Part shown: in pieces, positions 1 through 64,000 of the stretch | Position numbering within the stretch: the first letter of the stretch is position 1 | Layout of the letters: the number at the start of each line of letters is the position of its first letter | Assembly (NCBI RefSeq): GCF_002305875.1 | Contig: NZ_CP022098.1 | Location: forward strand, 6,076,001 to 6,140,000 | DNA length: 64,000 nt | DNA from: Cystobacter fuscus | GTDB taxonomy: Bacteria; Myxococcota; Myxococcia; Myxococcales; Myxococcaceae | Direction: 5' to 3' | Translations under genes and position numbers: made by a program | Notes under the pieces: generated by a model | The model's input: the letters and a program-made list of their open reading frames with translations, nothing else | Database searches by the model: none | Told to the model about the DNA's origin: nothing

Positions 1-380
1 TCCTCGGCGAGGTGGTCGGCGTGGGTGGTGCCATAGATGGGGATGGGCAGGTGGGCCTGGGCCCAGCCGGTGGCATAGGTCGAGTGCGTGTGGACGATGC
101 CTCCCAAGCCTTTGAGGTTGCGGTACAGGACGAGGTGGGTCCGCGTGTCGGAGGAGGGCCGCAGGGTGCCCTCGACGATCCTCCCCTCGAGGTCCACCAC
201 CACCATGTGCTCCACCTGGAGCTGGTCATAGGGCACGCCGCTCGGCTTGATGGCGAAGACGCCCGCCCGGGCGTCCAGGGCGGAGACATTGCCAAAGGTA
301 TAGATGGCGAGCCCACGCCGCGGGATCTCCATGTTCGCCGCCCAGGCTCGTTCTTTCAGTGCGTGGTATTTCGATTCCAT
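1..380 (-). CDS. araD: L-ribulose-5-phosphate 4-epimerase, partial (cut by window edge)
   Basis: This is the N-terminal ~126 residues of a class II aldolase-fold epimerase that interconverts L-ribulose 5-phosphate and D-xylulose 5-phosphate, the last step of bacterial L-arabinose catabolism. The ATG at 380 opens with MESKYHALKERAW. It is followed by GNVSALD, KPSGVPYD and the zinc-ligand segment HTHSTYATGW, all in the order usual for AraD. The usual length is about 230 residues, so roughly 105 C-terminal residues lie beyond the left edge. It is the last visible gene of the minus-strand ara operon, 39 bases after the second permease. The assignment is firm because of the motifs and the araA/araB context. 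Confidence 0.93.
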   Translation of the reverse strand, partial: MESKYHALKERAWAANMEIPRRGLAIYTFGNVSALDARAGVFAIKPSGVPYDQLQVEHMVVVDLEGRIVEGTLRPSSDTRTHLVLYRNLKGLGGIVHTHSTYATGWAQAHLPIPIYGTTHADHLAE

Positions 381-419
381 GGCGCCTCGATGCCGTTGGG
401 GAAGGGTGCTGCGTGGGGG

Positions 420-1535
420 TTACCCGCCCGCCTGGGCGGTCCGCTCGATGGGGGAGGAAACGGGGTGGGGTTGCGCGGAGTCCTGCCGGGCCGCGCGGGT
501 GGACCCCTGGCGCGCGGGCGCTCTCGCCAGCACCTTCTGCAGCAGGCAGAAGACGAGCAGCAGCAGGCCAATGACGATCTTCGTCCACCAGGAGCTGAGG
601 CTGCCCTCGAACATGATGAGGGTCTGGATGGTGCCGTAGATCAACACGCCGACCAGGGTGCCCAGGACATGGCCCGCGCCGCCCGTGAGCAGGGTGCCCC
701 CCACCACCACCGCCGCGATGGCATCCATCTCCATTCCCTGCGCGTGCAACCCGTAGCCAGAGAGCATGTAGAAGGTGAAGGCGATGCCCGCCAGGGCGGA
801 ACAGAAACCACTGAACGTGTAGACGAAGATCTTCGTCCGCGCGACCGGCAGGCCCATCAGCAGGGCGGACTGCTCACTGCCGCCAATGGCATACAGCGTC
901 CGCCCCAGGCGCGTGAAGTGCGCCAGGTACACCGCTCCGAGCAGGACCCCCAACGCCATGACGACATTGACGGAGACGGAGGTCTCGAAGGGCAGGGGAT
1001 AGCGGATCGCGGAGACGTCGGTGAAGAAGGGATGGGAGATGGCGATCGAGTCGACGCTGATGAGGTAGCAGAGCCCCCGGGCGAGGAACATGCCCGCCAG
1101 GGTGACGATGAAGGGCTGGAGCGAGAAGTACTGGATGACGACCCCATGGATCAGTCCGATGGTGGCTCCCATCAGCAGGACCAGCGGGATGACCAGCGCG
1201 GGGCTCCAGCCCCGGTTCTCGACGAGGTGCGCCAGCACCATGGTGGTGAGCGCGGTCACCGAGCCCACCGACAGATCGATGCCGCCGGAGATGATGACGA
1301 AGGTCATCCCGACCGCGGAGATCAGCAGGAAGGCGTTGTCGATGAACAGGTTGAGGAAGACCTGGAGGGAGAAGAAGCCGTCGAACGCGATCGAGCCCGC
1401 GCCGAACATCACCCCGAACAGTCCCAGGGTGACCATGAACGGCAGGTGCCGCGGATCCAGCCGGGGCCGCGCGGGCGCGCGAGCCGGGAGGACGCGGGGC
1501 GCGGCGAAGAACCTGGAGTCGGTCTCGTTCCTCAC
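420..1535 (-). CDS. yjfF: sugar ABC transporter permease (YjfF/RbsC-like, CUT2 family)
   Basis: This is a 371-residue inner-membrane permease of the ribose/galactofuranose (CUT2) class, one half of a heterodimeric channel with the preceding permease. Hydrophobic helices run through most of the chain. The signature GGIDLSVGSV, with its conserved glycines and Asp, lies at about residue 85, and the second characteristic region GGTLLTGGAGHVLGTLVGV lies near the C-terminus. The GTG start at 1535 overlaps the stop of the upstream permease by 4 bases (GTGA), so translation is probably coupled. A longer upstream extension exists in frame but runs through the other permease gene and is not real. The substrate is inferred from the neighbours: L-arabinose, possibly as the furanose, since the closest type is YtfQRT-YjfF. 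Confidence 0.88.
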   Translation of the reverse strand: MRNETDSRFFAAPRVLPARAPARPRLDPRHLPFMVTLGLFGVMFGAGSIAFDGFFSLQVFLNLFIDNAFLLISAVGMTFVIISGGIDLSVGSVTALTTMVLAHLVENRGWSPALVIPLVLLMGATIGLIHGVVIQYFSLQPFIVTLAGMFLARGLCYLISVDSIAISHPFFTDVSAIRYPLPFETSVSVNVVMALGVLLGAVYLAHFTRLGRTLYAIGGSEQSALLMGLPVARTKIFVYTFSGFCSALAGIAFTFYMLSGYGLHAQGMEMDAIAAVVVGGTLLTGGAGHVLGTLVGVLIYGTIQTLIMFEGSLSSWWTKIVIGLLLLVFCLLQKVLARAPARQGSTRAARQDSAQPHPVSSPIERTAQAGG

Positions 1536-2608
1536 AGTGCTTCCCCCAGCTTGCCCATCGAGGTGATGCGGTCGCGCACCCGATCGGACTGCAGGATGCT
1601 GACGAGAAAGACGACGGCGGCCTTCACCACCAGCGTCACCTCGGGCGGCACGCCGACGGAGTAGATGGTCGTGGTGAGGGTCTGGATGATGAGGGCCCCC
1701 AGCACGCTGCCCACCAGCGTGAACCGGCCGCCATTGAGCGATGTTCCGCCCAGGACCACCGCGAGGATGGCATCCAGCTCGAAGAGCAGGCCCGCGTTGT
1801 TGCCGTCCGCGCTCTTGACGTTCGAGCTGATGATGAGCCCCGCGATTCCGGCGCACAGGCCACAGAAGGCGTAGGCCCAGAAGGTGATGGCGCGTGCCCG
1901 GACTCCCGCGAAGCGGGCGGCGACGGGATTGAGCCCGACCGCCTCGATGAAGAGTCCCAGCGCGGTCCGGCGCGTGAGTACCAGCAGGAACAGCAGCACG
2001 GCGCTCACGATGAAGAGCGAGAACGGCAGCCCCGCGAGGAACCCATTGCCGATGAAGAAGTAGGGGGTGTGGTAGATGGTGATGATCTGCCCGCCCGTGA
2101 TGAGCTGGGCCACGCCGCGCCCCGCCACCAGGAGGATCAGCGTGGCGATGATGGGCTGCATGCCGAAGAAGGAGATGAGCGCGCCGTTCCACATTCCGAG
2201 TGCCATCGCCACGCCCAGGGCCGCGAGGATGACGAGCGGCATCGGATGGCCGGCCGCCTCCGGTGCTCCACCGCCCGGAGAGAGCTGACCGCCGATCAGC
2301 GTCGCCGCCACCGCTCCCGAGATGGCCACCACCGCGCCCACCGAGATGTCGATGCCATGGGTGGCGATCACCAGCGTCAGCCCCATGGCGACGATCATCA
2401 GGGGCGCGGCGCGGTTGAGGATGTCGATCAGGCTGCCATACAGATGGCCGTCCCGGACGGTGACGGAGAAGAAGTGCGCGTTGAAGGCCAGGTTGAACGA
2501 GAGCAACAGGGCCAGGGTGATCAGCGGCCAGAAGAGCCGTCCCCTGATCAGCGCTCGCAGGGACTCGGACGCCCGGGACGCCCCGGGGGACTTCGTGGCC
2601 GCGCTCAT
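1532..2608 (-). CDS. ytfT: sugar ABC transporter permease (YtfT-like, CUT2 family)
   Basis: This is a 358-residue integral membrane permease and the partner of the next gene product. It has a short cytoplasmic N-terminus (MSAATKSPGASRASESL) and then about ten hydrophobic segments. The CUT2 signature HGIDISVGAVVAISG is at about residues 85-100 and LGGTSLNGGRFTLVGSVLGA is near residue 295. The ATG overlaps the stop codon of the ATPase gene by 4 bases (ATGA). Two separate permease genes plus a single fused double ATPase is the layout of the E. coli galactofuranose importer YtfQRT-YjfF and differs from AraFGH, which has one permease gene. Uptake of L-arabinose, possibly in furanose form, is inferred from the operon. 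Confidence 0.88.
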   Translation of the reverse strand: MSAATKSPGASRASESLRALIRGRLFWPLITLALLLSFNLAFNAHFFSVTVRDGHLYGSLIDILNRAAPLMIVAMGLTLVIATHGIDISVGAVVAISGAVAATLIGGQLSPGGGAPEAAGHPMPLVILAALGVAMALGMWNGALISFFGMQPIIATLILLVAGRGVAQLITGGQIITIYHTPYFFIGNGFLAGLPFSLFIVSAVLLFLLVLTRRTALGLFIEAVGLNPVAARFAGVRARAITFWAYAFCGLCAGIAGLIISSNVKSADGNNAGLLFELDAILAVVLGGTSLNGGRFTLVGSVLGALIIQTLTTTIYSVGVPPEVTLVVKAAVVFLVSILQSDRVRDRITSMGKLGEAL

Positions 2609-4152
2609 ACCTGTCCCCCCGCGATGATCTTGAACACCATGCTCTCGTCCGCCTCGCCCGACTTGATTTCACTGACCTTGCGCCGGTCGCGCATGACCGC
2701 GATGCGGTCCGAGTAGCAGAGCACCTCCTCGATCTCCGACGAGATGAAGAGGATGGCCATTCCCTTGTCACACAGCTCCATCACCTTCCCCATGATCTCG
2801 TGCTTCGCCGCCACGTCGATGCCGCGGGTCGGCTCGTCGAGGATGAGCATGCGCGGCTCGGTCGCCAGCCAGCGGGCGAGGAGGACCTTCTGCTGGTTTC
2901 CCCCCGACAGCTGCGAGATGGGCTTCTCCGCGCTCGGGGTCTTGATGCCCAGGGCCTCGATGTAGCCCGCCGCGAGCTCGTCCTGACGCTTGCGCGAGAG
3001 CGTGCGGAAGATGCCCCGCTTGGCCTGGAGCGCGAGCAGGATGTTCTCGCGGATCGACAGCTCGCCCACGATTCCCTCGTGCTTGCGATCCTCCGGGCAG
3101 AAGCCGATGCCGTGCTGGATGGCCTCCAGGGGGGAGGAGATCCGCGCGGCCCGGCCCTCGATCTTGATGGAGCCCTTCTCGGCCCGATCGATGCCGAAGA
3201 GCAGCCGGGCGATCTCGGTCCGTCCCGAGCCCAGCAGCCCTCCCATGCCCAGGGCCTTGCCCCGTCGCACCTCCAGGCCCACGTCCTGGACCGAGCCCCG
3301 CCGGCCGAGTCCCTCCGCGCTGAGGAAGGGCCCCTCGGCCGAGGTCGGCGCCTCGTGCGCGACGGCCTGCGTGCCCGCGGGGACGCGCGCGCTCTTGCCC
3401 CGGCCCGGGCCCGTCCCGGCCACTTCACGGCCGACCATCCGGGTGACCAGCTCGATGCGCGACACCTCCTGGACGGGGTACTCGCCGACGAGCTCTCCGT
3501 TCCTGAGGACGGTGATGCGGTCGGAGATCTCGAAGACCTGCTCGAGGAAGTGGGTGACGAAGAGGATGGCCATCCCCTGCGCCCGGAGCTTCCTCATGAC
3601 CGACAGGAGCATCTTCACCTCGTCCTCGGCGAGACTCGAGGTGGGCTCGTCGAGGATGAGGATCTTCGCCCGCGCGCTCAGGGCGCGGGCGATGGCGCAC
3701 ACCTGCTGCACCGCGATGGAGTAGGAGGAGAGGGGAGCGGTGACGTCGAGCTGGAGATTGAGGTCCGCCAGCAGCGCCTCCGCCTTCTGGTGCATCTGCT
3801 TCCAGCGGATGGCGAAGGTCTCGGAGGCGTCCTGGCCGAGGCAGATGTTCTCCGCGACCGAGAGGTTCGGGCAGAGGTTGACCTCCTGGTACACCGTGCT
3901 GATGCCCAGCTTGCGTGCCTCGAGCGGGCTCCGGGGCTTGATGTCCTGACCTTGCAGCAGGATGCGGCCCGAGTCCGGACGATGAACCCCCGTGAGGATC
4001 TTGATCAGCGTGGACTTGCCCGCGCCATTCTGGCCCATGACCGTATGGACCTCGCCGGGCAGCAGGCGGAAGTCCACGCCCTGGAGCGCCTGGACGCCGG
4101 AGAACCGCTTGGAGATTCCCCTCATTTCGAGCACTGGAACGGTTTGCGTCAT
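2605..4152 (-). CDS. ytfR: sugar ABC transporter ATP-binding protein (YtfR-like, two nucleotide-binding domains)
   Basis: This 515-residue ATPase carries two ABC domains in one chain, as in all CUT2 importers. The first half has a canonical Walker A ([12 protein letters not shown]) and Walker B (ILILDEPTSSL). The second half has the degenerate Walker A GLLGSGRTE, the signature [16 protein letters not shown] and Walker [13 protein letters not shown]. The start at 4152 (MTQTVPVLEMRGISKRFSG) is chosen because it follows a purine-rich GAGGAG region and fits family length; an in-frame extension to 4329 runs into the binding-protein gene. A low-complexity linker around residues 245-265 is a little longer than usual. 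It energises the two downstream permeases. Confidence 0.9.
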   Translation of the reverse strand: MTQTVPVLEMRGISKRFSGVQALQGVDFRLLPGEVHTVMGQNGAGKSTLIKILTGVHRPDSGRILLQGQDIKPRSPLEARKLGISTVYQEVNLCPNLSVAENICLGQDASETFAIRWKQMHQKAEALLADLNLQLDVTAPLSSYSIAVQQVCAIARALSARAKILILDEPTSSLAEDEVKMLLSVMRKLRAQGMAILFVTHFLEQVFEISDRITVLRNGELVGEYPVQEVSRIELVTRMVGREVAGTGPGRGKSARVPAGTQAVAHEAPTSAEGPFLSAEGLGRRGSVQDVGLEVRRGKALGMGGLLGSGRTEIARLLFGIDRAEKGSIKIEGRAARISSPLEAIQHGIGFCPEDRKHEGIVGELSIRENILLALQAKRGIFRTLSRKRQDELAAGYIEALGIKTPSAEKPISQLSGGNQQKVLLARWLATEPRMLILDEPTRGIDVAAKHEIMGKVMELCDKGMAILFISSEIEEVLCYSDRIAVMRDRRKVSEIKSGEADESMVFKIIAGGQV

Positions 4153-4184
4153 GTTCCTCTCCTCCGCGCGCGAGGCTCTGGGGC

Positions 4185-5156
4185 TCAGTACTTGCGGTTC
4201 GGGAACTCGCGGGCGGCGCTCTCCTGGGGGAACACGGACTCCTGCGTGACGATGCGCCGGGGCACCTGCTTGCCGGCCACCACGTCCTTCACCAGGCGCA
4301 TCAGCTGCGGCCCCAACTGCGGGTTGCACTCCACCGTGCAGTTGAGCTTGCCGGCGATCATCGCCTCGAAGGCGCCCTTCACCGCGTCGATGGACACGAT
4401 GACCACGTCCTTGCCGGGCTTCAGGCCGGCCTCCTCGATGGCCTGGATGGCGCCAATGGCCATGTCGTCGTTGTGCGCGTAGAGCACGTTGATCTTCTTG
4501 CCCTCGGCCTTGAGGAACGCCTCCATGACTTCCTTGCCCTTGGCGCGGGTGAAGTCACCGGTCTGCGAGCGGATGATCTTGAACTTCGGCTGCTCCTTGA
4601 GCACTTCCTCGAAGCCCTTCTTGCGATCGATGGCGGGAGCGGAGCCCACCGTGCCCTGGAGCTCGACGATGTTCACCTCGCCCTTGGCCGCGAGCTCCTG
4701 GATGGGCGGGTAGCTGACGAGCCACTTCGCGGCGCGGCGGCCCTCCTCCACGAAGTCCGAGCCCAGGAAGGACAGCCAGAGCGACTCGTCCTTCACGGAG
4801 ACGGCGCGGTCGGTGAGGATGACGGGGATGCGGGCCGCCTTGGCCTCGCGCAGGACGGGCTCCCAGCCGGTCTCGACCACGGGCGAGAAGGCGATCACGT
4901 TCACCCGCTGGGCGATGAAGGAGCGGATGGCCTTGATCTGGTTCTCCTGCTTCTGCTGGGCATCGGAGAACTTCAGGGTGATGCCCTCCTGGGTGGCGGC
5001 CTCCTTGATCGACTGGGTGTTGGCCGTGCGCCACTCGCTCTCGGCGCCCACCTGGGAGAAGCCGAGCACGATGGAGTCCTTGGCCAGCACGGCACCGGGA
5101 ATCAGCGCGAGGAAGACGACGACCGCGGAAGCGACCTTGAACGTGACACTCTTCAT
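4185..5156 (-). CDS. ytfQ: periplasmic sugar-binding protein (YtfQ-like)
   Basis: This 323-residue type I periplasmic binding protein has a signal peptide (MKSVTFKVASAVVVFLALIPGAVLA) that would be cleaved after ALA. The mature part opens with KDSIVLGFSQVGAESEWRTANTQS, which is highly typical of the YtfQ/galactofuranose-binding subgroup, and continues with FSPVVETGWEPVLREAK and LYAHNDDMAIGAIQAIEEAG. It delivers the sugar to the importer encoded by the next three genes. Its position directly after araA/araB points to L-arabinose, probably the arabinofuranose form expected from arabinan digestion, though the ligand cannot be read from sequence. The preceding in-frame 20 codons are excluded because the signal peptide starts at 5156. 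Confidence 0.9.
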   Translation of the reverse strand: MKSVTFKVASAVVVFLALIPGAVLAKDSIVLGFSQVGAESEWRTANTQSIKEAATQEGITLKFSDAQQKQENQIKAIRSFIAQRVNVIAFSPVVETGWEPVLREAKAARIPVILTDRAVSVKDESLWLSFLGSDFVEEGRRAAKWLVSYPPIQELAAKGEVNIVELQGTVGSAPAIDRKKGFEEVLKEQPKFKIIRSQTGDFTRAKGKEVMEAFLKAEGKKINVLYAHNDDMAIGAIQAIEEAGLKPGKDVVIVSIDAVKGAFEAMIAGKLNCTVECNPQLGPQLMRLVKDVVAGKQVPRRIVTQESVFPQESAAREFPNRKY

Positions 5157-5262
5157 GGGGTGGCTCTCTGGAGGGAGGTACGGCTCTGGGGTTTGAGGAA
5201 GGGGAAGCCGTGTCACGCCGGGTGTCGGGCCCGCCGTGACACGGTGCGAAGCCGGCGCGCGA

Positions 5263-6771
5263 CTAGCGGGCCAGCCGGTAGGCGAGGTCGTTCCAGCGCA
5301 GCTCGTTCTTGAGGGCGGTGAGGCTCGTCCCTGGACCGATGTGGATGAACTCGAGGCCCGCCATCGCCGCGAAGTCCTGGAGCTGGGAGACGGAGACGGC
5401 GCGGCTGAAGCCCGCGTGGTGCGCGCCGCCCGCGAGGATCCACGCCTCGCAGCTGCTCTTGAAGTCGGGCAGGGGCTTCCAGACGGCGTGCGCCACGGGC
5501 AGGTTCGGCATCGGGCTCTCGGCCTTCACCACCTCCAGCTCGTTCACGATCATCCGCATGCGTCCCCCCATGTCGACGAGGGTCGCGTTGAGCGCGGGAC
5601 CGGTCCCGGCCGCGAAGACCAGACGGCAGGGCGGCGCCTTGCCGCCGATGTCGAGCGGGTGCACCTCGAGCGACGGCTTGCTGTCGGAGATCGACGGGCA
5701 GACCTCGAGCATGTGCGCGCCGAGCACGAGCTCGCGCCCCTTGGCCAGGTGGTACGTGTAGTCCTCCATGAAGGAGGCGCCCCCGGGGCGTCCCGCGCTC
5801 ATCACCTTCATGACGCGCAGCAGCGCGGCCGTCTTCCAGTCACCCTCCGCGCCGAAGCCGTAGCCCTCCGTCATGAGCCGCTGGCAGGCGAGGCCGGGCA
5901 GTTGCTTGAGCCCGTGGAGATCCTCGAACGTGGTGGTGAAGGCGCTGAAGCCGCCCTCGCGCAGGAAGCCGCGCATGCCGATCTCCTGTCGCGCCGCATC
6001 GCGCAGGCCCGAACGGCGCTCGCCGCCCTTCCGCAGGGCGGGGACGAGGGTGTACGAGTCCTCGTACACCGAGAGCTGGGCATCGACCTCGGCGTCGCTC
6101 ACGTCGGCGATGCGTCCGACCAGATCTCCCACCGCGTGGCCATTGACGGACCAGCCGAGCTGGATCTGCGCCTCGAGGCGGTCGCCGCCGGTGACGGCCA
6201 CCTCCCTCATGTTCATGCCGCCGAAGCGGACGATCTTCATGCGCCGCGACTCGGCGAGGCCGCAGGCCGACCGCGCCCAGCCGTCGAGCTTCGCCAGGAC
6301 ATCCTCGTCCTTCCAGTAGCCGACGATGATCTTCCGCTCCAGCCGCAGCCGGGCCCCGATGAACCCGAACTCACGGTCGCCATGGGCGGACTGGTTCAGG
6401 TTCATGAACTCCATGTCGATCTTGTCCCAGGGCAGCTCCCGCTCGGTCTGGGTATGCAGGTGGGCCAGGGGCTTCTGGAGGCGCGATAGCCCGGCGACCC
6501 ACATCTTCGACGGCGAGAAGGTGTGCATCCAGGTGATGACGCCCACGCAGTTCGGCGAGTTGTTGGCCTCCAGGCAGACGTTCTGGATCGCCTCGGCGTC
6601 GGTGAGCGTGGGCTTGCAGACCACGCGGACCGGCAGCTTGCCGCAGGAGTCGAGGTACTCGGCGATCTGCCGTGAGTTGGCGGCGACCTTCGCGAGGGCC
6701 TCGTTCCCATACAGGTGCTGACTGCCCGTGAGGAACCACACTTCCTGCGTCTTCAAGTCAATCATGCTCAT
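5263..6771 (-). CDS. araA: L-arabinose isomerase
   Basis: This 502-residue enzyme converts L-arabinose to L-ribulose in the cytoplasm with Mn2+. Length and motifs match the family end to end: LKTQEVWFLTGSQHLYG at the N-terminus, GVITWMHTFSPSKMWVAGL, then the metal/catalytic segments FGAEGDWKTAALLR, FMEDYTYHL and GAHMLEVCPSI, and AGGAHHAGFS near the C-terminus. It sits 42 bases after araB and about 105 bases before the sugar-binding protein, in the order araB-araA. The start could be the first Met or the Met two codons later (MIDLKTQ). Confidence 0.97.
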   Translation of the reverse strand: MSMIDLKTQEVWFLTGSQHLYGNEALAKVAANSRQIAEYLDSCGKLPVRVVCKPTLTDAEAIQNVCLEANNSPNCVGVITWMHTFSPSKMWVAGLSRLQKPLAHLHTQTERELPWDKIDMEFMNLNQSAHGDREFGFIGARLRLERKIIVGYWKDEDVLAKLDGWARSACGLAESRRMKIVRFGGMNMREVAVTGGDRLEAQIQLGWSVNGHAVGDLVGRIADVSDAEVDAQLSVYEDSYTLVPALRKGGERRSGLRDAARQEIGMRGFLREGGFSAFTTTFEDLHGLKQLPGLACQRLMTEGYGFGAEGDWKTAALLRVMKVMSAGRPGGASFMEDYTYHLAKGRELVLGAHMLEVCPSISDSKPSLEVHPLDIGGKAPPCRLVFAAGTGPALNATLVDMGGRMRMIVNELEVVKAESPMPNLPVAHAVWKPLPDFKSSCEAWILAGGAHHAGFSRAVSVSQLQDFAAMAGLEFIHIGPGTSLTALKNELRWNDLAYRLAR

Positions 6772-6813
6772 GCTCCTGGTTCTCGTCCCGGTCCGGCTCC
6801 GGACCGGTCATGT

Positions 6814-8511
6814 TCAAGGGTGGGCGTCGTCCTGCCGGGTCAGCTGCCTCTGCACGAAGCCGCCCAGCTCGAGGTACTTCGAATAGAGCGACGCATAGTG
6901 GTGGGCGCGCGCCGGGTCGGGCCGGTACGTCCGCTCGGTGCCGGGGGACATGGCCTCCTGCGCCGCCTCGACCCGGGGGTAGAGGCCCGCGGCGGTCGCC
7001 GCGAACATCGCCGCCCCCACCGCCACGGCCTGGTCGCCCGCGCAGACGGAGATCTCCATGTCCATCACATCCGCCACGGTCTGCATGATGAAGGGGCTCT
7101 TGCGCGCCACGCCGCCAATGGCGATGGCACTGTCGAGCCGGACCCCCTCCGCCCGGAAGCGCTCGACGATGGCGCGCGAGCCGAAGGCCGTCGCCTCCAC
7201 CAGGGCCCGGTAGAGCCGCGGGGCGTCCGTGCCCAGGGTGATGCCCGTGACGGCCCCCTTGAGGCGTTGATTCGCGTCGGGCGTCCGGCGTCCGTTCATC
7301 CAGTCGAGCGCCAGGAGCGAGCCGTCCTCGAGCGGAAGCTCCTTCGCGGCGCGCTCGAGCTCCGGAAGGATGCGCTCCATGAGCGCGTCGCCGAGGACGC
7401 GGCGGGTCTCCGGGTCGGTTCCGGTCTGGGAGGGAAGCAGGGCATCGAGGGGCCAACAGAGCAGCCGTTTGAACCAGGCATAGACATCGCCGAAGGCTGA
7501 CTGTCCCGCCTCGTAGCCCATCATCCCCGGGATGATGGAGCCGTCGACCTGGCCGCAGATGCCCGGCACCAGCCGCTCCGGCCCCCGCGTCCGGGGCGCC
7601 ACGGCCATGTCCAGGCTGCTCGTCCCCATGATCTTCAGGAGTTGATGGGGCTTGATGTTGCCGCCCACCGCGCCCATGTGCGCATCGAAGGCGCCCACGG
7701 CGACGAGGGTGTCGTGCGGCAGGCCCAGCTTCACCGCCCACTCCGCGGAGAGCGTGCCAAAGGGGATGTCCGAGGTGAAGGTCTCCTGCCCGAGCGAGGC
7801 CTTGAACTCGACCAGGCGCGGATGGAGCCGGGCGAGGAACTCATCCGCTGGGTAGCCGCCGAACTCGGCGTGCCACATCGCCTTGTGCCCCGCGGCGCAG
7901 CGGCTGCGCTTGAGCTTGCCGAGGTCGTCGCACCCGGTGAGGACGGCAGGAATCCAATCACACAACTCCAGGATGCTGACCGCCGCCTGGGACACCGCGG
8001 GATTGGTCTCCACGACGTGCAGCACCTTCGCCCAGAACCACTCGCTGGAGTAGATACCGCCCTCGTACTTCGTGAAGTCGGCCCCGCCCCAGGTGCGCGC
8101 TGTCTGGTTGATGCGCTCCGCTTGCGCCACCGCCGTGTGATCCTTCCACAAGAGGAACATGGCGTCCGGGTCCTCGCGAAACCCGGGCGTGAGCGCGAGG
8201 GGCACGCCGCGTTTGTCCGTGAGGACGGGCGTCGAGCCGGTGGTGTCGGCCGCGATGCCACGCACCCGGGAGGCGACCTCTCGTCCCGCCCGTGCGGTCA
8301 CTTCCGTGATCGCCGCCTGCATCGCCTCCAGATAATCCAGCGGGTGGTGGCGGAAGCGGTTCTCGTTCGGCTCGCAATAGAGCCCCCGGGCCCATCGCGG
8401 ATAATGCTGAACCGAGACACTCACCACTTCCCCATCCGCCGCGTCCGCGATCACCGCCCGGACCGAGTCCGTTCCAAAATCAATCCCGATGACAAACGCC
8501 CCGCGCTTCAT
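6814..8511 (-). CDS. araB: ribulokinase
   Basis: This 565-residue FGGY-family sugar kinase phosphorylates L-ribulose to L-ribulose 5-phosphate. The N-terminal ATPase-fold loop GIDFGTDSVRAVIADA is at residues ~8-23, and RGIAADTTGSTPV follows near residue 90. The C-terminal half has GLDWMNGRRTPDANQ-like AraB sequence and IAIGGVARKSPFIMQ. Length (usual ~560) and context with araA and araD make the assignment secure. The ATG at 8511 (MKRGAFVIGIDFG) is preferred; a further in-frame Met 20 codons upstream adds unconserved sequence. It is the first gene of the operon, with an operator palindrome 76 bases upstream. Confidence 0.97.
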   Translation of the reverse strand: MKRGAFVIGIDFGTDSVRAVIADAADGEVVSVSVQHYPRWARGLYCEPNENRFRHHPLDYLEAMQAAITEVTARAGREVASRVRGIAADTTGSTPVLTDKRGVPLALTPGFREDPDAMFLLWKDHTAVAQAERINQTARTWGGADFTKYEGGIYSSEWFWAKVLHVVETNPAVSQAAVSILELCDWIPAVLTGCDDLGKLKRSRCAAGHKAMWHAEFGGYPADEFLARLHPRLVEFKASLGQETFTSDIPFGTLSAEWAVKLGLPHDTLVAVGAFDAHMGAVGGNIKPHQLLKIMGTSSLDMAVAPRTRGPERLVPGICGQVDGSIIPGMMGYEAGQSAFGDVYAWFKRLLCWPLDALLPSQTGTDPETRRVLGDALMERILPELERAAKELPLEDGSLLALDWMNGRRTPDANQRLKGAVTGITLGTDAPRLYRALVEATAFGSRAIVERFRAEGVRLDSAIAIGGVARKSPFIMQTVADVMDMEISVCAGDQAVAVGAAMFAATAAGLYPRVEAAQEAMSPGTERTYRPDPARAHHYASLYSKYLELGGFVQRQLTRQDDAHP

Positions 8512-8586
8512 GGGGACCTCCAAGTGGATTTCGAGGGGTGGGAACGTGACCAGGCTTTCTCGCAAGGACATCCCATGGCCAAGAAT

Positions 8587-8600
8587 TGTGAACGTTCACA
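8587..8600. promoter_or_regulatory. LacI-type operator, araB promoter
   Basis: TGTGAACGTTCACA is a perfect 14-bp palindrome centred on the CG step, which is diagnostic of LacI-family operators. It lies between araB (start 8511) and the divergent LacI-family gene (start 8758). Near-identical palindromes sit at 17098, 19680 and 20097, all in front of arabinan/arabinose genes, so the neighbouring LacI-family protein is the likely ligand. Confidence 0.88.
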
Positions 8601-8636
8601 TGGGGGGACGTCAAGCAAGGGCTTCTGGAGGGAAGA

Positions 8637-8670
8637 CATGATGCGTTGCGCCAGCGCATGACACGTGCCA
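8637..8670. promoter_or_regulatory. two further conserved motifs in the araB promoter
   Basis: CATGATGCGTTGCGCC (8637-8652) recurs with 2-3 differences at 19806-19821 and 20027-20042. TGACACGTGCCA (8659-8670, an almost perfect dyad) recurs on the other strand as TGGCACGAGTCA at 19853 and 19874. Both motifs occur only close to the LacI-type operators of this locus. Read on the minus strand, the second motif also gives GG-N10-GC as in a sigma-54 -24/-12 element, but the other copies break that spacing, so a second regulator's site is as likely. Confidence 0.45.
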
Positions 8671-8757
8671 GCCTGTCTGGGCCGAGCCGGGAACAGGCTC
8701 GGTGTCGGCGTATTTATTCAGGGGCGCGGTCAACCAGACGGGGATAGGCTGTCGAGT

Positions 8758-9807
8758 ATGAGCAGTGGATCACAGAAGGGAAGTAAGATTCGGAAGGGTG
8801 GGCAAGGGCCCGCCGTCATGACGGATGTCGCGAAGCTGGCCCGGGTATCGCATCAGACGGTCTCGCGCGTGTTGCACGACAGTCCGCACGTGAAGGGAGA
8901 AACCCGCGAGCGCGTTCTCGCGGCCATCCGGCAACTCAACTACCGGCCCAACTCGGTGGCGCAGGCGCTGGTCACGGGGCGCTCGCGGGTCATCGGGGTC
9001 GTCAGCCTGGACACCGTGCACTACGGTCCCGCGTCGACCCTGCTCGGCATCGAGGAGGCGGCGCACAACGCGGGCTACGCGGTCAGCATCACCAGCCTGC
9101 GCTCGCGCAGCCGCACCTCGGTCCTCGACGCGGTGCAGCTTCTGCGGGACCAGGCGGTCGACGGGGTCGTGGTCATCGCGCCCCATACCACCGCGTTGGA
9201 GGCCCTGCGCCGGTTGCCCCCGAACCTTCCCGTGGTCGCGGTCGGTGCCGGCTCCACGAACGCGGTGCCCGTGGTCGCCGTGGATCAGATCGGCGGCGCG
9301 AAGGCCGCCACGCAGCACCTGTTGGATCTCGGCCATCGGACCGTCTGGCACCTCGCCGGGCCCGCGGATTGGATCGAGGCCGAGCAGCGCATCTCCGGGT
9401 GGCAGGCGGCGCTCAAGCAGGCGGGAGCCCCCATCCCCGCGCTGTTGCGGGGGGACTGGAGTGCCCACTCCGGCTATGAGCTGGGCCGGCAGTTGTTGGA
9501 CAAGCCCGACGCGACCGCGGTCTTCGTGGCCAATGATCAGATGGCCCTGGGGCTGCTGCGTCGGCTCCACGAGGTCAACCGGGAGAAGCCCCGGCAGATC
9601 AGCATCGTCGGCTTCGATGACATCCCCGAGGCGGGCTACTTCACGCCCCCGCTCACCACGGTGCGCCAGGACTTCGCCGAGGTGGGGCGGCGCTGCATCC
9701 ACCTGCTCCTCGGACAGATCGAGGGCAGTGCGAAGACCAAGGAGCATGTCCTGGTGCCCATTCAGCTCATCCTGCGCCAGAGCACCGCCGCGGCGAAGGC
9801 GCGCTGA
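8758..9807 (+). CDS. LacI-family transcriptional regulator of the arabinose locus
   Basis: This 349-residue repressor-type regulator has an N-terminal helix-turn-helix in which TDVAKLARVSHQTVSRVLHD at about residues 22-41 is a textbook LacI recognition helix, followed by a hinge YRPNSVAQALVTGRS. The rest is a periplasmic-binding-protein-like sensor domain (GVVSLDT, DQMALGLLRRLHE, ISIVGFDDIPEAGYFTPPLTTVRQD). It is divergent from araB with an operator in between, and probably controls all four palindromes in the locus with arabinose or a derivative as inducer. This inducer assignment is inference. The ATG at 8758 is preferred over a far-upstream frame opening at 8665. It is not AraC-type or GntR-type AraR. 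Confidence 0.9.
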   Translation: MSSGSQKGSKIRKGGQGPAVMTDVAKLARVSHQTVSRVLHDSPHVKGETRERVLAAIRQLNYRPNSVAQALVTGRSRVIGVVSLDTVHYGPASTLLGIEEAAHNAGYAVSITSLRSRSRTSVLDAVQLLRDQAVDGVVVIAPHTTALEALRRLPPNLPVVAVGAGSTNAVPVVAVDQIGGAKAATQHLLDLGHRTVWHLAGPADWIEAEQRISGWQAALKQAGAPIPALLRGDWSAHSGYELGRQLLDKPDATAVFVANDQMALGLLRRLHEVNREKPRQISIVGFDDIPEAGYFTPPLTTVRQDFAEVGRRCIHLLLGQIEGSAKTKEHVLVPIQLILRQSTAAAKAR

Positions 9808-9811
9808 GGCC

Positions 9812-9833
9812 GGCGGCGGGCAGTGCGCCGCCC
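9812..9833. terminator. possible bidirectional hairpin between convergent genes
   Basis: The 27 bases between the convergent LacI-type gene and araM contain a GC-rich inverted repeat (GGCGGC ... GCCGCC). There is no T-tract, so intrinsic termination is uncertain. Confidence 0.35.
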
Positions 9834-9834
9834 G

Positions 9835-11211
9835 TCACTCCAGCGCGCCGCGCGAGATCAGGGCGAGGAGCGCGTCCTCCTGGCCCAGCTCGTGCGCGAG
9901 ATCGAAGGTCGTGTAGCGGTTGCGCAGCAGCCGGGCATGGCGGACGGGGGGCATCCCGTGGCGCGCGTCGATTCCCAGCTCCTCCAGCGCGAAGGGAAAG
10001 CCGATGCGCTCCAGCAGCGCGATGGCGTCGGCGAGTTCCTTCAGCAGGGGCTCGGCCATGCCCTGGAGGACATCCCTCTGCCTGGCGAACGCGTCGAGGC
10101 GCTGGGCCAGCGCCTGGCGGTCGAAGGTCCGGCCGCGCATCTCCCCCTCCATCTTGTGACGGAAGGGCACCATCGCCGCCTCCAGGCGCTCGTGCCAGGG
10201 CGGTGCCTGTTCCAGGGCGGCGAGCCGGGCTTCCACGTCCACCGCCACCCCTCCGAGCTGGCGGTACCAGCCGACGTAGCCGGGCAGCACGAGCCGGCAC
10301 GCGGCGCCGACCAACAGTCCGTGCAGATCCTTCTCCTCCTCGGCCACCGCGCCCGCCATCTCCCAGAAATGCGCGATGGTGTGCTCGGCCGAGGCCGCTG
10401 GCCGTGAGCTGCCCACCGCCTGCATCGCGAAGCCCGAGGCGAGTGCCGCCTCGGTGAGGGCGCGAACCGCCTCGAGGGGCTGGGTCCGCCAGGCCCGCGC
10501 GGCCGCCAGCGCTTCCCGGGCCGAGTCGAGGGCCAGCCCGGCGAGGGGTGCACAGAAGGCCTCCTGCGTCACGAGCCGGGCGAGGTGCCAGTCCAGATGT
10601 GCCAGGTACTTGGCCAGCAGATCTCCCAGGCCCGCCAGGAACAGCAGGCGAGGGGCGCGGGCGAGCACCTCCAGGTCCCCCACGATGACCTCGGAGGGCC
10701 GCGCGGGGACGGCTTGATGGTAGCCCTGGAGGCGGAGCGCCGCGGTCGTCGAGCTGTAGGCATCCACCGAGGGGGCGGTCGCGATGCACCAGTTGGGCAG
10801 GCCGGTGTCCAGGGACACCTTCTTCACCAGATCGCTGATGACGCCGCTGCCCACGCCGACCAGGAGATCTGGCGACGCGGCCCGCACCTCGGCGGCGAGT
10901 TCCTGCGCCAGCGCCAGCGTCGGCACCGGCCGGGGTACTCCGGGAAGGATCCGCGCGACGAGCCTTCCGGCGTGAACGCTGGTCTTCCAGCGCTCCGCCG
11001 CGGCGGCTTCCGTGTGTTCATCGCTCAGGACCCAGATCGTCGGGCTCTGCCCCCACTGCCGCCGCAGGAGGTTGGCGGACTGCCGCAGCGCATCCTCTTC
11101 GATGAGCACCTGCTTCACCTGGACGCCGTGGTGCCTGCCGCACGTACAGGCGAGCACTCCATCGGGGCCGAGGCGGGAGAGGAATTGCTGGAGAGCCGAC
11201 GAGGTGGACAT
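9835..11211 (-). CDS. araM: AraM/EgsA-like sn-glycerol-1-phosphate dehydrogenase
   Basis: This 458-residue member of the iron-alcohol-dehydrogenase-like superfamily belongs to the AraM branch. The NAD-binding core GVGSGVISDLVKKVS is at about residue 120, followed by PSVDAYSSTTAAL (metal-ligand Asp), and the two His ligand regions AEHTIAHFWEM and DLHGLLVGA. The Bacillus subtilis AraM reduces dihydroxyacetone phosphate to sn-glycerol 1-phosphate and is encoded in its arabinose operon, although its link to arabinose is unexplained. Here it is 7 bases behind the GguB-like permease, so it is again inside an arabinose gene set. It is longer than the usual ~395 residues because of an extended C-terminus. 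The start at 11211 follows GAGGG; an in-frame Met at 11241 would overlap the permease. Confidence 0.85.
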   Translation of the reverse strand: MSTSSALQQFLSRLGPDGVLACTCGRHHGVQVKQVLIEEDALRQSANLLRRQWGQSPTIWVLSDEHTEAAAAERWKTSVHAGRLVARILPGVPRPVPTLALAQELAAEVRAASPDLLVGVGSGVISDLVKKVSLDTGLPNWCIATAPSVDAYSSTTAALRLQGYHQAVPARPSEVIVGDLEVLARAPRLLFLAGLGDLLAKYLAHLDWHLARLVTQEAFCAPLAGLALDSAREALAAARAWRTQPLEAVRALTEAALASGFAMQAVGSSRPAASAEHTIAHFWEMAGAVAEEEKDLHGLLVGAACRLVLPGYVGWYRQLGGVAVDVEARLAALEQAPPWHERLEAAMVPFRHKMEGEMRGRTFDRQALAQRLDAFARQRDVLQGMAEPLLKELADAIALLERIGFPFALEELGIDARHGMPPVRHARLLRNRYTTFDLAHELGQEDALLALISRGALE

Positions 11212-11218
11212 ACGCCCT

Positions 11219-12430
11219 CTACTTCTTGCGATTGTAGACATCGACCGACACGGCGGCGAGGAGCACGAGCCCCTTGATGATCTGCTGGTAGTCGATGCCG
11301 ATGCCGAGGATCGACATGCCGTTGTTCATCACGCCCATGATCAACGCGCCGATGACCGCGCCCGTGACCTTGCCGAAGCCGCCAGCGGCCGAGGCCCCGC
11401 CGATGAAGCAGGCGGCGATCACATCCAGCTCGAAGCCGAGGCCCGCCTTCGGGGTCGCGGTGTTGAGGCGCGCCGCGAAGATGAGGCCGGCGAGTGCCGC
11501 GAGCGCTCCCATGTTGACGAAGGCCAGCAGGGTGAGCCGTTCGGTCTTGATGCCGGAGAGCCTCGCGGCCTTCTCGTTGCCGCCGAGGGCGTAGATGCGC
11601 CGTCCCATCACGGTGCGGTTCGTCACGAAGGCATACAGGGCAACCAGCAGGGTCATGATCAGGAGCACGTTCGGCAGGCCGCGGTAGGTGGCGAGCAGAT
11701 AGCAGAAGGACAGGACGAGCGCGGCGAGCAGCCCGTTCTTGAACGCGAACAGGGCGAAGGGCACCGTCTCGAGCCCATGCTGCTGCTGTTGGCGGCGCTG
11801 GCGAACGCCCCCCCACAGGCTCGCGGCCACGGTCGTGGCGCCCAGGAGCAAGCACGTGGCGTTGAGTGCCCCCCCGCCGAACACGTCGGGGATGAAGCCA
11901 GAGCTCAGCTTCTGGAACCCGGTGGAGAAGGGACCGACGGACCGGCCCCCGAGCAGCGCGAGCTGCAACCCCCGGAAGACGAGCATGCCCGCGAGCGTCA
12001 CGATGAACGAAGGCACGCGCATGTAGGCGACCCAGTACCCCTGGATGCCACCGATGAGCCCACCCACCGCCAGGCAGAGTCCCATCGTCGGCAAGAAGGG
12101 CAGGCCGTACTCGACCATCAGCACCGCCGCGAGGCCCCCGACGAATCCGACCACCGAGCCGACGGAGAGGTCGATGTGCCCGGAGACGATCACGAGCAGC
12201 ATGCCCAGCGCCATGATGACGATGTAGCTGTTCTGCAATACCAGATTCGTCAGGTTGAGCGGCTTGAGGAGCGTTCCCCCGGTGGACACCTGGAAGAACA
12301 GCATGATCGCCAGCAGCGCCAGGAGCATGCCGTAGTCACGGAAATGCGCCTTGAGGAAACTCCCCACCGAGGGAAGCGGACGCGGGGCGGTCCGCAACGC
12401 TTGGGATTCTTGGGTCAGCCCGGTATCCAT
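11219..12430 (-). CDS. gguB: multiple-sugar ABC transporter permease (GguB/XylH-like)
   Basis: This 403-residue membrane permease of the CUT2 class is closest by pattern to GguB/MmsB: VSGHIDLSVGSVVGFVGGLAAVLM at about residue 85, PSFIVTLAGMLVFRGLQL, and GGASAAGGFGKVTGAVIGALIMGVMNNGMS near the C-terminus. The long chain (about 400 residues) separates it from the ~340-residue RbsC type. It lies 2 bases behind the GguA-like ATPase and is the second sugar permease system of the locus. An in-frame upstream extension to 12544 overlaps the ATPase gene and is rejected. Confidence 0.9.
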   Translation of the reverse strand: MDTGLTQESQALRTAPRPLPSVGSFLKAHFRDYGMLLALLAIMLFFQVSTGGTLLKPLNLTNLVLQNSYIVIMALGMLLVIVSGHIDLSVGSVVGFVGGLAAVLMVEYGLPFLPTMGLCLAVGGLIGGIQGYWVAYMRVPSFIVTLAGMLVFRGLQLALLGGRSVGPFSTGFQKLSSGFIPDVFGGGALNATCLLLGATTVAASLWGGVRQRRQQQQHGLETVPFALFAFKNGLLAALVLSFCYLLATYRGLPNVLLIMTLLVALYAFVTNRTVMGRRIYALGGNEKAARLSGIKTERLTLLAFVNMGALAALAGLIFAARLNTATPKAGLGFELDVIAACFIGGASAAGGFGKVTGAVIGALIMGVMNNGMSILGIGIDYQQIIKGLVLLAAVSVDVYNRKK

Positions 12431-12432
12431 CG

Positions 12433-13962
12433 TCAGTGTGCTCCCTTGCGCATGATGGCCTGCATGATCTTCTCTTGGGACGCCTGCTCGGCCGTGAACT
12501 CCGCCACGAGCGCGCCTTCGCTCATCACGAGGATCCGGTCGCACATGCCGAGCAGCTCCGGCATCTCGGAGGAGATCATCAGCACGCCCTTGCCCGTCCG
12601 GGCGAGCTCGTTGATGATCGTGTAGATCTCATACTTGGCCCCCACGTCGATGCCGCGGGTCGGCTCATCGAGGATCAACACCTTGGGATTGGCGAAGAGC
12701 CAGCGGCTGAGCACCACCTTCTGCTGATTGCCGCCCGAGAGGTTCAAGGTCTCCTGATAGATGCTCGAGGAGCGGATCCGCAGCCGGTCCCGGTACTCGT
12801 TCGCGACCGCGAGCTCCCGCACCTCGTCGATGACCTGGAAGCGCGACACCCCGTCCAGATGGGCGAGCGTCACGTTCTTGCGGATGTCCTCGGAGAGGAT
12901 CAGACCATAGGTCTTCCGGTCCTCGGTCACGTAGGCGATTCCCTGGCGGATGGCCTTCTCCACCGTGCTGACGTCGACCTCCCGGCCCTCGACGCGCACG
13001 CGCCCACGGATGTCCCGGCCGTAGGTGCGGCCGAACAGACTCATCGCGAACTCGGTCCGGCCCGCTCCCATCAGACCGGCGATGCCAAGAATCTCCCCGC
13101 GGCGCAGCGTCAGGGAGACGTCCTTGACGACCCGCCGCGCGGGATGGACCGGGTGATGGGCTGTCCAGCCCTCCACCTCGAGGAGCACCTCGCCCGGGAC
13201 CCGGTTTCGTTTGGGATAGCGGTCCGCCATGCCCCGGCCGACCATGCCCTGGATGATCCGGTCCTCGCTGACCGGCTCGCGGCGGCAGTCCAGGGTTTCG
13301 ATGGTCGCTCCATCGCGCAGCACCGTGATCGAGTCCGCGACCCGGGTGATTTCGTTCAACTTGTGGGAGATGAGGATGGAGGTGATGCCCCGCTCCTTGA
13401 ACCGCAGCAGCAGATCGAGCAGCGCGCTGCTGTCGCTTTCATTCAGACTCGCGGTCGGCTCATCGAGGATGAGCAGCTTGACCTCCTTGGCCAGGGCCTT
13501 GGCGATCTCCACGAGCTGCTGCTTGCCCACGCCGAGCTCGGTCACGAGCGTGTCGGGGGACTCCCGGAGTCCGACCCGATCGAGCAGTTGCCGGGTGCGC
13601 GCGTGGGTCACGGACCAGTCGATGACGCCGTGCTCCGCCTGCTCGTTGCCGAGGAAGATGTTCTCGGCGATCGACAGCAGGGGGACGAGGGCGAGCTCCT
13701 GGTGGATGATGATGATGCCGAGCTTCTCGCTGTCCGAGATGCCCGAGAAGCGCCGCTCCTCGCCCTCGAAGAGGAGTTCTCCCGAATAGGTGCCATGCGG
13801 ATGGACGCCGCTCAGCACCTTCATGAGGGTGGATTTGCCCGCGCCGTTCTCGCCGATCAACGCATGGATTTCGCCGGCCTGGACCGTGAGGTGGACGTCG
13901 TGGAGCGCACGCACGCCGGGAAACGTCTTGGTGATTCCCCGCATTTCGAGCACAGCGGTCAT
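12433..13962 (-). CDS. gguA: multiple-sugar ABC transporter ATP-binding protein (GguA/XylG-like)
   Basis: This 509-residue double-ABC ATPase has a first Walker [17 protein letters not shown] at about residue 36, Walker [15 protein letters not shown], a second degenerate Walker [17 protein letters not shown], the signature [16 protein letters not shown] and Walker [16 protein letters not shown]. This order and length are standard for CUT2 ATPases, with [14 protein letters not shown]-like sequence of the GguA/MmsA group. It energises the permease encoded 2 bases downstream, and the matching binding protein is encoded upstream beyond the large glycosidase gene. The binding gene and ATPase gene are separated by a 3-kb enzyme gene, which is unusual for such transporters. 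Confidence 0.92.
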
Positions 13963-13987
13963 GAGGAAGTCCTGGTGGAAGGGAATG

Positions 13988-14010
13988 CCCCGTGCGTCTC
14001 GTGCACGGGG
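13988..14010 (-). terminator. hairpin between glycosidase gene and gguA
   Basis: CCCCGTGC and GCACGGGG flank a 7-base loop, an 8-bp perfect stem in the 73-base gap between the glycosidase stop and the gguA start. There is no T-run, so it may attenuate or stabilise mRNA ends within one long transcript rather than end it. Confidence 0.4.
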
Positions 14011-14035
14011 CCCGTCATGTCGGCCGTCCGGGGCC

Positions 14036-17000
14036 TCACGGGGCCGCGGACGAGGGAGCGGCGGCCTCGATGCGCCACCGATGATCGTCGGTGCCGGTGT
14101 CGTGCCATTGCAGCGCGGGGGCCCCCACGGACCGGGACGCGTCGCGGATGCCCAGCACCATCCCGCTGTGGGCGTTCACGAGCTTGGAGTAGCCATTGCC
14201 CATGTCCACGATGGACCACAGGTGATCCCGGGTCAGGGTGTCGCCCCACTGCAGCGCGAGGGCGCCCGCGGCGGTGGAGGCGTCGCGGATGCCCAGCACC
14301 AGTCCGCTCTGGACGTTGATGAGCTTGGAGAACCCGTTCTCCGCTGGGACCACGTTCCACTGGTGCGAGCGCGCCCCGGTGGCGGCCTGCTGCGACACCT
14401 CGGCGCCAAAGGCCATGGAGTCTCCCGTCACCGCCAGCTCCAGGCCGCTGTTCTTGCTGACGAGCCGCACGGGCGGCGGCTGGGGGTACCACGACTGCAA
14501 CTCGGTGACGCCCACGAACTTGCCACCCTGGGGCGTGAAGACGACGCGCAGCTGAGACGTCGAGAGGACCGGGAAGGTCACCGTGTTGAGATCATTGCCC
14601 ACCGGCGTGGCCGGCGTCTTGATCTGGTTGGGAATGCTTCTCCACGTCTGCCCGTCCAGGTACTGGACGTCATACGCGGCCGGCGCGCGGATTCGATCGC
14701 GGTCATCGTAGAGGTAGAGGCTCACCTGCTGGAGGGGCCGCACCGCTCCGAAGTCCACGCCGAGGTGGTCGGTGGCATTCGGGGAGCCCAGGTTGGTCCA
14801 CCGGTTGTCCGGGATGGCGTCATACCGGATCCACCCATCGGTGGCCCGCATGGGCTGATCATAGGTGGTCGGCCGGCACGTCTGTCCGCTGTGGCATCGC
14901 GGCCCGTTGGACACCGGGTTGGTGTACGAGGCGAACGCGCGCGGGTAGGGCTGGGTGATCGTTCGGTTGAGCCAATCCTGCTCCATGGTCAGCGGATTGG
15001 CGGCCACGTTCATCATCCGCGGTCTGGCCGCCGGCAGCACCGTCGGGGCGACCTTGAGGGTCGTCTCACCCAGCGTGGCCGCGCTGTGGATCAACTGGCC
15101 ATCCTGGATGACCCGGAGACCCGAGCCCTGACCGTAGCGGGTGCCGTACCGGTCGAACACGAGGGTGAGCTTGTGGCCGTGATAGGGCAGATCCTGGACC
15201 GCGAAGTAGTCCCAGGATGGTGACACCAGTGGCTTGAGCACCAGGGTGTCATTGGCCTGGGGCTTGATTCCCAGCAGGCCGGTGAGCACGAGATCGATGT
15301 AGGAGGAGTGGTTGTAGTGCTCGCTGAAGTTGAAGCCGTCGTAGATCCACTGGCCGGTGTCGCCATTGGCCGCCTCGGCCACGTAGGGCTTGCCCTCCTT
15401 GTACTGCAGCGCCGTGAAGTCGCTGAGCATCTCCCGGTAGTCCGCCGCCGTGATGTAGGACTGGGCCGGGTAGTTCTGGAGCAGATTGGCCAGACCGGCG
15501 AGCACCTGGCTGGTCTGGAACGGCCAGCTCGGGCCGTTCCAATGGCAGCAGTTCCAGTCCTCGCGATTGGGCTGGGATGGGATGGCCTGGTAGTTGAAGT
15601 AGGGATTGGCGGAGATCTTGTCCAGCTCGGCGTAGCCGGTGCCCTTCTGGAACTTCAAGGCGTTGGACCCGGCGCGCATCGCGACCTGCACCGTCACGAA
15701 TTGCTGAGCGGAGAATTGGCCCCAGGCAGGGGTCGCCGGGTAGGTGACGGTCTGCGGCGTCGACGCGCCGTTGACGAACAACTGATGCGTGCTGCTGGCG
15801 CCCGTCGCGTTGGCGTAGAACACCTTCACCGGGTACGTGCCGTCGCCCGGTGCGTCGACCGTGAAGGTGACGCTGCTGGTGGCCAGGTCGATCTGACCGA
15901 TGTACGAGCCGTTGGAGGCGGAGCCCGAGGTCCACCGGGTGGCGTTGGCGATGACGGCCTGCTCTGCCTCGAGCGGGTGCATGCGCTCGAGCGTGGTGGG
16001 ACCGTAGGCGGCGCCAAAACCGTCGGGCTGGGTCAGGAACTGCCAGGCGGACGAATACTGCGCGTCCGGAAGGTTGTAGGCCCAGGGCGCGTACCCCATC
16101 AGCTCACGCCAGGTGGTTCGCGTGCCTTTCAAGGCTCCATTGGAGTCGTCATAGGTGGTGTACACCTGGAAGAAGAAGGATCGCTGGGGATCCCACAGGG
16201 CCTTCTGCACGCCGTCCTTGATGGACGCGGCCCTGGACGCGTAATCGTCGGCGGTCGCGGTGTCTCCGGCGGCGCGGGCGAGCTTGCTGATCGCGGTGGC
16301 GGCGGCGTACATGTAGGCATTGATGGTCGGGCGGTAGCCGGCACCGCCGCCGAACCAATTGCTGCTCTTCATGGACGTCTCGGTGTACTCCGTCGCGTCC
16401 GACAGCGGCGATTGCCAATACAGCTTCGCGTTCGACGCTCCACCGTTGAGGGGGAAGTTGTCGACGAGTCGGCCATTCCAGCGCTGGTACAGCCCGATGA
16501 GCTCCGGGAGGCGGGAGATCAGATCCCGCTGATCTCCGGTCACCAGCGCCCGTTGATAGGCGGCATCGATGATCCACTCGGAGAAGTTCAAGGTTCCGGT
16601 GTAGCCGGCACCGCGCAGCCAGAAGTCCAGGTAGTCCCCGGCGTAGTCCGGATTGGCGAGCCACCGTCCATCCTGGATGTGGTAGCCGGCCGCATCTGGA
16701 AGCGCCGTGTAGGGGTTGCCGGCGTAGCCGATCGGGACGTCATACTCCGTGGAGACATAGCCCGTGCCGGGCACGGTGTAGCGCAGCGCCCGCTTGTAGG
16801 TGCTCCAGCGGTAGTAATAGACCTCGTCGATCTTGTCGTCCGGCGTGTCCAGGAAGGGGATGTTGTCCTTGTACCACTGGGGCTCGTCGAGGCGCTGCGC
16901 CGCCAGGATCGCATCCCGGTTCAACGGTCCGGCAATGGCTGACGCGACCGGTGCCGGGGCCACGGGCTCCGCGGCGACCGGTTCCGGCGCGCCGGACAGG

Positions 17001-17062
17001 GCGAAGGTCAGACCCAGTCCGACTGCTCGTCGGGCGCTGGAACGGGATGCGGGTATTGCCAT
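14036..17062 (-). CDS. secreted multi-domain glycosidase (MGH1/GH63-like barrel with three carbohydrate-binding modules)
   Basis: This 1008-residue exported enzyme has a signal peptide ([24 protein letters not shown]). Residues ~60-360 and 490-640 form an (alpha/alpha)6-type glycosidase, seen in the family-typical segments [21 protein letters not shown] (~505) and [23 protein letters not shown] (~580). A CBM6/35-like beta-sandwich (~370-490) is inserted in that domain. An F5/8 type C-like module (~735-860) and a ricin-like beta-trefoil with repeated QW-type segments (~865-1005) follow. The catalytic fold resembles mannosylglycerate-hydrolase-like and GH63 enzymes; the exact substrate is unknown, but an operator upstream and arabinan genes on both sides point to arabinose-containing plant polysaccharides. 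The in-frame extension to 17182 crosses the operator and is rejected. Confidence 0.8.
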
Positions 17063-17097
17063 GTGTTTTCTCCACAGCCGGTTCACGGCCCGGATGC

Positions 17098-17111
17098 CGT
17101 GAGCGTTAACA
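17098..17111. promoter_or_regulatory. LacI-type operator, weaker copy, before the large glycosidase
   Basis: CGTGAGCGTTAACA matches the locus palindrome at 11 of 14 positions and keeps the central CG. It lies 36 bases upstream of the glycosidase start and directly after the ChvE-like gene, suggesting an internal regulated promoter. Confidence 0.6.
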
Positions 17112-17127
17112 TTCCTTGCCGTCGAAC

Positions 17128-18204
17128 CTACTTGAGTTGGTTCTCCTTGTAGTAGCCGCCATCGACGAGGACCTGCTTCCAATTGGTGGCGTCGATGCTC
17201 ACGGGCTTGAGCAGGAAGGAGGGCACGATCTTCGCCCCGTTGTTGTAGGTCTGGGTGTCGTTCACCTCGACCGTCTTCCCGGTGAGGATGGCATCCACCA
17301 TGTTGGCCGTGACCCGGGCGAGCTCGCGGGTGTCCTTGAACACCGTGGACGTCTGCTCCTTGGCGAGGATGGACTTCACGGAGGGCACCTCCGCGTCCTG
17401 GCCCGTCACGATGGGCATGGGCTGCGTCGGGGTTCCATAGCCCACGCCCTTGAGCGAGGAGAGGATGCCGATGCTGAGGCCATCATAGGGCGAGAGGACG
17501 GCGTCCACGCGCTTGTCGGCGTAGTAGGCGCTCAACAGGTTGTCCATGCGCGCCTGGGCGACGGCGCCGTCCCAGCGCAGGGTCGAGACCTTGTCCATTC
17601 CCACCTGCCCCGAGCGCACCACGAGCTTGCCGCTGTCGAGGTACGGTTTGAGCACGGACATGGCGCCGTTGTAGAAGAAGAACGCGTTGTTGTCGTCGGG
17701 CGAGCCGCCGAAGAGCTCGATGTTGAAGGGGCCCTTGCCCTCCTTCAGGCCGAGCGCCTTTTCGATGTAGCCACCCTGGAGCACCCCCACCTGGAAGTTG
17801 TCGAAGGTGGCGTAGTAGTCGACGTTCTTCGAGTCGCGAATCAAGCGATCATAGGCGATGACCTTGATGCCCTGATCGGCCGCCTGCTGCAGCGCGTTGG
17901 ACAGGGTGGTGCCGTCGATGGCGGCGATCACCAGCACCTTGGAGCCCTTGGTGAGCATGTTCTCGATCTGGGCGAGCTGATTCGGGATGTCGTCCTCCGC
18001 ATATTGCAGATCGACCTTGTAGCCCTTCGCCTGGAGGGCCTTGACCATGTTGTTGCCATCGTCGATCCAGCGGGCCGAGGACTTGGTGGGCATCGAGACG
18101 CCGATGGTCGCCTTGTCCTGGGTGCACGCGCCAGCCATGAGCGCGAGCGCACCCACCGCCACTGCCACCACCATGGAGCCAATTGATTTCATGTCGTTTC
18201 TCAC
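17128..18204 (-). CDS. chvE: ChvE-like multiple-sugar-binding lipoprotein/periplasmic protein
   Basis: This 358-residue sugar-binding protein has an N-terminal hydrophobic segment ending in ALMAGAC, a credible lipobox, then [29 protein letters not shown], a hallmark of the ChvE/XylF group. [43 protein letters not shown] and [12 protein letters not shown] are further ChvE-like blocks. ChvE-type proteins bind arabinose, galactose, glucose and related aldoses. It should feed the GguAB-like ATPase and permease encoded further down the same strand. The start may be MRNDMKS or the internal Met four codons on. Confidence 0.9.
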
Positions 18205-18251
18205 ACCTGCGTTGGGGGTCGTGCACCGAGGTGCATGGGAGGGGTTGTCAC

Positions 18252-19661
18252 TCAGCGGGTCAGGGCGAAGGTCGCATCCTCCCGGTCGGTCAGCGACGAG
18301 GAGGCGTTGATGGGATCGATGCGCAAGCGGAAGCCCTGGTGGCGCAGGGCCCGATCCGGGTAGTTCCAGGACCGCAGCGTCGTCCAGGAGGCATTGGCCA
18401 GGCCGGCCGCGCGCGTGAAGGTCGCGTCCGCGGCGAAGCTGGCCGAGCCGTCATCGCGGGCCAGGCGCACCTCGAAGCCCGAGTGGCGCAGGTAGAGGCC
18501 CGGATCGGTCACCGACTGCAGCGACACGCCGCTCGAGCTGGCGAGCCCGCCCACCAGGCGGAACTGCGAGTCCGTATAGGGATCCATGGGGTAGGGGTCC
18601 ACACGGCCCTCGTAGTTGGCGTGGCGCACGTAGCGGTCGGGGTAGTTGTACGACTTGAGGCGGATCCACGCCGGCGTGCCGTAGCGGCTGATCAGCGCGG
18701 ACTTCTCCGCCGAGGTGAGGGCCACGATGGTGGCGTGCTTGGAGTTGATGGGCTGCGTGTACAGGCGCTGGCTCAGCGGCTCCCAGGCGTCCTGGGTGAT
18801 GTTCCCCGAGCGCCAGGCGAAGAAGCGGCCGTTGACCGGCGTGTAGATGTCCCCCCACATCGTCCACTCGTCGCGGTCGAGCGACTTGACGACGATGGGG
18901 GCCTCGGTGGCGCCGAGCCCATCGAAGGCCCGTGTGTAGATGGACGCGTTGAAGGCGCCCGGCGCCAGCGACGTGGAGCGCGCCCCCATGAGGCGGTTGT
19001 CGCTCGTGCGCTTGAAATACAGGTAGTTGACGCCGCCGTGGGAGTGCATCGTCGCGTCGAGCACGTTGAAGCCCGGGTCGAAGTACGTCTGGGCCGCCGA
19101 GAAGGTGACGAAGTCGCTCGTGTAGTTGACGAGGATGACGTCGCGCGTGCCGTTGAAGGCGGAGTAGATGACCGCGTACTGCCCGCGTTGAGCGTCCCAG
19201 AAGGACTCGGGCGCCCACGAATGGGTCGGCAGATCATGCAGCTTCACCCGCCGGTAGTTCTCGAAGGACGTCAGGCCGCGGGAGTCCCAGACATGGATGA
19301 ACTGGTTCTGCTTGGAGAAGTCGAGTCCGTAGAGGTCCGTGGCCAGGACGACGAAGGTGCCGTCCTGCTTGCGCAGGATGAACGGGTCGCGCAGGCCCTT
19401 GGTGCCGAGGGTCGGCGTCACCACGGGCGCGTTCTGGTTGAGCGGCGTCCACTCCCGTCCGTCGTCGCTCACCGCGAGGTGCAGGCCATAGTCGCTGGCC
19501 AGTCCGTTGGGAGACTCGGTGAAGTAGCCCATGGCGAAAGCGGACGCGCTCGTCGTCTGGGCCCACGCTCCCGGGCCCGCGAGCACGAGGCACAGGGCGC
19601 TCAACGCGGAGGCCAGCGAGGTGAGGCGGGAAGGGCGTGGGAGCGGGGGGGCGCTGAACAT
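18252..19661 (-). CDS. secreted GH43 arabinosidase with AbfB (CBM42) domain
   Basis: This 469-residue secreted enzyme has a signal peptide ending ...[11 protein letters not shown]. Residues ~40-310 are a five-bladed GH43-type propeller, with [33 protein letters not shown] and [22 protein letters not shown] as recognisable blades. The C-terminal ~150 residues carry paired [17 protein letters not shown] and [17 protein letters not shown] repeats typical of AbfB/CBM42 modules, which bind arabinofuranosyl side chains of arabinoxylan and arabinan. It therefore probably releases L-arabinose outside the cell. It starts the minus-strand gene series leading to chvE, with an operator 19 bases before its ATG. 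Confidence 0.88.
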
Positions 19662-19679
19662 CCGTGTCTCCGGTCGAAT

Positions 19680-19693
19680 TGTGAGCGTTCACA
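19680..19693. promoter_or_regulatory. LacI-type operator, GH43-AbfB promoter
   Basis: TGTGAGCGTTCACA differs from the perfect locus palindrome at one base. It lies 18 bases upstream of the GH43-AbfB start codon, over the probable promoter or leader. Confidence 0.85.
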
Positions 19694-20091
19694 TCCCTGG
19701 GGCGTCGCGAAGGTACCAACGGATGAAACCCGCGTGCAATGACAAACCCGAAGGAGCAGGGAAGCCGTCTCATGACGCGCTGCCCTGGACCCGGCGCGCC
19801 TTGCTCATGATGCATTGCGCCGTCAGGGATTGAATGGCTTGGGAGGCCCTGCTGGCACGAGTCAGGAAATGGCTGGCACGAGTCATCCGCTCAAGCGGGG
19901 TGTGATTTTCCGCTCGGCCGCTGCCTGGCGCGGCTGACCTCGGGGTGAACGGCGTCCCTCATGGCACTGTCCGGTGCCGAACACCCATGGCCGTGGGGTG
20001 TTGGGCGCGGAGTCCGTGCCGGAGCCCATGATGCACCGCGCCGTTTGAGATGCGGTTGACAATGTTCGTGGATGAGCGCAGCTTCGGCCCA
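19694..20091. other. intergenic region between divergent GH43 genes; repeated motifs, no gene
   Basis: No convincing reading frame is present. It holds CATGATGCATTGCGCC (19806-19821) and CATGATGCACCGCGCC (20027-20042), both similar to 8637-8652 at the araB promoter, and two copies of TGGCACGAGTCA (19853-19864 and 19874-19885) spaced exactly 21 bases, two helical turns. These are likely binding sites for a second regulator or promoter elements of the two divergent arabinosidase genes. Confidence 0.5.
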
Positions 20092-20115
20092 GGGGATGTG
20101 AACGTTCACATCCCC
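20092..20115. promoter_or_regulatory. LacI-type operator, extended 24-bp perfect palindrome
   Basis: The core TGTGAACGTTCACA (20097-20110) is identical to the araB operator, and the symmetry extends to GGGGA/TCCCC on both sides, giving 24 perfectly paired positions. It is 119 bases upstream of the GH43-CBM13 gene. Confidence 0.88.
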
Positions 20116-20234
20116 TGTTCCCGCACCGGACAGGCTGCTCCCTCCGCTGGCATGGCATCCAGGGCCTCGTGCCCTGGTGATGGCCAGACCGGCTTCGCGC
20201 GCAGGTGTCCGCATCCCCTGATGGAAAGTGATAC

Positions 20235-22118
20235 ATGGCACACTCCCGGGCGTTCACCGCGTTGCTGCTTGGCCTGGCCGTTCTGGTTCTCCCCGCTCCG
20301 CCCGCGCTCGCGGTCGGTGAGACCTCCTTTCGCAATCCCTTGCTGGAGGATGGAGCGGACCCCTGGCTGCAGTACTACAATGGCAACTACTACCTGGCAA
20401 CGACGACATGGTCCTCGCAGATGATGATGCGCAAATCGCCGACCCTGGCGGGGCTGAGTACCGCGACGCCGGTGGTGATCTGGTCGGACACCACGGCCAG
20501 CCGGTGCTGTAACTTCTGGGCTCCCGAGTTCCATCGGCTCAATGGCCCCAATGGGTACCGCTGGTACTTCATGTTCACGGCCGGCACGGGAGGCAACTTC
20601 GATAACCAGCACCTGGTGGTGCTCGAGAGCGCGGGAGACGATCCCATGGGGCCCTATGCCTTCAAGAGCGAGCCCCAGGGCACCGGCTGGAACATCGATG
20701 GCTCCTATCTCCAGGTCAACGGCTCGCTGTACCTGCTCTCCTCGGCGTTCGAGGGCAGCAACCAGAACATGTGGATCGCCAAGATGAGCAACCCCTGGAC
20801 CACGAGCGGTACGAAGGTGTTGCTCTCCAATCCCACGTACAGCTGGGAGACGCAGGGCGCCCCCGTCAACGAGGGTCCCGTGGTCCTGCAGCGCGGCGGC
20901 AAGACCTTCCTCATCTACTCGGCCAGCTTCTGCGGGACCCCGGACTACAAGCTCGGAATGTTGACGCTCACCGGGAGTGATCCGCTGAGCCTCTCCTCCT
21001 GGAAGAAGTCCACCAGCCCCGTGTTCCAGCGCTCCGACGCCAATGGCGTCTACGGGCCGGGTCACAACGGCTTCTTCACCTCGCCGGATGGCACGCAAAG
21101 CTGGATCGTCTATCACGCCAACAGCGCCGCCAATCAGGGCTGCTCGCGGACGCGCTCGACCCGCGCGCAGTCCTTCACCTGGAACTCGGACGGCACGCCC
21201 TCCTTCGGCACTCCCGTCTCCCTCGGCACGTCGCTCGCGGTTCCCTCCGGGGAGCGCGCGCCCATCACGACCGCCGTGCGCGGCGCGGCCTACAAGCTGG
21301 TGAGCCGGTCGGCGAACAAGTGCATGGGAGTGAGCGGGGGCTCGAGTGGCGATGGGGCGAGCGCGGTCCTGGCCTCCTGCTCCAGTGCGGCCACCGGTTG
21401 GGTGCTCGATCCGACCGCTGACGGGTACTACCGGTTGGTGAACAGCAGCACCGGCAAGTCCCTGGACGCCGTCAACTGCGGCACCGCGGACGGCACCCGC
21501 GTGGGCCAGTGGTCGTGGTTGGGCAATGCGTGCCAGCAGTGGATGCCCGTGGCCACCTCGGAGGGGTGGTTCCGTCTGCAGAACCGCAACAGCGGCAAGG
21601 TGCTGGACGTGGCCAACTGCGCGAGCGCGGACGGGTCGGCCGTGAACCTGTGGTCCGGGTTGGGCAACACCTGTCAGGAGTGGCAGCTCCAGCCGGTGGG
21701 ACCGGTGGCGATCGTCAACGTCTCGAGTGGCAAGGTGCTGGACGTGGCCAACTGCGGCACCGCGGACGGCACCCGCGTGAACCAGTGGAGCTGGCTGGGG
21801 AACAACTGTCAGCGGTGGAACTTCACCCCTACCGGGGATGGGTACTTCCAGATCTCGCCGGTCTCCAATTCCGGAAGCTGTCTCGTCATCGAGGGGGCTT
21901 CCACCGCCAACTCCGCGCGCACCGTCACGGGCTCCTGCTCGGGCACCCATTCCCAGTGGCGCATCGAGCCGCTGGCGGATGGCACCACCCGGCTCATCGC
22001 CCGGCACAGTGGCAAGGCCCTCGACGTGTCCAGCTGCTCCCTGTCCGAGGGGGGCACGGTCCAGCAGTACAGCTGGCTGGACAACACCTGCCAGCGCTTC
22101 CACCTGCGGCCCTACTGA
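20235..22118 (+). CDS. secreted GH43 arabinofuranosidase/arabinanase with CBM13 beta-trefoils
   Basis: This 627-residue exported enzyme has a signal peptide ending ...PAPPALAVG. The GH43 propeller occupies ~30-340: FRNPLLEDGADPWLQYYNGNYYL carries the catalytic-base Asp in GADPW, SRCCNFWAPEFHRL follows, and GWNIDGSYLQVNGSLYLL and NEGPVVLQRGGKTFLIYSAS hold the pKa-modulating and acid residues. The remaining ~280 residues are two ricin-type trefoils with repeated GKxLDVxNC and QQW/QRW motifs (CBM13). The likely activity is exo- or endo-cleavage of alpha-1,5-arabinan; subfamily cannot be fixed by eye. It is divergent from the other GH43 gene and has the strongest operator. Confidence 0.88.
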   Translation: MAHSRAFTALLLGLAVLVLPAPPALAVGETSFRNPLLEDGADPWLQYYNGNYYLATTTWSSQMMMRKSPTLAGLSTATPVVIWSDTTASRCCNFWAPEFHRLNGPNGYRWYFMFTAGTGGNFDNQHLVVLESAGDDPMGPYAFKSEPQGTGWNIDGSYLQVNGSLYLLSSAFEGSNQNMWIAKMSNPWTTSGTKVLLSNPTYSWETQGAPVNEGPVVLQRGGKTFLIYSASFCGTPDYKLGMLTLTGSDPLSLSSWKKSTSPVFQRSDANGVYGPGHNGFFTSPDGTQSWIVYHANSAANQGCSRTRSTRAQSFTWNSDGTPSFGTPVSLGTSLAVPSGERAPITTAVRGAAYKLVSRSANKCMGVSGGSSGDGASAVLASCSSAATGWVLDPTADGYYRLVNSSTGKSLDAVNCGTADGTRVGQWSWLGNACQQWMPVATSEGWFRLQNRNSGKVLDVANCASADGSAVNLWSGLGNTCQEWQLQPVGPVAIVNVSSGKVLDVANCGTADGTRVNQWSWLGNNCQRWNFTPTGDGYFQISPVSNSGSCLVIEGASTANSARTVTGSCSGTHSQWRIEPLADGTTRLIARHSGKALDVSSCSLSEGGTVQQYSWLDNTCQRFHLRPY

Positions 22119-22150
22119 TCGGTTTCCCGTTGCACTTGGGCGCCCAGATG

Positions 22151-22164
22151 GTTAGGCTCCTAAC
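22151..22164. promoter_or_regulatory. MarR-type operator just before the marR-like start
   Basis: GTTAGGCTCCTAAC is a perfect 14-bp inverted repeat ending 3 bases before the ATG of the MarR-like gene, so binding would block transcription or initiation. A matching copy lies at 22700. Confidence 0.8.
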
Positions 22165-22167
22165 GAG

Positions 22168-22677
22168 ATGGCGCTCGAACTGAAACAGCTTCCCGGACAC
22201 GAGGCTTTCCAGAAGGACGCGGAACGCTATCCGGGGTCGGATGCGTCGGCCGTGGAGACGTGTCTGACGTTGCTGCGGGTGTCGGACGATGTGGAGCAAG
22301 CCTATGCGGCGCACTTCGCGCGGCATGGGCTGTCCCAGGCGCGCTTCATCGTCCTCATGCAGTTGCAGCGCGAGGAGGAGGGCCTGCGTCCCGCCGAGCT
22401 GGCCGAGCGGACGGGCGTCACGCGCGCGACGATGACGGGGTTGCTGGACGGGCTGGAGAAGGAGGGCCTCGTCTTGCGCAGGGCCCATGCGGGGGACGGA
22501 CGCATGTCGATGGTGCGCCTGGCCGCCAAGGGGCGCCAGCGGCTGGAGGGCCTGCTCCCGGACCACTACCGCCGCACCGCCGCCCTGATGAGCGGCCTGT
22601 CCGCCGAGGAGCGCCAGCAACTCGCGGCCCTGCTCGCGAAGATCGCCGCCGGCATCCCCCATGTGCGGGAGCCCTGA
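22168..22677 (+). CDS. MarR-family transcriptional regulator
   Basis: This 169-residue winged-helix regulator has the usual MarR layout: an N-terminal dimerisation helix, a helix-turn-helix in LRPAELAERTGVTRATMTGLLDGLEKEGLV (~residues 73-102) and the wing RRAHAGDGRMSMVRLAAKGR with the conserved DxR pair. It is 39 bases upstream of a monooxygenase-like gene, and the same palindrome precedes both genes, so it probably represses itself and that gene in response to a small-molecule ligand, perhaps a phenolic or oxidant. Confidence 0.92.
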   Translation: MALELKQLPGHEAFQKDAERYPGSDASAVETCLTLLRVSDDVEQAYAAHFARHGLSQARFIVLMQLQREEEGLRPAELAERTGVTRATMTGLLDGLEKEGLVLRRAHAGDGRMSMVRLAAKGRQRLEGLLPDHYRRTAALMSGLSAEERQQLAALLAKIAAGIPHVREP

Positions 22678-22699
22678 GCCTCTTTTTTTTACCCAGGTA

Positions 22700-22713
22700 G
22701 TTAGGAGCCTAAT
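22700..22713. promoter_or_regulatory. MarR-type operator before the ABM-domain gene
   Basis: GTTAGGAGCCTAAT matches the palindrome at 22151 in both half sites (GTTAGG/CCTAAY) with only the central two bases and the last base different. It ends 3 bases before the ATG at 22717 and includes the only GGAG near that start, so a bound repressor would cover the ribosome-binding site region. Confidence 0.75.
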
Positions 22714-22716
22714 CAT

Positions 22717-23073
22717 ATGGAAGCGACCACGACGAGCATCGTTCCCGGCAGTGGGGTGTGCACCCTCATCAACGTCTTCACCGTGGCGCCCGAGCGGCAG
22801 GCGGAGCTGGTGAAGGTACTGGATGAGGCGACGGAGGAGGTGATGCGATACCTGCCGGGGTTCATCTCGGCGAACATCCACCGGGGGGTGGATGGCACCC
22901 GGGTGACCAACTACGCGCAGTGGGCGAGCCGCGAGCACTTCGAGGCCATGCTGCGCAACCCGACGGCCCAGACGCACATGCGGGCCGCGGCGGCGCTGGT
23001 GGAGAAGTACGAACCGCACCTCTACGAAGTGGTCTCCACTCATTCGCGGGGCGTACCATCCGGCGACGTCTAG
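22717..23073 (+). CDS. antibiotic-biosynthesis monooxygenase (ABM) domain protein
   Basis: This 118-residue protein has the small ferredoxin-like ABM fold. CTLINVFTVAPERQAELVKVLDEATEEVMRYLPGF is the first strand-helix, ISANIHRGVDGTRVTNYAQWASREHFEAML the second half, with the characteristic NYAQW. Such proteins oxidise quinol-like compounds or degrade haem, and many are of unknown substrate. Control by the preceding MarR-type regulator is suggested by the shared palindrome. It could be a detoxifying quinone monooxygenase, but no substrate can be inferred. Confidence 0.8.
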   Translation: MEATTTSIVPGSGVCTLINVFTVAPERQAELVKVLDEATEEVMRYLPGFISANIHRGVDGTRVTNYAQWASREHFEAMLRNPTAQTHMRAAAALVEKYEPHLYEVVSTHSRGVPSGDV

Positions 23074-23262
23074 GATGCATGGGGCCTCCGTGCCGGCCTG
23101 GTGCTCGCGCCCGCCGCGTGCAGCACCAGCGCCGTGCTCATAATCCAAGAAGTTAGCACGGGCTGCTCGACGTCATGGCGCAACGAGATCACCAAGAAGC
23201 TTCTGTTCGTGACGCCCTGTCTTCGTTTGATCCAGTCGATTATCGATGATAAATCAACACAG

Positions 23263-24585
23263 ATGAGCGTAGTCACAGGTAACAGACTTGGTGGCAGTGG
23301 TTGGCGATTCCGATTCCTCATCACCGCGGCCACCGTGGCGTTCGCAGTCGCGGCATGCAGTGCCGACCCGAAGGCGGACGACGCGCCCCCCGCCAAGCCT
23401 GGCAACCCATCCGCCACTCCCCCTCACGATCCGCCCGTGCCGTCAAACACGGGGCCCGTTACCCGGGGCGGAACGATGACCTTCACCAATATCGGCGCAA
23501 CTGGCTACTGGGGCCGCCGGATCGAGGCGAGCGAGGGCGACCCGCGCTGTGATGTCGAGGCGCGATGGATCAGCTACCCCTGGGGGGGGAAAGAGTACTG
23601 CTGCCGCACCAAGCACCAGGTGACGACCAACCGCCTGTCCCCGTACAACGAGCAGATGACGCTGGTCCTCGAAGGACCGATGCGCGTCAAGCAGCTCGCC
23701 GTCTACCAGCCGGTCGCGGAGCCCACGGGCCAGTGGGTCATCAAATCGTTCTGGGACCGGCGGGCTCCGACCACGTTCCACAACCTCCACATCTCCGGGC
23801 CCGGAGACAAGACGCCGTTCACGGGTGACCTCGGGAACAACTGCGCGTTCTACGCCATGCAGGACCGCAAGTTCCCCTGCGGTCCGGGGAGCAACCCGTA
23901 CTGCCCCGGTTCGGCGCTGGACTACGACGGCTGGCCGGGTTCCAAGCTCGTGGTGATGCTCGCCTCCATGCCCTACTCCGACGACCCGACGCTCAAGCCG
24001 CTGAGCTGCATCAAGCCCGGAGAGGACGAGCGCCAGCAGGACGCGCCGTGGGTCGGCTTCAGCCCCTCGGAGCTCAACCGCGACGGATGGTCGGGCTATC
24101 ACCCGTGTCACTGCTTCGCGAACACCAACGGGGCCGTGGGCGACGGGTGCGGTCAGATCAACGTGTTCGAGGTCGTGGCGGAGTCGTCGGGCAGCCAGTG
24201 GGGCAACCGCGACATCATCAGCACGGGGCTCAGGTCCTTCCAGGTCGGTAGCCTCGGCGGGTCCGTGTGCGGCATCGCTGGCTGTGGCATCGGCCAGTTC
24301 GATTCCGGCTCCGATCTCCTCGACGCGCGGGCGCTCAAGGCCATGGAGCGTGGCGCGGTGATCGACGCGGACAACCGGGCGAGCGCCTATGCGCCGGTGT
24401 GGCGCCGGCCGCTCGACGACCGCTACTTCGCCATCCTCCTCGACGAGCAGTCGCGGGTCGTGCAGGTGATGATCCTCCACCCGGGCAACCTCCCCGGCGC
24501 GGCCCGCGCCCTCCTGCCGGCGCTTCCGAACGAGGTCTCGCGCTCGGTGGTCGACGGGCTCGTGGGGCTCCGCGTCCCCCAGTGA
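23263..24585 (+). CDS. lipoprotein resembling fungal TOS1-type (DUF2401) cell-wall proteins
   Basis: This 440-residue lipoprotein has a lipobox at the end of TVAFAVAAC, then a Pro/Asp-rich linker. From about residue 75 the chain shows TFTNIGATGYWGRR, CCRTKHQVTTNRLSPYNEQMTLVLEGPM, then a Cys-rich segment CHCFANTNGAVGDGCGQINVFEVV. The last block resembles the GH16-like core of fungal TOS1/DUF2401 proteins, in which the pattern reads CGEFDLFEV as I recall it; here the first Glu and the Asp are Gln and Asn. The role is unknown; binding or modification of glucan is possible. The ATG at 23263 is preferred because the signal peptide begins there; the frame is open upstream to 23101. Confidence 0.6.
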   Translation: MSVVTGNRLGGSGWRFRFLITAATVAFAVAACSADPKADDAPPAKPGNPSATPPHDPPVPSNTGPVTRGGTMTFTNIGATGYWGRRIEASEGDPRCDVEARWISYPWGGKEYCCRTKHQVTTNRLSPYNEQMTLVLEGPMRVKQLAVYQPVAEPTGQWVIKSFWDRRAPTTFHNLHISGPGDKTPFTGDLGNNCAFYAMQDRKFPCGPGSNPYCPGSALDYDGWPGSKLVVMLASMPYSDDPTLKPLSCIKPGEDERQQDAPWVGFSPSELNRDGWSGYHPCHCFANTNGAVGDGCGQINVFEVVAESSGSQWGNRDIISTGLRSFQVGSLGGSVCGIAGCGIGQFDSGSDLLDARALKAMERGAVIDADNRASAYAPVWRRPLDDRYFAILLDEQSRVVQVMILHPGNLPGAARALLPALPNEVSRSVVDGLVGLRVPQ

Positions 24586-24633
24586 CCGCAGGGGGCGCCG
24601 CGCCGCCGATTCAATGACTTTCGAGGACGCAGT

Positions 24634-25329
24634 TCAAAGGCCCTTCTTCGCGCGAAGGGCCTGCTCGACCTCGGGGAGGAACGGGCTGCCGCCCCGCTCC
24701 GCGTGCTTCCTGGCCAGGTAGAGGTCAAGCATGCCGTTCTTGAGCACCTCGGGCACGAAGAGCTGCTCGTCGTTCTCGGGCATGTTGGCGTCGATGTCGG
24801 GCTCGAACTCCCGCCAGCCCCTGCCGCCGACGATGAGGGTGCGGAAAGCCTCGGGCACGGAGCGCGGCCCGCCCGCGTTCGCCCAGACAGGGGTGTGCGG
24901 GTCGAGCAGCAGCGCCCGCGCGGTGAGAACTCCACGGGTTCCAAGCACCGCGCCATCGCTTCCCCAGCTGCCAGTGATGACTCCGGACGCCTTGATATCG
25001 CCGTCCACCGCCACGCGCGCGCTGCCCCCATAGGCGATGTTCCGCGCGCGGACGTTGCCCGTCACGATGAGCGCGCAAGTGCCGGCGCCCTCGGTCGTGA
25101 AGACGAGGTCCCCGGTCGTCACGAGATCTCCGTCGATGATGAAGGCCCAGGGGCCGTCGCTGGTCCGCAGGTCGTGGGCGACGTCGAGGCCGCCTTCGAT
25201 GATGCGGGGGCGTGGCGCCTCGTCGTTGAGGTCGCGCGTTTCGAGGAACCAGTTCAGCAAATCATGGCCACGGTAGCGGGCCGAGATGTCCTCGAAGGAC
25301 ACCTCGCGGCCCATTTCATCGAGCATCAT
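24634..25329 (-). CDS. polymer-forming (bactofilin-like) beta-helix protein
   Basis: This 231-residue protein has no signal peptide. Its middle part (~45-150) is a run of short beta strands with hydrophobic alternation, as in IIDGDLVTTGDLVFT, ALIVTGNVRARNIAYGGSARVAVDGDIKAS and GVITGSWGSDGAVLGTRGVLTA, the pattern of bactofilin/polymer-forming domains. The N-terminus contains a short helical region (FEDISARYRGHDLLNWFLE), and the C-terminus ends in a charged helix. Myxobacteria have several such proteins, some unrelated to filament formation. It stands alone between the lipoprotein gene and a small unknown gene. The first codon may be either of the two leading Met codons. Confidence 0.55.
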   Translation of the reverse strand: MMLDEMGREVSFEDISARYRGHDLLNWFLETRDLNDEAPRPRIIEGGLDVAHDLRTSDGPWAFIIDGDLVTTGDLVFTTEGAGTCALIVTGNVRARNIAYGGSARVAVDGDIKASGVITGSWGSDGAVLGTRGVLTARALLLDPHTPVWANAGGPRSVPEAFRTLIVGGRGWREFEPDIDANMPENDEQLFVPEVLKNGMLDLYLARKHAERGGSPFLPEVEQALRAKKGL

Positions 25330-25403
25330 GCCGTCGTCTTATACGTGAGAAGGCTCCGCTGCCGGACGGTATCTCGCACCATTTCCTCACCGGGCTGGAA
25401 CGC

Positions 25404-25886
25404 TCACGTCGCCTGGCGTCCCTGGGGCGTCAGGCCGAAGTGAGCCTCGATGCGCCGGGTGGGCGGGTTGCCGCCGCACTCCTCGAGCACGCCGAGGCAC
25501 CAGCGCGCCGCGTCATTCAGATGGGGCGTGACGAGATGGCGGCCATTGCGCGGCCGGACCTTGTGGAAGGTGGAGAGCATCAACCGCAACAGGGGAGAGG
25601 TGACAACCAGGGCATGGCCGAGCACCTGGGTCTCGATCAGGGCCGCGTGCTGCTTGAGCCACTCGGATTGACGCTGGCGGATCTCGGAGGGGAGCATGGG
25701 CGTGTGCCTCATGTCGAAGAGGACGACGTGCTTCTCCGGGCGCCGCAGGTAGGTGAGCCGCCGCACGAGATACTCCTCGAAGTGCGCGAGCGGGACCGCG
25801 CCTCGTGGCTGGACGATGAGCAGGGGCCAGAGGGAGTCGTCCACGAGCAGGGACGGCGAGGGAGTGTCGTTCGGCATGGGCGTCAC
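25404..25886 (-). CDS. conserved-type hypothetical protein, possible SpoIIAA-like fold
   Basis: This 160-residue soluble protein has no signal peptide. Alternating strand/helix pattern (LLIVQPRGAVPLAHFEEYLVRRLTYLRR, KHVVLFDMRHTPMLPSEIRQRQSEWLKQHA, LGHALVVTSPLLRLMLSTFHKV) fits the SpoIIAA/STAS-like fold seen in many short myxobacterial proteins. No catalytic residues can be pointed to. It is transcribed in the same direction as the bactofilin-like gene, 74 bases upstream of it. Function is not known. Confidence 0.6.
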   Translation of the reverse strand: MTPMPNDTPSPSLLVDDSLWPLLIVQPRGAVPLAHFEEYLVRRLTYLRRPEKHVVLFDMRHTPMLPSEIRQRQSEWLKQHAALIETQVLGHALVVTSPLLRLMLSTFHKVRPRNGRHLVTPHLNDAARWCLGVLEECGGNPPTRRIEAHFGLTPQGRQAT

Positions 25887-26040
25887 AACTCTTGGCGATG
25901 AGGCGGCGGAGCGCCAGGAAGAGCAACCGCCCCTTCAGCTTCATCATCCCGGCGTCAACCGCTGTACGCCGGCTCTGTCGCCCGGCAGAAGCCCCCCCGC
26001 CTCTGCCTCTCAGCACCCGCCTGACGAGCAGAAAGGCTCC

Positions 26041-27981
26041 CTAGCGCCCGCCGGTGTTGGTCGCCCAGAGCGGGGTGCCGCCGTCCCCGGCATAGACGAC
26101 GACGTTGCCGTCGTCCTGGACGAGCAGAAAGGCGCCCCCCCCCGGATGCCCGCCGGTGTTGGTCGCCCAGACCGCTGCGCCGACCGTCGGTTCGGTCGTG
26201 GTGTAGAGCACGAAGTTGCCGTCGGCCTGCATGTGAGCCGACTTCGCCTGCAGGCCAGCGGTATTCGACGTCCACAGCACAGTGCCCTGCGCGTCCTTGT
26301 GGACCAGGTTCCCGTCGGACTGGAAGGTGAACGTGAACCGGCCGTCAAACGACCGCATCGACTGTCCAAGGGAGAGGCTCTGGCTGTAGGTGAGTTTGTT
26401 CGACTTCACGCCCACGGCCTGCCAGGCGGCGTTCACGGCGGCGATGTCGGCCGTGCTGTACCCGAGCTGCGCGGCGGCCTGCTCAGTGGCGATCTTCGCG
26501 TCGGTGAAGTTGGCGAAGGTCTTGCCGAGCAGCAGCACCGTATTGGCCCGGTAGAAGATCTGGGCTGCCTTGGCGATGCCGATTCCGGGCACGGTGATGG
26601 TGGAGCGGCCCCGCGGATGTTGGCCGCCCTGAGACAGCAGATAGAACGCCAGGTTGGGGATCCCCGAGGCCAGATGGACATCGGTGAACGGGCTGTAGCT
26701 CGCGTCGTAGTAGTCGAGCGACTGGCCATCCTTCTTGGGGTCGTTCATGTAGCGGAGGGCATCGCCGGGCGTGCTGGGCGTATAGATCTCCTCCGCGCAC
26801 TTCCAGGTGTTGGCGCTCACCACCTTGCCGTCTCGGTACCACTCGCACACACTGCCCATGATGTCGGACATCGACTCGTTCAGGGCACCCGGCTCGGCGA
26901 AGTAGTTCAGGTTGGAAGTGGCGGACGTGACCGCATGTGTGATTTCATGAGCCGTCACGTCCTGCGCGGCGGCCATGTTTCCAAACGTCACGCCATCGCC
27001 GTCCCCGTAAATCATCTGCTGTTTCGAGCTCAGCCAGCCCGCGTTGGCGTAGTTGGATCCATAGTGGATCGAGCTCACGAGCCTGGCCCCCGCGTTATCG
27101 TAGGAGTCGCGGTTGAAGACAGCCTTGTAGCAGTCGTAGGTCCTCCCGAGCTGGTCATAGTTGGTGTTGGCCACGGGGTCCGCGACCGCCGCGCCGCCCT
27201 CCGCCCGGACGAGGGTTCCCGGGAGGGTGGTGCCGTAGTTGGCGTTGTGAACCTGCCGGTTCTTGAGCGAGTGGATGTTCGTCAGCCGCTGCACGACCGA
27301 CCCGCTCACCGCGTTGATGAGGACGTCGTCATCCACGGGCGTCCCGTCCTGGCGCAGCCCCGCCACGTTCACCCGGTACACGAGCTCCAGCTTTTCACCC
27401 GCCGGCCAGTAGACCATCCGCGGAAGCGCCTCGATCTCGAGCTGAGCGAGCTGCGCGGAGTCCTGCCTGGCCACGGCGATGGCCTCTTCGGGGCTGAGAC
27501 GCGCGTCCCGCGGCGCGTCGAGATCGGCGCGAGCGTTGCCGTGAACCGCGTAGACGGCGTCATTCCTCGTGTGGAGGACGAGCGTGCCACCCACGACCTC
27601 GCGGCCATGCTTGCGCTGCGCATAGACGAAGTGACGCTCGCCGATGTTGTCCGTGACAACCCTCTGGAAGGAAAGCTCCACGGGGTCCACACGGAACACC
27701 TTGGCCAGCGCGGTGAGGGTCGGGCGCAGCGCTCTCACTTCGGCTTCCTCGGTCCTCTTCTCCACTCCCAGCCGGATCTGACCGAAGTTTCCATTCGCGA
27801 ACGTGGGCACCTGCCTCTGGTCGGTGCCTACCACCTGGAGATTGGAAATCGTGACGCCGGGGGCCGGGTCCAGCTCGGTGCCGCCGTTGCTCTTCGCGCT
27901 TTCGTCCGCGCTCTCACAGGCCGAAAGGCCAGCCAGCATGCCCAGGAATGCAAGACCACGGAATCGCCGCAGGGTGCTCAT
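26041..27981 (-). CDS. secreted thermolysin-like (M4) metalloprotease with bulb-lectin tail
   Basis: This 646-residue lipoprotein (lipobox in MLAGLSAC) has an inhibitory propeptide (~30-260) of the FTP/PepSY type, then a peptidase domain. The zinc site HEITHAVTSATSN lies near residue 345, the third ligand Glu is in GALNESMSDIMG ~25 residues later, and the active-site His region DVHLASGIPNLAFYLL follows. After ~530 comes a bulb-type (B-lectin) domain with three QxDGNxVxY-like repeats (QSDGNLVHKD, QADGNFVLYT, QDDGNVVVYA). The protease is probably secreted and self-activated, with the lectin binding glycans of prey or matrix. The stop falls immediately after the last WATNTGGR unit. Confidence 0.9.
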   Translation of the reverse strand: MSTLRRFRGLAFLGMLAGLSACESADESAKSNGGTELDPAPGVTISNLQVVGTDQRQVPTFANGNFGQIRLGVEKRTEEAEVRALRPTLTALAKVFRVDPVELSFQRVVTDNIGERHFVYAQRKHGREVVGGTLVLHTRNDAVYAVHGNARADLDAPRDARLSPEEAIAVARQDSAQLAQLEIEALPRMVYWPAGEKLELVYRVNVAGLRQDGTPVDDDVLINAVSGSVVQRLTNIHSLKNRQVHNANYGTTLPGTLVRAEGGAAVADPVANTNYDQLGRTYDCYKAVFNRDSYDNAGARLVSSIHYGSNYANAGWLSSKQQMIYGDGDGVTFGNMAAAQDVTAHEITHAVTSATSNLNYFAEPGALNESMSDIMGSVCEWYRDGKVVSANTWKCAEEIYTPSTPGDALRYMNDPKKDGQSLDYYDASYSPFTDVHLASGIPNLAFYLLSQGGQHPRGRSTITVPGIGIAKAAQIFYRANTVLLLGKTFANFTDAKIATEQAAAQLGYSTADIAAVNAAWQAVGVKSNKLTYSQSLSLGQSMRSFDGRFTFTFQSDGNLVHKDAQGTVLWTSNTAGLQAKSAHMQADGNFVLYTTTEPTVGAAVWATNTGGHPGGGAFLLVQDDGNVVVYAGDGGTPLWATNTGGR

Positions 27982-28114
27982 CGAATGCGTTCTCCTTCAA
28001 GAGTACTGGAAGAGTACAGAAGGGATGTTTCGCACCGGGCAGGTGGGTTCCCCTCGGGTCAAATGAGCCGACGAGGTGGAAAATGATGCAGGCAATCCTC
28101 CCGTCTGGAGTGGC

Positions 28115-29311
28115 TCACGGGGCCAGGGCCTGCTCGAGATCCCCGATGATGTCCGCCGGGGCCTCCAGGCCGATCGACAGCCGGAAGACGCCGTCGCCCG
28201 CCCAGGCGCGGTAGCGCGCCAGCAGCTCCGGGGAGAGCTGGAACGAGGTGCGCTGCAGCTCGTCCGTGGGCAGGTAGAAGACGAGGCTGTGGGGCTTGCC
28301 GAGCGAGACGGCGTAGTGGACGACCTTCAACCGCTCGGCGAGGCGGCGCGCCACCGCCGGGGCATCCTCCGCCTGAAAGGCAATCATGCCGGAGGTGTTG
28401 CGCAACTGCCGGCGGGCGAGGGCCGCCTGGGGGTGGGAGTCGAGCCCCGGGTAGAGGACGTGGTGCACGCGGGGATGGTTCTCCAGGAAGGCGGCCACCT
28501 CGCGGGCCGTGGCCTCGTGGGCCGCCATGCGCTGGGGCAGGGTGGAGAGGCTGCGCAGGAGCAGCCACGCGGGAAAGGGATTGAGCACGGCGCCCAGGTG
28601 GATGAGCGCGTCCTGGCGGAGCGCGGCCAGCTCTGCCCGCCTCCCGACGACGACCCCGCCCAGCACGTCACCGTGGCCGCCGATGTACTTGGTCAGGGAA
28701 TGGAGGACGAAGTCGGCCCCGAGCGCCAGGGGTTGCAGGCCGATGGGCGTCGCGAGGGTCGCGTCGACGGCGACCCGGGCCCCGACGCCGTGCGCGAGCG
28801 TGGCCACCGCCTCGATGTCGGTCAGCTTGAGCACGGGGTTGCACGGGGACTCCAGGTAGACGAGCCGGGTATTGGGGCGCAGCGCGGCGCGCACCTGCTC
28901 GAGGTCCGAGGTGTCCACGGGGGTGACGTCCACGCCATAGCGCCGCAGCGTCCCGCGGACGAACTCGGCCGTGCCCGCGTAGCAGACGTCACTGATGACC
29001 AGGTGGGTGCCGGGCCCGAGCAGGTGCAGCAGCAGTCCGGTGATGGCCGCCATCCCACTGGCGAAGCACAGCGCGTCCTCGCCGCCCTCGAGGTCGGCCA
29101 GGCGCCGCTCCAGGGTCCGTACGGTGGGGGTCGACCACCGGGCGTAGAAGAAGGGCGACTGCTCCCCCATGTCCACGGCGGAGAAACCCACGCCCTCCGG
29201 GTGGGCGCGGAAGGTGGTGGAGAGCACCAGGGGGGTGTTGAGCGGTGCGCCTTCCTCGTCGGCCTCGTCGGCCCGAACGAGCCGGGTCCGCACATCCCAT
29301 TTCGAAGTCAT
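28115..29311 (-). CDS. PLP-dependent trans-sulfuration enzyme (Cys/Met metabolism family)
   Basis: This 398-residue enzyme belongs to the cystathionine gamma-synthase/gamma-lyase family. RARWSTPTVRTLERRLADLEG, EDALCFASGMAAITGLLLHLLGPG, and the PLP-Lys segment FVLHSLTKYIGGHGDVLGG are diagnostic; the Lys sits in SLTKYIGGH. ARRLAERLKVVHYAVSLGKPHSLVFYLPT is the C-terminal region. Which reaction it runs (synthase, lyase, methionine gamma-lyase) cannot be told from these motifs. The ATG at 29311 overlaps the stop of a 61-codon Cys-rich gene by 4 bases, so the two are translated together. Long in-frame extension to 29920 is a shadow. Confidence 0.9.
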   Translation of the reverse strand: MTSKWDVRTRLVRADEADEEGAPLNTPLVLSTTFRAHPEGVGFSAVDMGEQSPFFYARWSTPTVRTLERRLADLEGGEDALCFASGMAAITGLLLHLLGPGTHLVISDVCYAGTAEFVRGTLRRYGVDVTPVDTSDLEQVRAALRPNTRLVYLESPCNPVLKLTDIEAVATLAHGVGARVAVDATLATPIGLQPLALGADFVLHSLTKYIGGHGDVLGGVVVGRRAELAALRQDALIHLGAVLNPFPAWLLLRSLSTLPQRMAAHEATAREVAAFLENHPRVHHVLYPGLDSHPQAALARRQLRNTSGMIAFQAEDAPAVARRLAERLKVVHYAVSLGKPHSLVFYLPTDELQRTSFQLSPELLARYRAWAGDGVFRLSIGLEAPADIIGDLEQALAP

Positions 29312-29493
29312 TCGTGTGTTCCTCGCGGTTTGAAGAGGGGACAGCGCAGCACGGGCTGGGGCGGGTACTTGCCCGGCAACAGGGGGCAGAGGATGAAGGT
29401 GGACGTCTTCGTCCGCACGTACTTCGGGGGTGCCGCGCAGCGGTGGCAGAGGCTCGTGGGGAACGGCAAGGGGGATGATTCGGTGTCGTCCAC
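29308..29493 (-). CDS. 61-aa Cys-rich small protein coupled to the trans-sulfuration enzyme
   Basis: GTG-started 61-residue protein with four cysteines: LCHRCAAPP, then after 18 residues ILCPLLPGKYPP and LRCPLFKPRG. The CxxC...C...C arrangement is that of a small zinc ribbon, and the positively charged KYVRTKT between them adds weight. A strong GGAGGGAGGAG box lies 9-10 bases upstream of the GTG, and the stop overlaps the next ATG (ATGA). The frame stays open without start further up, but the RBS fixes this start. I recall similar small proteins in myxobacterial genomes but cannot name a family. A role in metal or thiol handling is only suggested by the partner gene. Confidence 0.6.
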   Translation of the reverse strand: MDDTESSPLPFPTSLCHRCAAPPKYVRTKTSTFILCPLLPGKYPPQPVLRCPLFKPRGTHE

Positions 29494-29562
29494 GGTCAGG
29501 CTCCTCCCTCCAGGGAGCGGTGACGCTACTCCGCCCAGGTTCCTTCTCGTACAGTTCCGTCC

Positions 29563-30012
29563 GTGAGGGGCGAACGCATGCGTGAAGTGCGGCGGTTCTC
29601 GCTCGCCGGGGTGGACTCCGAGCGAGGCACTTCTCGGTTGGTCCGTGACGGGCGGGTGCTCGACTTCTCCGTCGAGGGCCTGCTGCTGGAAGCGCAGCTC
29701 GAGCTGGAGGACGGCTCCTGCCTCGTGTGGTTGACCCAGGACTGTCCCTTCGAGGAGCTGCTGTCCGTGTACCTGGTGGGGCGCGAGGGCCAGCTCCTGG
29801 ACTCCGTCTCGGCCGGGGCTCCCTACACCCCTGGGATCCTCTCCATTCGGGCCGTGGGACCCGAGTGGGTGGAGTTCGGCTTCTTCGGAGACGCCCCCTA
29901 CCGGCTCCAGGTCGAGCCACAGGCCCGGTTCAGAAGATGGCTGCCCCTCGGTTGGGGGTACCATCGGTGGCTTGCCAGGCACCGGCTCACCGTCAGCAAG
30001 CTCAGTCCGTAG
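29563..30012 (+). CDS. hypothetical protein, possible myxobacterial small family
   Basis: This 149-residue protein (GTG start, or ATG 15 bases later as MREVRRFSLAG) has no signal peptide. It is rich in beta strands (LEDGSCLVWLTQDCPFEELLSVYLVGREG, WVEFGFFGDAPYRLQVEP) and ends in a basic tail (YHRWLARHRLTVSKLSP). It is divergent from the small Cys-rich gene, about 70 bases apart. No family recognised. Confidence 0.5.
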   Translation: MRGERMREVRRFSLAGVDSERGTSRLVRDGRVLDFSVEGLLLEAQLELEDGSCLVWLTQDCPFEELLSVYLVGREGQLLDSVSAGAPYTPGILSIRAVGPEWVEFGFFGDAPYRLQVEPQARFRRWLPLGWGYHRWLARHRLTVSKLSP

Positions 30013-30049
30013 GTCCATGCGCCAACGGAGCAACCGCCCCCCTCGTCGA

Positions 30050-30290
30050 ATGCACGGTGTCTCGGAGCGATGCCCACATAGAGCGTCTTGGTGAGCAATA
30101 AATGCAGACATGTTTTTTGATATGTCATTGTCTTGTGTTTGTTTGAAATTGATTGCGTGGAATCCGGTATTTTTTGTTTGTGTTTTTTTGAATAAATAAA
30201 TACAAACATCTTAAACTTGGCGATTGTTTTTTTGCAATCATTGTCATTTATTGAAGATAGGGATTGATGGAAGCATGCGCTCGGCATAGG
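30050..30290. other. AT-rich leader before the AAA+/RHS operon
   Basis: About 120 bases here (30121-30240) are roughly 28 percent GC by hand count, against about 70 percent in flanking genes. It contains T-runs, AATAAATAAATAC and short inverted pieces such as GATTG...CAATC. No coding frame is credible. It probably holds the promoter of the downstream operon, and the composition invites nucleoid-protein silencing. A sigma-54 GG-N10-GC element was looked for and not found. Confidence 0.6.
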
Positions 30291-30301
30291 ATGGGTGGCG
30301 C

Positions 30302-33300
30302 ATGGCCCCTTCCGACGCCTCATCCGGGACCCTCGAGTTCTCCACTCCGCTCCTCTGCCAACAGCTCTGGAATGGCGACTACCAGGTGTTTCCCGTGGCC
30401 GCGCCCGCCCTGACGAGCCATGCGTCCACCCTCGAGGCGTGCCTCGCGGAGCAGCGGCTGTTCCTCGAGGAGCACCTCGCCCGGATCGAGCCCGAGCAGC
30501 TCGCCCGGTTCTCCTTTCCCGAGCGGATCCGGCTGGAGATGATGGAGATCCGGGTGGCGCGCGCGGATCTCCCCAAGCGGCTCGCCACCTCCACGCTCGT
30601 CGAGTTGGCCGCGGTCGTCGTCCCGCTCGCGGCCGAGACCTGGGTCTTCGTCCCCGCGTTGGATCACACCGTCTTCGTGGGCCCGGCCCAGGACGTGCGC
30701 GAGACCGTGCGCGCCGACTTGGAGCGGTTGCTCGCCGCGCGGGAGTTGAGTGCTCCCGACTTCCTGCGGCTCCTACCTCCCCGGACCGTGACGCTCGAGA
30801 CCCTGGCGCTCACGCTCCGGCGCGAGGAGGCGGGCGACAAGGCCCTCAAGGCCCGGAAGAAGCTGGAGGAGAAGCTCCAACGCGACCAGGCCCATGAAGT
30901 GCTCCTCTCCGTGTCCGTGCCGCTGCACGACCGCGAGGACGCGCGCCATGGGCCACCGCTCCTGGGCCGGGACACCGAGCTCGCCTTGCTGTCCACCCTC
31001 GTGGGCGGTGAGAAGCGGCAGGGCGTGTTGCTCGTGGGTCCGGAACGGGTGGGCAAGACGGAGCTGCTCCAGGCGTGGATGCGCGCCGAGCGCAAGGCGG
31101 GCCGCCCGCGGCGGGTGTATGCGACGAGCGGCTCACGGCTCATCGCCGGCATGTCTGGCTTCGGCCAGTGGCAGGAGCGCGTCCTGCGGGTGATGCGCGC
31201 CGCGCGGGAGCTCGACGCCGTCCTCTTCTTCGAGAACCTGGGCGAGCTGCTCGCCCAGCACTCCACGGAGTCCGTCAACATCCCCGGCGTGATGAAGCCC
31301 TTCCTGGAGGAGGGCAGGGTGCGGCTGCTCGGGGAGCTCACCTCCGAGTCACTCGACCTCCTGGAGAACCAGCACCCGGGCTTCTTCTCCCTGCTCGCGC
31401 GCGTGCGCCTGGAGCCCCTGAGCACGAAGCAGACCCGGGAGGCGTTGCGCGCGCGGGCCGCCTGGCAGCGGCAGGCGGAGCCCTCGCGGCCCCAGTTGGC
31501 CGAGGACGCGGTGGCGCCCCTCGTGGAACTGGCCGAGCGCTATCTCCCCGGTGGCGCGATGCCCGGCAAGGCGGTGCGGCTGTACGAGGAGCTGCGCGCG
31601 AGCCTCCATCAGGTGCGCACGGGTGATGGCCAGGTGCCCCTGCTCACCCGGGAGCGGCTGTACTCGCTCTTCAGCCTCAAGACGGGCGTCCCCGAGTTCC
31701 TCCTGCGCGAGGATCGCGCCCTGCTCGCCACGGACGTCGAGGCGTACTTCCGTCGCCAGCTCGTGGGGCAGGAGATGGCGGTACGCCGGGTGGTGGAGAC
31801 GCTGTGCATGGTGAAGGCGGGGCTCCAACCCCAGGGCAAGCCGCTGGCCACCTTCCTCTTCGTCGGTCCCACCGGGGTCGGGAAGACGGAGCTCGCGCGG
31901 CTGCTCGCCACGTTCCTCTTCGGCTCACCGGAGCGGATGTTCCGCTTCGACATGAGCGAGTTCATGGACGCCTGGGCCGCCGAGCGGCTCATCCGAGGCA
32001 GTGCCCGGGGGCCCGGACTGCTCACGCGGCGGGTGCGCCAGCAGCCCTTCTGCGTGCTCCTGCTCGACGAAATCGAGAAGGCCCATCCCGCCGTGTTCGA
32101 TCTGCTGCTCCAGGTCTGCGGGGAAGGGCGGCTCACCGACACCCAGGGCCAGACGGCCTGGTTCCACAATGCCCTCATCATCATGACGAGCAACCTCGGC
32201 GTCGCGCACCGCCGCTCCCCGATGGGCATTGGCGCCGCGCCGGTGGATGACACCGAGCACTACCTGCGCGAGGTGCACCGACACTTCCGTCCCGAGTTCG
32301 TCAACCGCATCGACCAGCTCATCGCCTTCCACCCGCTCACCCCCGCCCAGGTGGAGCAGGTGGCCCGGCTCACCGTGGACAAGCTGCGACAGCGGCGCGG
32401 CCTGCTCCAGCGCGGGCTCGATCTCCAGGTGCCGCCCGAGCTCCTGTCCTCGCTCGCCGCGTCCGGCTATCACGAGGCCCATGGTGCACGAGCGCTGCGC
32501 CGGCATCTGGATCAACAGCTCGTCGTGCCCCTGGCCCGCACGCTCTCCGCCGCGGGCCCCGAGGCCCAGGGCGGTGAAGTCACCCTCCACTCCGGTCCCC
32601 AGGGGCTCTCGGTGACGTTGTCCCCGGGCAGCCCCAGGCAGACGCGTCATCAACTGGAGCGGGTGGAAGCCCTCCAGGCCGATCGGCGGGAACTCGACGC
32701 CATCCTCCGGATGGATGCCGTGGAGCGGCTCGTGGAGCAGGTACGCTTCCTCGTGGCCCAGCTCGCGCAAGGGGTCCGTCCGAACCGGGGTCCCGAGGCC
32801 CTCTCCCTCGGGCAACTGCACCATGAGCACAGCCGGCTCGATCTGCTCTGGACCCAGGTCCAGCGGCTGCGCGCGGCGCTCTCGGCCGCCGAGGAGCTGG
32901 CGCTGCTGGCCCTCTTCGAGCAGCAGGACATCTCCACCTTCGTGGAGGACGCCCGGGAGCAGTCGCGTGCCTTGCGCCGGATGCTGCCCTCGGTGCTGCT
33001 CGCCTTGCAGCCCCAGCGCGATGGCATCACGCTCATTGTCCAGGAGGCGGGGGAGACGCGTGCGCTCGACGCCTGGCTGTCGCCGCTGCTCGAGGAGTTG
33101 CCCCGCCGCGGGTGGGTGGCCGGCGGCCGCCTCTCCGTCAGCCGTCACCACAAGGACGACAAGCGCCGGTGGCGCGACGAGGTCCTCTCCGTCGAGGCGT
33201 TGTCGCGGGCCCTTGGCGAGCCCGAGCGCGCGTTCCACGAGGTGTTGTTGTCGGTCAGTGGCCCCCATGCCGGCTCGTTCCTGGCGCTCGAGGCCGGACT

Positions 33301-33652
33301 GCACCGCTTTCCCCCCACGCCACGCGACGAGCCCGTCCTGCTCACGGTCCAACCCGTGGCGATGAGGCCCCACCTGTCCCAGAAGGAGCTGGAGCTGCCC
33401 GCCATCGCCCCCCCCGCGCCCGTTCCCCTCAAGGAGCTGCGATTGATGCCCGCCGTGCGTGAGTACCAGCCCGGGGGAGACGTCGTCCTTTGCGATGGCG
33501 CGCGAACCGTCTCGCTTGGTGCCCGGGGGTATTTCCAGGACTGGGAGCACCTCCTGCTCGAACACCTCCTGCACCTGGAGCGCTCGGGAAGCTTCGATCC
33601 CGAGAGCGCTCCCTCCTTCGTCCTCGACGTGCTCCGGGCCGCCACGCCATGA
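30302..33652 (+). CDS. Hsp100-like AAA+ ATPase fused to a release-factor-like domain (protein 1 of 3)
   Basis: 1116 residues. N-terminal ~190 residues are a unique domain shared in outline with the next two proteins, not a ClpN domain. D1 (~240-440) has Walker A GPERVGKTE but a broken Walker B (VLFFEN). D2 (~510-760) is canonical: Walker A GPTGVGKTE, Walker B VLLLDEIEKAH, sensor MTSN, arginine-finger region PEFVNRID and sensor 2 GARALRR. From ~784 the chain resembles RF1/RF2: a coiled N-part, GITLIVQEAGETRALDAW, and SFLALEAGLHRF like the release-factor E-x-G-x-H-R block. The place of the catalytic GGQ reads PGGD (residues 1057-1060). ATG 3 codons after an A/T-rich leader; its stop overlaps gene 2 by 4 bases. 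Compared with ClpB (~860 aa), this is an enlarged paralogue. Function is inferred as an unfoldase-like or ribosome-linked motor. Confidence 0.8.
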   Translation: MAPSDASSGTLEFSTPLLCQQLWNGDYQVFPVAAPALTSHASTLEACLAEQRLFLEEHLARIEPEQLARFSFPERIRLEMMEIRVARADLPKRLATSTLVELAAVVVPLAAETWVFVPALDHTVFVGPAQDVRETVRADLERLLAARELSAPDFLRLLPPRTVTLETLALTLRREEAGDKALKARKKLEEKLQRDQAHEVLLSVSVPLHDREDARHGPPLLGRDTELALLSTLVGGEKRQGVLLVGPERVGKTELLQAWMRAERKAGRPRRVYATSGSRLIAGMSGFGQWQERVLRVMRAARELDAVLFFENLGELLAQHSTESVNIPGVMKPFLEEGRVRLLGELTSESLDLLENQHPGFFSLLARVRLEPLSTKQTREALRARAAWQRQAEPSRPQLAEDAVAPLVELAERYLPGGAMPGKAVRLYEELRASLHQVRTGDGQVPLLTRERLYSLFSLKTGVPEFLLREDRALLATDVEAYFRRQLVGQEMAVRRVVETLCMVKAGLQPQGKPLATFLFVGPTGVGKTELARLLATFLFGSPERMFRFDMSEFMDAWAAERLIRGSARGPGLLTRRVRQQPFCVLLLDEIEKAHPAVFDLLLQVCGEGRLTDTQGQTAWFHNALIIMTSNLGVAHRRSPMGIGAAPVDDTEHYLREVHRHFRPEFVNRIDQLIAFHPLTPAQVEQVARLTVDKLRQRRGLLQRGLDLQVPPELLSSLAASGYHEAHGARALRRHLDQQLVVPLARTLSAAGPEAQGGEVTLHSGPQGLSVTLSPGSPRQTRHQLERVEALQADRRELDAILRMDAVERLVEQVRFLVAQLAQGVRPNRGPEALSLGQLHHEHSRLDLLWTQVQRLRAALSAAEELALLALFEQQDISTFVEDAREQSRALRRMLPSVLLALQPQRDGITLIVQEAGETRALDAWLSPLLEELPRRGWVAGGRLSVSRHHKDDKRRWRDEVLSVEALSRALGEPERAFHEVLLSVSGPHAGSFLALEAGLHRFPPTPRDEPVLLTVQPVAMRPHLSQKELELPAIAPPAPVPLKELRLMPAVREYQPGGDVVLCDGARTVSLGARGYFQDWEHLLLEHLLHLERSGSFDPESAPSFVLDVLRAATP

Positions 33653-36600
33653 ACCTGACCCTCGCCGTCTACCAGAGCCGGAGTGCCTCGGGGACCATGC
33701 GGTGGACCACGCTCGGACTCGGTTCGTATACCCGGAGCCGTGAGGGAAAGAGCGCGGTCAAGCTTCAACAGAAGCTCGTGGAGGATCTGCGCGGCCTCCT
33801 GGGAGAGCTGCCCCCACGTGAGCTGGCGTGCTTCCAGTTGCCTCGCGGCATCCGGCTGGAGCGCGTGCAGTTGGAGCTGGATTTCAAGCGCATGCGCTCG
33901 GGAACCGATACGCCCCGGCTGTCCGGCCTGTTTCCGTTGATCCTCGAGCCGCGCTGGCGCACCCGGAGCGAGCCCCTGTTGATCGCCTACCATCCCGCGC
34001 GCCAGCAGGAGTGGTTCGCCGTCGAGGCGGGCCAGTCCCTGGAGGAGCAGGCGAAGCTCTACTTCACCCACGCCTGGGCGCGGCTGGAGTCCGAGGAGCT
34101 CGAAGCGCTGCGCTCCAACCGCAAGGACAGCCTCAAGGCGTTCTCGTTCGTCGCCCAGCCTCCGACACTGCTCGACCAGCTCGGTGGGAAGAAGGGCCCC
34201 TGGTCGGACCTGGAGGTGGAGGATCGACCCGGCAAGGGCAAGAAGCGCCCGAAGAAGGGGAGTGGCACCCGGGTGCTCCACACCCTGGGCACCCATCTCA
34301 CGCTCCAGGCGGCCGAGGGCTCGTTGGCGATCGGCATGCCCCGTGTGCCCTATCGCGAGCAATTGCAGTTGCTGCTCGGTGGAGAGCGGCGCACGCCGGT
34401 GTTGCTTGTCGGGCCCCCGGGGTGTGGCAAGCGGACCCTGCTCAAGCACTTCGTCGCCGATCAGCTCGACGCCGATGGCTTCCAGGCCCATCGCAACCTC
34501 GACAAGGTGACCGAGGTGTGGACGATCGCCGGCAAGCGGATCATCGCCGGTATGAGCTACGTCGGGGATTGGGAGCAGCGCTGCCTCCAGGTGCTCGAGG
34601 ACGCCAGGGGAGGGCGCCGCATCCTCTTCGTCGAGGATCTCCAGTCCTTTGGCCTCCTGGGCCGCACGCGGGACAGTGACACCCACCTCGCGCTGTTCTT
34701 CCAGGGGGCGCTCGCTCGGGGAGAGATCACCCTGGTGGGCGCGGTGACGCCCGAGCAGCTCCAGCGGCTGGAGTCGGACGCGCCATCCTTCGCCGCGCTC
34801 TTCACCCAGGTGCACGTGCGCCCGACGAGCGCCGACGAGACGCTGCGCATGTTGCTGCACGAGGCGCGCGAGCTGGAGTCCAAACACGCGCTGTCCTGGC
34901 ATCCCCTGTTGTTCCCCGTGCTGCTCGAACAGGCCTCGTCCCTGTTCCCCGGCGCCGCGCTGCCGGGCAAGGCGTTGGATCTGCTGCGCGAGCTGGCCAC
35001 GGGCTCCCAGCGCGAGGGTCGGACGCTCGGCGTGGAGGAGCTCTTCACGCACCTGGCGGGCCGCACGGGGCTGCCGTCCACCCTGCTCAGCGCCCGGGAG
35101 CCCCTGGCGCCCGAGGAGGTTCACGAGGCCCTCTCGCGCAAGGTGATGGGCCAACCGGACGCCGTGCGCGAGGCGTGCGATCTCGTCGCGCGCATCCATG
35201 CCGGGCTCACCGATCCCCTCAGGCCCTACGGCGTCTATCTCTTCACCGGCCCCACCGGCACGGGCAAGACGGAGCTCGCGCGCGCGCTGGCCAGCTACCT
35301 GTACGGCGACGCCTCGCGGATGATCCGGCTCGACATGGCCGAGTTCCAGACGCCGGACGCCGTCGCCCGGCTCACCGGGGATCCGTGGCGACCCGAGGGC
35401 CATCTGACCCGGCTCATCCGCGAGCAGCCCTTCTCGCTCGTGTTGTTGGATGAGATCGAGAAGGCCCACTCCTCGCTGCTCTACCTGCTCCTGCAGCTCT
35501 TCGACGAGGGCCGCCTGACGGACGCCTCGGGCGACACGGCGGACTTCACGCATACCGTCATCGTGATGACGAGCAACCTGGGCGCCCGGCGCAAGCCGCC
35601 CGTGGGCATCGGAGAGCCGGACGCGCGCACCTTCGCGCTCGAGGCGGACCGGGCCGTGCGCGACTTCTTCCCCCCCGAGCTCTTCAACCGCATCGATCGC
35701 ATCGTCCACTTCTCGCCGCTCTCGCGCGAGGTGGGGGAGAAGGTCGTCGAGAAGGAACTCGCGCGGCTGCTCGCGAGGCAGGGGCTCACCTCGCGCAACA
35801 TCTTCGTGTCCGCGGACGACGCGGTGAAGCGGCGCATCGTGGAGGAGGCCTTCGATGCCCGCCTGGGCGCGCGGCCCCTCAAGCGCTACCTGGAGGAGCA
35901 CGTGGGCCAGGTGCTCTCCGACGCCATCATCCGCGGTCCCCAGTCCCTCTTGCGCCTGTTCCAGCTCTACACCCGCGAGGAGCGCTTCGAGGTCCAGGCC
36001 GACGCGCTCATCCCCCGCGAGCCCGTGGCCGAGGGCTTCGCGCTGGAGCCCCTCCTGGAGCTACCCATCTCGGGCTTGCGCGAGAAGCTGCTCGAGGCCC
36101 ACGAGGCCGTGCGCGCCATGCGCGAGAGCGAGGCGCTCGGTGCCCTGTCCGAGCAGGTCCGCTTCCACCTGGAGCGGTTGCAGGCCGGTGAGCGCGAACA
36201 CGCCGAGTCGCTCTACACGCTCGACGCCATGCGCCTGTACCTGGAGCACTTCGCCACCCAGCTCGAGTCGCTCGCCCGCGCGCCCGAGGAAGAGGCCCGG
36301 GAGATGATCGAGGCGCAGCAGTTCAACCTCTTCGATCGCCGGGCGCTCGCCCCGGTGCGGACCGCGACCCGCGAGCAACTGCTCGATGCGCTGGCCGAGG
36401 TGTACTTCCTCCAACGCGTCCTCCGGGGACTCGCCCGGCCGGATCAGCACACCGTGCTGCTGGAGCTGCTTCCGCTGGGACAGTGGCGCCGGGGCGCGGC
36501 CTCCGGCTCGCTGCTCACCCGGTGGTTGTGCACGGCCTACGCCCACTCGCGCGGGGCGATCGAGTCCTTCGCCGCGCACCTGCCCGGAGGCGCCGTGGTG

Positions 36601-37086
36601 TCCGGGGGCTTGCGCCAGCTCCGGGAGTTCCTGCACGCCTCCACCGTGGAGCCGGTGCACGCCGCCATCAAGCTGGTGGGTCCGGGCATCCGTCCCTTCC
36701 TCGAGGGTGAGAGCGGGCTGCACGTCTGGCAATCCTCGGGGCGGCTGCCGGAGATCGTGAAGGTGCGCGTCCATGACGCCCAGGCCCCCGCGCCCGCGGT
36801 GCTGCTCGCGGGACATGGCGCCCGGCTCCAGGCCTTCCACCAGGCGCGGCAGGAAGGTGTGCGCCCCCTGCCCGAGGATCCCGAGGCCGCCATGCCCGTG
36901 GTCCGGGCCTACCGCTTCGAGCCTCCCACGCGTCAGGGATTGGCGGAGCTGGAGCTGGACGACTACCTGCTCACCTACAGCGGCACCCACCGGGTGCGCT
37001 CTCCCGCCGAGGCCCTGCCCGTGCTGTGGCGGTTGCGGATGAGCCAGAATCCGGCGGACCCCGAGCGGGGAGGGCGCCATGAGTGA
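33649..37086 (+). CDS. Hsp100-like AAA+ ATPase fused to a release-factor-like domain (protein 2 of 3)
   Basis: 1145 residues, same architecture as protein 1. N-terminal ~190 residues include LACFQLPRGIRLERVQLEL, aligning to LARFSFPERIRLEMMEI of protein 1. D1: Walker A GPPGCGKR (last Thr/Ser replaced by Arg, ~255), pore-1-like GMSYVGDWEQR and Walker B ILFVED (~325). D2: GPTGTGKTE (~534), LVLLDEIEKAH (~600), PELFNRID, GARPLKR. The tail (~810-1145) has TVLLELLPLGQWRRGAASGS and IRPFLEGESGLHVWQS, matching the release-factor PCRF block, and YSGTHRVRS where GGQ would be. The ATG overlaps the previous stop (ATGA), and its own stop overlaps the next ATG by 8 bases. Frame upstream of 33649 lies within gene 1. 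Confidence 0.8.
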   Translation: MNLTLAVYQSRSASGTMRWTTLGLGSYTRSREGKSAVKLQQKLVEDLRGLLGELPPRELACFQLPRGIRLERVQLELDFKRMRSGTDTPRLSGLFPLILEPRWRTRSEPLLIAYHPARQQEWFAVEAGQSLEEQAKLYFTHAWARLESEELEALRSNRKDSLKAFSFVAQPPTLLDQLGGKKGPWSDLEVEDRPGKGKKRPKKGSGTRVLHTLGTHLTLQAAEGSLAIGMPRVPYREQLQLLLGGERRTPVLLVGPPGCGKRTLLKHFVADQLDADGFQAHRNLDKVTEVWTIAGKRIIAGMSYVGDWEQRCLQVLEDARGGRRILFVEDLQSFGLLGRTRDSDTHLALFFQGALARGEITLVGAVTPEQLQRLESDAPSFAALFTQVHVRPTSADETLRMLLHEARELESKHALSWHPLLFPVLLEQASSLFPGAALPGKALDLLRELATGSQREGRTLGVEELFTHLAGRTGLPSTLLSAREPLAPEEVHEALSRKVMGQPDAVREACDLVARIHAGLTDPLRPYGVYLFTGPTGTGKTELARALASYLYGDASRMIRLDMAEFQTPDAVARLTGDPWRPEGHLTRLIREQPFSLVLLDEIEKAHSSLLYLLLQLFDEGRLTDASGDTADFTHTVIVMTSNLGARRKPPVGIGEPDARTFALEADRAVRDFFPPELFNRIDRIVHFSPLSREVGEKVVEKELARLLARQGLTSRNIFVSADDAVKRRIVEEAFDARLGARPLKRYLEEHVGQVLSDAIIRGPQSLLRLFQLYTREERFEVQADALIPREPVAEGFALEPLLELPISGLREKLLEAHEAVRAMRESEALGALSEQVRFHLERLQAGEREHAESLYTLDAMRLYLEHFATQLESLARAPEEEAREMIEAQQFNLFDRRALAPVRTATREQLLDALAEVYFLQRVLRGLARPDQHTVLLELLPLGQWRRGAASGSLLTRWLCTAYAHSRGAIESFAAHLPGGAVVSGGLRQLREFLHASTVEPVHAAIKLVGPGIRPFLEGESGLHVWQSSGRLPEIVKVRVHDAQAPAPAVLLAGHGARLQAFHQARQEGVRPLPEDPEAAMPVVRAYRFEPPTRQGLAELELDDYLLTYSGTHRVRSPAEALPVLWRLRMSQNPADPERGGRHE

Positions 37087-39388
37087 CAAGAGCCTGCGCG
37101 TCTACTTCACCACCCACCATGATGGCCGGCTCACGGGGCAGCTCCTGCCCGTCTGGGACAGCTTCTTCGACAAGCCGCCTCCCTCCGCCTACGGCACGAG
37201 CGAGCCCGAGGTCCTCTCGCTGCTGGAGACCCAGGTGCGGCAGTTGCTGCGCGAGGATGACGCCGCGATCGAGCGCTTCCTCTGGGAGGAGGAGCTGGAG
37301 GCCCGGACGATCACCGTGGAGATCCATCCCCAGACGGTGCACAAGAAGCGGTCGGTCATCTCCCAGGCGCTCATTCCCCTGCGGCTCACCTACGTCTACG
37401 GGCGGATGGCGGGCGGCGCCTGGCGCGTGCGGGTGCCGCGCTTCGACTGGTCCTTCGTGGTGGAGGATCTCTCCATCGCGCGGGACGTGTTGCAGAACGC
37501 GCTGAGCACCGCGCTGCTCGGGGAGAAACCCAAGGGCCTCTATGACTTCCGCCACGAGGGCGAGGAGTACGTCCGGGCGTGGGATCCGCTCGGTGCGCGG
37601 CGCGAGGTCCGCGGTGGCGCCCGGCGGCCTCCGCCCCCCGAGGTGCTCGAGCAGGTGGGCGAGGAGCTGACGTCGCGCGCCCTGGGCGGCCGGCAGCCGG
37701 CCCTGGTGTACGACGCCGAGGCGATGCGCGAGTGGTTGGAGCTGGCCCAGCGCCGGCCCCCTCCGTCGCTGTTGCTCGTCGGAGGCACGGGCACGGGCAA
37801 GACGAGCCACGTGTCGATGCTGGCGCGGCGGATCGCCGAGCGGCGGCGCGAGGACAAGACGGTGCATCTGCCCGACATCTGGCGCACCAGCGCCGAGCGC
37901 ATTGTCGCGGGCATGGTGTACCTGGGGATGTGGCAGGAGCGCTGCTTGAAGCTCATCGACGCGCTGTCACACGAGGAGGACTACCTCTTCGTGGATCGGC
38001 TCACGTCCCTGCTCGCGCCCCAGCCGGATGGCTCATCGATTGGAGATCTGCTCCTGCCGGCGGCGATGAGCGGGGAGATCTCCCTCATCGCCGAGTGCAC
38101 CGAGGCCGAGCTCGAGCGCTGCCAGCGGCGCTTCCCCGAGGCGCTGCGGCCCTTCCGCGTCCTGCGCATCGAGCCGCCCCCGGCCGCGCGGATGCCCGAG
38201 CTCATGCAGCGCTACCAATCCGTGCGGCGCAGCCGGGTGAGCATCCACCCCGTGGGGCTGCGGCAGCTCGTGGCCCACCTGGACACGTTCCAGCGCGACA
38301 GCCTGTTTCCGGGCAAGGCGTTCCGCTTCCTCGATTGGCTGGAACAGCAGGGCGAGCGCGGCCAGTCCCGGACGCTCTACCCGCGCGATGCCTCCGCGGC
38401 CTACGCGCGCTACTCGGGCCTGCCGCTCCAGCTCATCAGCGACGAGGTCCCCGCCGAGCGCCAGACGCTCGCGGCGCAGCTCCAGAAGGGCGTCATCGGT
38501 CAGGAGCGGGCGTGTGAGCTGGCCGCCGGAGTGCTCGCGCGGTTCAAGGCCGGGCTGAATGATCCGGACAAGCCCGTGGGCACGCTGCTGTTCGCCGGAC
38601 CCACGGGGGTGGGGAAGACGGAGCTGTCCAAGCAACTGGCGCGCACGCTCTTCGGCGACGAGCAGCGGATGATCCGCCTGGACATGTCCGAGTACATGCT
38701 GCCCGGCTCGGCCCAGCGGTTGATGGAGGTGGGCCCGGGCATCACCAGCCTCGCCGAGCGGGTGCGGCAGCAGCCCCTGTCGCTCGTGCTCTTCGACGAG
38801 CTGGAGAAGGCGCACCCGGAGGTCTTCGATCTGCTCCTGGGCATCCTGGGGGAGGGGAGACTGACGGATGGGCTGGGGCGCCTGGTGGACTTCCGGATGA
38901 CGGTGGTGTGCATGACGAGCAATCTCGGCGTGGTGCACTCGGAGCCGGCGGGGTTCGGGGCGGAGCGGGGCGCGGAGGACTTCACGCGGGCCATCCGCCA
39001 GGCCTTCCGGCCGGAGCTGTTCAACCGCATCGATCACATCATCCCGTTCCGTCGCTTGTCGGAGGCGGACGTGCTGCGCATTGTGGACCTGGAGCTGGAG
39101 AAGGCGGCGTCACGGGCGGGCCTCTTGCGGCGCGGGCTGAAGCTGGTGGTGGAGCCGGATGCGCGGGCATGGCTGGCCCGGCACGGGTATGAGCCCCAGT
39201 TGGGGGCCCGGCCCTTGAAGCGGCTCATCGAGGCGAAGGTGATGGCGCCCATCGCCGTGCGGCTCGCGGCCCATCCGGAGCTGGAGGGCGTGCTGCTGCC
39301 CGTGGTCGTGGCCGGCAGCGCGGCCGAGCGCGGATTGCGGCCCGAGTACCGCGCCCTCGCCACGCTTCTCGACCAACCCGTCACTTAG
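37079..39388 (+). CDS. Hsp100-like AAA+ ATPase (protein 3 of 3, no release-factor tail)
   Basis: 769 residues, the shortest of the three. The N-terminal ~190 residues are distantly similar to those of proteins 1 and 2 (ERFLWEEELEARTITVEI aligns to the FPxxIRLE block). D1 keeps Walker A GGTGTGKTS (~235) and GMVYLGMWQER, but Walker B is YLFVDR. D2 is canonical: GPTGVGKTE (~507), LVLFDELEKAH (~571), MTSN, PELFNRID and GARPLKR. The chain ends about 90 residues after sensor 2, without the release-factor-like extension of the others. Translational overlap with gene 2 and shared architecture suggest a heteromeric complex of the three. Confidence 0.85.
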   Translation: MSDKSLRVYFTTHHDGRLTGQLLPVWDSFFDKPPPSAYGTSEPEVLSLLETQVRQLLREDDAAIERFLWEEELEARTITVEIHPQTVHKKRSVISQALIPLRLTYVYGRMAGGAWRVRVPRFDWSFVVEDLSIARDVLQNALSTALLGEKPKGLYDFRHEGEEYVRAWDPLGARREVRGGARRPPPPEVLEQVGEELTSRALGGRQPALVYDAEAMREWLELAQRRPPPSLLLVGGTGTGKTSHVSMLARRIAERRREDKTVHLPDIWRTSAERIVAGMVYLGMWQERCLKLIDALSHEEDYLFVDRLTSLLAPQPDGSSIGDLLLPAAMSGEISLIAECTEAELERCQRRFPEALRPFRVLRIEPPPAARMPELMQRYQSVRRSRVSIHPVGLRQLVAHLDTFQRDSLFPGKAFRFLDWLEQQGERGQSRTLYPRDASAAYARYSGLPLQLISDEVPAERQTLAAQLQKGVIGQERACELAAGVLARFKAGLNDPDKPVGTLLFAGPTGVGKTELSKQLARTLFGDEQRMIRLDMSEYMLPGSAQRLMEVGPGITSLAERVRQQPLSLVLFDELEKAHPEVFDLLLGILGEGRLTDGLGRLVDFRMTVVCMTSNLGVVHSEPAGFGAERGAEDFTRAIRQAFRPELFNRIDHIIPFRRLSEADVLRIVDLELEKAASRAGLLRRGLKLVVEPDARAWLARHGYEPQLGARPLKRLIEAKVMAPIAVRLAAHPELEGVLLPVVVAGSAAERGLRPEYRALATLLDQPVT

Positions 39389-39525
39389 CGGGGGAGGGAG
39401 GCGCGCGCTTCGAGGCGTTGCCGCCACCCACGCAAGGGGAGGTGGAGCGGCTGTTGAGGGTGGTGCGCCATCAGGTGCTGTGGCTATGCTCCGACGAGAC
39501 GGACCCGCCGAGGATAGAGCACCCC

Positions 39526-39885
39526 ATGCCTCCAGCTGCTCGAATCAGTGACATGCATACCTGCCCGAAATCGGAGCCGGGCCCGGTGCCACATGTGGGA
39601 GGGCCCGTGTCGGTGGGTGAGCCAACGGTGCTCATCGGCTACATGCCCGCGGCGCGAGTGGGTGACATGGCCGTGTGCGTGGGGCCTCCGGACTCCATCT
39701 CCCAGGGCGAATCGACGGTGATCATCGGCGGCAAGCCCGCGGCGCGGTTGGGAGATCCCACCTCGCATGGCGGAGTGGTGGTCGCGGGCTGTCCGACGGT
39801 GCTCATCGGCGTTCCCGCTCAATCCAAGTGCATGGCGGATGCGTCGTCAGGGGGCGCTCCCTTCGTGACGAAGGCCGGGTCGTGA
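39526..39885 (+). CDS. PAAR-domain protein
   Basis: This 119-residue protein is almost entirely a PAAR spike: it begins MPPAARISDMHTCPK, followed by three repeats of the PAAR type (PTVLIGYMPAARVGDMAV, STVIIGGKPAARLGDPTSHGGVV, PTVLIGVP). PAAR proteins sharpen the VgrG tip of type VI systems and carry effectors. It is a separate gene, not fused to the RHS protein that starts 22 bases later. A longer in-frame reading from 39418 is rejected because PAAR proteins begin at this Met. Confidence 0.92.
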   Translation: MPPAARISDMHTCPKSEPGPVPHVGGPVSVGEPTVLIGYMPAARVGDMAVCVGPPDSISQGESTVIIGGKPAARLGDPTSHGGVVVAGCPTVLIGVPAQSKCMADASSGGAPFVTKAGS

Positions 39886-39906
39886 TCGTTCACCAGGACC
39901 ATCGGC

Positions 39907-42825
39907 ATGCTGAGAATCCATGACACGCAGTTGTCCACGCTGCGCAAGCACTTCCTGGCCGAGTCCTTGGCCCGGTCGTTCCAATCGTCCGCGCTGAGCT
40001 CCTCCGTGGAGTCCGCGACCGGGGATGTGCTGGTGGCGGATGCCAAGGGCAACCAGGCCCGTTACACGTTGGACGGGCATGGGTTCGTCAATGGTGTGAC
40101 GAGCCCCCTGGGGCGCCGGTGGCGGCTGGAGAACGACTCCCAGGGAAAGCTGCTCGCCCTGACCGATCCCAAGGGCCTGCGCCTCGGTCTGGCCTATGAC
40201 TCGCGAGGCCTGCTCTCCAGCGCAGCGCATGGCTCCCACAAGCTCTTCGACGTGGGCTACGACAAGCAGGGGCTGCTCAACGAGCTCATCTACCCCGATG
40301 GGACCCGGCGCAGCTACGAGTACAAGACGCCGGAGTTGATCTCGGTCGTGGTCAACCGGCTCGGCGCCGAGGTGGAATACGAGTACGGCCCGGGGGGATT
40401 GCTCGAATCCATCTGGAATGGGAATGGCCACCAGACACGCTTCGAGTATGGCCGGTGGAGCCGCCCTGATCGTGTCATCCGCGCGGACGGCTCGCACGAG
40501 TCGTATGTGTACAACTCCCGTGGGCTCGTCGAGCGGATCCTCACCGGCTCCGAGCTGCTGGCCCACGTCGAATACGACGACCAGGATCAGCCCGTCGTCA
40601 TCACCTACGGCGATGGAGAGAGGCTCTCGCGCGTCTATGCGGGGGGCAGGCTCGTCGAGGCGTCCGCCGCGGATTCCACCGTCAAGTATGTGTACGACGA
40701 CAAGGGCCGTGTCCTCGAGGAGCACCAGGATGGGCTCGTCGTCCGGTATGCCTATGACGAGTCGGGTGCACTGACGGGGCTGACGTATCCCTCTGGCGAG
40801 CAGGTCGAGTTCACCCAGGATGCAGACCATCGTCCTTCGAGCATCCGCACCTGGACGGGGGAGTTCTACCGCTTTGGATATGGCGCGGATGAGCGGACGA
40901 TCGAGCTCTCCGGTCCCAATGATCTGACCACCGTCATCCGGCAATCACAGCTCGGGCGGCCCGTCTCGGTGGTGACCCGGCGCTCCAACTTCGCCACGGC
41001 TCGGGATCTCTTCTCGTATACATGCGAGTATGACGCCGAGGCCCGGCTGCGATCGTGCAAGGATTCTCACTTCGGGAGCCGGCGGTTCACCTACGATGCC
41101 GAAGGGCAGCTTCTCGAGGTCGATTCCGAGAACCCCAGCCAGAGAGAGGGCTTCGCATACGATCACGCGGGGAACCGTGTGCGTTGGAACGAGCAGCGCG
41201 CCACCTTTGATTCCCTCGATCGGCTGATCCAGCAGGGGGACACCTGGTGTCGCTACGATGCACGCGGAAACCTCGTGTCCCTGCGCTCCGCCGAGGGCGA
41301 GTGGATCTACCGATACAACCTTCGCAACCTGCTCGTGGAGGCGCGCGGTCCCGGAGGGAAGAGGGTCTCCTTCGGATACGACGCGCTCGGGCGCCGCATC
41401 TGGAAGCGCACAGCGACGGCGGAGGTCCGCTACGTCTGGGCGGGTGAGACGCTCATCGGTGAGGTGGAGAAGTCCGGTGGTCGGACCCTCACCCGTGACT
41501 TCCTCTACATCCCGGGGACGTATACGCCCCTGGCCATGCGTGTGGATGGCCGCGTCTACTCCTACCACACGGATCACCGGGGCGCTCCGATCCGCCTCAC
41601 GAACGAGGTCGGCTCCGTCGTCTGGGCCGCGGAGTACAGCGCCTATGGCCAGGCGTCGGTCCTGGTGGACCGGATCTCCAACCCCCTCCGTCTTCCTGGC
41701 CAGTACCACGATGAAGAGACGGGGCTGCAGTACAACCGCTTCCGGTACTACTCGCCGCTGCTGGGGCGCTACCTCACAGAAGATCCCACCACGTACCTGG
41801 GTGGGCTCCATTTCTACAGCTACGCCAACAACGATCCGATCAACTCGGCGGATCCGCAGGGGCTTTGGAGCTGGAGTGGGGTCGCCTCGGCGGTGGCAGG
41901 TGCCGTGGTCGGTATCGCCGTCACGGCTGCGGTCATCCTGACGGCACCGGTGTCATTGCCGGCCCTGGCCGTGACGGCAGCTGCGGTCGTATTGGGAGGT
42001 GCTGCCGCGGGCGCCGTGGGCTTCGGTCTGAACGAGGCGCTCAACCAGACGGACTTCTGCTTCCTCTGCATTCTCAAGGAGATGGGCCGGGGCGCGCTGA
42101 TCGGTGCCGTTGCTTCATTGCCCTTCGCCTTCCTGCCCGCGACGGCGGGCGTGTTGGCCTTCATGGGCGCGGGGGCCGCGAGCGGCGCCCTCGGATACAT
42201 CGGCGACTGGATCACCAATCCGGGGGCGGAGTGGAGTTGGTCGGCCTTTGGCTGGTCCGTGGGACTGGGCGCTGTCACGGCGGGTGCAGGGCGGTATATC
42301 GCGGGCAAGTACACACAATGGAAGCAGAGTCGGAACGCGCCTCGCGAGGCGCCGCCCCCGGAGACTCCACAACCGGCCGCCCCCCCGAGTCCGCCGCAAC
42401 CTCCTCCGCCGAAGACCTACAGTAGGGCGGACGCCAAGGAGGTGTTCGTGAATTCCGAAGGCAGGCAGGGGCCGGGCAAGAACGTGGGTCATGCTGGCGA
42501 TCACGTTCCTCTGAACAACGAGAACCCCGCGACGCTTGCTCAAAACCGCCCCAATAAGGCGAATACAACGACCTATCGCTCGGGCAGCCAGGCAGAAAGG
42601 GACCTTCGGGACATCATGAATGCCAACAAGACGGATATCGATGCGCTGCCACCCGATGGCATCACCACGGCGGGCGGCGAGCACACAATCTCCCAGCAGC
42701 GCACCGGATTCAATTCGGAGTATGGCCAACCTGCCCAGCCCGTCGTGTTCAATCAGGTGACCTGGAGGGTGTGCCGGCTTCCGGATGGAAGCCTGCACCT
42801 GATGCATTTCTCTCCGAAGCTCTAG
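39907..42825 (+). CDS. RHS-repeat polymorphic toxin with novel C-terminal domain
   Basis: 972 residues. Residues ~40-620 are YD/RHS repeats (e.g. RYAYDESGALTGLTYPSGEQV and the family-typical core end GRYLTEDPTTYLGGLHFYSYANNDPINSADPQGLW). A strongly hydrophobic region (~650-800; AVVGIAVTAAVILTAPVSL and others) follows, which could insert in or cross a membrane. Then a Pro-rich linker (~815-836) and a C-terminal domain of ~135 residues with NVGHAGDHVPLN, TYRSGSQAERDLRDIMNANKTDIDALP, GGEHTISQQRTGF and SLHLMHFSPKL. This is the presumed toxin, family not recognised. The RHS core is short compared with usual (~1000+ aa). No VgrG or T6SS core gene is seen near it. Confidence 0.9.
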   Translation: MLRIHDTQLSTLRKHFLAESLARSFQSSALSSSVESATGDVLVADAKGNQARYTLDGHGFVNGVTSPLGRRWRLENDSQGKLLALTDPKGLRLGLAYDSRGLLSSAAHGSHKLFDVGYDKQGLLNELIYPDGTRRSYEYKTPELISVVVNRLGAEVEYEYGPGGLLESIWNGNGHQTRFEYGRWSRPDRVIRADGSHESYVYNSRGLVERILTGSELLAHVEYDDQDQPVVITYGDGERLSRVYAGGRLVEASAADSTVKYVYDDKGRVLEEHQDGLVVRYAYDESGALTGLTYPSGEQVEFTQDADHRPSSIRTWTGEFYRFGYGADERTIELSGPNDLTTVIRQSQLGRPVSVVTRRSNFATARDLFSYTCEYDAEARLRSCKDSHFGSRRFTYDAEGQLLEVDSENPSQREGFAYDHAGNRVRWNEQRATFDSLDRLIQQGDTWCRYDARGNLVSLRSAEGEWIYRYNLRNLLVEARGPGGKRVSFGYDALGRRIWKRTATAEVRYVWAGETLIGEVEKSGGRTLTRDFLYIPGTYTPLAMRVDGRVYSYHTDHRGAPIRLTNEVGSVVWAAEYSAYGQASVLVDRISNPLRLPGQYHDEETGLQYNRFRYYSPLLGRYLTEDPTTYLGGLHFYSYANNDPINSADPQGLWSWSGVASAVAGAVVGIAVTAAVILTAPVSLPALAVTAAAVVLGGAAAGAVGFGLNEALNQTDFCFLCILKEMGRGALIGAVASLPFAFLPATAGVLAFMGAGAASGALGYIGDWITNPGAEWSWSAFGWSVGLGAVTAGAGRYIAGKYTQWKQSRNAPREAPPPETPQPAAPPSPPQPPPPKTYSRADAKEVFVNSEGRQGPGKNVGHAGDHVPLNNENPATLAQNRPNKANTTTYRSGSQAERDLRDIMNANKTDIDALPPDGITTAGGEHTISQQRTGFNSEYGQPAQPVVFNQVTWRVCRLPDGSLHLMHFSPKL

Positions 42826-42848
42826 CGCCTCGTTGAAAGGAAGCGCGC

Positions 42849-43601
42849 ATGACCGAGAACATGGAAGTGAAGTTCGAGAGCCTTTCCCGGCAGGTTGCCC
42901 GTCTGGACGTGAACCGGCTGACCAGCCCCTTTGGCTTGACCGTCGATCCCCGGACACAGATCCACCACCTGGGCTACCACGAGGCCCCGCTCTTCCGTTT
43001 GGAGCAGCCCTTTTCGCCGGACGATGCCTGGGGCGTGGAGCCCCTGTCTTCAGGCCGGTTCGTTCGTGCGCAACCGGAAGCCGGCCAGAAACTTCCGCAG
43101 GCCTACCTCGACTGGCTTCGAGGCAGTGCCGTGAGCCGGGGTCTGGAGATCCCCTGGTCGCTTCCTCCGGGAAGCTATCTGCTGGTCCGAACCGCGCGTC
43201 CTCTCCATAAGGTCCAGAAAGTCTTGTTGGGCAACGAGCTGGTTCCCGCCACTCCGAACATCCGCGTCTTGCGCGAGCAGAAGCCCGTGTACTCCTGCGT
43301 CGTGGGTGCGCGCCTCCAGGAGCCTCCAGTGCTCGATCAACCCCTGATCGGCCTCTCTGTCCTCAACTATGACGGCTCGACCCGGCAGCAGGGGATGCTG
43401 TTCTTCTCGAGTGTGGAAGCCGCACCGCATGGCCTGCCGGCCGGGCAGGAGCTGGTCCTGATCGTTCCCCTCGAGGGACAACTGGTCTTCGACAACATGG
43501 GGTTCTTCTCGGCCAAGGGGGAGGTCGAGTCCCGCAGGCGTTGGAAGGAAGAGCTGGCACACGAGTTCGTGACCTGGTGCACGGATCCATCGCGGGCGTG
43601 A
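42849..43601 (+). CDS. candidate immunity protein for the RHS toxin
   Basis: 250-residue cytoplasmic-type protein directly after the RHS gene, in the position where immunity proteins usually are. It begins MTENMEVKFESLSRQVARLDVNRLTSPFGL and ends in EELAHEFVTWCTDPSRA. No transmembrane segments or known domain can be recognised. Its TGA overlaps the next ATG by one base (TGATG). The immunity role rests on position only; a chaperone or DUF1795-like function is possible. Confidence 0.5.
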   Translation: MTENMEVKFESLSRQVARLDVNRLTSPFGLTVDPRTQIHHLGYHEAPLFRLEQPFSPDDAWGVEPLSSGRFVRAQPEAGQKLPQAYLDWLRGSAVSRGLEIPWSLPPGSYLLVRTARPLHKVQKVLLGNELVPATPNIRVLREQKPVYSCVVGARLQEPPVLDQPLIGLSVLNYDGSTRQQGMLFFSSVEAAPHGLPAGQELVLIVPLEGQLVFDNMGFFSAKGEVESRRRWKEELAHEFVTWCTDPSRA

Positions 43602-44494
43602 TGGTGGCGAACGCCGGACAGAGACTCATCGTCGAGGTGCGCTGGGGCGCGAACGCGGGCCGCAAGGCGGTGGTCGAGCCGGGGCGGGTGCTGCGTGTCG
43701 GCCGCGCGGAGCCGGCGCAGCTGGTGGTTGCCGACGACACCGGCGTGTCCGCTCCGCACTTCGAGCTGGCCTGGGACGGAGCGACGTGCCGCTTGAAGCA
43801 TCTGGCAAGCGGAGCGGACACGCTGCTGGACGGGCAGCGCGTGGATGAAGCCGAGGTCTCCCACGGAGCCTGGGTGCGCGCGGGCCAGACCGACTTCTCC
43901 GTGTACTTCGAGTGCAACACCCCACCGCCTCCGCCCGCTGGCCCCGAATCCGCCGAGCGGTTGGCGCGCAAGGCTCGCGCGTTGGAGGTGCTCTCCGGGC
44001 TGACCGAGCCTCTCTTCGCGGTGCTGGATGCGGCGCGGGACGAGCGGATCCCCGTCCTGCTCCGCGAGTCGGTGGAGGAGTATCGCTCCCTCTATGAGGG
44101 AGCCCAGGGCGAGGCGATGGCGGAGATCGCGCCCTACGTGGTCCATCTGCCCGGGGACTCGCGACTGTTGCGGTCGCTGGTCCAGGAAGGGTGGGGGAGG
44201 AACTGGGGGATCTTCCTGTCCAGCCAACGGCCCTTCAAGGACGTGCGGCGCCACCTCCGCAAGTTCCTCATGGTGAAGGACTCCGTGAGCCGGGATCTCT
44301 ACTTCCGCTTCTACGATCCGCGGGTCCTCCGGGTCTTCCTCCCCACGAGCTGGCCCGAACAGAACCAGGCGCTCTTCGAGGGAGTCCGGGCCTACTGGGC
44401 GGAGGGGGATGACGGCACGAGCCTGCTCCGCTTCGCCTTGAAGGAGCAGGCGCTCCACCGGGAGCTCGTTCCGCTCGACGAGAGCCCGGCATAG
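43601..44494 (+). CDS. FHA-DUF4123 adaptor protein
   Basis: 297-residue protein. N-terminal FHA-like domain (~5-100): EPGRVLRVGRAEPAQLVVADDTGVSAPHFELAWDG has the GR...S..H pattern of phosphothreonine-binding FHA modules. A Pro-rich hinge (PPPPPAG) leads to a DUF4123 domain (~125-290; LFAVLDAARDERIPVLLRE, WGIFLSSQRPFKDVRRHLRKFLMV, RDLYFRFYDPRVLRVFLPT). DUF4123 proteins are adaptors that bind VgrG/PAAR and load effectors. With the PAAR and RHS genes this is a typical effector module. Coupled to the preceding gene by TGATG. Confidence 0.85.
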   Translation: MVANAGQRLIVEVRWGANAGRKAVVEPGRVLRVGRAEPAQLVVADDTGVSAPHFELAWDGATCRLKHLASGADTLLDGQRVDEAEVSHGAWVRAGQTDFSVYFECNTPPPPPAGPESAERLARKARALEVLSGLTEPLFAVLDAARDERIPVLLRESVEEYRSLYEGAQGEAMAEIAPYVVHLPGDSRLLRSLVQEGWGRNWGIFLSSQRPFKDVRRHLRKFLMVKDSVSRDLYFRFYDPRVLRVFLPTSWPEQNQALFEGVRAYWAEGDDGTSLLRFALKEQALHRELVPLDESPA

Positions 44495-44599
44495 ACCGTG
44501 CTGGAGGGGCCCGCTCGCGTCTTTTCGTGGCAGGGAAGCCATCGGTGTCCAATTCCAGACCTCGAGGCCAATCCACGTTTTACTGGTATAAGACAGGGC

Positions 44600-46558
44600 A
44601 TGAGCCCTTCGTTCCGCGGCCGTGCGCGCCCCGTGGTGGTGTCCTCCCTGTTGACGTCCCTGCTCTGGGGTTGTGGTCCCCAGGAGGCGGTGCCGGAAGA
44701 TGACGCCGCCGCGCCGCTCGGTGAGCTCCGGGCGGCGGCGGTGACGGGGCACAAGGCCTTCCGGGTGATGACGTACAACGTGCGCGGGCCGCTGGACACG
44801 GGCGTGCGCGCCTGGCCCAACCGCAAGGCGGCCGTCATCCAGCGCATCCTCGCCAACAACGCGGACATCGTCGGCGTGCAGGAGGCGCAGAGCCCCTCGG
44901 GCGGCCCCAGCATCCCCGCGGATCTCATCGCGGGCCTCACCGGCACCGACAAGCCCTACGGCGTCTACAACCCGGGCGGAGGCAGCCCCAAGCTCATCTT
45001 CTTCAAGAAGAGCCGGTTCGAGATCGCCCCCGAGGTGGGCAGCGGCAACGAGGCGCTGGTCAACCCCTATGCCGCCTCCGCCGAGTGCTTCAGCCATGCC
45101 GAGGGCAAGAAGATCGCCTGGGTGGGCCTGCGCGACTTGAGCACGGGCCAGGTCTACTTCGTGGCCAACACCCACTTCGCCTACTCGGCCATCTGCTCGC
45201 TGGGGCGCCAGAAGGAGGCCGCGCAGATGGGCAACTTCCTCGTCACGAAGCCGGCGGGCCTGCCCGTGGTGGCGATGGGGGACTTCAACACCGACGCCCA
45301 GTCGCCCTCCACGCCGGACGAGAGCACCATGGAGGATCTGGAGTCGCTCGGGCACCTGTACCGCACGGCGCGCTTCGACGGCACCACCCGCGAGGAGGAC
45401 GCCACCTTCAACAATGCCTGGCAGGGGGGCACGCCCTCCACGAAGTACTCCCGGCTGGACTACATCCTCCACAGCGGCGGGGAGATCACCTCCACCTCGC
45501 CCTCCATCGATCGCACCGAGAGCGGAGGCTTGACGCCCTCGGATCACTTCGCGGTGCTCGCCACCATCCGCCCGTCCATCTTCGCCTCGTGCTCCACCCT
45601 GACGACGGTGCCCTCGGGCACGTCCGCCTCCACGCAGCTGTTCTTCGCGGACGTGACGGGCGATGGCTGCGCGGACCGCATCTCGTGGAATTACACCGCG
45701 GGCGAGGGCGAGACGTGGGTGGCGAAGTCCGGGTGTGACGGAAGCTTCGCCGCCGCGGTGAAGAACGAGGGCGCGGTGAGTGTCGTCGCCACCACCCGTT
45801 TCTTCTTCGCGGACGTGACGGGCGATGGCTGCGCGGACAAGATCCTCTGGCGGCCCACCCTGGCGGACGGCGAGGTGCGCATCTACCCGTCCCGGTGCGA
45901 TGGCACCTTCGGCGACCGCGTCGCCTTTACCGCGGCGGCCAGCACCAGTGAGTCCACGCGGCTGTTCTTCGCGGACGTGACCGGGGATGGGGCGGCGGAT
46001 CTGCTGCGCTGGAACCCCAAGGAGCGCTCGGGCGCCTTCGAGACCTTCATCGCCCGGAAGGGCACCACCCCGTCCTTCGGCGCGGCGGTGCGCAGCACGG
46101 ACGGGGCCAACACCAGCGAGGACACGCGCGTGTACTTCGCGGACGTGGACGGGGATGGCAAGGCGGACCGTCTCACCTGGAACCCGGGCCAGGACGGGGG
46201 CCGCACGCGCGTCTACCGCTCCGCCGGCACCGGCGCCTTCTCCTTCTCGTTCGCGCACGACGAGGGCACCAGCGGCGTGGACACCTCGCGCTTCTACTTC
46301 GCGGACGTGGATGGGGATGGCAAGGCGGACAAGATCTTCTGGCGGCCTACCTTCCGCCAGGGCCGCATGCAGATCTACCTCAGCTCCGGCACCGACTTCG
46401 GCAGCAGCCCGCTGATGGACAACACGGGCTTCAGCGGCTCGGAGAACACCGACTTCTTCTTCGCCAACATCGACGGCCGCGGCGGCGCCGACAAGGTGTA
46501 CTGGAACCCCGGTGCCTACGACGGCGCCAGCAAGGTGTTCCGCGCCCTCGCGCAGTAG
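44600..46558 (+). CDS. endonuclease/exonuclease/phosphatase-family lipoprotein with six FG-GAP repeats
   Basis: 652 residues. Lipobox in LTSLLWGC. Residues ~50-330 form an EEP domain: MTYNVRG, GVQEAQS, VANTHFA, GDFNTDAQ, SRLDYILHSG and PSDHFAV mark the metal and catalytic positions. From ~335 there are six FG-GAP/VCBS-like repeats of ~50 residues (e.g. LFFADVTGDGCADRISW, YFADVDGDGKADKIFW), which form a beta-propeller. The enzyme may cut DNA, phospholipid or inositol phosphate; substrate is not decided by these motifs. It stands alone after the RHS module, start at the ATG within a typical signal peptide. Confidence 0.85.
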   Translation: MSPSFRGRARPVVVSSLLTSLLWGCGPQEAVPEDDAAAPLGELRAAAVTGHKAFRVMTYNVRGPLDTGVRAWPNRKAAVIQRILANNADIVGVQEAQSPSGGPSIPADLIAGLTGTDKPYGVYNPGGGSPKLIFFKKSRFEIAPEVGSGNEALVNPYAASAECFSHAEGKKIAWVGLRDLSTGQVYFVANTHFAYSAICSLGRQKEAAQMGNFLVTKPAGLPVVAMGDFNTDAQSPSTPDESTMEDLESLGHLYRTARFDGTTREEDATFNNAWQGGTPSTKYSRLDYILHSGGEITSTSPSIDRTESGGLTPSDHFAVLATIRPSIFASCSTLTTVPSGTSASTQLFFADVTGDGCADRISWNYTAGEGETWVAKSGCDGSFAAAVKNEGAVSVVATTRFFFADVTGDGCADKILWRPTLADGEVRIYPSRCDGTFGDRVAFTAAASTSESTRLFFADVTGDGAADLLRWNPKERSGAFETFIARKGTTPSFGAAVRSTDGANTSEDTRVYFADVDGDGKADRLTWNPGQDGGRTRVYRSAGTGAFSFSFAHDEGTSGVDTSRFYFADVDGDGKADKIFWRPTFRQGRMQIYLSSGTDFGSSPLMDNTGFSGSENTDFFFANIDGRGGADKVYWNPGAYDGASKVFRALAQ

Positions 46559-46585
46559 GTAATCAAAGCGCGAGGCGACTTCACC

Positions 46586-46966
46586 ATGAGCATCCTGCTG
46601 ACCTCCACACGATGGCTCGCACTACTAGGCGTGTTGCTGGCCGCTTGTGCTACCTCAACGCCAACTCCGCGCGAGGACGACGAGGTACCTGCGGCGGTGT
46701 CCTCGTGGGAAGAGGCCCGCGCGGAATTGGCCGAGTGGTTCAAGGGCAAGGGGATCGACATTCACGCCTTCACCGTCAGCCTTCCCATCACATTCCACCG
46801 ATGGCTCCACAGTGAAGGGCCCGAGGGCGGCCAGTGGAACGAGGCGTGGCGTCGGTTCCAGGGGCAGAACCCAGGGGCCACTCCGGAGGAGATCTGGCAG
46901 TTCGCGTTCGAGCTCATGTTCTTGTTCAAAGTGAATGCCCCACTCGTGCCCTATTGCCAGGACTGA
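46586..46966 (+). CDS. SitA6-type polymorphic-toxin lipoprotein, short form
   Basis: 126 residues: signal peptide with lipobox (LLGVLLAAC), a short spacer, then a block DIHAFTVSLPITFHRWLHSEGPEGGQWNEAWRRFQ...PGATPEEIWQFAFELMFLFKVN that resembles the C-terminal toxin region of the SitA6 (TIGR02269) lipoproteins. SitA proteins move between myxobacterial siblings by outer-membrane exchange and kill non-immune recipients. Usual length is about 200 residues, so the middle is missing: possibly an internal deletion or a compact variant. Followed at 16 bases by the matching SitI6-type gene. Confidence 0.7.
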   Translation: MSILLTSTRWLALLGVLLAACATSTPTPREDDEVPAAVSSWEEARAELAEWFKGKGIDIHAFTVSLPITFHRWLHSEGPEGGQWNEAWRRFQGQNPGATPEEIWQFAFELMFLFKVNAPLVPYCQD

Positions 46967-46981
46967 ACCGAGAAGCCACGA

Positions 46982-47908
46982 ATGCGATATTTCAAAATCG
47001 AGGAAGACAGGTCCGCGGGCTACACGGGCAACGTTGACGGCATTCACAAATGGCGGCTTCCGGGCATTCTCGGTTGTCCTACCTGCAAGGCCACCTGGAG
47101 TGACAATTCCAAAGCGTACCCCTCGGTAGACCTCACACCCATTGCATCCCTGGCCGACTTCGAAGAATCGCGGCCCGAGCCCATCGAGGAGTATGAACGG
47201 TTGTGCGGGTTGGTGCGCCCACTCCTCCCACCAGGAGCCGTGCTGACACCCGGTGCAACCTTTGGCCCGCTCGTGGGCAAGGCTCGAGGCCGCTTCGGGC
47301 AGTTCGTGACTCCAGTTCCCTGGTGGCCGCTCGTGCAGCGCGAGGCGTTCGAGAAACTCCAAGCCGAGGGCCTGAAAGGTCTTCAGGGCTGTCCCACCCA
47401 ATTGCGCTTCCGCCAGCGCGCTTCGCCCGTGCTGCTCGAGTTGGAGTTACTCCCCGTGGGCCGAGCGCACCCAGATTGCCTGCCCTCCAACGGTCAACCG
47501 CCGTGTCCTCGCTGTGGCCGTTTGGGTCTCTCCCTGCCCAAGCACCTCGTGCTGGATGCTGCCTCCCAGTCCCTCGGCGATCTGCCGACTGATCCACAGC
47601 CCGAGGCCAAAGCCTCCATAGTGCTGGCTCGACACCGCCCGCTCGAAGCGATCGAAGATGCGCTCCTGGTCCCGCTCCGAGATGCCGATGCCATGGTCCC
47701 GGACGACGAGGCGCGCGCTCTTGCCCAACCGCTGCAGATCCACCTCGACGGGCTTGCCCGGCCCGTACTTGATGGCATTGGAGAGCAGGTTGCTGATGGA
47801 TCTGCCCGTGGATGCGCACGAGCCTGCGGCTCCCCGCGCCCTCCATCTGCTCGACCGTCTTTTCCGCGCGGTGCTCCAGGGCGCGCAGGTTCAGCTTCAC
47901 CGAGGTGA
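46982..47908 (+). pseudogene. SitI6-type double-CXXCG immunity protein, 3' end replaced by antisense histidine-kinase sequence
   Basis: The first ~195 codons match the double-CXXCG family: MRYFKIEED..., GCPTCKATW (first CxxC), then PPCPRCGRLGLSLPKHLVLDAAS (second CxxCG). At about 47565 the frame continues into sequence that is the exact antisense of the histidine-kinase gene on the other strand (GLGLWISRQIAEG read backwards). The family C-terminus, about 50 residues, is missing. The frame remains open to 47908, so a chimeric protein might still be made. It is paired with the SitA6-type gene upstream. Confidence 0.65.
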
Positions 47909-48365
47909 GCGGGGTCTTGAGCTCGTGCGAGGCCATGGACAGGAACTCGTCGCGGGCCGCGACGGCCGCCTTGAGCTCGCGCAGCAGCCGCTCCTTCTCC
48001 TCCTCCGCCTTCCGCTTTTCCGTCACGTCCCGCGTCACCTTGGCGAAGCCCCGCGGCCGTCCCTCCTCGTCCCGGAGCGCCGTGGTGACGACATGCGCCC
48101 AGAAGCGGCTCCCATCCTTGCGCACGCGCTCGCACTCGGACTCGTATCGGCCGTGATGGCTGGCCGCCGCGAGCTCTTCGTCCACGCGGCCCACCCGAAG
48201 GTCCTCGGGCGTGTAGAGCGTCGAGACGTGCTGCCCGACGAGCTCCTCCATCGTATGGCCGTAGAGCCGCTCGGCGCCCTCGTTCCACGTCTCCACGTGG
48301 CCACCCGCATCCAGCATGAAGATGGCGAAGTCCTTCCACCTGGCGCTCTCACGCGCTTGTCCCAC
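47565..48365 (-). pseudogene. PAS sensor histidine kinase, internally deleted and truncated
   Basis: Residues from 48365: PAS domain (DAGGHVETWNEGAERLYGHTMEELVG, RYESECERVRKDGSRFWAHVV), coil EEEKERLLRELKAAVAARDEF and HisKA box (SMASHELKTPLTSVKLNLRALEHRAE). At about 47812 the frame breaks after RRLVRIHG, with roughly 70 residues missing, and continues in another frame with ISNLLSNAIKYGPGKPVEV (N box), VVRDHGIGISERDQERIFDRF and GFGLGLWISRQIAE. It stops at the junction with the sitI-like gene near 47565, losing the last ATP-lid part. GTG start, N-terminus possibly also shortened. Confidence 0.75.
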
Positions 48366-48402
48366 GGCCAGCCCAAGGCTCTCTTTGCCCTGGCGCTTGC
48401 TC

Positions 48403-49200
48403 TCAGGCCTTCATCAGCCCGTTCACCTGCGGATAGGGCATCGACTCGGCCGTGACCGGGGCCGACAGCCCATCCTTCAGGAAACCGCCCGCCAGCCGCG
48501 CCGCATGGGCGTACATGGCCTCGGGGATCGCGCTGCCCGCCGTGATGCGCCGCACTCCCAGCTTCTCCAACTCGGCGGCGGGGGCGAGGGTGGGGCGGGC
48601 CATGATGTTCACCGCCAGTCGGGTGCCCTTCACCATGGCGGAGATCTCCCCCAGGTCGGTCATGCCCGCGGGGAAGATGCCGTCGGCGCCCGCCTCCTCA
48701 TAGAGTCCGGCGCGGCGGATGCACTCGGCGGCGCGCTGGCCCTCGGGGACAAGCCCGCGCAGATAGACGTCGGTGCGGGCATTGATGAAGATGTCGAGGC
48801 CTTCGCGCTTCAGGGCCGCGCGGATCGCCTTGATGCGGGCGACGAGGTTTTCGGGCGGCAGGTTGGCATCCTCGATGTTGAGGCCCGCGACGCCCAGGCG
48901 CGCGACGGAGGTCACGGCGGCGGCCACTTCCTCCGGCGTGTTGCCGAAGCCGCGCTCCATGTCGAGGCTCAGGGGCACCTCGATGGCACGGGTGATGGCG
49001 CTGGCGGTCTGCAGCAGGCGCTCGAGCGGCAGGGTGTGGCCATCCTTGTAGCCCCAGGCCCAGGCGACCCCGGCGCTGGTGGTGGCGACGGCCCTGCCGC
49101 CCAGGCTCTCGACGAGGCGCGCGCTCCCGGCGTCCCAGGCGTTGGCCAGGAGCAGGATGCCGGACTGATGCATGCGGCGGAAGTCAGCGGTCTTGGTCAT
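48403..49200 (-). CDS. isocitrate lyase/phosphoenolpyruvate mutase-family enzyme
   Basis: 265 residues. TIM-barrel enzyme of the PEP mutase/oxaloacetate-hydrolase group: LLANAWDAGSARLVESLG, VATTSAGVAWAWGYKDG, PLSLDMERGFGNTPEEV (metal-ligand Asp and Glu), GLNIEDANL, INARTDVYL. The KKCGHY-type isocitrate-lyase Cys loop is missing, so it is not an isocitrate lyase. C-C or P-C bond cleavage of a small oxoacid is expected, but the substrate is unknown. Stands alone, with a Gly-rich start MTKTADFRRMHQ. Confidence 0.85.
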   Translation of the reverse strand: MTKTADFRRMHQSGILLLANAWDAGSARLVESLGGRAVATTSAGVAWAWGYKDGHTLPLERLLQTASAITRAIEVPLSLDMERGFGNTPEEVAAAVTSVARLGVAGLNIEDANLPPENLVARIKAIRAALKREGLDIFINARTDVYLRGLVPEGQRAAECIRRAGLYEEAGADGIFPAGMTDLGEISAMVKGTRLAVNIMARPTLAPAAELEKLGVRRITAGSAIPEAMYAHAARLAGGFLKDGLSAPVTAESMPYPQVNGLMKA

Positions 49201-49281
49201 TGTTTCCTCCCCAGGTGTTCGAAGCCGCTTCTATCGCACGGGCCGCGGCGCGGTGAAGGTCCCCCGCGCCCTGGCGCAGAC

Positions 49282-51639
49282 TCAACGGGCCGCCTGCAGC
49301 GGCTTGCGCTCCTTCACGCAGACCTGGATCAGCTCGAGCACGCTCATGCTGGTGCCGCTGACGTCGAACTTGTGATCCTTGAAATCGGGATACCGGTTCT
49401 CCAGGATGCGCCCCTCCGCGATGCAACCGTTGTACTGATCGAGCGCCTCGTTCTTGCGCCCCTTGGACAGCAGGGACTTCGCCAGATCGTACGCCTTCCT
49501 CGGCCCGTCCTCGAACCGGATCTGCACGTCGACCCTCTTCTGGGGCTCCTGCAGCGACGCGGCCTTCTGGGCACACTGCGCCATCACGTCCTGGGGCCGC
49601 GTGGGCACTCCGCCGATGAGCACGTCGATCCCAGCGAGGCCAGCGTTCTCCTTCACCATCCTCGCGCCCTCGTCCTGGCAGGTCTTCAGCTTGTCCATCG
49701 CGTTCGCGTACAGATCCTTCTTCTTGCGCAGGTCCGCGGCGGACGCAGCCGCCTGCGACGTCGCGCTGGCGGCGGCCAGGGCCTCACCGGTGATCTTCCG
49801 CAACGCCCGCGCCTGCCGCGCGAACTCGAGCGCCTCCATCAGCTTCACCATTTCGTTGCGCGCCCGCTCCGCGTACGACGCGTAGCCCGCGTCCTGCCGC
49901 TCCAGCTCCGCGCGCGTCTCGAACATCTGCATGAGCTCGTCCACGACCTTCGAGGCCGCATCGATGTCGCCGTCGGTGGCGGTAGCGGGCTTCGCGGCCT
50001 CGAGCTTCTCCTTCGCCGTGGCCAGGCGCTCGGAGAGCTGAACGCGGGCGTCCGCCGCGGCCAGCACGATCTTCCGCCGGTTGACGCGATCGGTCAGCTC
50101 CGCCATGCGCTCCTTGGACTCCTTGGCGTACAGCGCGTAGTCGCGGTCCTTCTTCACGAAGGCAACGCCGGCCTCCAGCACCACGCCGATCTGCTGGATG
50201 GCCTTCTCGGCCTCCTGGATCTGCGCGTCCGAGGGCTTCTCCTTCTGGATCCCGGAGACCAGGGCCGTCGCGTTCTTGCGCGCCTCGTCGACCTTCGCGC
50301 GCTGCTGCTGCAGATCAACCTCGTACCGGCGCCGCTCGATGGTCGCCTTCCCATCCTTGAGCAGCTGACGCGCCTCGGCGGCGGAGGGGCTGACCGCGGG
50401 GTTCTTCGTGTGAGCCGTCTCGAGCGTCTTCTGCAGGATGACCATCGCCGTGTTGGCCTCCTCGAACTGCTCGGGGGTCACGCTCCGCTTCTCGAGATTG
50501 CGCAGGGCCTGCGTGAAGTCGGCGCGGGCCGTATCGAGGCCGCGAACCTCGAGGGACACCTCCACCTCGGTGAGCGTGTTCTTCACCTCGGTGAGGTACT
50601 GGGCGATCGGCTGGCTGGCCGCGGCCTGCGGCTCGTACTTCTCCACCAGCTTGCGGACGACGAAGGCCGCGGTCTTGGCCTCGGCGAACTGCTCGGGAGT
50701 CGGCTTCCGGGCACGGAGCGCCTTGGCGGCCGCGACGAGCTCTTCCTGGGCAGGCCCCATCTCCACCTTGATGCGCGAGACACCCGCCTGCGCCACCGAC
50801 TCCTCCATCTTGCGCCGGGCCTGCGTGACTTCGGCGCGAGCCTTGTCCGCCTCCCCGCGATACGCCCTGTCGCGCTCCTCGAGCGGCTTGCCCTCGTCGA
50901 GCTGCTTCTGCAGCGCCGTGATCGCCTTGTCGGTGGCCGAGAACTTCTCGTCTGACCAGGCCTTGCCCAACTCGGCGACCGCGGCGGCCAGCGCCTTGCG
51001 GCTGTCGTCCAGGAGTCCGCGCTGCTTCTGCGCCGACTGCGCCAACCACCGGTCATCGATCGCCTTCTGGTGGCGGGCGAGGGTCGCGTCGACCTCGGAG
51101 ATGTACGCGGCGAACTTCTCATCCTGCTTCGTCAGGGGCCGGCTCTCGTCCGCCAGCTTCTTGAGCGCATCGACCGAGGCCCGGGCATCGTCCATCTCCT
51201 TGGAGCTGGGTTCCTTCCCCGAGACCTTCGCCATGCGCTCATTCAGGGTCGCGAGCGCCTCGTCCATGCGCCGGCGAGAGTCGAAGATGTGCACCTTGGC
51301 TCGGCGCCCCTCGACGTACTCGCGCTGCGTCCGGAGCTCCTTGCGCGCCGCGAGGACGGCTCTGGCGTAGTCGAGATCCGCCGTCTCGAAGCTCGCGCCC
51401 GCGTCGAGCGCGCTCTTCAGCGCTTCCACCGCCGCGAGAGCCGCATCGAGGTCGGTATTGCTCGGCGGATCCTTCTCGATCCGCTGAACGGCCGTCGTGA
51501 GAGCGGCACGAGCACCCTCGAGCCGCTTCGATGCCTCCGCCACGGACTTCGCGGCAGCCGCCTCGGGCGGCGCGGCGGATGCGTCGAGGGTGGCGAAGGC
51601 GAGGAACCCCATGAACACCAGCACTGAAGTACGTACCAT
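49282..51639 (-). CDS. secreted long helical-repeat protein (785 aa)
   Basis: Signal peptide MVRTSVLVFMGFLAFATLDASA, then about seven imperfect repeats of ~85-90 residues, each with two long amphipathic helices and a DxxYAxY-like turn (DLDYARAV, DRAYRGEA, DRDYALYA, DAGYASYA). A final ~130 residues contain two Cys and a different pattern (VDVQIRFEDGPRKAYDLAKSLLSKGRKNEALDQYNGCIAEGRILE), like a TPR-type tail. No catalytic residues. Probably a structural or scaffolding protein of envelope or periplasm. The in-frame extension to 51750 is rejected because the signal peptide starts at 51639. Confidence 0.65.
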   Translation of the reverse strand: MVRTSVLVFMGFLAFATLDASAAPPEAAAAKSVAEASKRLEGARAALTTAVQRIEKDPPSNTDLDAALAAVEALKSALDAGASFETADLDYARAVLAARKELRTQREYVEGRRAKVHIFDSRRRMDEALATLNERMAKVSGKEPSSKEMDDARASVDALKKLADESRPLTKQDEKFAAYISEVDATLARHQKAIDDRWLAQSAQKQRGLLDDSRKALAAAVAELGKAWSDEKFSATDKAITALQKQLDEGKPLEERDRAYRGEADKARAEVTQARRKMEESVAQAGVSRIKVEMGPAQEELVAAAKALRARKPTPEQFAEAKTAAFVVRKLVEKYEPQAAASQPIAQYLTEVKNTLTEVEVSLEVRGLDTARADFTQALRNLEKRSVTPEQFEEANTAMVILQKTLETAHTKNPAVSPSAAEARQLLKDGKATIERRRYEVDLQQQRAKVDEARKNATALVSGIQKEKPSDAQIQEAEKAIQQIGVVLEAGVAFVKKDRDYALYAKESKERMAELTDRVNRRKIVLAAADARVQLSERLATAKEKLEAAKPATATDGDIDAASKVVDELMQMFETRAELERQDAGYASYAERARNEMVKLMEALEFARQARALRKITGEALAAASATSQAAASAADLRKKKDLYANAMDKLKTCQDEGARMVKENAGLAGIDVLIGGVPTRPQDVMAQCAQKAASLQEPQKRVDVQIRFEDGPRKAYDLAKSLLSKGRKNEALDQYNGCIAEGRILENRYPDFKDHKFDVSGTSMSVLELIQVCVKERKPLQAAR

Positions 51640-51823
51640 TCCCGCCAACTTACTACAGTGAAGCGGTGGGATCCCCGGCATATTGCGGGAGCCCTCCAGG
51701 CAGGAGGACGGCACGGCAGCCCCATGCGAGGCCCCTCTCCCGCCCTGCACCCTTCCTGGGGGGCCGGGTGCTCCCCTGACGACAAGGCGGCTGGCCCTTC
51801 ACCCCGAAGACCCCGCCTTCCGG

Positions 51824-52588
51824 TCACGACACCTCGCCCACGTGCAGGCGGGTGTCGTAGGTGAACAGCACGTGGCCGTCGCGCTGCTCGCGCTCGAACA
51901 GTTCGCGCAGGGCTTCCATCGTCGGCGCGTAGCCCGGCTGTCCCTCCTTGGGCACGAATGAGGAGGACAGGTGCCGGCCTCGCAACGCCTCGAAGTCGAG
52001 CCGCTGCGCATGGGGAAACACCACCTGGTGGCGCAGCCCCGCGCCAAACCAGGTCGCCACCTGCTCATCGCTCGGGTAGCGCTCGGCCACGCTCGCGTAG
52101 TCCGGACAATACTGGCGCAGGAGCGCCTCGTAGCCGCGCAGGAAGGGCGTGCTGTCGAGCTGGCGGCTGTTCCAGAAGAGCGCCACCCGGCCCCCCGGCA
52201 CCAGGACGCGGGCGAACTCCCGCCGGGTACGCTCGGGATCGAACCAATGGAAGGCCTGCGCCGCCGTCACCAGCGCGACACTCGCATCCGCCAACCCCGT
52301 GGCCTCGGCGCTGCCCGCGACACTCCGGTAGCCCGGAAACCCACCGAGCCAGGCGTCCGCCGCGGCGCGCATCGCGGCATTGGGCTCCACCGCCACCACC
52401 GGGTGCCCCGCCTCCAGGAACATCCGGGTGGAGATGCCCGTGCCGGCCCCCACGTCCGCCACCGGCGCCGAGGGCGCGAGGCCTCCCGGGCCATGCAGGA
52501 AGGCGAGGAGCTCGGGTGGATAGTCCGGGCGGTAGCGCACGTAGTCCGCGACGCGATCGGTGAAGCGTTCCGTGGAGGGTCGGGTCAT
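51824..52588 (-). CDS. class I SAM-dependent methyltransferase
   Basis: 254 residues. The Rossmann SAM site is VADVGAGTGISTRMFLEAGHPVVAVEPNAAM (motif I at ~46), followed by SAEATGLADASVALVTAAQAFHWFDPERTRREFARVLVPGGRVALFWNSR. The AQAFHWFD block is typical of methyltransferase_11-type proteins close to UbiE/Coq5-like families. Substrate not deducible. The ATG at 52588 (MTRPSTERFTDRVADYVRYRP) is preferred; an earlier in-frame Met adds 17 residues with poor context. Confidence 0.88.
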   Translation of the reverse strand: MTRPSTERFTDRVADYVRYRPDYPPELLAFLHGPGGLAPSAPVADVGAGTGISTRMFLEAGHPVVAVEPNAAMRAAADAWLGGFPGYRSVAGSAEATGLADASVALVTAAQAFHWFDPERTRREFARVLVPGGRVALFWNSRQLDSTPFLRGYEALLRQYCPDYASVAERYPSDEQVATWFGAGLRHQVVFPHAQRLDFEALRGRHLSSSFVPKEGQPGYAPTMEALRELFEREQRDGHVLFTYDTRLHVGEVS

Positions 52589-52640
52589 GAGATGCCTTTC
52601 AGGGGACTCCGTTGAGTAGCGGATGATACGCAACTGCAAC

Positions 52641-52865
52641 TCAAGGTTTCTTCAACCACCTGAGCAGCCCCCCGCCCAGAACGAAGAGGGCGAGGGCAGC
52701 CCCGGCGAAAATCATGCCCGCGGCCAGACGCGCCTTCCCCTCCTGCTCTTCCGTTGGATCGAGTTCCAGGGAGCCATGCGCGAAGTAGATCATCGCGACA
52801 ATTGCCACGGGCAGCGAAACTCCGATCCCACCGAGCAGAACAAAAAGTGTGAGAGCGCGGCGCAT
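52641..52865 (-). CDS. small membrane protein (74 aa)
   Basis: MRRALTLFVLLGGIGVSLPVAIVAMIYFAHG is the first transmembrane helix, ARLAAGMIFAGAALALFVLGGGLLRWLKKP the second, with an acidic loop between (LDPTEEQEGK). Hairpin topology with cytoplasmic positive ends. A longer reading to 52943 carries an unlikely N-terminus. No function recognised. Confidence 0.5.
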   Translation of the reverse strand: MRRALTLFVLLGGIGVSLPVAIVAMIYFAHGSLELDPTEEQEGKARLAAGMIFAGAALALFVLGGGLLRWLKKP

Positions 52866-52998
52866 GGACCCTCGGTACCCCAGACATATTGTTGGGGCGA
52901 GGAACATACCACCGCCATCCGGACTTGCCCGGACGAGTGGCACCGGGGAGGCTCACCGTCCCCGTATGGAGCGGGGAGCCCCACCCCAGGAGCACCAC

Positions 52999-53270
52999 AT
53001 GCCCAAGGCGATTCCGGCAACAAGAGCGCGAAGGACTTTGGAGGCACGCCGGTGGGGCTGTGCGTGTACACGGAGAACGTGGATGCGCTGAACGAGCGCT
53101 TCCTGAAGGCGGGAGGCACGCAGTTGAGGCCGTTGCGGAACGAGTTCTACGGAGACCGCACGGCGCAGGTGGAGGATCCCGAGGGCTACAAGTGGACGCT
53201 CGCGCAGCACGTGGAGGACGTGACGCCGGAGGAGATGGAGCGGCGCATGGCGAAGATGATGGGCGGGTAG
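52999..53270 (+). pseudogene. VOC (glyoxalase-like) protein with internal deletion
   Basis: The ATG at 52999 gives MPKAIPA, the usual N-terminus of VOC proteins of this group, then the frame jumps to NKSAKDFGGTPVGLCVYTENVDALNERFLKAGGTQLRPLRNEFYGDRTAQVEDPEGYKWTLAQHVEDV in another phase, with EEMERRMAKMMGG to the stop. The ~60 residues of the first half domain are absent, so the fold cannot form. The C-terminal part is well conserved, so the loss looks recent. Confidence 0.7.
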
Positions 53271-53376
53271 GGCGGAGCGCCGGGGTGGCTGCCGACGCCC
53301 ATGTCCGCGAGGTGCTCTTTCCCGGGCCCTGACGTAGAGGGGCTCGGCCCGGCCGTACAGGCCGCTCGGCACACAC

Positions 53377-53994
53377 TCACTTTCCGTAGGCGTGGGCGAT
53401 CTGGCCCACGAGTGTGGCCCAGGGCATGTCGAGCGCGCCATACACGGCGCCGGCCTCTGGCCGCCCGTTGTCCTTGAGGATCTCGACCATCATGGTCGCG
53501 TAGTCGGACAGGATGACGCCCGCCTGTTGCATGCGCAGCAAGCCGACCTGACGCTTGGTTTCGCTGAATGTCCCGGACGCGTCGACGGCGACATAGGCGT
53601 CCAGTCCCCGCGCCACGGCGGTCATTGCCGGGAACGCCGCGCAGACCTCCAGGGAGATGCCGGCGAAGATGAGCTTCTTGCGCCCGGTCGCTTCGATGGC
53701 CTTGGCGACGCGCTCGTCGTCGTAGGCGTTCACCGAGGAGCGATCGATGATCTTGATGCCGGGCAGGGCCTGGACGAGCTCGGGGAAGGTCGGCCCCCAC
53801 ATGCTGTCGCGCGCGGTCGTCGTGACGATGATCGGCAGCTCGAGCGCCTTGGCGGCCTTGGCCAGGGCCACGACGTTGTGCTTCAGCTCTCCGGTCGAAT
53901 AGTCCCGGACGCCGGTCATCAGGCCTACCTGATGATCGACGAGAACCAGGGCCGTGTTGTTGGCAGTGAGCGGCTCGTAGGTGCGATGGGTCAT
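53377..53994 (-). CDS. isochorismatase-family (YcaC-like) cysteine hydrolase
   Basis: 205 residues. ALVLVDHQVGLMTGV has the first catalytic Asp, RKKLIFAGISLEVCAAFPAMTA the Cys nucleophile, with Lys earlier in the chain. Pattern and length match YcaC-type hydrolases, whose substrate is usually unknown (amide or carbamate). Divergent from a LysR gene with an 18-bp perfect inverted repeat between them, a typical LysR-target arrangement. ATG at 53994 (MTHRTYEPLTANN). Confidence 0.9.
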   Translation of the reverse strand: MTHRTYEPLTANNTALVLVDHQVGLMTGVRDYSTGELKHNVVALAKAAKALELPIIVTTTARDSMWGPTFPELVQALPGIKIIDRSSVNAYDDERVAKAIEATGRKKLIFAGISLEVCAAFPAMTAVARGLDAYVAVDASGTFSETKRQVGLLRMQQAGVILSDYATMMVEILKDNGRPEAGAVYGALDMPWATLVGQIAHAYGK

Positions 53995-54097
53995 GACGTC
54001 CTCCTGGACGGTTGCAAGGGATTTCAGTTGTGTGTCGTGACAAGGAAATCCTAGCGACTGGACCCTCGGACCAGAAACCGGCAAAGTCGCAACGCAG

Positions 54098-54115
54098 CGT
54101 CCAATTGATTGGACG
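54098..54115. promoter_or_regulatory. LysR-type operator between isochorismatase and LysR genes
   Basis: CGTCCAATTGATTGGACG is an 18-bp perfect inverted repeat (8-bp arms, 2-base spacer) in the 132-base divergent gap. A copy with the same outer arms (CGTCCA...TGGACG, 18 bp, ATTGGACG arm identical) lies at 55084-55101 before the hydrolase gene. Confidence 0.75.
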
Positions 54116-54126
54116 ATGGGTGGCAC

Positions 54127-55038
54127 GTGCTGGATCTGAACGACTTCTTCTTTTTCGTCCAGGTGGTCGACCGCGGTGGGTTCACGGCGGCGGGCCGGGC
54201 GTTGCGTATGCCCAAATCGACCCTCAGTCACCGCATGCAGCAGCTCGAGAGCAATCTCGGCGTCCGGCTGCTCAACCGGACATCGCGCCGCTTCGGAATG
54301 ACCGAGGCCGGCGAAGACTTCTATCGGCACGCGGTGGCGATGCTCCGAGAGGCGGAGTTGGCCGAAACGACGATCCGCCATCGGCTGGCCGAACCGACCG
54401 GTACGGTGCGATGCACTGCTGGCGTGGCGACCATGCAGTTCGCGATGTCCGACATCATCGTCGATTTCCTCGCGCGGTATCCGAAGGTGAATGTCGTCGC
54501 GCATGCCGCGGATCGATCCGTCGACCTCGTTGGCGAGAACTACGACATCGCCGTCCGCGCGCATTCCGACCCGCTCCTCGCTTCCAACCTCGTCCAGAAG
54601 ACGCTCGCTTCCGCCTCGTGGTTCCTGTTCGCGGGCTCGAGCTATATCGAAGCAAACGGCGCGCCGCGGACACCCCAGGATCTTCAAAACCATCCTTCGC
54701 TTTTCATGATGCGGACCGGCGTCGTGCCGATGTGGCGGCTTCGCCATGCGAGCAGGGCGCGAGACGAAGTCGTCATGCCGCTGACCCCGAGGCTGCTGAG
54801 CGACGACATGGTCGGTCTGCAGCAAGCGGCGCTCAAGGGGCTCGGCGTGGTGGCGTTGCCTGGCTACATCTGCCGGGCGGCGGTGCGTTCCGGTGCGTTG
54901 CGGCGTGTGCTGCCGGACTGGCTTGCCGGCGACTCCACGATCACCGCGCTCATTCCCCACAGGAAAGGGCTTCTGCCGTCCGTGCGCGCCTTCCTTGATC
55001 ACCTGGCGACGGAGTTCCCAAAGACGGTACAGCTCTAG
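54127..55038 (+). CDS. LysR-family regulator (controls isochorismatase and probably the hydrolase)
   Basis: 303 residues, start GTG at 54127 (VLDLNDFFFFVQVVDRGGF); an in-frame TTG at 54109 would lie inside the operator. The HTH FTAAGRALRMPKSTLSHRMQQLES is at about 19-42 and the C-terminal effector domain follows (VRCTAGVATMQFAMSDIIVDFLARYPKVNV, SYIEANGAPRTPQDLQNHPS). Divergent from the isochorismatase gene, classical for LysR control. The same palindrome 46 bases downstream of its stop suggests that it also controls the alpha/beta hydrolase. Confidence 0.92.
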   Translation: MLDLNDFFFFVQVVDRGGFTAAGRALRMPKSTLSHRMQQLESNLGVRLLNRTSRRFGMTEAGEDFYRHAVAMLREAELAETTIRHRLAEPTGTVRCTAGVATMQFAMSDIIVDFLARYPKVNVVAHAADRSVDLVGENYDIAVRAHSDPLLASNLVQKTLASASWFLFAGSSYIEANGAPRTPQDLQNHPSLFMMRTGVVPMWRLRHASRARDEVVMPLTPRLLSDDMVGLQQAALKGLGVVALPGYICRAAVRSGALRRVLPDWLAGDSTITALIPHRKGLLPSVRAFLDHLATEFPKTVQL

Positions 55039-55083
55039 GCCTGGCGACCAGGCGATAGGCACGCAGACCCCGCCGAGGCGGAT

Positions 55084-55101
55084 CGTCCATCCCATTGGAC
55101 G
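55084..55101. promoter_or_regulatory. second LysR-type operator, before alpha/beta hydrolase gene
   Basis: CGTCCATCCCATTGGACG repeats the outer 6-base arms of the palindrome at 54098 with the right arm ATTGGACG intact. It is 87 bases upstream of the hydrolase ATG. Confidence 0.6.
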
Positions 55102-55188
55102 CTAAGTCTGGATCGTGATGTCTTTCGGGCGTTGGACTCATCCCCAACAATGACCTCCAGGACAAAGTTTTGCTGGAGCGATTGGAAG

Positions 55189-56127
55189 ATGCGTACATTC
55201 AAGAGTGAGCCATCCGAAACGGCGATCGTCAGGATCGCGGCGGACGAACGCGCGCGTGCGGGCGTTTTGCGCGAGCGGTTCGCCCGCTTCTGGGAAGCCG
55301 CGAGCGGCGAGCCCAGGGCGATCTACGATGCCTTCATCTCCGCGAGTCCCCTGACCGGCGACGTCTCCCTCGACGCCGTCGATGAGGCGGGCGTACGAGG
55401 CTGGTGGGTGCGTCCAGCGCGAGCCGAGCCGGGTCGCGCGATCCTCTATCTCCATGGCGGCGGCTACGTGCAGGGTTCCGCGAAGGCATACCGCGGCTTC
55501 GTCAGCCAGCTCGTCAGCCGCACACAGGTTCCCGCGCTCGTCATCGACTATCCCCTGGCGCCCGAGACGACGCTGCCGGCCGCGCCGAAGGCGGCCCTGG
55601 CGGCATGGCACTGGCTGGCCGCTCGAGGCTTCACACGGGTCGCGATCGTCGGGGATTCAGCGGGCGGCGGGTTGACGCTGGTCACGCTCGCGCAGCTGGC
55701 CAGGTCGTCTGGCGGCGCCTCGCCAGTGGCGGGAGTGGTCTTCTCCCCGTGGACCGACCTGGCCTTCACCGGAGCGTCGATGACGGATCCGTCCGTGGAG
55801 GATCCGTTGATCGGCTACGAGTATCTGCGGGATTGCGCCCGGAAGTATCTCGGGGCGGCAAGCGCCGCCGATCCGCTCGCCTCGCCGCTCCTGGGCGAGC
55901 TGCATGGCCTCCCGCCGCTCTTCATCCAGGTCGGAACCGACGAACGTCTGCTGGATGACTCCCGGCAATATGCCGCTCGCGCAAGGCAGGCAGGTGTCCC
56001 TGTCCAGCTCGAGATCTGGGAGGAGATGCATCACGTCTTCCAACTCGATGTCACGCATCTGGAAAGCAGCCGGGTCGCGCTCGATCGCGCTGGGCATTTC
56101 CTGCTCAATGCCTTCAACCACGAATGA
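55189..56127 (+). CDS. alpha/beta hydrolase (HSL-type esterase)
   Basis: 312 residues. LYLHGGGYVQGS (oxyanion HGGG, ~88), VAIVGDSAGGGLTL (nucleophile Ser in GDSAG, ~154), GTDERLLDDS with the acidic residue, and MHHVFQLD with the catalytic His are the hormone-sensitive-lipase-type esterase set. Substrate unknown. ATG at 55189, preceded by a GGA-rich site. Probably under control of the LysR protein upstream through the second palindrome. Confidence 0.9.
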   Translation: MRTFKSEPSETAIVRIAADERARAGVLRERFARFWEAASGEPRAIYDAFISASPLTGDVSLDAVDEAGVRGWWVRPARAEPGRAILYLHGGGYVQGSAKAYRGFVSQLVSRTQVPALVIDYPLAPETTLPAAPKAALAAWHWLAARGFTRVAIVGDSAGGGLTLVTLAQLARSSGGASPVAGVVFSPWTDLAFTGASMTDPSVEDPLIGYEYLRDCARKYLGAASAADPLASPLLGELHGLPPLFIQVGTDERLLDDSRQYAARARQAGVPVQLEIWEEMHHVFQLDVTHLESSRVALDRAGHFLLNAFNHE

Positions 56128-56258
56128 GCCCGCGCGGAAGCGGCCGATTTGATTGTCAAGGAAAGGAGAATGGCCATGGCCATTGGAACCCCCGGTGGCG
56201 ACGAACGTGACGACGATCATGATCGCCGAGGCGATCAGCCGAAGACTCTGAACGATGG

Positions 56259-56645
56259 TCACTCCCGTATGAACTCGATAGCGGCCCTGGTGAACGCACG
56301 GACCTTCTCTTCGGGGCCCTGAGCGACGAGCACCAGGCGCAGGGTGAGGGGGTCTTCCAGTTTGCTATGCAGGCTGTGCTCGACGCCGAGCTTGCTTGCG
56401 AACTGCTCGAAGGCGAGACGCATTGGATCCGTCCTCGCGGCGACCACTTGAGGCGTGGAGCTGTTCGGGATCGTGAACGACAGCTCGATGCGCAGCCCAC
56501 CGCTCGAACCTTCGACGGGTGCCTCGGTAAGCGACGCGTTCGCGAGGGGCTCGAGCGGCAACGGCTCCGTCGAGCTCTTCGAGAGCGCCTTCTCCAAGGT
56601 GTGAGTTGCAACGTCGCGGATGCGGTTGGGGTCGATTGCGCCCAT
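56259..56645 (-). CDS. hypothetical protein
   Basis: 128 residues (MGAIDPNRIRDVATHTLEKALSKSSTEPLPLEPLANAS...). A beta-rich middle (GLRIELSFTIPNSSTPQVV) and an alpha end (EEKVRAFTRAAIEFIRE). No signal peptide. Its TGA overlaps by 4 bases an ATG of another minus-strand frame that begins MTIVQSLRLIASAIMIVVTFVATGG and could encode a small membrane peptide. Downstream of the lipoprotein gene by 41 bases. No family recognised. Confidence 0.45.
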   Translation of the reverse strand: MGAIDPNRIRDVATHTLEKALSKSSTEPLPLEPLANASLTEAPVEGSSGGLRIELSFTIPNSSTPQVVAARTDPMRLAFEQFASKLGVEHSLHSKLEDPLTLRLVLVAQGPEEKVRAFTRAAIEFIRE

Positions 56646-56686
56646 GATGTCGCTCGTGCCTCCTGGCGGGTTCTCGCACGGAAGTC

Positions 56687-58102
56687 TCACAGGCGGAAGA
56701 CGAGAACGTCCTGATTCGCGGGGCTCATCCACACGATGGCGTCGAGGCTGGGGAAGTAGATCGCCCGGCGCCGCGCGATGCCGCTCTGCAAGGCGGGCGC
56801 GGCGTTGGCGAAGGTCTTTGGCCGCAGCGTCGCGGGCGTGGTCTTGAGGTCGAGCTCCAGCCAGGCCATGCCGCTGTTGAGCTTCGTGTACACCCAGTAG
56901 AGGCCCTCGGTTGGCACGTAGACCATGCCGTGGCCGTCGGTGGCGTGAGCGGTGTCGGGGAACGAGGCGAGCGACAGGCCACCTTCGTAGTTCCACGTCG
57001 AGCCCGACGAGAGCACGGTGTGGGTGGCCACATCGTAGCGCTGCCAGCGGCCGGGCGAGGCGTAGGTCCCGGAGCTGTTCGGTGGCACGAAGATCGTCAC
57101 GATGTCGCCTTCCTGCGTGTAGGCAGCACCGCTCCAGTCCCAGTTGCCCCAGGTCGCGCGCGGGGCGAGCCAGGTGTCGGTGCGCAGATCGTAGTCGGCC
57201 GCGAAGGGGCCCCCGGAGCCGCAGGAGCCGATCACCAGCTTCGACTCGTGATCGAGCACCGCGATCACCTCCTCCGTGAAGGCGTAGACGTCACCGTCGG
57301 CGCGCGGGTGCGTCTTGCGCGTCCACTCGTGGCTCGCGAGTGAGTACCGCCACAGCCGGCGACAGGCGACGATCAGCTCGTTGCTCTCGGGCACGTAGAT
57401 GAAGCCGTCGTACACGTGCCGCGCCGTGGGGTTGCCCATGGGGTTGCTCGCGGTGCGGTCCCAGAAGATCTCGTCGTAGTACCAGTGGTCGCGCTGTGCC
57501 CAGGTCCCCGCGGCGACTTCGGCGTCGTAGGCCGCGCGCGACTCGGGGCAGCCCGCGAAGGTGCCTGACTCGCGGTACGCCTGGCTCCAGAGACGGGTGT
57601 CGCTCGGCATGTGCTCGATCGACCAGCGCATCGAGTCGAGCTCGAAGCGGTAGATGCCGTTGTTGCTCGAGTCGCCGTGACCACCGCCGTGACGCCACAG
57701 CCGGCGGCCGGCGAGGTCGAAGGCCGGCGCGTTCCACGCTTCGGTGACGCCGCCCCAGCCCTGGCTGCCGTAGTCCCTCCACCCGGGAATGGCGGCCTGC
57801 ACCTGCGCACCGAGGTCCTCGAGTTTCGTGCCCGCGACGCTCACCCACCGGCCGTGCGGCACCAGCGCCCAGCTCGATTCGTTCACCCGGCCGTCGCCGT
57901 CGCGCCCGGGCGTCCACACATCGTTGACGAACGTGCCGGCCTGGGTGCCGTGACCCCAGCCAGGGGAGTCGCCGGCATCGCGCACGCCTGCATCGAAGGG
58001 CTGACCGGCGTCGCCCGCGTCGCTGGAAGTCCCCGCATCGGACGACGTGACGGAATTCACACACCCCGAAAGAACCAACAGCGCGATCAGCCATCGTGAC
58101 AT
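56687..58102 (-). CDS. kelch-like beta-propeller lipoprotein
   Basis: 471 residues. Lipobox in LIALLVLSGC, then an Asp/Ala/Gly-rich linker typical of myxobacterial secreted proteins. The rest reads as propeller blades with Trp and Gly-rich turns (NAPAFDLAGRRLWRHGGGHGDSSNNGIYRFEL, FIYVPESNELIVACRRLWRYSLASHEW, VYAFTEEVIAVLDHESKLVIG, GMVYVPTEGLYWVYTKLNSGMAWLELD), like galactose-oxidase/kelch-type proteins, without a clear metal-ligand Cys-Tyr pair. It could bind glycan or be a structural propeller. Confidence 0.7.
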   Translation of the reverse strand: MSRWLIALLVLSGCVNSVTSSDAGTSSDAGDAGQPFDAGVRDAGDSPGWGHGTQAGTFVNDVWTPGRDGDGRVNESSWALVPHGRWVSVAGTKLEDLGAQVQAAIPGWRDYGSQGWGGVTEAWNAPAFDLAGRRLWRHGGGHGDSSNNGIYRFELDSMRWSIEHMPSDTRLWSQAYRESGTFAGCPESRAAYDAEVAAGTWAQRDHWYYDEIFWDRTASNPMGNPTARHVYDGFIYVPESNELIVACRRLWRYSLASHEWTRKTHPRADGDVYAFTEEVIAVLDHESKLVIGSCGSGGPFAADYDLRTDTWLAPRATWGNWDWSGAAYTQEGDIVTIFVPPNSSGTYASPGRWQRYDVATHTVLSSGSTWNYEGGLSLASFPDTAHATDGHGMVYVPTEGLYWVYTKLNSGMAWLELDLKTTPATLRPKTFANAAPALQSGIARRRAIYFPSLDAIVWMSPANQDVLVFRL

Positions 58103-58121
58103 GGCGAGCAGTGTAGATGGT

Positions 58122-59033
58122 TCAGCGGCCGACGAGGTGGGCCCAGGTCTTGAAATCGGTCAAGGGCAGTCCCAGGCTCCGCGCCTGCTCGGGTGTGGCG
58201 GGACTGCCCACCTCGTTGAGCTGTTGATAGTTTTTCACGAACGCGGGCGGCATGCCCTGGGCCATGGCCTCCTCGGGAGTGAGGTCCGGAGCCTCGGGCG
58301 AGACATTCCAGGCCTCGCCCAGGATCCGGGCGATCTCCTTCATCGTCAGCCGCTCGCCCGCGAGCTCGAGTTCCACCCGGTGGAACTTCTCCGGCTCGAG
58401 GATCGCCGCGGCCCCCGCCTCGCCGATGTCCTTCACCGCGATCAGGGCGAGCACCGTGTGGGGTTTGAGCACCGTCACCAGGCGATCCCCCACCGAATGG
58501 GCGAACATGAACGAGGGACGCAGGAAGTTCTCCATGAAGAAGGCCGGCTTGAGCAGGGTCCAGTATTGGAAGCCCGCGTCGCGCACGAGCTCTTCGGTAT
58601 AGGCCTTGTCCTCCCAGTAAGCGACATCCCACCGGCCCTCCTTCCAACCCGGTGCCTTGCGATGGAAGTCCCCCGCGCCCGACACCGAGGTGTGGACGAA
58701 GTGCGGGACACCGGCGTCCTTCGCCGCGTCCACCAGGTTCTTGCCCATCACCCGCACGGCATCCGTCCCCAGGGTCTCGAGCGTGAGCGGGGGGATGGAG
58801 AACACCGCCCGGACTCCCGCACAGGCTTCGAGCAGCGACGCCTTGTCCATGAGATCTCCCCGGACGAGGTCGGCCCCCAGGGCCTTCAGGGCCGCGGCGC
58901 TCGGTGATTGGGGATCTCGCACCAACGCTCGCACCGATTGACGACGCGCCAGCAATGACCGCGCCACGGCCCCCCCTTGCTTGCCCGTCGCCCCCGCCAC
59001 GAGCACGGGCGCCGAATGGATCTGATTCGTCAT
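58122..59033 (-). CDS. NmrA-family NAD(P)-binding protein
   Basis: 303 residues. VLVAGATGKQGGAVARSLLARRQSVRALVRDP is the NAD(P)-binding Rossmann motif (GxxGxxG) at ~10-40, followed by FSIPPLTLETLGTDAVRVMGKNLVDAAKDAGVPHFVHTSVSGAG. Typical of NmrA/quinone-oxidoreductase-like redox sensors. Divergent from a TetR gene with palindromes between them. ATG at 59033 (MTNQIHSAPVLVAGATG). Confidence 0.85.
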   Translation of the reverse strand: MTNQIHSAPVLVAGATGKQGGAVARSLLARRQSVRALVRDPQSPSAAALKALGADLVRGDLMDKASLLEACAGVRAVFSIPPLTLETLGTDAVRVMGKNLVDAAKDAGVPHFVHTSVSGAGDFHRKAPGWKEGRWDVAYWEDKAYTEELVRDAGFQYWTLLKPAFFMENFLRPSFMFAHSVGDRLVTVLKPHTVLALIAVKDIGEAGAAAILEPEKFHRVELELAGERLTMKEIARILGEAWNVSPEAPDLTPEEAMAQGMPPAFVKNYQQLNEVGSPATPEQARSLGLPLTDFKTWAHLVGR

Positions 59034-59103
59034 GGGTCCTCCTGGAAAACACCCCACCCGGACGGCTCGGAGCCGCCGTGGAGGGGCTGGGTTCATCCAA
59101 TGT

Positions 59104-59136
59104 CTTCCAGTTGGAAGATTTCTGTCAACTGGAACA
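59104..59136. promoter_or_regulatory. tandem TetR-type operators between NmrA and TetR genes
   Basis: CTTCCAGTTGGAAG (59104-59117) is a perfect 6-2-6 inverted repeat. TGTCAACTGGAACA (59123-59136) is its near-palindromic relative in the other orientation, sharing CCAGTTG/CAACTGG. The centres are 19 bases apart. Likely bound by the adjacent TetR protein. Confidence 0.7.
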
Positions 59137-59177
59137 TTTTTTCTAGATGGACCAGGATGGATGGAGGGAGAGCACAC

Positions 59178-59927
59178 GTGAGTACCAGGCGAGCGGGCGG
59201 AACGGAGGGGTCGCGGCCGAGGCGGCGACCCCGGGAAGGCGGTTACGCCCGAGGAGAGGAGACGCGGGAGCGGATCATCCAGGCGGCCTTCGAGGTGTTC
59301 TCCGAGGAAGGCTACCTGGGGGCGTCGACCCGGCTCATCGCCGCGCGAGCCGGGGTCAACCCGCCGGCGCTGCAATACTACTTCGATAGCAAGGAGGGAT
59401 TGCACGAGGCGTGCGGGCGGTGGGTCATTGATCGGGTGATGGGCGGGTTCGCTCCCGTATTGGAGGCGGCGCGAGCGGCGCGGGCGAGCGGACGGCGGGA
59501 GGCGATGCTCGAGGCGCTCCAGGATCTGGTGGAGCTGATAGCGGACCTGACGATGCCCCGGACCGACGAAGAAGGCTGGCGCCGCTTCCTCGGGCGATGC
59601 CAGACGCATTCCTCCGGCCATCCCGCCTTCGAGCTGATCGAGCGGGAGTTCACGGTGCCCATCAAGTCCATGGTCATCTCGCTCGTCACCCAGGTGTTGG
59701 GGCTCGAGGAGGGAGACGAGCGGGCCCGGATTCGTGCCCTGCTCATCCTTGGTCAGTTGTGGGTCGTGCATGATGGGGCGGACAGAACGCTCGGGGACCT
59801 GGGCTGGCCGGACTTCGCCGGGGACCGTGCCGCGCGCGTCAAGGAGATCCTCCGTGATCACGTCGCCCGGCTCCTGGCTTCACCCCTCCCGGCGACCTCC
59901 GCCTCGCCGTCTCGCTCCCGCCGGTGA
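59178..59927 (+). CDS. TetR-family regulator
   Basis: 249 residues from GTG 59178, chosen because GGAGGGAGA lies 6-8 bases upstream. An in-frame ATG at 59157 (MDGGRAH) is an alternative, but would sit over that site. HTH: ETRERIIQAAFEVFSEEGYLGASTRLIAARAGVNPPALQYYFDSKEGLHEACG (~30-82), a standard TetR N-terminus. The C-terminal ligand domain contains WRRFLGRCQTHSSGHPAFELIE, as in the TetR_C_15-like group with CerR-type topology. Divergent from the NmrA gene and probably its repressor. Confidence 0.88.
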   Translation: MSTRRAGGTEGSRPRRRPREGGYARGEETRERIIQAAFEVFSEEGYLGASTRLIAARAGVNPPALQYYFDSKEGLHEACGRWVIDRVMGGFAPVLEAARAARASGRREAMLEALQDLVELIADLTMPRTDEEGWRRFLGRCQTHSSGHPAFELIEREFTVPIKSMVISLVTQVLGLEEGDERARIRALLILGQLWVVHDGADRTLGDLGWPDFAGDRAARVKEILRDHVARLLASPLPATSASPSRSRR

Positions 59928-59970
59928 CACCCCGCCGACGCGCCCCTGGACCCGACCCTCTTCCTCGGGG

Positions 59971-60891
59971 ATGGCTACCGTGAACCAACTCCTGGCCATG
60001 CGCGCCTTCGTGCGCGTCGTCGAGACCGGCTCGTTCAGCCGCGCGGCCGACCAGTTGGCCCAGCCGCGCTCGACGATCAGCAAGCTGGTCACGGATCTCG
60101 AAAAGCATCTCGGCATCAAGCTGATGCATCGCACCACCCGCGCGCTCGCCGTCACCTCGGACGGATTGGAGTACTACCGCCGCGCCGAGCGCCTGATCGC
60201 CGAGCTCGACGCCATGGACCACGCGGTGCGCGGCAGGAAGCTCAAGCCCAGCGGCCACCTGCGTGTCGATGCGCCGGCCACCTTCGCCACCACGCTGCTG
60301 ATCCCGGCCCTTCCTGACTTTCACCGCGAGTATCCCGACATCACGATCGCGCTGGGCATCAGCGACCGCACCATCAATATCGTGGGCGAAGGGGTGGACT
60401 GCGTGCTGCGCGCCGGCAAGCTGGGCGACATGGCCATGGTCGGGCGCACGCTCACCGAGCTGCGGTATGTCACCTGCGCGTCGCCCGCCTATCTGCAACG
60501 CATGGGCACGCCGGCCACGCCACGCGAGCTCGAACGCCACCACCTGCGGGCCGGTTACTTCTTCGCCGCCACCGGCAAGGCCGATCCGTTGATCTTCGAG
60601 AAAGGCGCCGAACGCCACGACATCGTCGCCGCCGAGTTCTCGACCAACGAAGGCAACGGCCTGCTCGCGCTGATGCTGGCGGGCCTGGGCATCGGCCAGC
60701 ACCTGCGGCGCTGTGTCCAGCCCTATCTGGATTCGGGTGAACTGGTGCCGTTGCTGGAAGACTGGTCGCGCCCGCCGCTGCCGCTCCATGTCCTCTATCC
60801 GCCCAACCGGCATCAGCATGCCCGGTTGAAGGTCTTCGTCGATTGGGTCAGGCAGACCTTCGGCGACGCGGCGTCCGCGGTCGACCCGTAG
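59971..60891 (+). CDS. LysR-family regulator
   Basis: 306 residues. The N-terminal HTH MRAFVRVVETGSFSRAADQLAQPRSTISKLVTDLEKHLGIKLMHRTTR is a textbook LysR start (~10-55), followed by the effector-binding domain (GHLRVDAPATFATTLLIPALPDFHREYPDI, CASPAYLQRMGTPATPRELERHH). Convergent with the RidA-like gene, so the target may lie elsewhere. Start at ATG 59971. The frame is open through the TetR gene's end, but this Met has the standard context. Confidence 0.92.
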   Translation: MATVNQLLAMRAFVRVVETGSFSRAADQLAQPRSTISKLVTDLEKHLGIKLMHRTTRALAVTSDGLEYYRRAERLIAELDAMDHAVRGRKLKPSGHLRVDAPATFATTLLIPALPDFHREYPDITIALGISDRTINIVGEGVDCVLRAGKLGDMAMVGRTLTELRYVTCASPAYLQRMGTPATPRELERHHLRAGYFFAATGKADPLIFEKGAERHDIVAAEFSTNEGNGLLALMLAGLGIGQHLRRCVQPYLDSGELVPLLEDWSRPPLPLHVLYPPNRHQHARLKVFVDWVRQTFGDAASAVDP

Positions 60892-60914
60892 CGCAGCGGC
60901 GCGACAAGCTCGCG

Positions 60915-61313
60915 TCAGGGCACGATGGCCGTCACGCGGATCTCGACCCGCATCGTAGGATCGCCCAGCGCCGCGACGCCGAGCGAGGTCCAGATGGGAG
61001 CGTGATTGGGCATGTAGTGGCGAAACAGCCTGACCATGGTCTCGTTGACCTCGGGCGGAAAGCCGAGGTGATACGAGTTCACGTGCACCACGTGCTCCCA
61101 GCCCGCCCCCGCGGTCGCCAGCGTGCGACCCACGTTGCGAAACGCCTGGACGATCTCCTCGGTGAGCGACTCGGGGAATTCCCAGTCGTCGTTCCAGCCG
61201 CCCTGGCCCGAGGTCTCGACGCGATTGCCGATCTTCAGCGCCTGGGAGTAATGCATGCCATCGAGCTGGCGGTCCCCATAGCCGGGGGTGACGAAAAATT
61301 CGGGCTTGTTCAT
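60915..61313 (-). CDS. RidA/YjgF-family protein
   Basis: 132 residues. Typical RidA fold: MNKPEFFVTPGYGDRQLDGMHYSQALKIGNRVETSGQGGW, EEIVQAFRNVGRTLATAGAGWEHVVHVNSYHL, GDPTMRVEIRVTAIV. The Arg of the imine-deaminating RidA is in PTMRVEIRVT (VEIRV type), so some enamine/imine deaminase activity is possible. Start at ATG 61313. Confidence 0.88.
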   Translation of the reverse strand: MNKPEFFVTPGYGDRQLDGMHYSQALKIGNRVETSGQGGWNDDWEFPESLTEEIVQAFRNVGRTLATAGAGWEHVVHVNSYHLGFPPEVNETMVRLFRHYMPNHAPIWTSLGVAALGDPTMRVEIRVTAIVP

Positions 61314-61428
61314 GGTACTCCTGGGTTCTGCATGAGAGGGGTCGATGCTAAAGAACCGCACACCCGGGAAACAGCCCGCATTCCCGCCATGACCATCCAT
61401 GCCCATGGACAATCTGGCCGGACCTGAC

Positions 61429-61550
61429 CGTCCAACGCCGCTCCAGCACGCGCCGAGCCCGGGTCGTGGTGACGCAGTGCGGTGACCAGGGCGGCGTGGT
61501 GCGCGGAAGAAGAGGAGGCGTCAGGCGCCGGGGCGCGAGCGCCCGCGAGG
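61429..61550 (-). pseudogene. CHAT-gene relic, duplicated from the gene at the right end
   Basis: 61476-61550 (75 bases) is nearly identical, without gaps, to 63698-63772 inside the CHAT gene; the encoded piece is LAGARAPAPDASSSS.HHAALVTAL. 61429-61474 resembles 63298-63343, the sequence just after that CHAT gene's stop. In the live gene these two stretches are about 350 bases apart; here they are joined, so the relic has lost the catalytic Cys region. The remaining bases to 61662 have no recognisable gene. Confidence 0.75.
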
Positions 61551-61662
61551 CCGGAGGCTGGAGGCTGGGGGCGGTGGAGAGCATCGTCACCGTGCCGGCC
61601 CGCCACTCGCATGCGTTCGTGCCCGCGCTGCAATGGCGCGGCATCACTGATGGGCTCATCCG

Positions 61663-62421
61663 CTACTCGGTGTAGACAGCCACCGTCCCACCGCAGGCCG
61701 TGTTGGCCGCACAGCCGACACGAATCTGGTAATAGCCGGAGACGGGAACGGAATAGACGATCTCCGATGCCGTGCCACCACTACCGCAGGCATTGTCGTT
61801 GGCCGCCACCTCGGTGGTGTAGCTGCCGTTGGTCTGCTGAAAGATGCGCAGGAAGGTGTCACCCGTAGCGCTGGCGCCGTACGCCGTGGCGGCGCAGGTG
61901 CTGACGCGGATGGTCTCTCCTCCATTGAAGTAATACTGTCTGTTGAAGGTGTTGAGCCTGGCGTCGTTGGTATTGCTCAGGCTGGTCGCGGGGAAGAGGG
62001 CCTCGCGACGCGAGAGCCCGATGGTGCCCGAGCATTCGCTGTTTCCCAGGCATCCCGCCTGGAGCAGATACATGCCGGAGGTGGCGGCCGTATAGGCGAG
62101 CCAGGAGCCCAGTTGTTCGGGGTTGGCATCGTCATTCTCCGCCACCTCCGTCGAGTCTGGAGCGAAGAGCCGGAGGTAGGTATCACCCGAGGAGGCGCTG
62201 CCCGTGATACCCCAGGTGCCAATCATGACCGTCTCGCCCGCGGCCACGAAGATGGGGATCCGGGCCGAGGTCGTCGTGTCCCGCGCGCTGTTGGTATTCG
62301 CGGCCTGGAAGTCGTGGACCGCCAGCCGCTGCTCGCGAGTCTTCGGGGACGATGGTTCCATCGGTCCCCCGCACACGGTGCTCAGCAAGGACACTCCAAT
62401 CTTTATCATACGGCATGCCAT
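61663..62421 (-). CDS. secreted protein with two PPC-like beta-sandwich repeats
   Basis: 252 residues (MACRMIKIGVSLLSTVCGG; a Met 4 codons later is the alternative). Short export signal ending in VCGG, then two similar beta-sandwich halves. Half 1: IPIFVAAGETVMIGTWGITGSASSGDTYLRLFAPDSTEVAENDDAN, half 2: YYFNGGETIRVSTCAATAYGASATGDTFLRIFQQTNGSYTTEVAANDNA. Both carry the GDTxLRxF..xExAxND pattern of pre-peptidase C-terminal domains and end in YxxQxGC. Probably an adhesive or accessory surface protein, no enzyme. Confidence 0.65.
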   Translation of the reverse strand: MACRMIKIGVSLLSTVCGGPMEPSSPKTREQRLAVHDFQAANTNSARDTTTSARIPIFVAAGETVMIGTWGITGSASSGDTYLRLFAPDSTEVAENDDANPEQLGSWLAYTAATSGMYLLQAGCLGNSECSGTIGLSRREALFPATSLSNTNDARLNTFNRQYYFNGGETIRVSTCAATAYGASATGDTFLRIFQQTNGSYTTEVAANDNACGSGGTASEIVYSVPVSGYYQIRVGCAANTACGGTVAVYTE

Positions 62422-62495
62422 CACCCCCCTCCAGTGATGAGAGATTTCAGGGTCTTCCCATATTGTGTCCATGGTGAGAACGGCAACCTCCCTTC

Positions 62496-63134
62496 TTACT
62501 GGGGCGACGGGGCTCCACAAACACCAGCGACCAGTTCCCTGCGGAAGATCTCCTGGTCATTCCACGTGCATAGGACGCTGATATGTGTGTTCATGTCGGC
62601 ATTGAGCTTGCAATTGTCGAACGCGGACTGACAGGTGATGCTGTTCGAGATGATGGCGGGTTGGAGTTCGGTGGGGGAGATGCAGGAGTAGAGCACCCGT
62701 CTGCCAGTCCCCGACGTGGACTGGCACACCTCGGTGTTGCAGGCCCCCACCGAAATCTCCTTGCGATAGACGACCCGGTCATTCCACGTACAGTAGAAGC
62801 TCAGGGATGGATTGGCCTTGGCATTGAGTTCGCACTTGCGGCGCGCGTCCTGGCAGGACACATTCTCGGCGATGATGAAGTTGTTCGAGTCCTCGCAGGT
62901 ATATCCCTTGTAGGTCCCAGGACCCGTGGCATCCGCGCAAAAATCCGCGAGATGGGGGACCGTGGAAGTGGGGGTCTCCTGCGCCGAGGGCGGAGCCGAT
63001 TCCAGGAGGGCCGCGGTTCCATTCCCGCGCGGGATGTCGGCGGAATCGACAGCCGCTGACCCTCCGTTGGAACCACAACCCGACAGGAGTGCCACGCTCG
63101 GCAGAATCCTGATGACCTGATGCAGTCTCCGCAC
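62496..63134 (-). CDS. lipoprotein with tandem Cys-rich domains
   Basis: 212 residues, GTG at 63134 (read VRRLHQVIRILPSVALLSGCGS; the lipobox is ALLSGC). After a Ser/Thr/Pro-rich spacer come two homologous ~55-residue units, each with the pattern CQxAxxxCxLNAxxNxxxSxxCTWNDxxxxRxExxxGxC: VSCQDARRKCELNAKANPSL and ITCQSAFDNCKLNADMNTHI. The even Cys number suggests disulphides. Function unknown; stop at 62496, 85 bases before the PPC gene start. Confidence 0.6.
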   Translation of the reverse strand: MRRLHQVIRILPSVALLSGCGSNGGSAAVDSADIPRGNGTAALLESAPPSAQETPTSTVPHLADFCADATGPGTYKGYTCEDSNNFIIAENVSCQDARRKCELNAKANPSLSFYCTWNDRVVYRKEISVGACNTEVCQSTSGTGRRVLYSCISPTELQPAIISNSITCQSAFDNCKLNADMNTHISVLCTWNDQEIFRRELVAGVCGAPSPQ

Positions 63135-63354
63135 ACATTCCTCCTCGCCTCGCGTTTGCAGGCGCGCTTTGGGGCCGCCCGCGGGGTCAGCATACGTGCG
63201 CCAATGGGTCCCTGAGGACTTCTTCGATGGAGGCCTCCCTGGGAGGGTGACCGTCTGGACGAATTCGTCCAGAGATCGGCGGGCGTGAGGACGAAACCGT
63301 CCAATGTCTCTCCAGCGCGCGCCGAGCCTGGGTCTTGGTGACGAACGGACTCGT

Positions 63355-64000
63355 TCAGGGAGAGATGGCAACCAGAGGAGCATCGCTGCCCAGGACGATG
63401 AAGGGGGCCCAGTCGTTGGGGTGGGGATGGGAAGCCCGAAGCGAGCGCATGGTCTCGCGCAGCGCGGAGGCGCGGCCCTGTCCGGCCATGAGGTGGAGGT
63501 AATAGGTCTCCATGAGCAGGCGGGTGGAGTCGTCGTTCACCTTCCAGAGACTCATGACGACTGTTTCCGCCCCGGCGACCACCAGGGCGCGGCGCAGGCC
63601 CTGAATCCCCTGGCCCAGGTGGACATCGCCTCGGCCGGTGTCGCAGGCGGAGAGGACGACGAGTTGGGTACCCCAGAGGTTGAGCCCGGCCATCTCCAGT
63701 GCGGTGACCAGGGCGGCGTGGTGCGTGGAGGAAGAGGAGGCGTCAGGCGCCGGGGCGCGAGCGCCCGCGAGGGCGAGGCCGGAGCGGAGCAGGGGTCCCG
63801 GGGAGCTGTGCATGGGACCGGGAGCCTCGACCTGGCCGACGGCGGGGGAGGCCGGGGGAGGGGCAGCGGAGGAGTCCTCGAGGAAGAAGCCGTGGGTGGC
63901 GAGGTGGAGGATGCCCGGGGTGGGAAGGCGGAGCAGTCGCTCCTTGGTGGCCTCGGAGCCGAGGAAGAGCTGGGCCTGGGGCAACAGGCGCTGAATGGCC
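63355..64000 (-). CDS. CHAT-domain protease, C-terminal part (cut by window edge)
   Basis: At least 215 residues of the C-terminal CHAT (caspase-like) domain. The catalytic His lies in ILHLATHGFFLED and the Cys in QLVVLSACDTGRGDVHLGQGIQGL, about 75 residues later; then SLWKVNDDSTRLLMETYY and NDWAPFIVLGSD complete the fold. An insert of ~45 residues (Ala/Pro/Ser-rich) sits between His and Cys. CHAT proteases in myxobacteria often follow TPR repeats, probably beyond the right edge. The frame stays open at 64000. Confidence 0.88.
   Translation of the reverse strand, partial: AIQRLLPQAQLFLGSEATKERLLRLPTPGILHLATHGFFLEDSSAAPPPASPAVGQVEAPGPMHSSPGPLLRSGLALAGARAPAPDASSSSTHHAALVTALEMAGLNLWGTQLVVLSACDTGRGDVHLGQGIQGLRRALVVAGAETVVMSLWKVNDDSTRLLMETYYLHLMAGQGRASALRETMRSLRASHPHPNDWAPFIVLGSDAPLVAISP

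What the first reader, a model, noticed from the sequence alone, without database searches (positions are those of the whole stretch)
30302..39388. Operon of three overlapping paralogous Hsp100-like AAA+ proteins
Three successive genes, linked by ATGA and 8-base overlaps, encode AAA+ proteins of ClpB/ClpV architecture that share a non-ClpN N-terminal domain. A single Clp ATPase is normal; a co-translated triplet is not. Each has intact D2 Walker A/B, sensor and arginine-finger blocks, so an active heteromeric motor is plausible. The triplet is followed by PAAR, RHS, a candidate immunity gene and FHA-DUF4123, which suggests a dedicated toxin-handling machine.
Basis: partly seen in the sequence, partly recalled or inferred. 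Interest (0 to 1): 0.88.

Follow-up and report, generated by a model that had tools for sequence, protein, structure and literature searches.

The report
Three-part unfoldase with release-factor-like arms
Three neighbouring genes encode three different but related protein-unfolding motor subunits that always occur as a set in several distantly related bacterial phyla, and one of them (probably two) ends in a disarmed copy of the protein that normally ends translation, which hints at a previously undescribed unfolding machine aimed at ribosomes.

Summary
C1 (30302-33652), C2 (33649-37086) and C3 (37079-39388) are overlapping paralogous double-AAA+ Hsp100 genes. The toxin link is not supported: colinearity with the closest relatives breaks at the C3 stop, so PAAR/RHS/FHA-DUF4123 is local cargo, and 11 of 20 triplet-bearing genomes show no T6SS TssK.

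The triplet is a real three-component system. C1-C2-C3 recurs in the same order and sizes in Myxococcota, Planctomycetota, Verrucomicrobiota, Acidobacteriota and others. All 14 genomes whose locus looked incomplete still hold three or more members. A tree separates the members from ClpB/ClpA/ClpV and groups them largely by position, so the triplication is ancient.

D2 catalytic residues are invariant in all three. The D1 Walker-B glutamate and the D2 GYVG pore loop are lost.

New: the C1 C-terminus (~380 aa) is homologous to release factors RF1/RF2 (profile E = 3.5e-10) with no GGQ. The C2 C-terminus is homologous to that of C1. A single-gene Hsp100-RF2 fusion elsewhere in the genome lacks both the stop-codon and GGQ loops.

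Best reading: an obligate three-subunit ClpA/ClpC-like motor tethered to ribosomes by dead release-factor arms. Composition, conservation and homology are shown; assembly and ribosome action are inferred.

The parts
30302..33652 (+). C1: Hsp100-like subunit 1 (1116 aa): orphan N-domain, degenerate D1, catalytic D2, release-factor-like C-terminus
   Evidence: Pfam AAA_2 + ClpB_D2-small; orthologues in same position; AF2 pLDDT 87.2
33649..37086 (+). C2: Hsp100-like subunit 2 (1145 aa), ATGA overlap with C1
   Evidence: AF2 pLDDT 89.5
37079..39388 (+). C3: Hsp100-like subunit 3 (769 aa), 8-base overlap with C2, no C-terminal arm
32504..33649 (+). C1 C-terminal ~380 aa: RF1/RF2-like domain (coiled coil + PCRF-like), GGQ absent
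   Evidence: hhalign vs RF 96.2%, E 2.6e-9; profile vs PDB RF2 E 3.5e-10; PCRF is the top Pfam family in 15 of 55 members, window C1 E 7.4e-4
35887..37083 (+). C2 C-terminal ~400 aa: homologous to the C1 C-terminus, more degenerate
   Evidence: hhalign vs C1 C-term 97.4%, E 9.4e-12; vs RF only 27-39%; no direct RF hit
31235..31237 (+). C1 D1 Walker-B catalytic position: Asn312 instead of Glu
   Evidence: no Glu listed in 79 C1 sequences
34636..34638 (+). C2 D1 Walker-B catalytic position: Asp330 instead of Glu
   Evidence: Asp in 83 of 83 C2 sequences
37997..37999 (+). C3 D1 Walker-B catalytic position: Arg307 instead of Glu
   Evidence: R45, S20, N13 of 91
31985..32023 (+). C1 D2 pore-loop-1 region with the GYVG tyrosine deleted
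   Evidence: gap in 79 of 79
35371..35406 (+). C2 D2 pore-loop-1 region with GYVG deleted
   Evidence: 83 of 83
38720..38752 (+). C3 D2 pore-loop-1 region with GYVG deleted
   Evidence: 90 of 91
38945..38962 (+). C3 AGFG loop after D2 sensor 1, at the place of the ClpP-docking (IGF/MGFG-type) loop of ClpA/ClpC; similar in C1 (32219-32236) and C2 (35599-35616)
   Evidence: present in 79/79, 81/83 and 81/82 sequences; own ClpA has MGFG there, ClpV and ClpB do not

Best explanation
The triplet encodes an obligate three-component Hsp100 machine: three paralogous ClpA/ClpC-type double-AAA+ subunits that most likely co-assemble into one mixed ring. SHOWN: the set and its order are conserved across phyla, all three D2 rings keep a full catalytic set, the D1 Walker-B glutamate and the D2 GYVG pore loop are lost in all three, and C1 ends in an RF1/RF2-like domain lacking GGQ, with a homologous more divergent arm on C2. 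INFERRED: C1, C2 and C3 form a hetero-oligomer in which D2 hydrolyses ATP and the aromatic D1 loops of C2/C3 (Phe in C1) hold the substrate; the dead release-factor arms dock the ring on ribosomes without releasing the peptide, so that nascent chains or bound factors on stalled or stressed ribosomes are pulled off, possibly into ClpP through the hydrophobic-G-F loops.
For: Conserved set: 72 full loci in one order, median gap -4 nt, sizes ~1118/1130/764 aa. All 14 genomes with an apparently incomplete locus hold at least three members. Exactly one RF-armed C1 per genome in 20 of 20. Trees: members form one clade apart from ClpB/ClpA/ClpV, grouped largely by position, e.g. C3 of the window type with C3 of PVC-type loci at 99/96. 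Residue statistics over 79-91 sequences per subunit. RF homology: C1 C-term profile vs PDB RF2 E 3.5e-10, RF1/RF2 chains filling nearly the whole list; hhalign 96.2% against under 1% for the N-domain controls; PCRF the top Pfam family. A single-gene Hsp100 in the same genome carries PCRF above the curated cut-off (64.5 bits), matches RF2 at E 6.6e-19, and lacks the SPF and GGQ loops in 17 sequences read. AAA cores are closest to ClpC-ClpP structures. Some C1 C-termini also match Ribosomal_L12 (6 of 55, best 1.1e-7).
Against: No physical evidence of co-assembly or ribosome binding. The C2 arm matches release factors only through C1. The RF-like domain may have been kept as an ordinary protein-protein module. 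Loss of the D2 pore loop argues against ordinary threading. The 'hydrophobic-G-F' loop is short and could have another role. No conserved partner gene points to translation.
Confidence: 0.5

Rival explanations
1. A heteromeric Hsp100 chaperone or disaggregase in which the RF-derived C-termini serve only as oligomerisation or substrate-adaptor modules, with no ribosome role.
For: RF motifs that define function (GGQ, stop-codon loop) are gone, and C2's arm is too diverged for direct RF detection. N-domains are orphan. No translation genes recur beside the triplet.
Against: The RF architecture is kept colinear over domain 1, domain 2 and a domain-3 remnant in C1. RF-type fusion occurs in two distinct Hsp100 lineages in one genome. 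Ribosomal_L12-like matches occur in some C1s.
Confidence: 0.3
2. Dedicated T6SS/Rhs toxin-handling motor, or a ClpV substitute.
For: In the window C3 is followed 29 nt later by PAAR, RHS, an uncharacterised gene and FHA-DUF4123. Two of the genome's three TssK loci have no Hsp100 D2 match within 35 kb.
Against: The block starts at the C3 stop and is absent in relatives. Flanks differ everywhere else. 11 of 20 triplet genomes show no TssK. A canonical ClpV stands near a TssK gene at 3.83-3.85 Mb.
Confidence: 0.04
3. Anti-phage or other conflict system built on AAA+ motors.
For: Patchy distribution in large-genome multicellular bacteria and variable flanks. The best PADLOC hits are DolB/PDC-M37B AAA domains.
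Against: PADLOC matches cover only the generic D2 P-loop region. No toxin, nuclease or sensor partner recurs. Members are mostly one set per genome.
Confidence: 0.08

Closest known systems
ClpA / ClpC (class-1 Hsp100, ClpP partners)
   Same: Two AAA modules, no M-domain (core 506-518 aa vs 644 for ClpB), loop with hydrophobic-G-F after D2 sensor 1; AAA core aligns best with ClpC-ClpP structures.
   Different: Three paralogues per system, no Clp_N, dead D1 Walker B, D2 GYVG loop deleted, scores 288-311 bits against the ClpA cut-off of 993, RF-like C-terminus.
ClpV/TssH (T6SS sheath recycling)
   Same: Hsp100 architecture.
   Different: TIGR03345 scores 209-234 of 885 bits; separate clade; no T6SS linkage.
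ClpB/Hsp104
   Same: D2 fold, ClpB_D2-small domain.
   Different: No M-domain, no GYVG, far below the ClpB cut-off.
Class-I peptide release factors RF1/RF2
   Same: The C1 C-terminus follows RF domain 1 coiled coil and domain 2 colinearly, including ExGxHR.
   Different: Fused to Hsp100; GGQ catalytic motif and stop-codon loop absent; window C1 PCRF score 19.8, below the 24-bit cut-off.
Single-gene Hsp100-RF2 fusion found here (G000 2.657 Mb, ~952 aa)
   Same: Hsp100 core with RF-like C-terminus, GYVG missing in D2.
   Different: One gene, no N-domain, RF part much closer to RF2; present in most Myxococcaceae, including genomes without the triplet.

Membership tests
ClpV/TssH | Score over the curated TIGR03345 cut-off (884.95 bits) | tested here: not met
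   209, 234 and 214 bits
ClpV/TssH | Encoded in a T6SS gene cluster | tested here: not met
   No T6SS structural gene in the scanned genes of the window; flanks elsewhere unrelated; TssK found in only 9 of 20 triplet genomes
ClpB | Score over TIGR03346 (1232 bits) and presence of the M-domain | tested here: not met
   286-316 bits; core 506-518 aa vs 644 aa, no M-domain block
ClpA/ClpC | Clp_N (PF02861) N-terminal domain | tested here: not met
   Not among Pfam hits; N-domain has no Pfam or PDB relative
ClpA/ClpC | ClpP-docking hydrophobic-G-F/L loop after D2 sensor 1 | tested here: met
   79/79, 81/83 and 81/82 sequences; sequence motif only, docking not tested
ClpA/ClpC | Two active AAA modules with aromatic pore loops in both | tested here: not met
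   D1 Walker-B Glu lost, D2 GYVG deleted in all three
Class-I release factor (RF1/RF2) | Homology to the PCRF region and domain 1 | tested here: met
   C1 only: E 3.5e-10, hhalign 96.2%; window C1 alone is under the Pfam cut-off
Class-I release factor (RF1/RF2) | GGQ peptidyl-hydrolysis motif | tested here: not met
   No GGQ in the C1 or C2 C-termini; loop deleted in the singleton fusion
Heteromeric AAA+ ring | Physical co-assembly of the three subunits | not testable with these tools
   Only genomic co-occurrence and operon overlap

The most novel reading that the evidence does not exclude
A previously undescribed class of ribosome-directed, three-subunit Hsp100 machine that uses catalytically dead release-factor mimics to place an unfoldase ring on ribosomes, a bacterial counterpart in principle to the Cdc48-based extraction of nascent chains in eukaryotic ribosome quality control.
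Probability: 0.35. Interest if true: 0.93.

Novelty: new variant of a known kind. Interest (0 to 1): 0.8.

Why it matters
Bacterial Hsp100 rings are generally thought of as homohexamers (established knowledge). A system that keeps three distinct paralogues together across several phyla, even where the genes are unlinked, makes heteromeric Hsp100 assembly directly testable. The release-factor-like arm gives a concrete hypothesis, delivery of an unfoldase to the ribosome, and joins two fields not connected in the two papers searched for it, a release-factor evolution study and a ribosome-rescue review.

Tried and rejected
T6SS/toxin link: rejected by the insertion breakpoint at the C3 stop and by non-conserved flanks. 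ClpV/ClpB identity: rejected by scores and trees. Conserved partner gene: none found across phyla, only lineage-local synteny. HicB-like N-domain (my guess from the beta-beta-beta-alpha pattern): no Pfam or PDB support. Direct RF homology of the C2 C-terminus: not found by Pfam or PDB profile search, only through C1. VIA-align and Foldseek lists for C1 and C2 were filled by the AAA core (residues ~198-787), so RF structures do not appear there; this is not evidence against. Literature searches for Hsp100-release factor fusions or heteromeric bacterial Hsp100s found nothing relevant in the open-access library. PADLOC hits are only generic P-loop matches. A Pfam search on the 822-aa neighbour gave nothing.

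Full report
WHAT IS THERE. The three genes are real and overlap as described: C1 30302-33652 (1116 aa), C2 33649-37086 (1145 aa, ATGA overlap) and C3 37079-39388 (769 aa, 8-base overlap). All carry AAA_2 and ClpB_D2-small. NCBIfam scores against ClpA, ClpB and ClpV are about 200-316 bits, far below the 885-1232-bit cut-offs of those families. The genome (12.35 Mb, one contig) has separate ClpB, ClpA-like and ClpV genes; the ClpV lies near the TssK gene at 3.83-3.85 Mb. Relatives are named through shared contigs: Archangium violaceum and A. lansinium, Hyalangium versicolor, Myxococcus vastator.

THE TRIPLET IS A CONSERVED SET. A family-wide search found close orthologous triplets in 13 other genomes (C3 71-96% identical) and a more distant triplet (~30% identity) in many others, including Myxococcus. 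A profile of the D1 region recovered, from 84,980 species, loci in Myxococcota, Planctomycetota, Verrucomicrobiota, Acidobacteriota, Sericytochromatia, Eremiobacterota and one Lysobacterales MAG (several are MAGs, so binning error is possible for single cases). Subunit-specific models assign C1, C2 and C3 in these loci. Of 107 fetched loci, 72 are complete, always C1-C2-C3; the one apparent C2-C1 is a 773-aa C3 misassigned by 2.5 bits. Gaps have a median of -4 nt and sizes of ~1118/1130/764 aa. In 14 genomes whose fetched locus was incomplete, every genome holds three or more family members, usually two long and one short, sometimes on separate contigs. Retention without linkage argues for one functional unit rather than operon inertia. 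The full-length tree puts all 75 members in one clade apart from ClpB/ClpA/ClpV and joins C2-A with C2-B (92) and C3-A with C3-B (88), while C1-A and C1-B are drawn as neighbouring groups at an open fork. A core-only tree keeps the clade (94/87), separates C2 from C1+C3 (97/98) and joins window-type C3 with PVC-type C3 (99/96), but leaves some deep forks unresolved. The triplication is therefore ancient; its exact branching is not settled.

THE TOXIN LINK. In the two closest relatives with a full triplet, DNA colinearity (95% and 94%) ends at the C3 stop (39381 and 39388) and resumes at 46968 and 46560, so the PAAR-RHS-unknown-FHA-DUF4123-phosphatase block is absent there. Other triplets are followed by beta-lactamase, DnaJ-like, S41 peptidase, DUF2378, chitinase-like, SOD or xanthine-dehydrogenase-like genes, and no flank family recurs across phyla. 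Eleven of 20 triplet genomes show no TssK (completeness unknown for these MAGs).

MOTOR ANATOMY. Over 79 C1, 83 C2 and 91 C3 sequences, D2 Walker A, Walker B (DE), sensor 1 Asn, arginine finger and sensor 2 Arg are invariant. In D1 the P-loop Gly-Lys is kept (Lys replaced by Arg in 4 C2s), but the Walker-B glutamate is replaced in the residues listed (C1 Asn/Asp/His, C2 always Asp, C3 Arg/Ser/Asn), and the ALERRF arginine-finger segment is eroded. The D2 GYVG pore loop is deleted in 79/79, 83/83 and 90/91 sequences. The D1 loop keeps Tyr in C3 (91/91) and C2 (68/83), and Phe one position on in most C1. A hydrophobic-G-F/I/L loop follows D2 sensor 1 in 79/79, 81/83 and 81/82, as in the organism's own ClpA (MGFG) but not its ClpB or ClpV. 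There is no M-domain. Catalysis (D2) and aromatic grip (D1) thus appear to be split between the tiers; this is inference from residues. AlphaFold2 models of C1 and C2 are confident (pLDDT 87.2 and 89.5), and their cores match ClpC-ClpP, ClpA and ClpB structures.

RELEASE-FACTOR-LIKE ARMS. The C1 C-terminus looked by eye like RF domains 1-2 (ExGxHR). Tests: hhalign of C1 C-termini against RF1/RF2 from related genomes gave 96.2%, E 2.6e-9 over 190 columns, while N-domain controls gave under 1%. A profile of 55 C1 C-termini against all PDB sequences returned almost only RF1/RF2 (best RF2, 3.5e-10), with separate matches to the coiled-coil part and to the ExGxHR part; the latter alone reaches 6.1e-6 against RF1, so it is not a coiled-coil artefact. 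Pfam PCRF is the most frequent family (15 of 55, window C1 E 7.4e-4, below the curated cut-off), followed by Ribosomal_L12 (6 of 55, best 1.1e-7). The C2 C-terminus is homologous to C1's (97.4%, E 9.4e-12) but does not reach RFs directly. No GGQ is present.

A SECOND HSP100-RF FUSION. The PCRF search of the genome found, besides RF1 and RF2, a 952-984 aa Hsp100-like ORF at 2.657 Mb with PCRF at 64.5 bits (cut-off 24). Its C-terminus matches RF2 at 6.6e-19. In the 17 locus sequences read (overlapping loci of the same genes included) the stop-codon loop and GGQ loop are missing. Its relatives are found in most Myxococcaceae genomes searched, also where no triplet scored. Its place relative to the triplet is unresolved because of a long branch. 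Independent kinds of Hsp100 with GGQ-less RF arms make a ribosome-related role more likely.

MECHANISM. Most likely, C1, C2 and C3 form a mixed ring whose D2 tier burns ATP and whose RF-derived arms dock it on the ribosome in a non-releasing mode, so that nascent chains or factors are extracted, possibly toward ClpP (two ClpP genes in this genome). Composition, conservation, residue patterns and RF homology are shown; co-assembly, ribosome binding, substrate and ClpP docking are not. No earlier description was found in the open library: a release-factor evolution study does not mention Clp proteins (PMC6514570), and a ribosome-rescue review mentions only ClpXP/ClpAP downstream of tagging (PMC8012679).

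Noticed in passing
G000:C1:2656788-2659700 (-), loci L021/L223, outside the window: Single-gene Hsp100 fused to an RF2-like domain with SPF and GGQ loops deleted; found in most Myxococcaceae genomes searched, mostly one copy each. Deserves its own study.
   Followed up: partly
window 39389-46559: PAAR-RHS-unknown-FHA/DUF4123-exo/endonuclease-phosphatase/FG-GAP block begins at the C3 stop and is absent in the closest relatives, which carry other cargo there.
   Followed up: yes
G000:C1 ~5.92 Mb and ~10.49 Mb (L013-L016): Two further TssK-containing T6SS loci have no Hsp100 D2 match within 35 kb, unlike the 3.83-3.85 Mb locus.
   Followed up: no
A8 members (C1 C-termini); e.g. L070 C1: Ribosomal_L12 C-terminal domain matches inside the C1 C-terminus in 6 of 55 sequences, best E 1.1e-7; L070 shows a GVGLKEA motif.
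   Followed up: partly
L055 (G033:C9): Extra solitary C3 copy (661 aa called) 96% identical at DNA level to the window C3, without C1 or C2 beside it.
   Followed up: no
window 46586-47908: DUF2380 lipoprotein gene followed by a Gmx_para_CXXCG gene, conserved in relatives.
   Followed up: no
window 49282-51750 (-): 822-aa ORF conserved in a close relative with no Pfam family.
   Followed up: no
window 1532-22118: Arabinose-type sugar utilisation region: two ABC sugar transporters, AraA, FGGY kinase, GH43 and lectin-bearing glycosidases.
   Followed up: no
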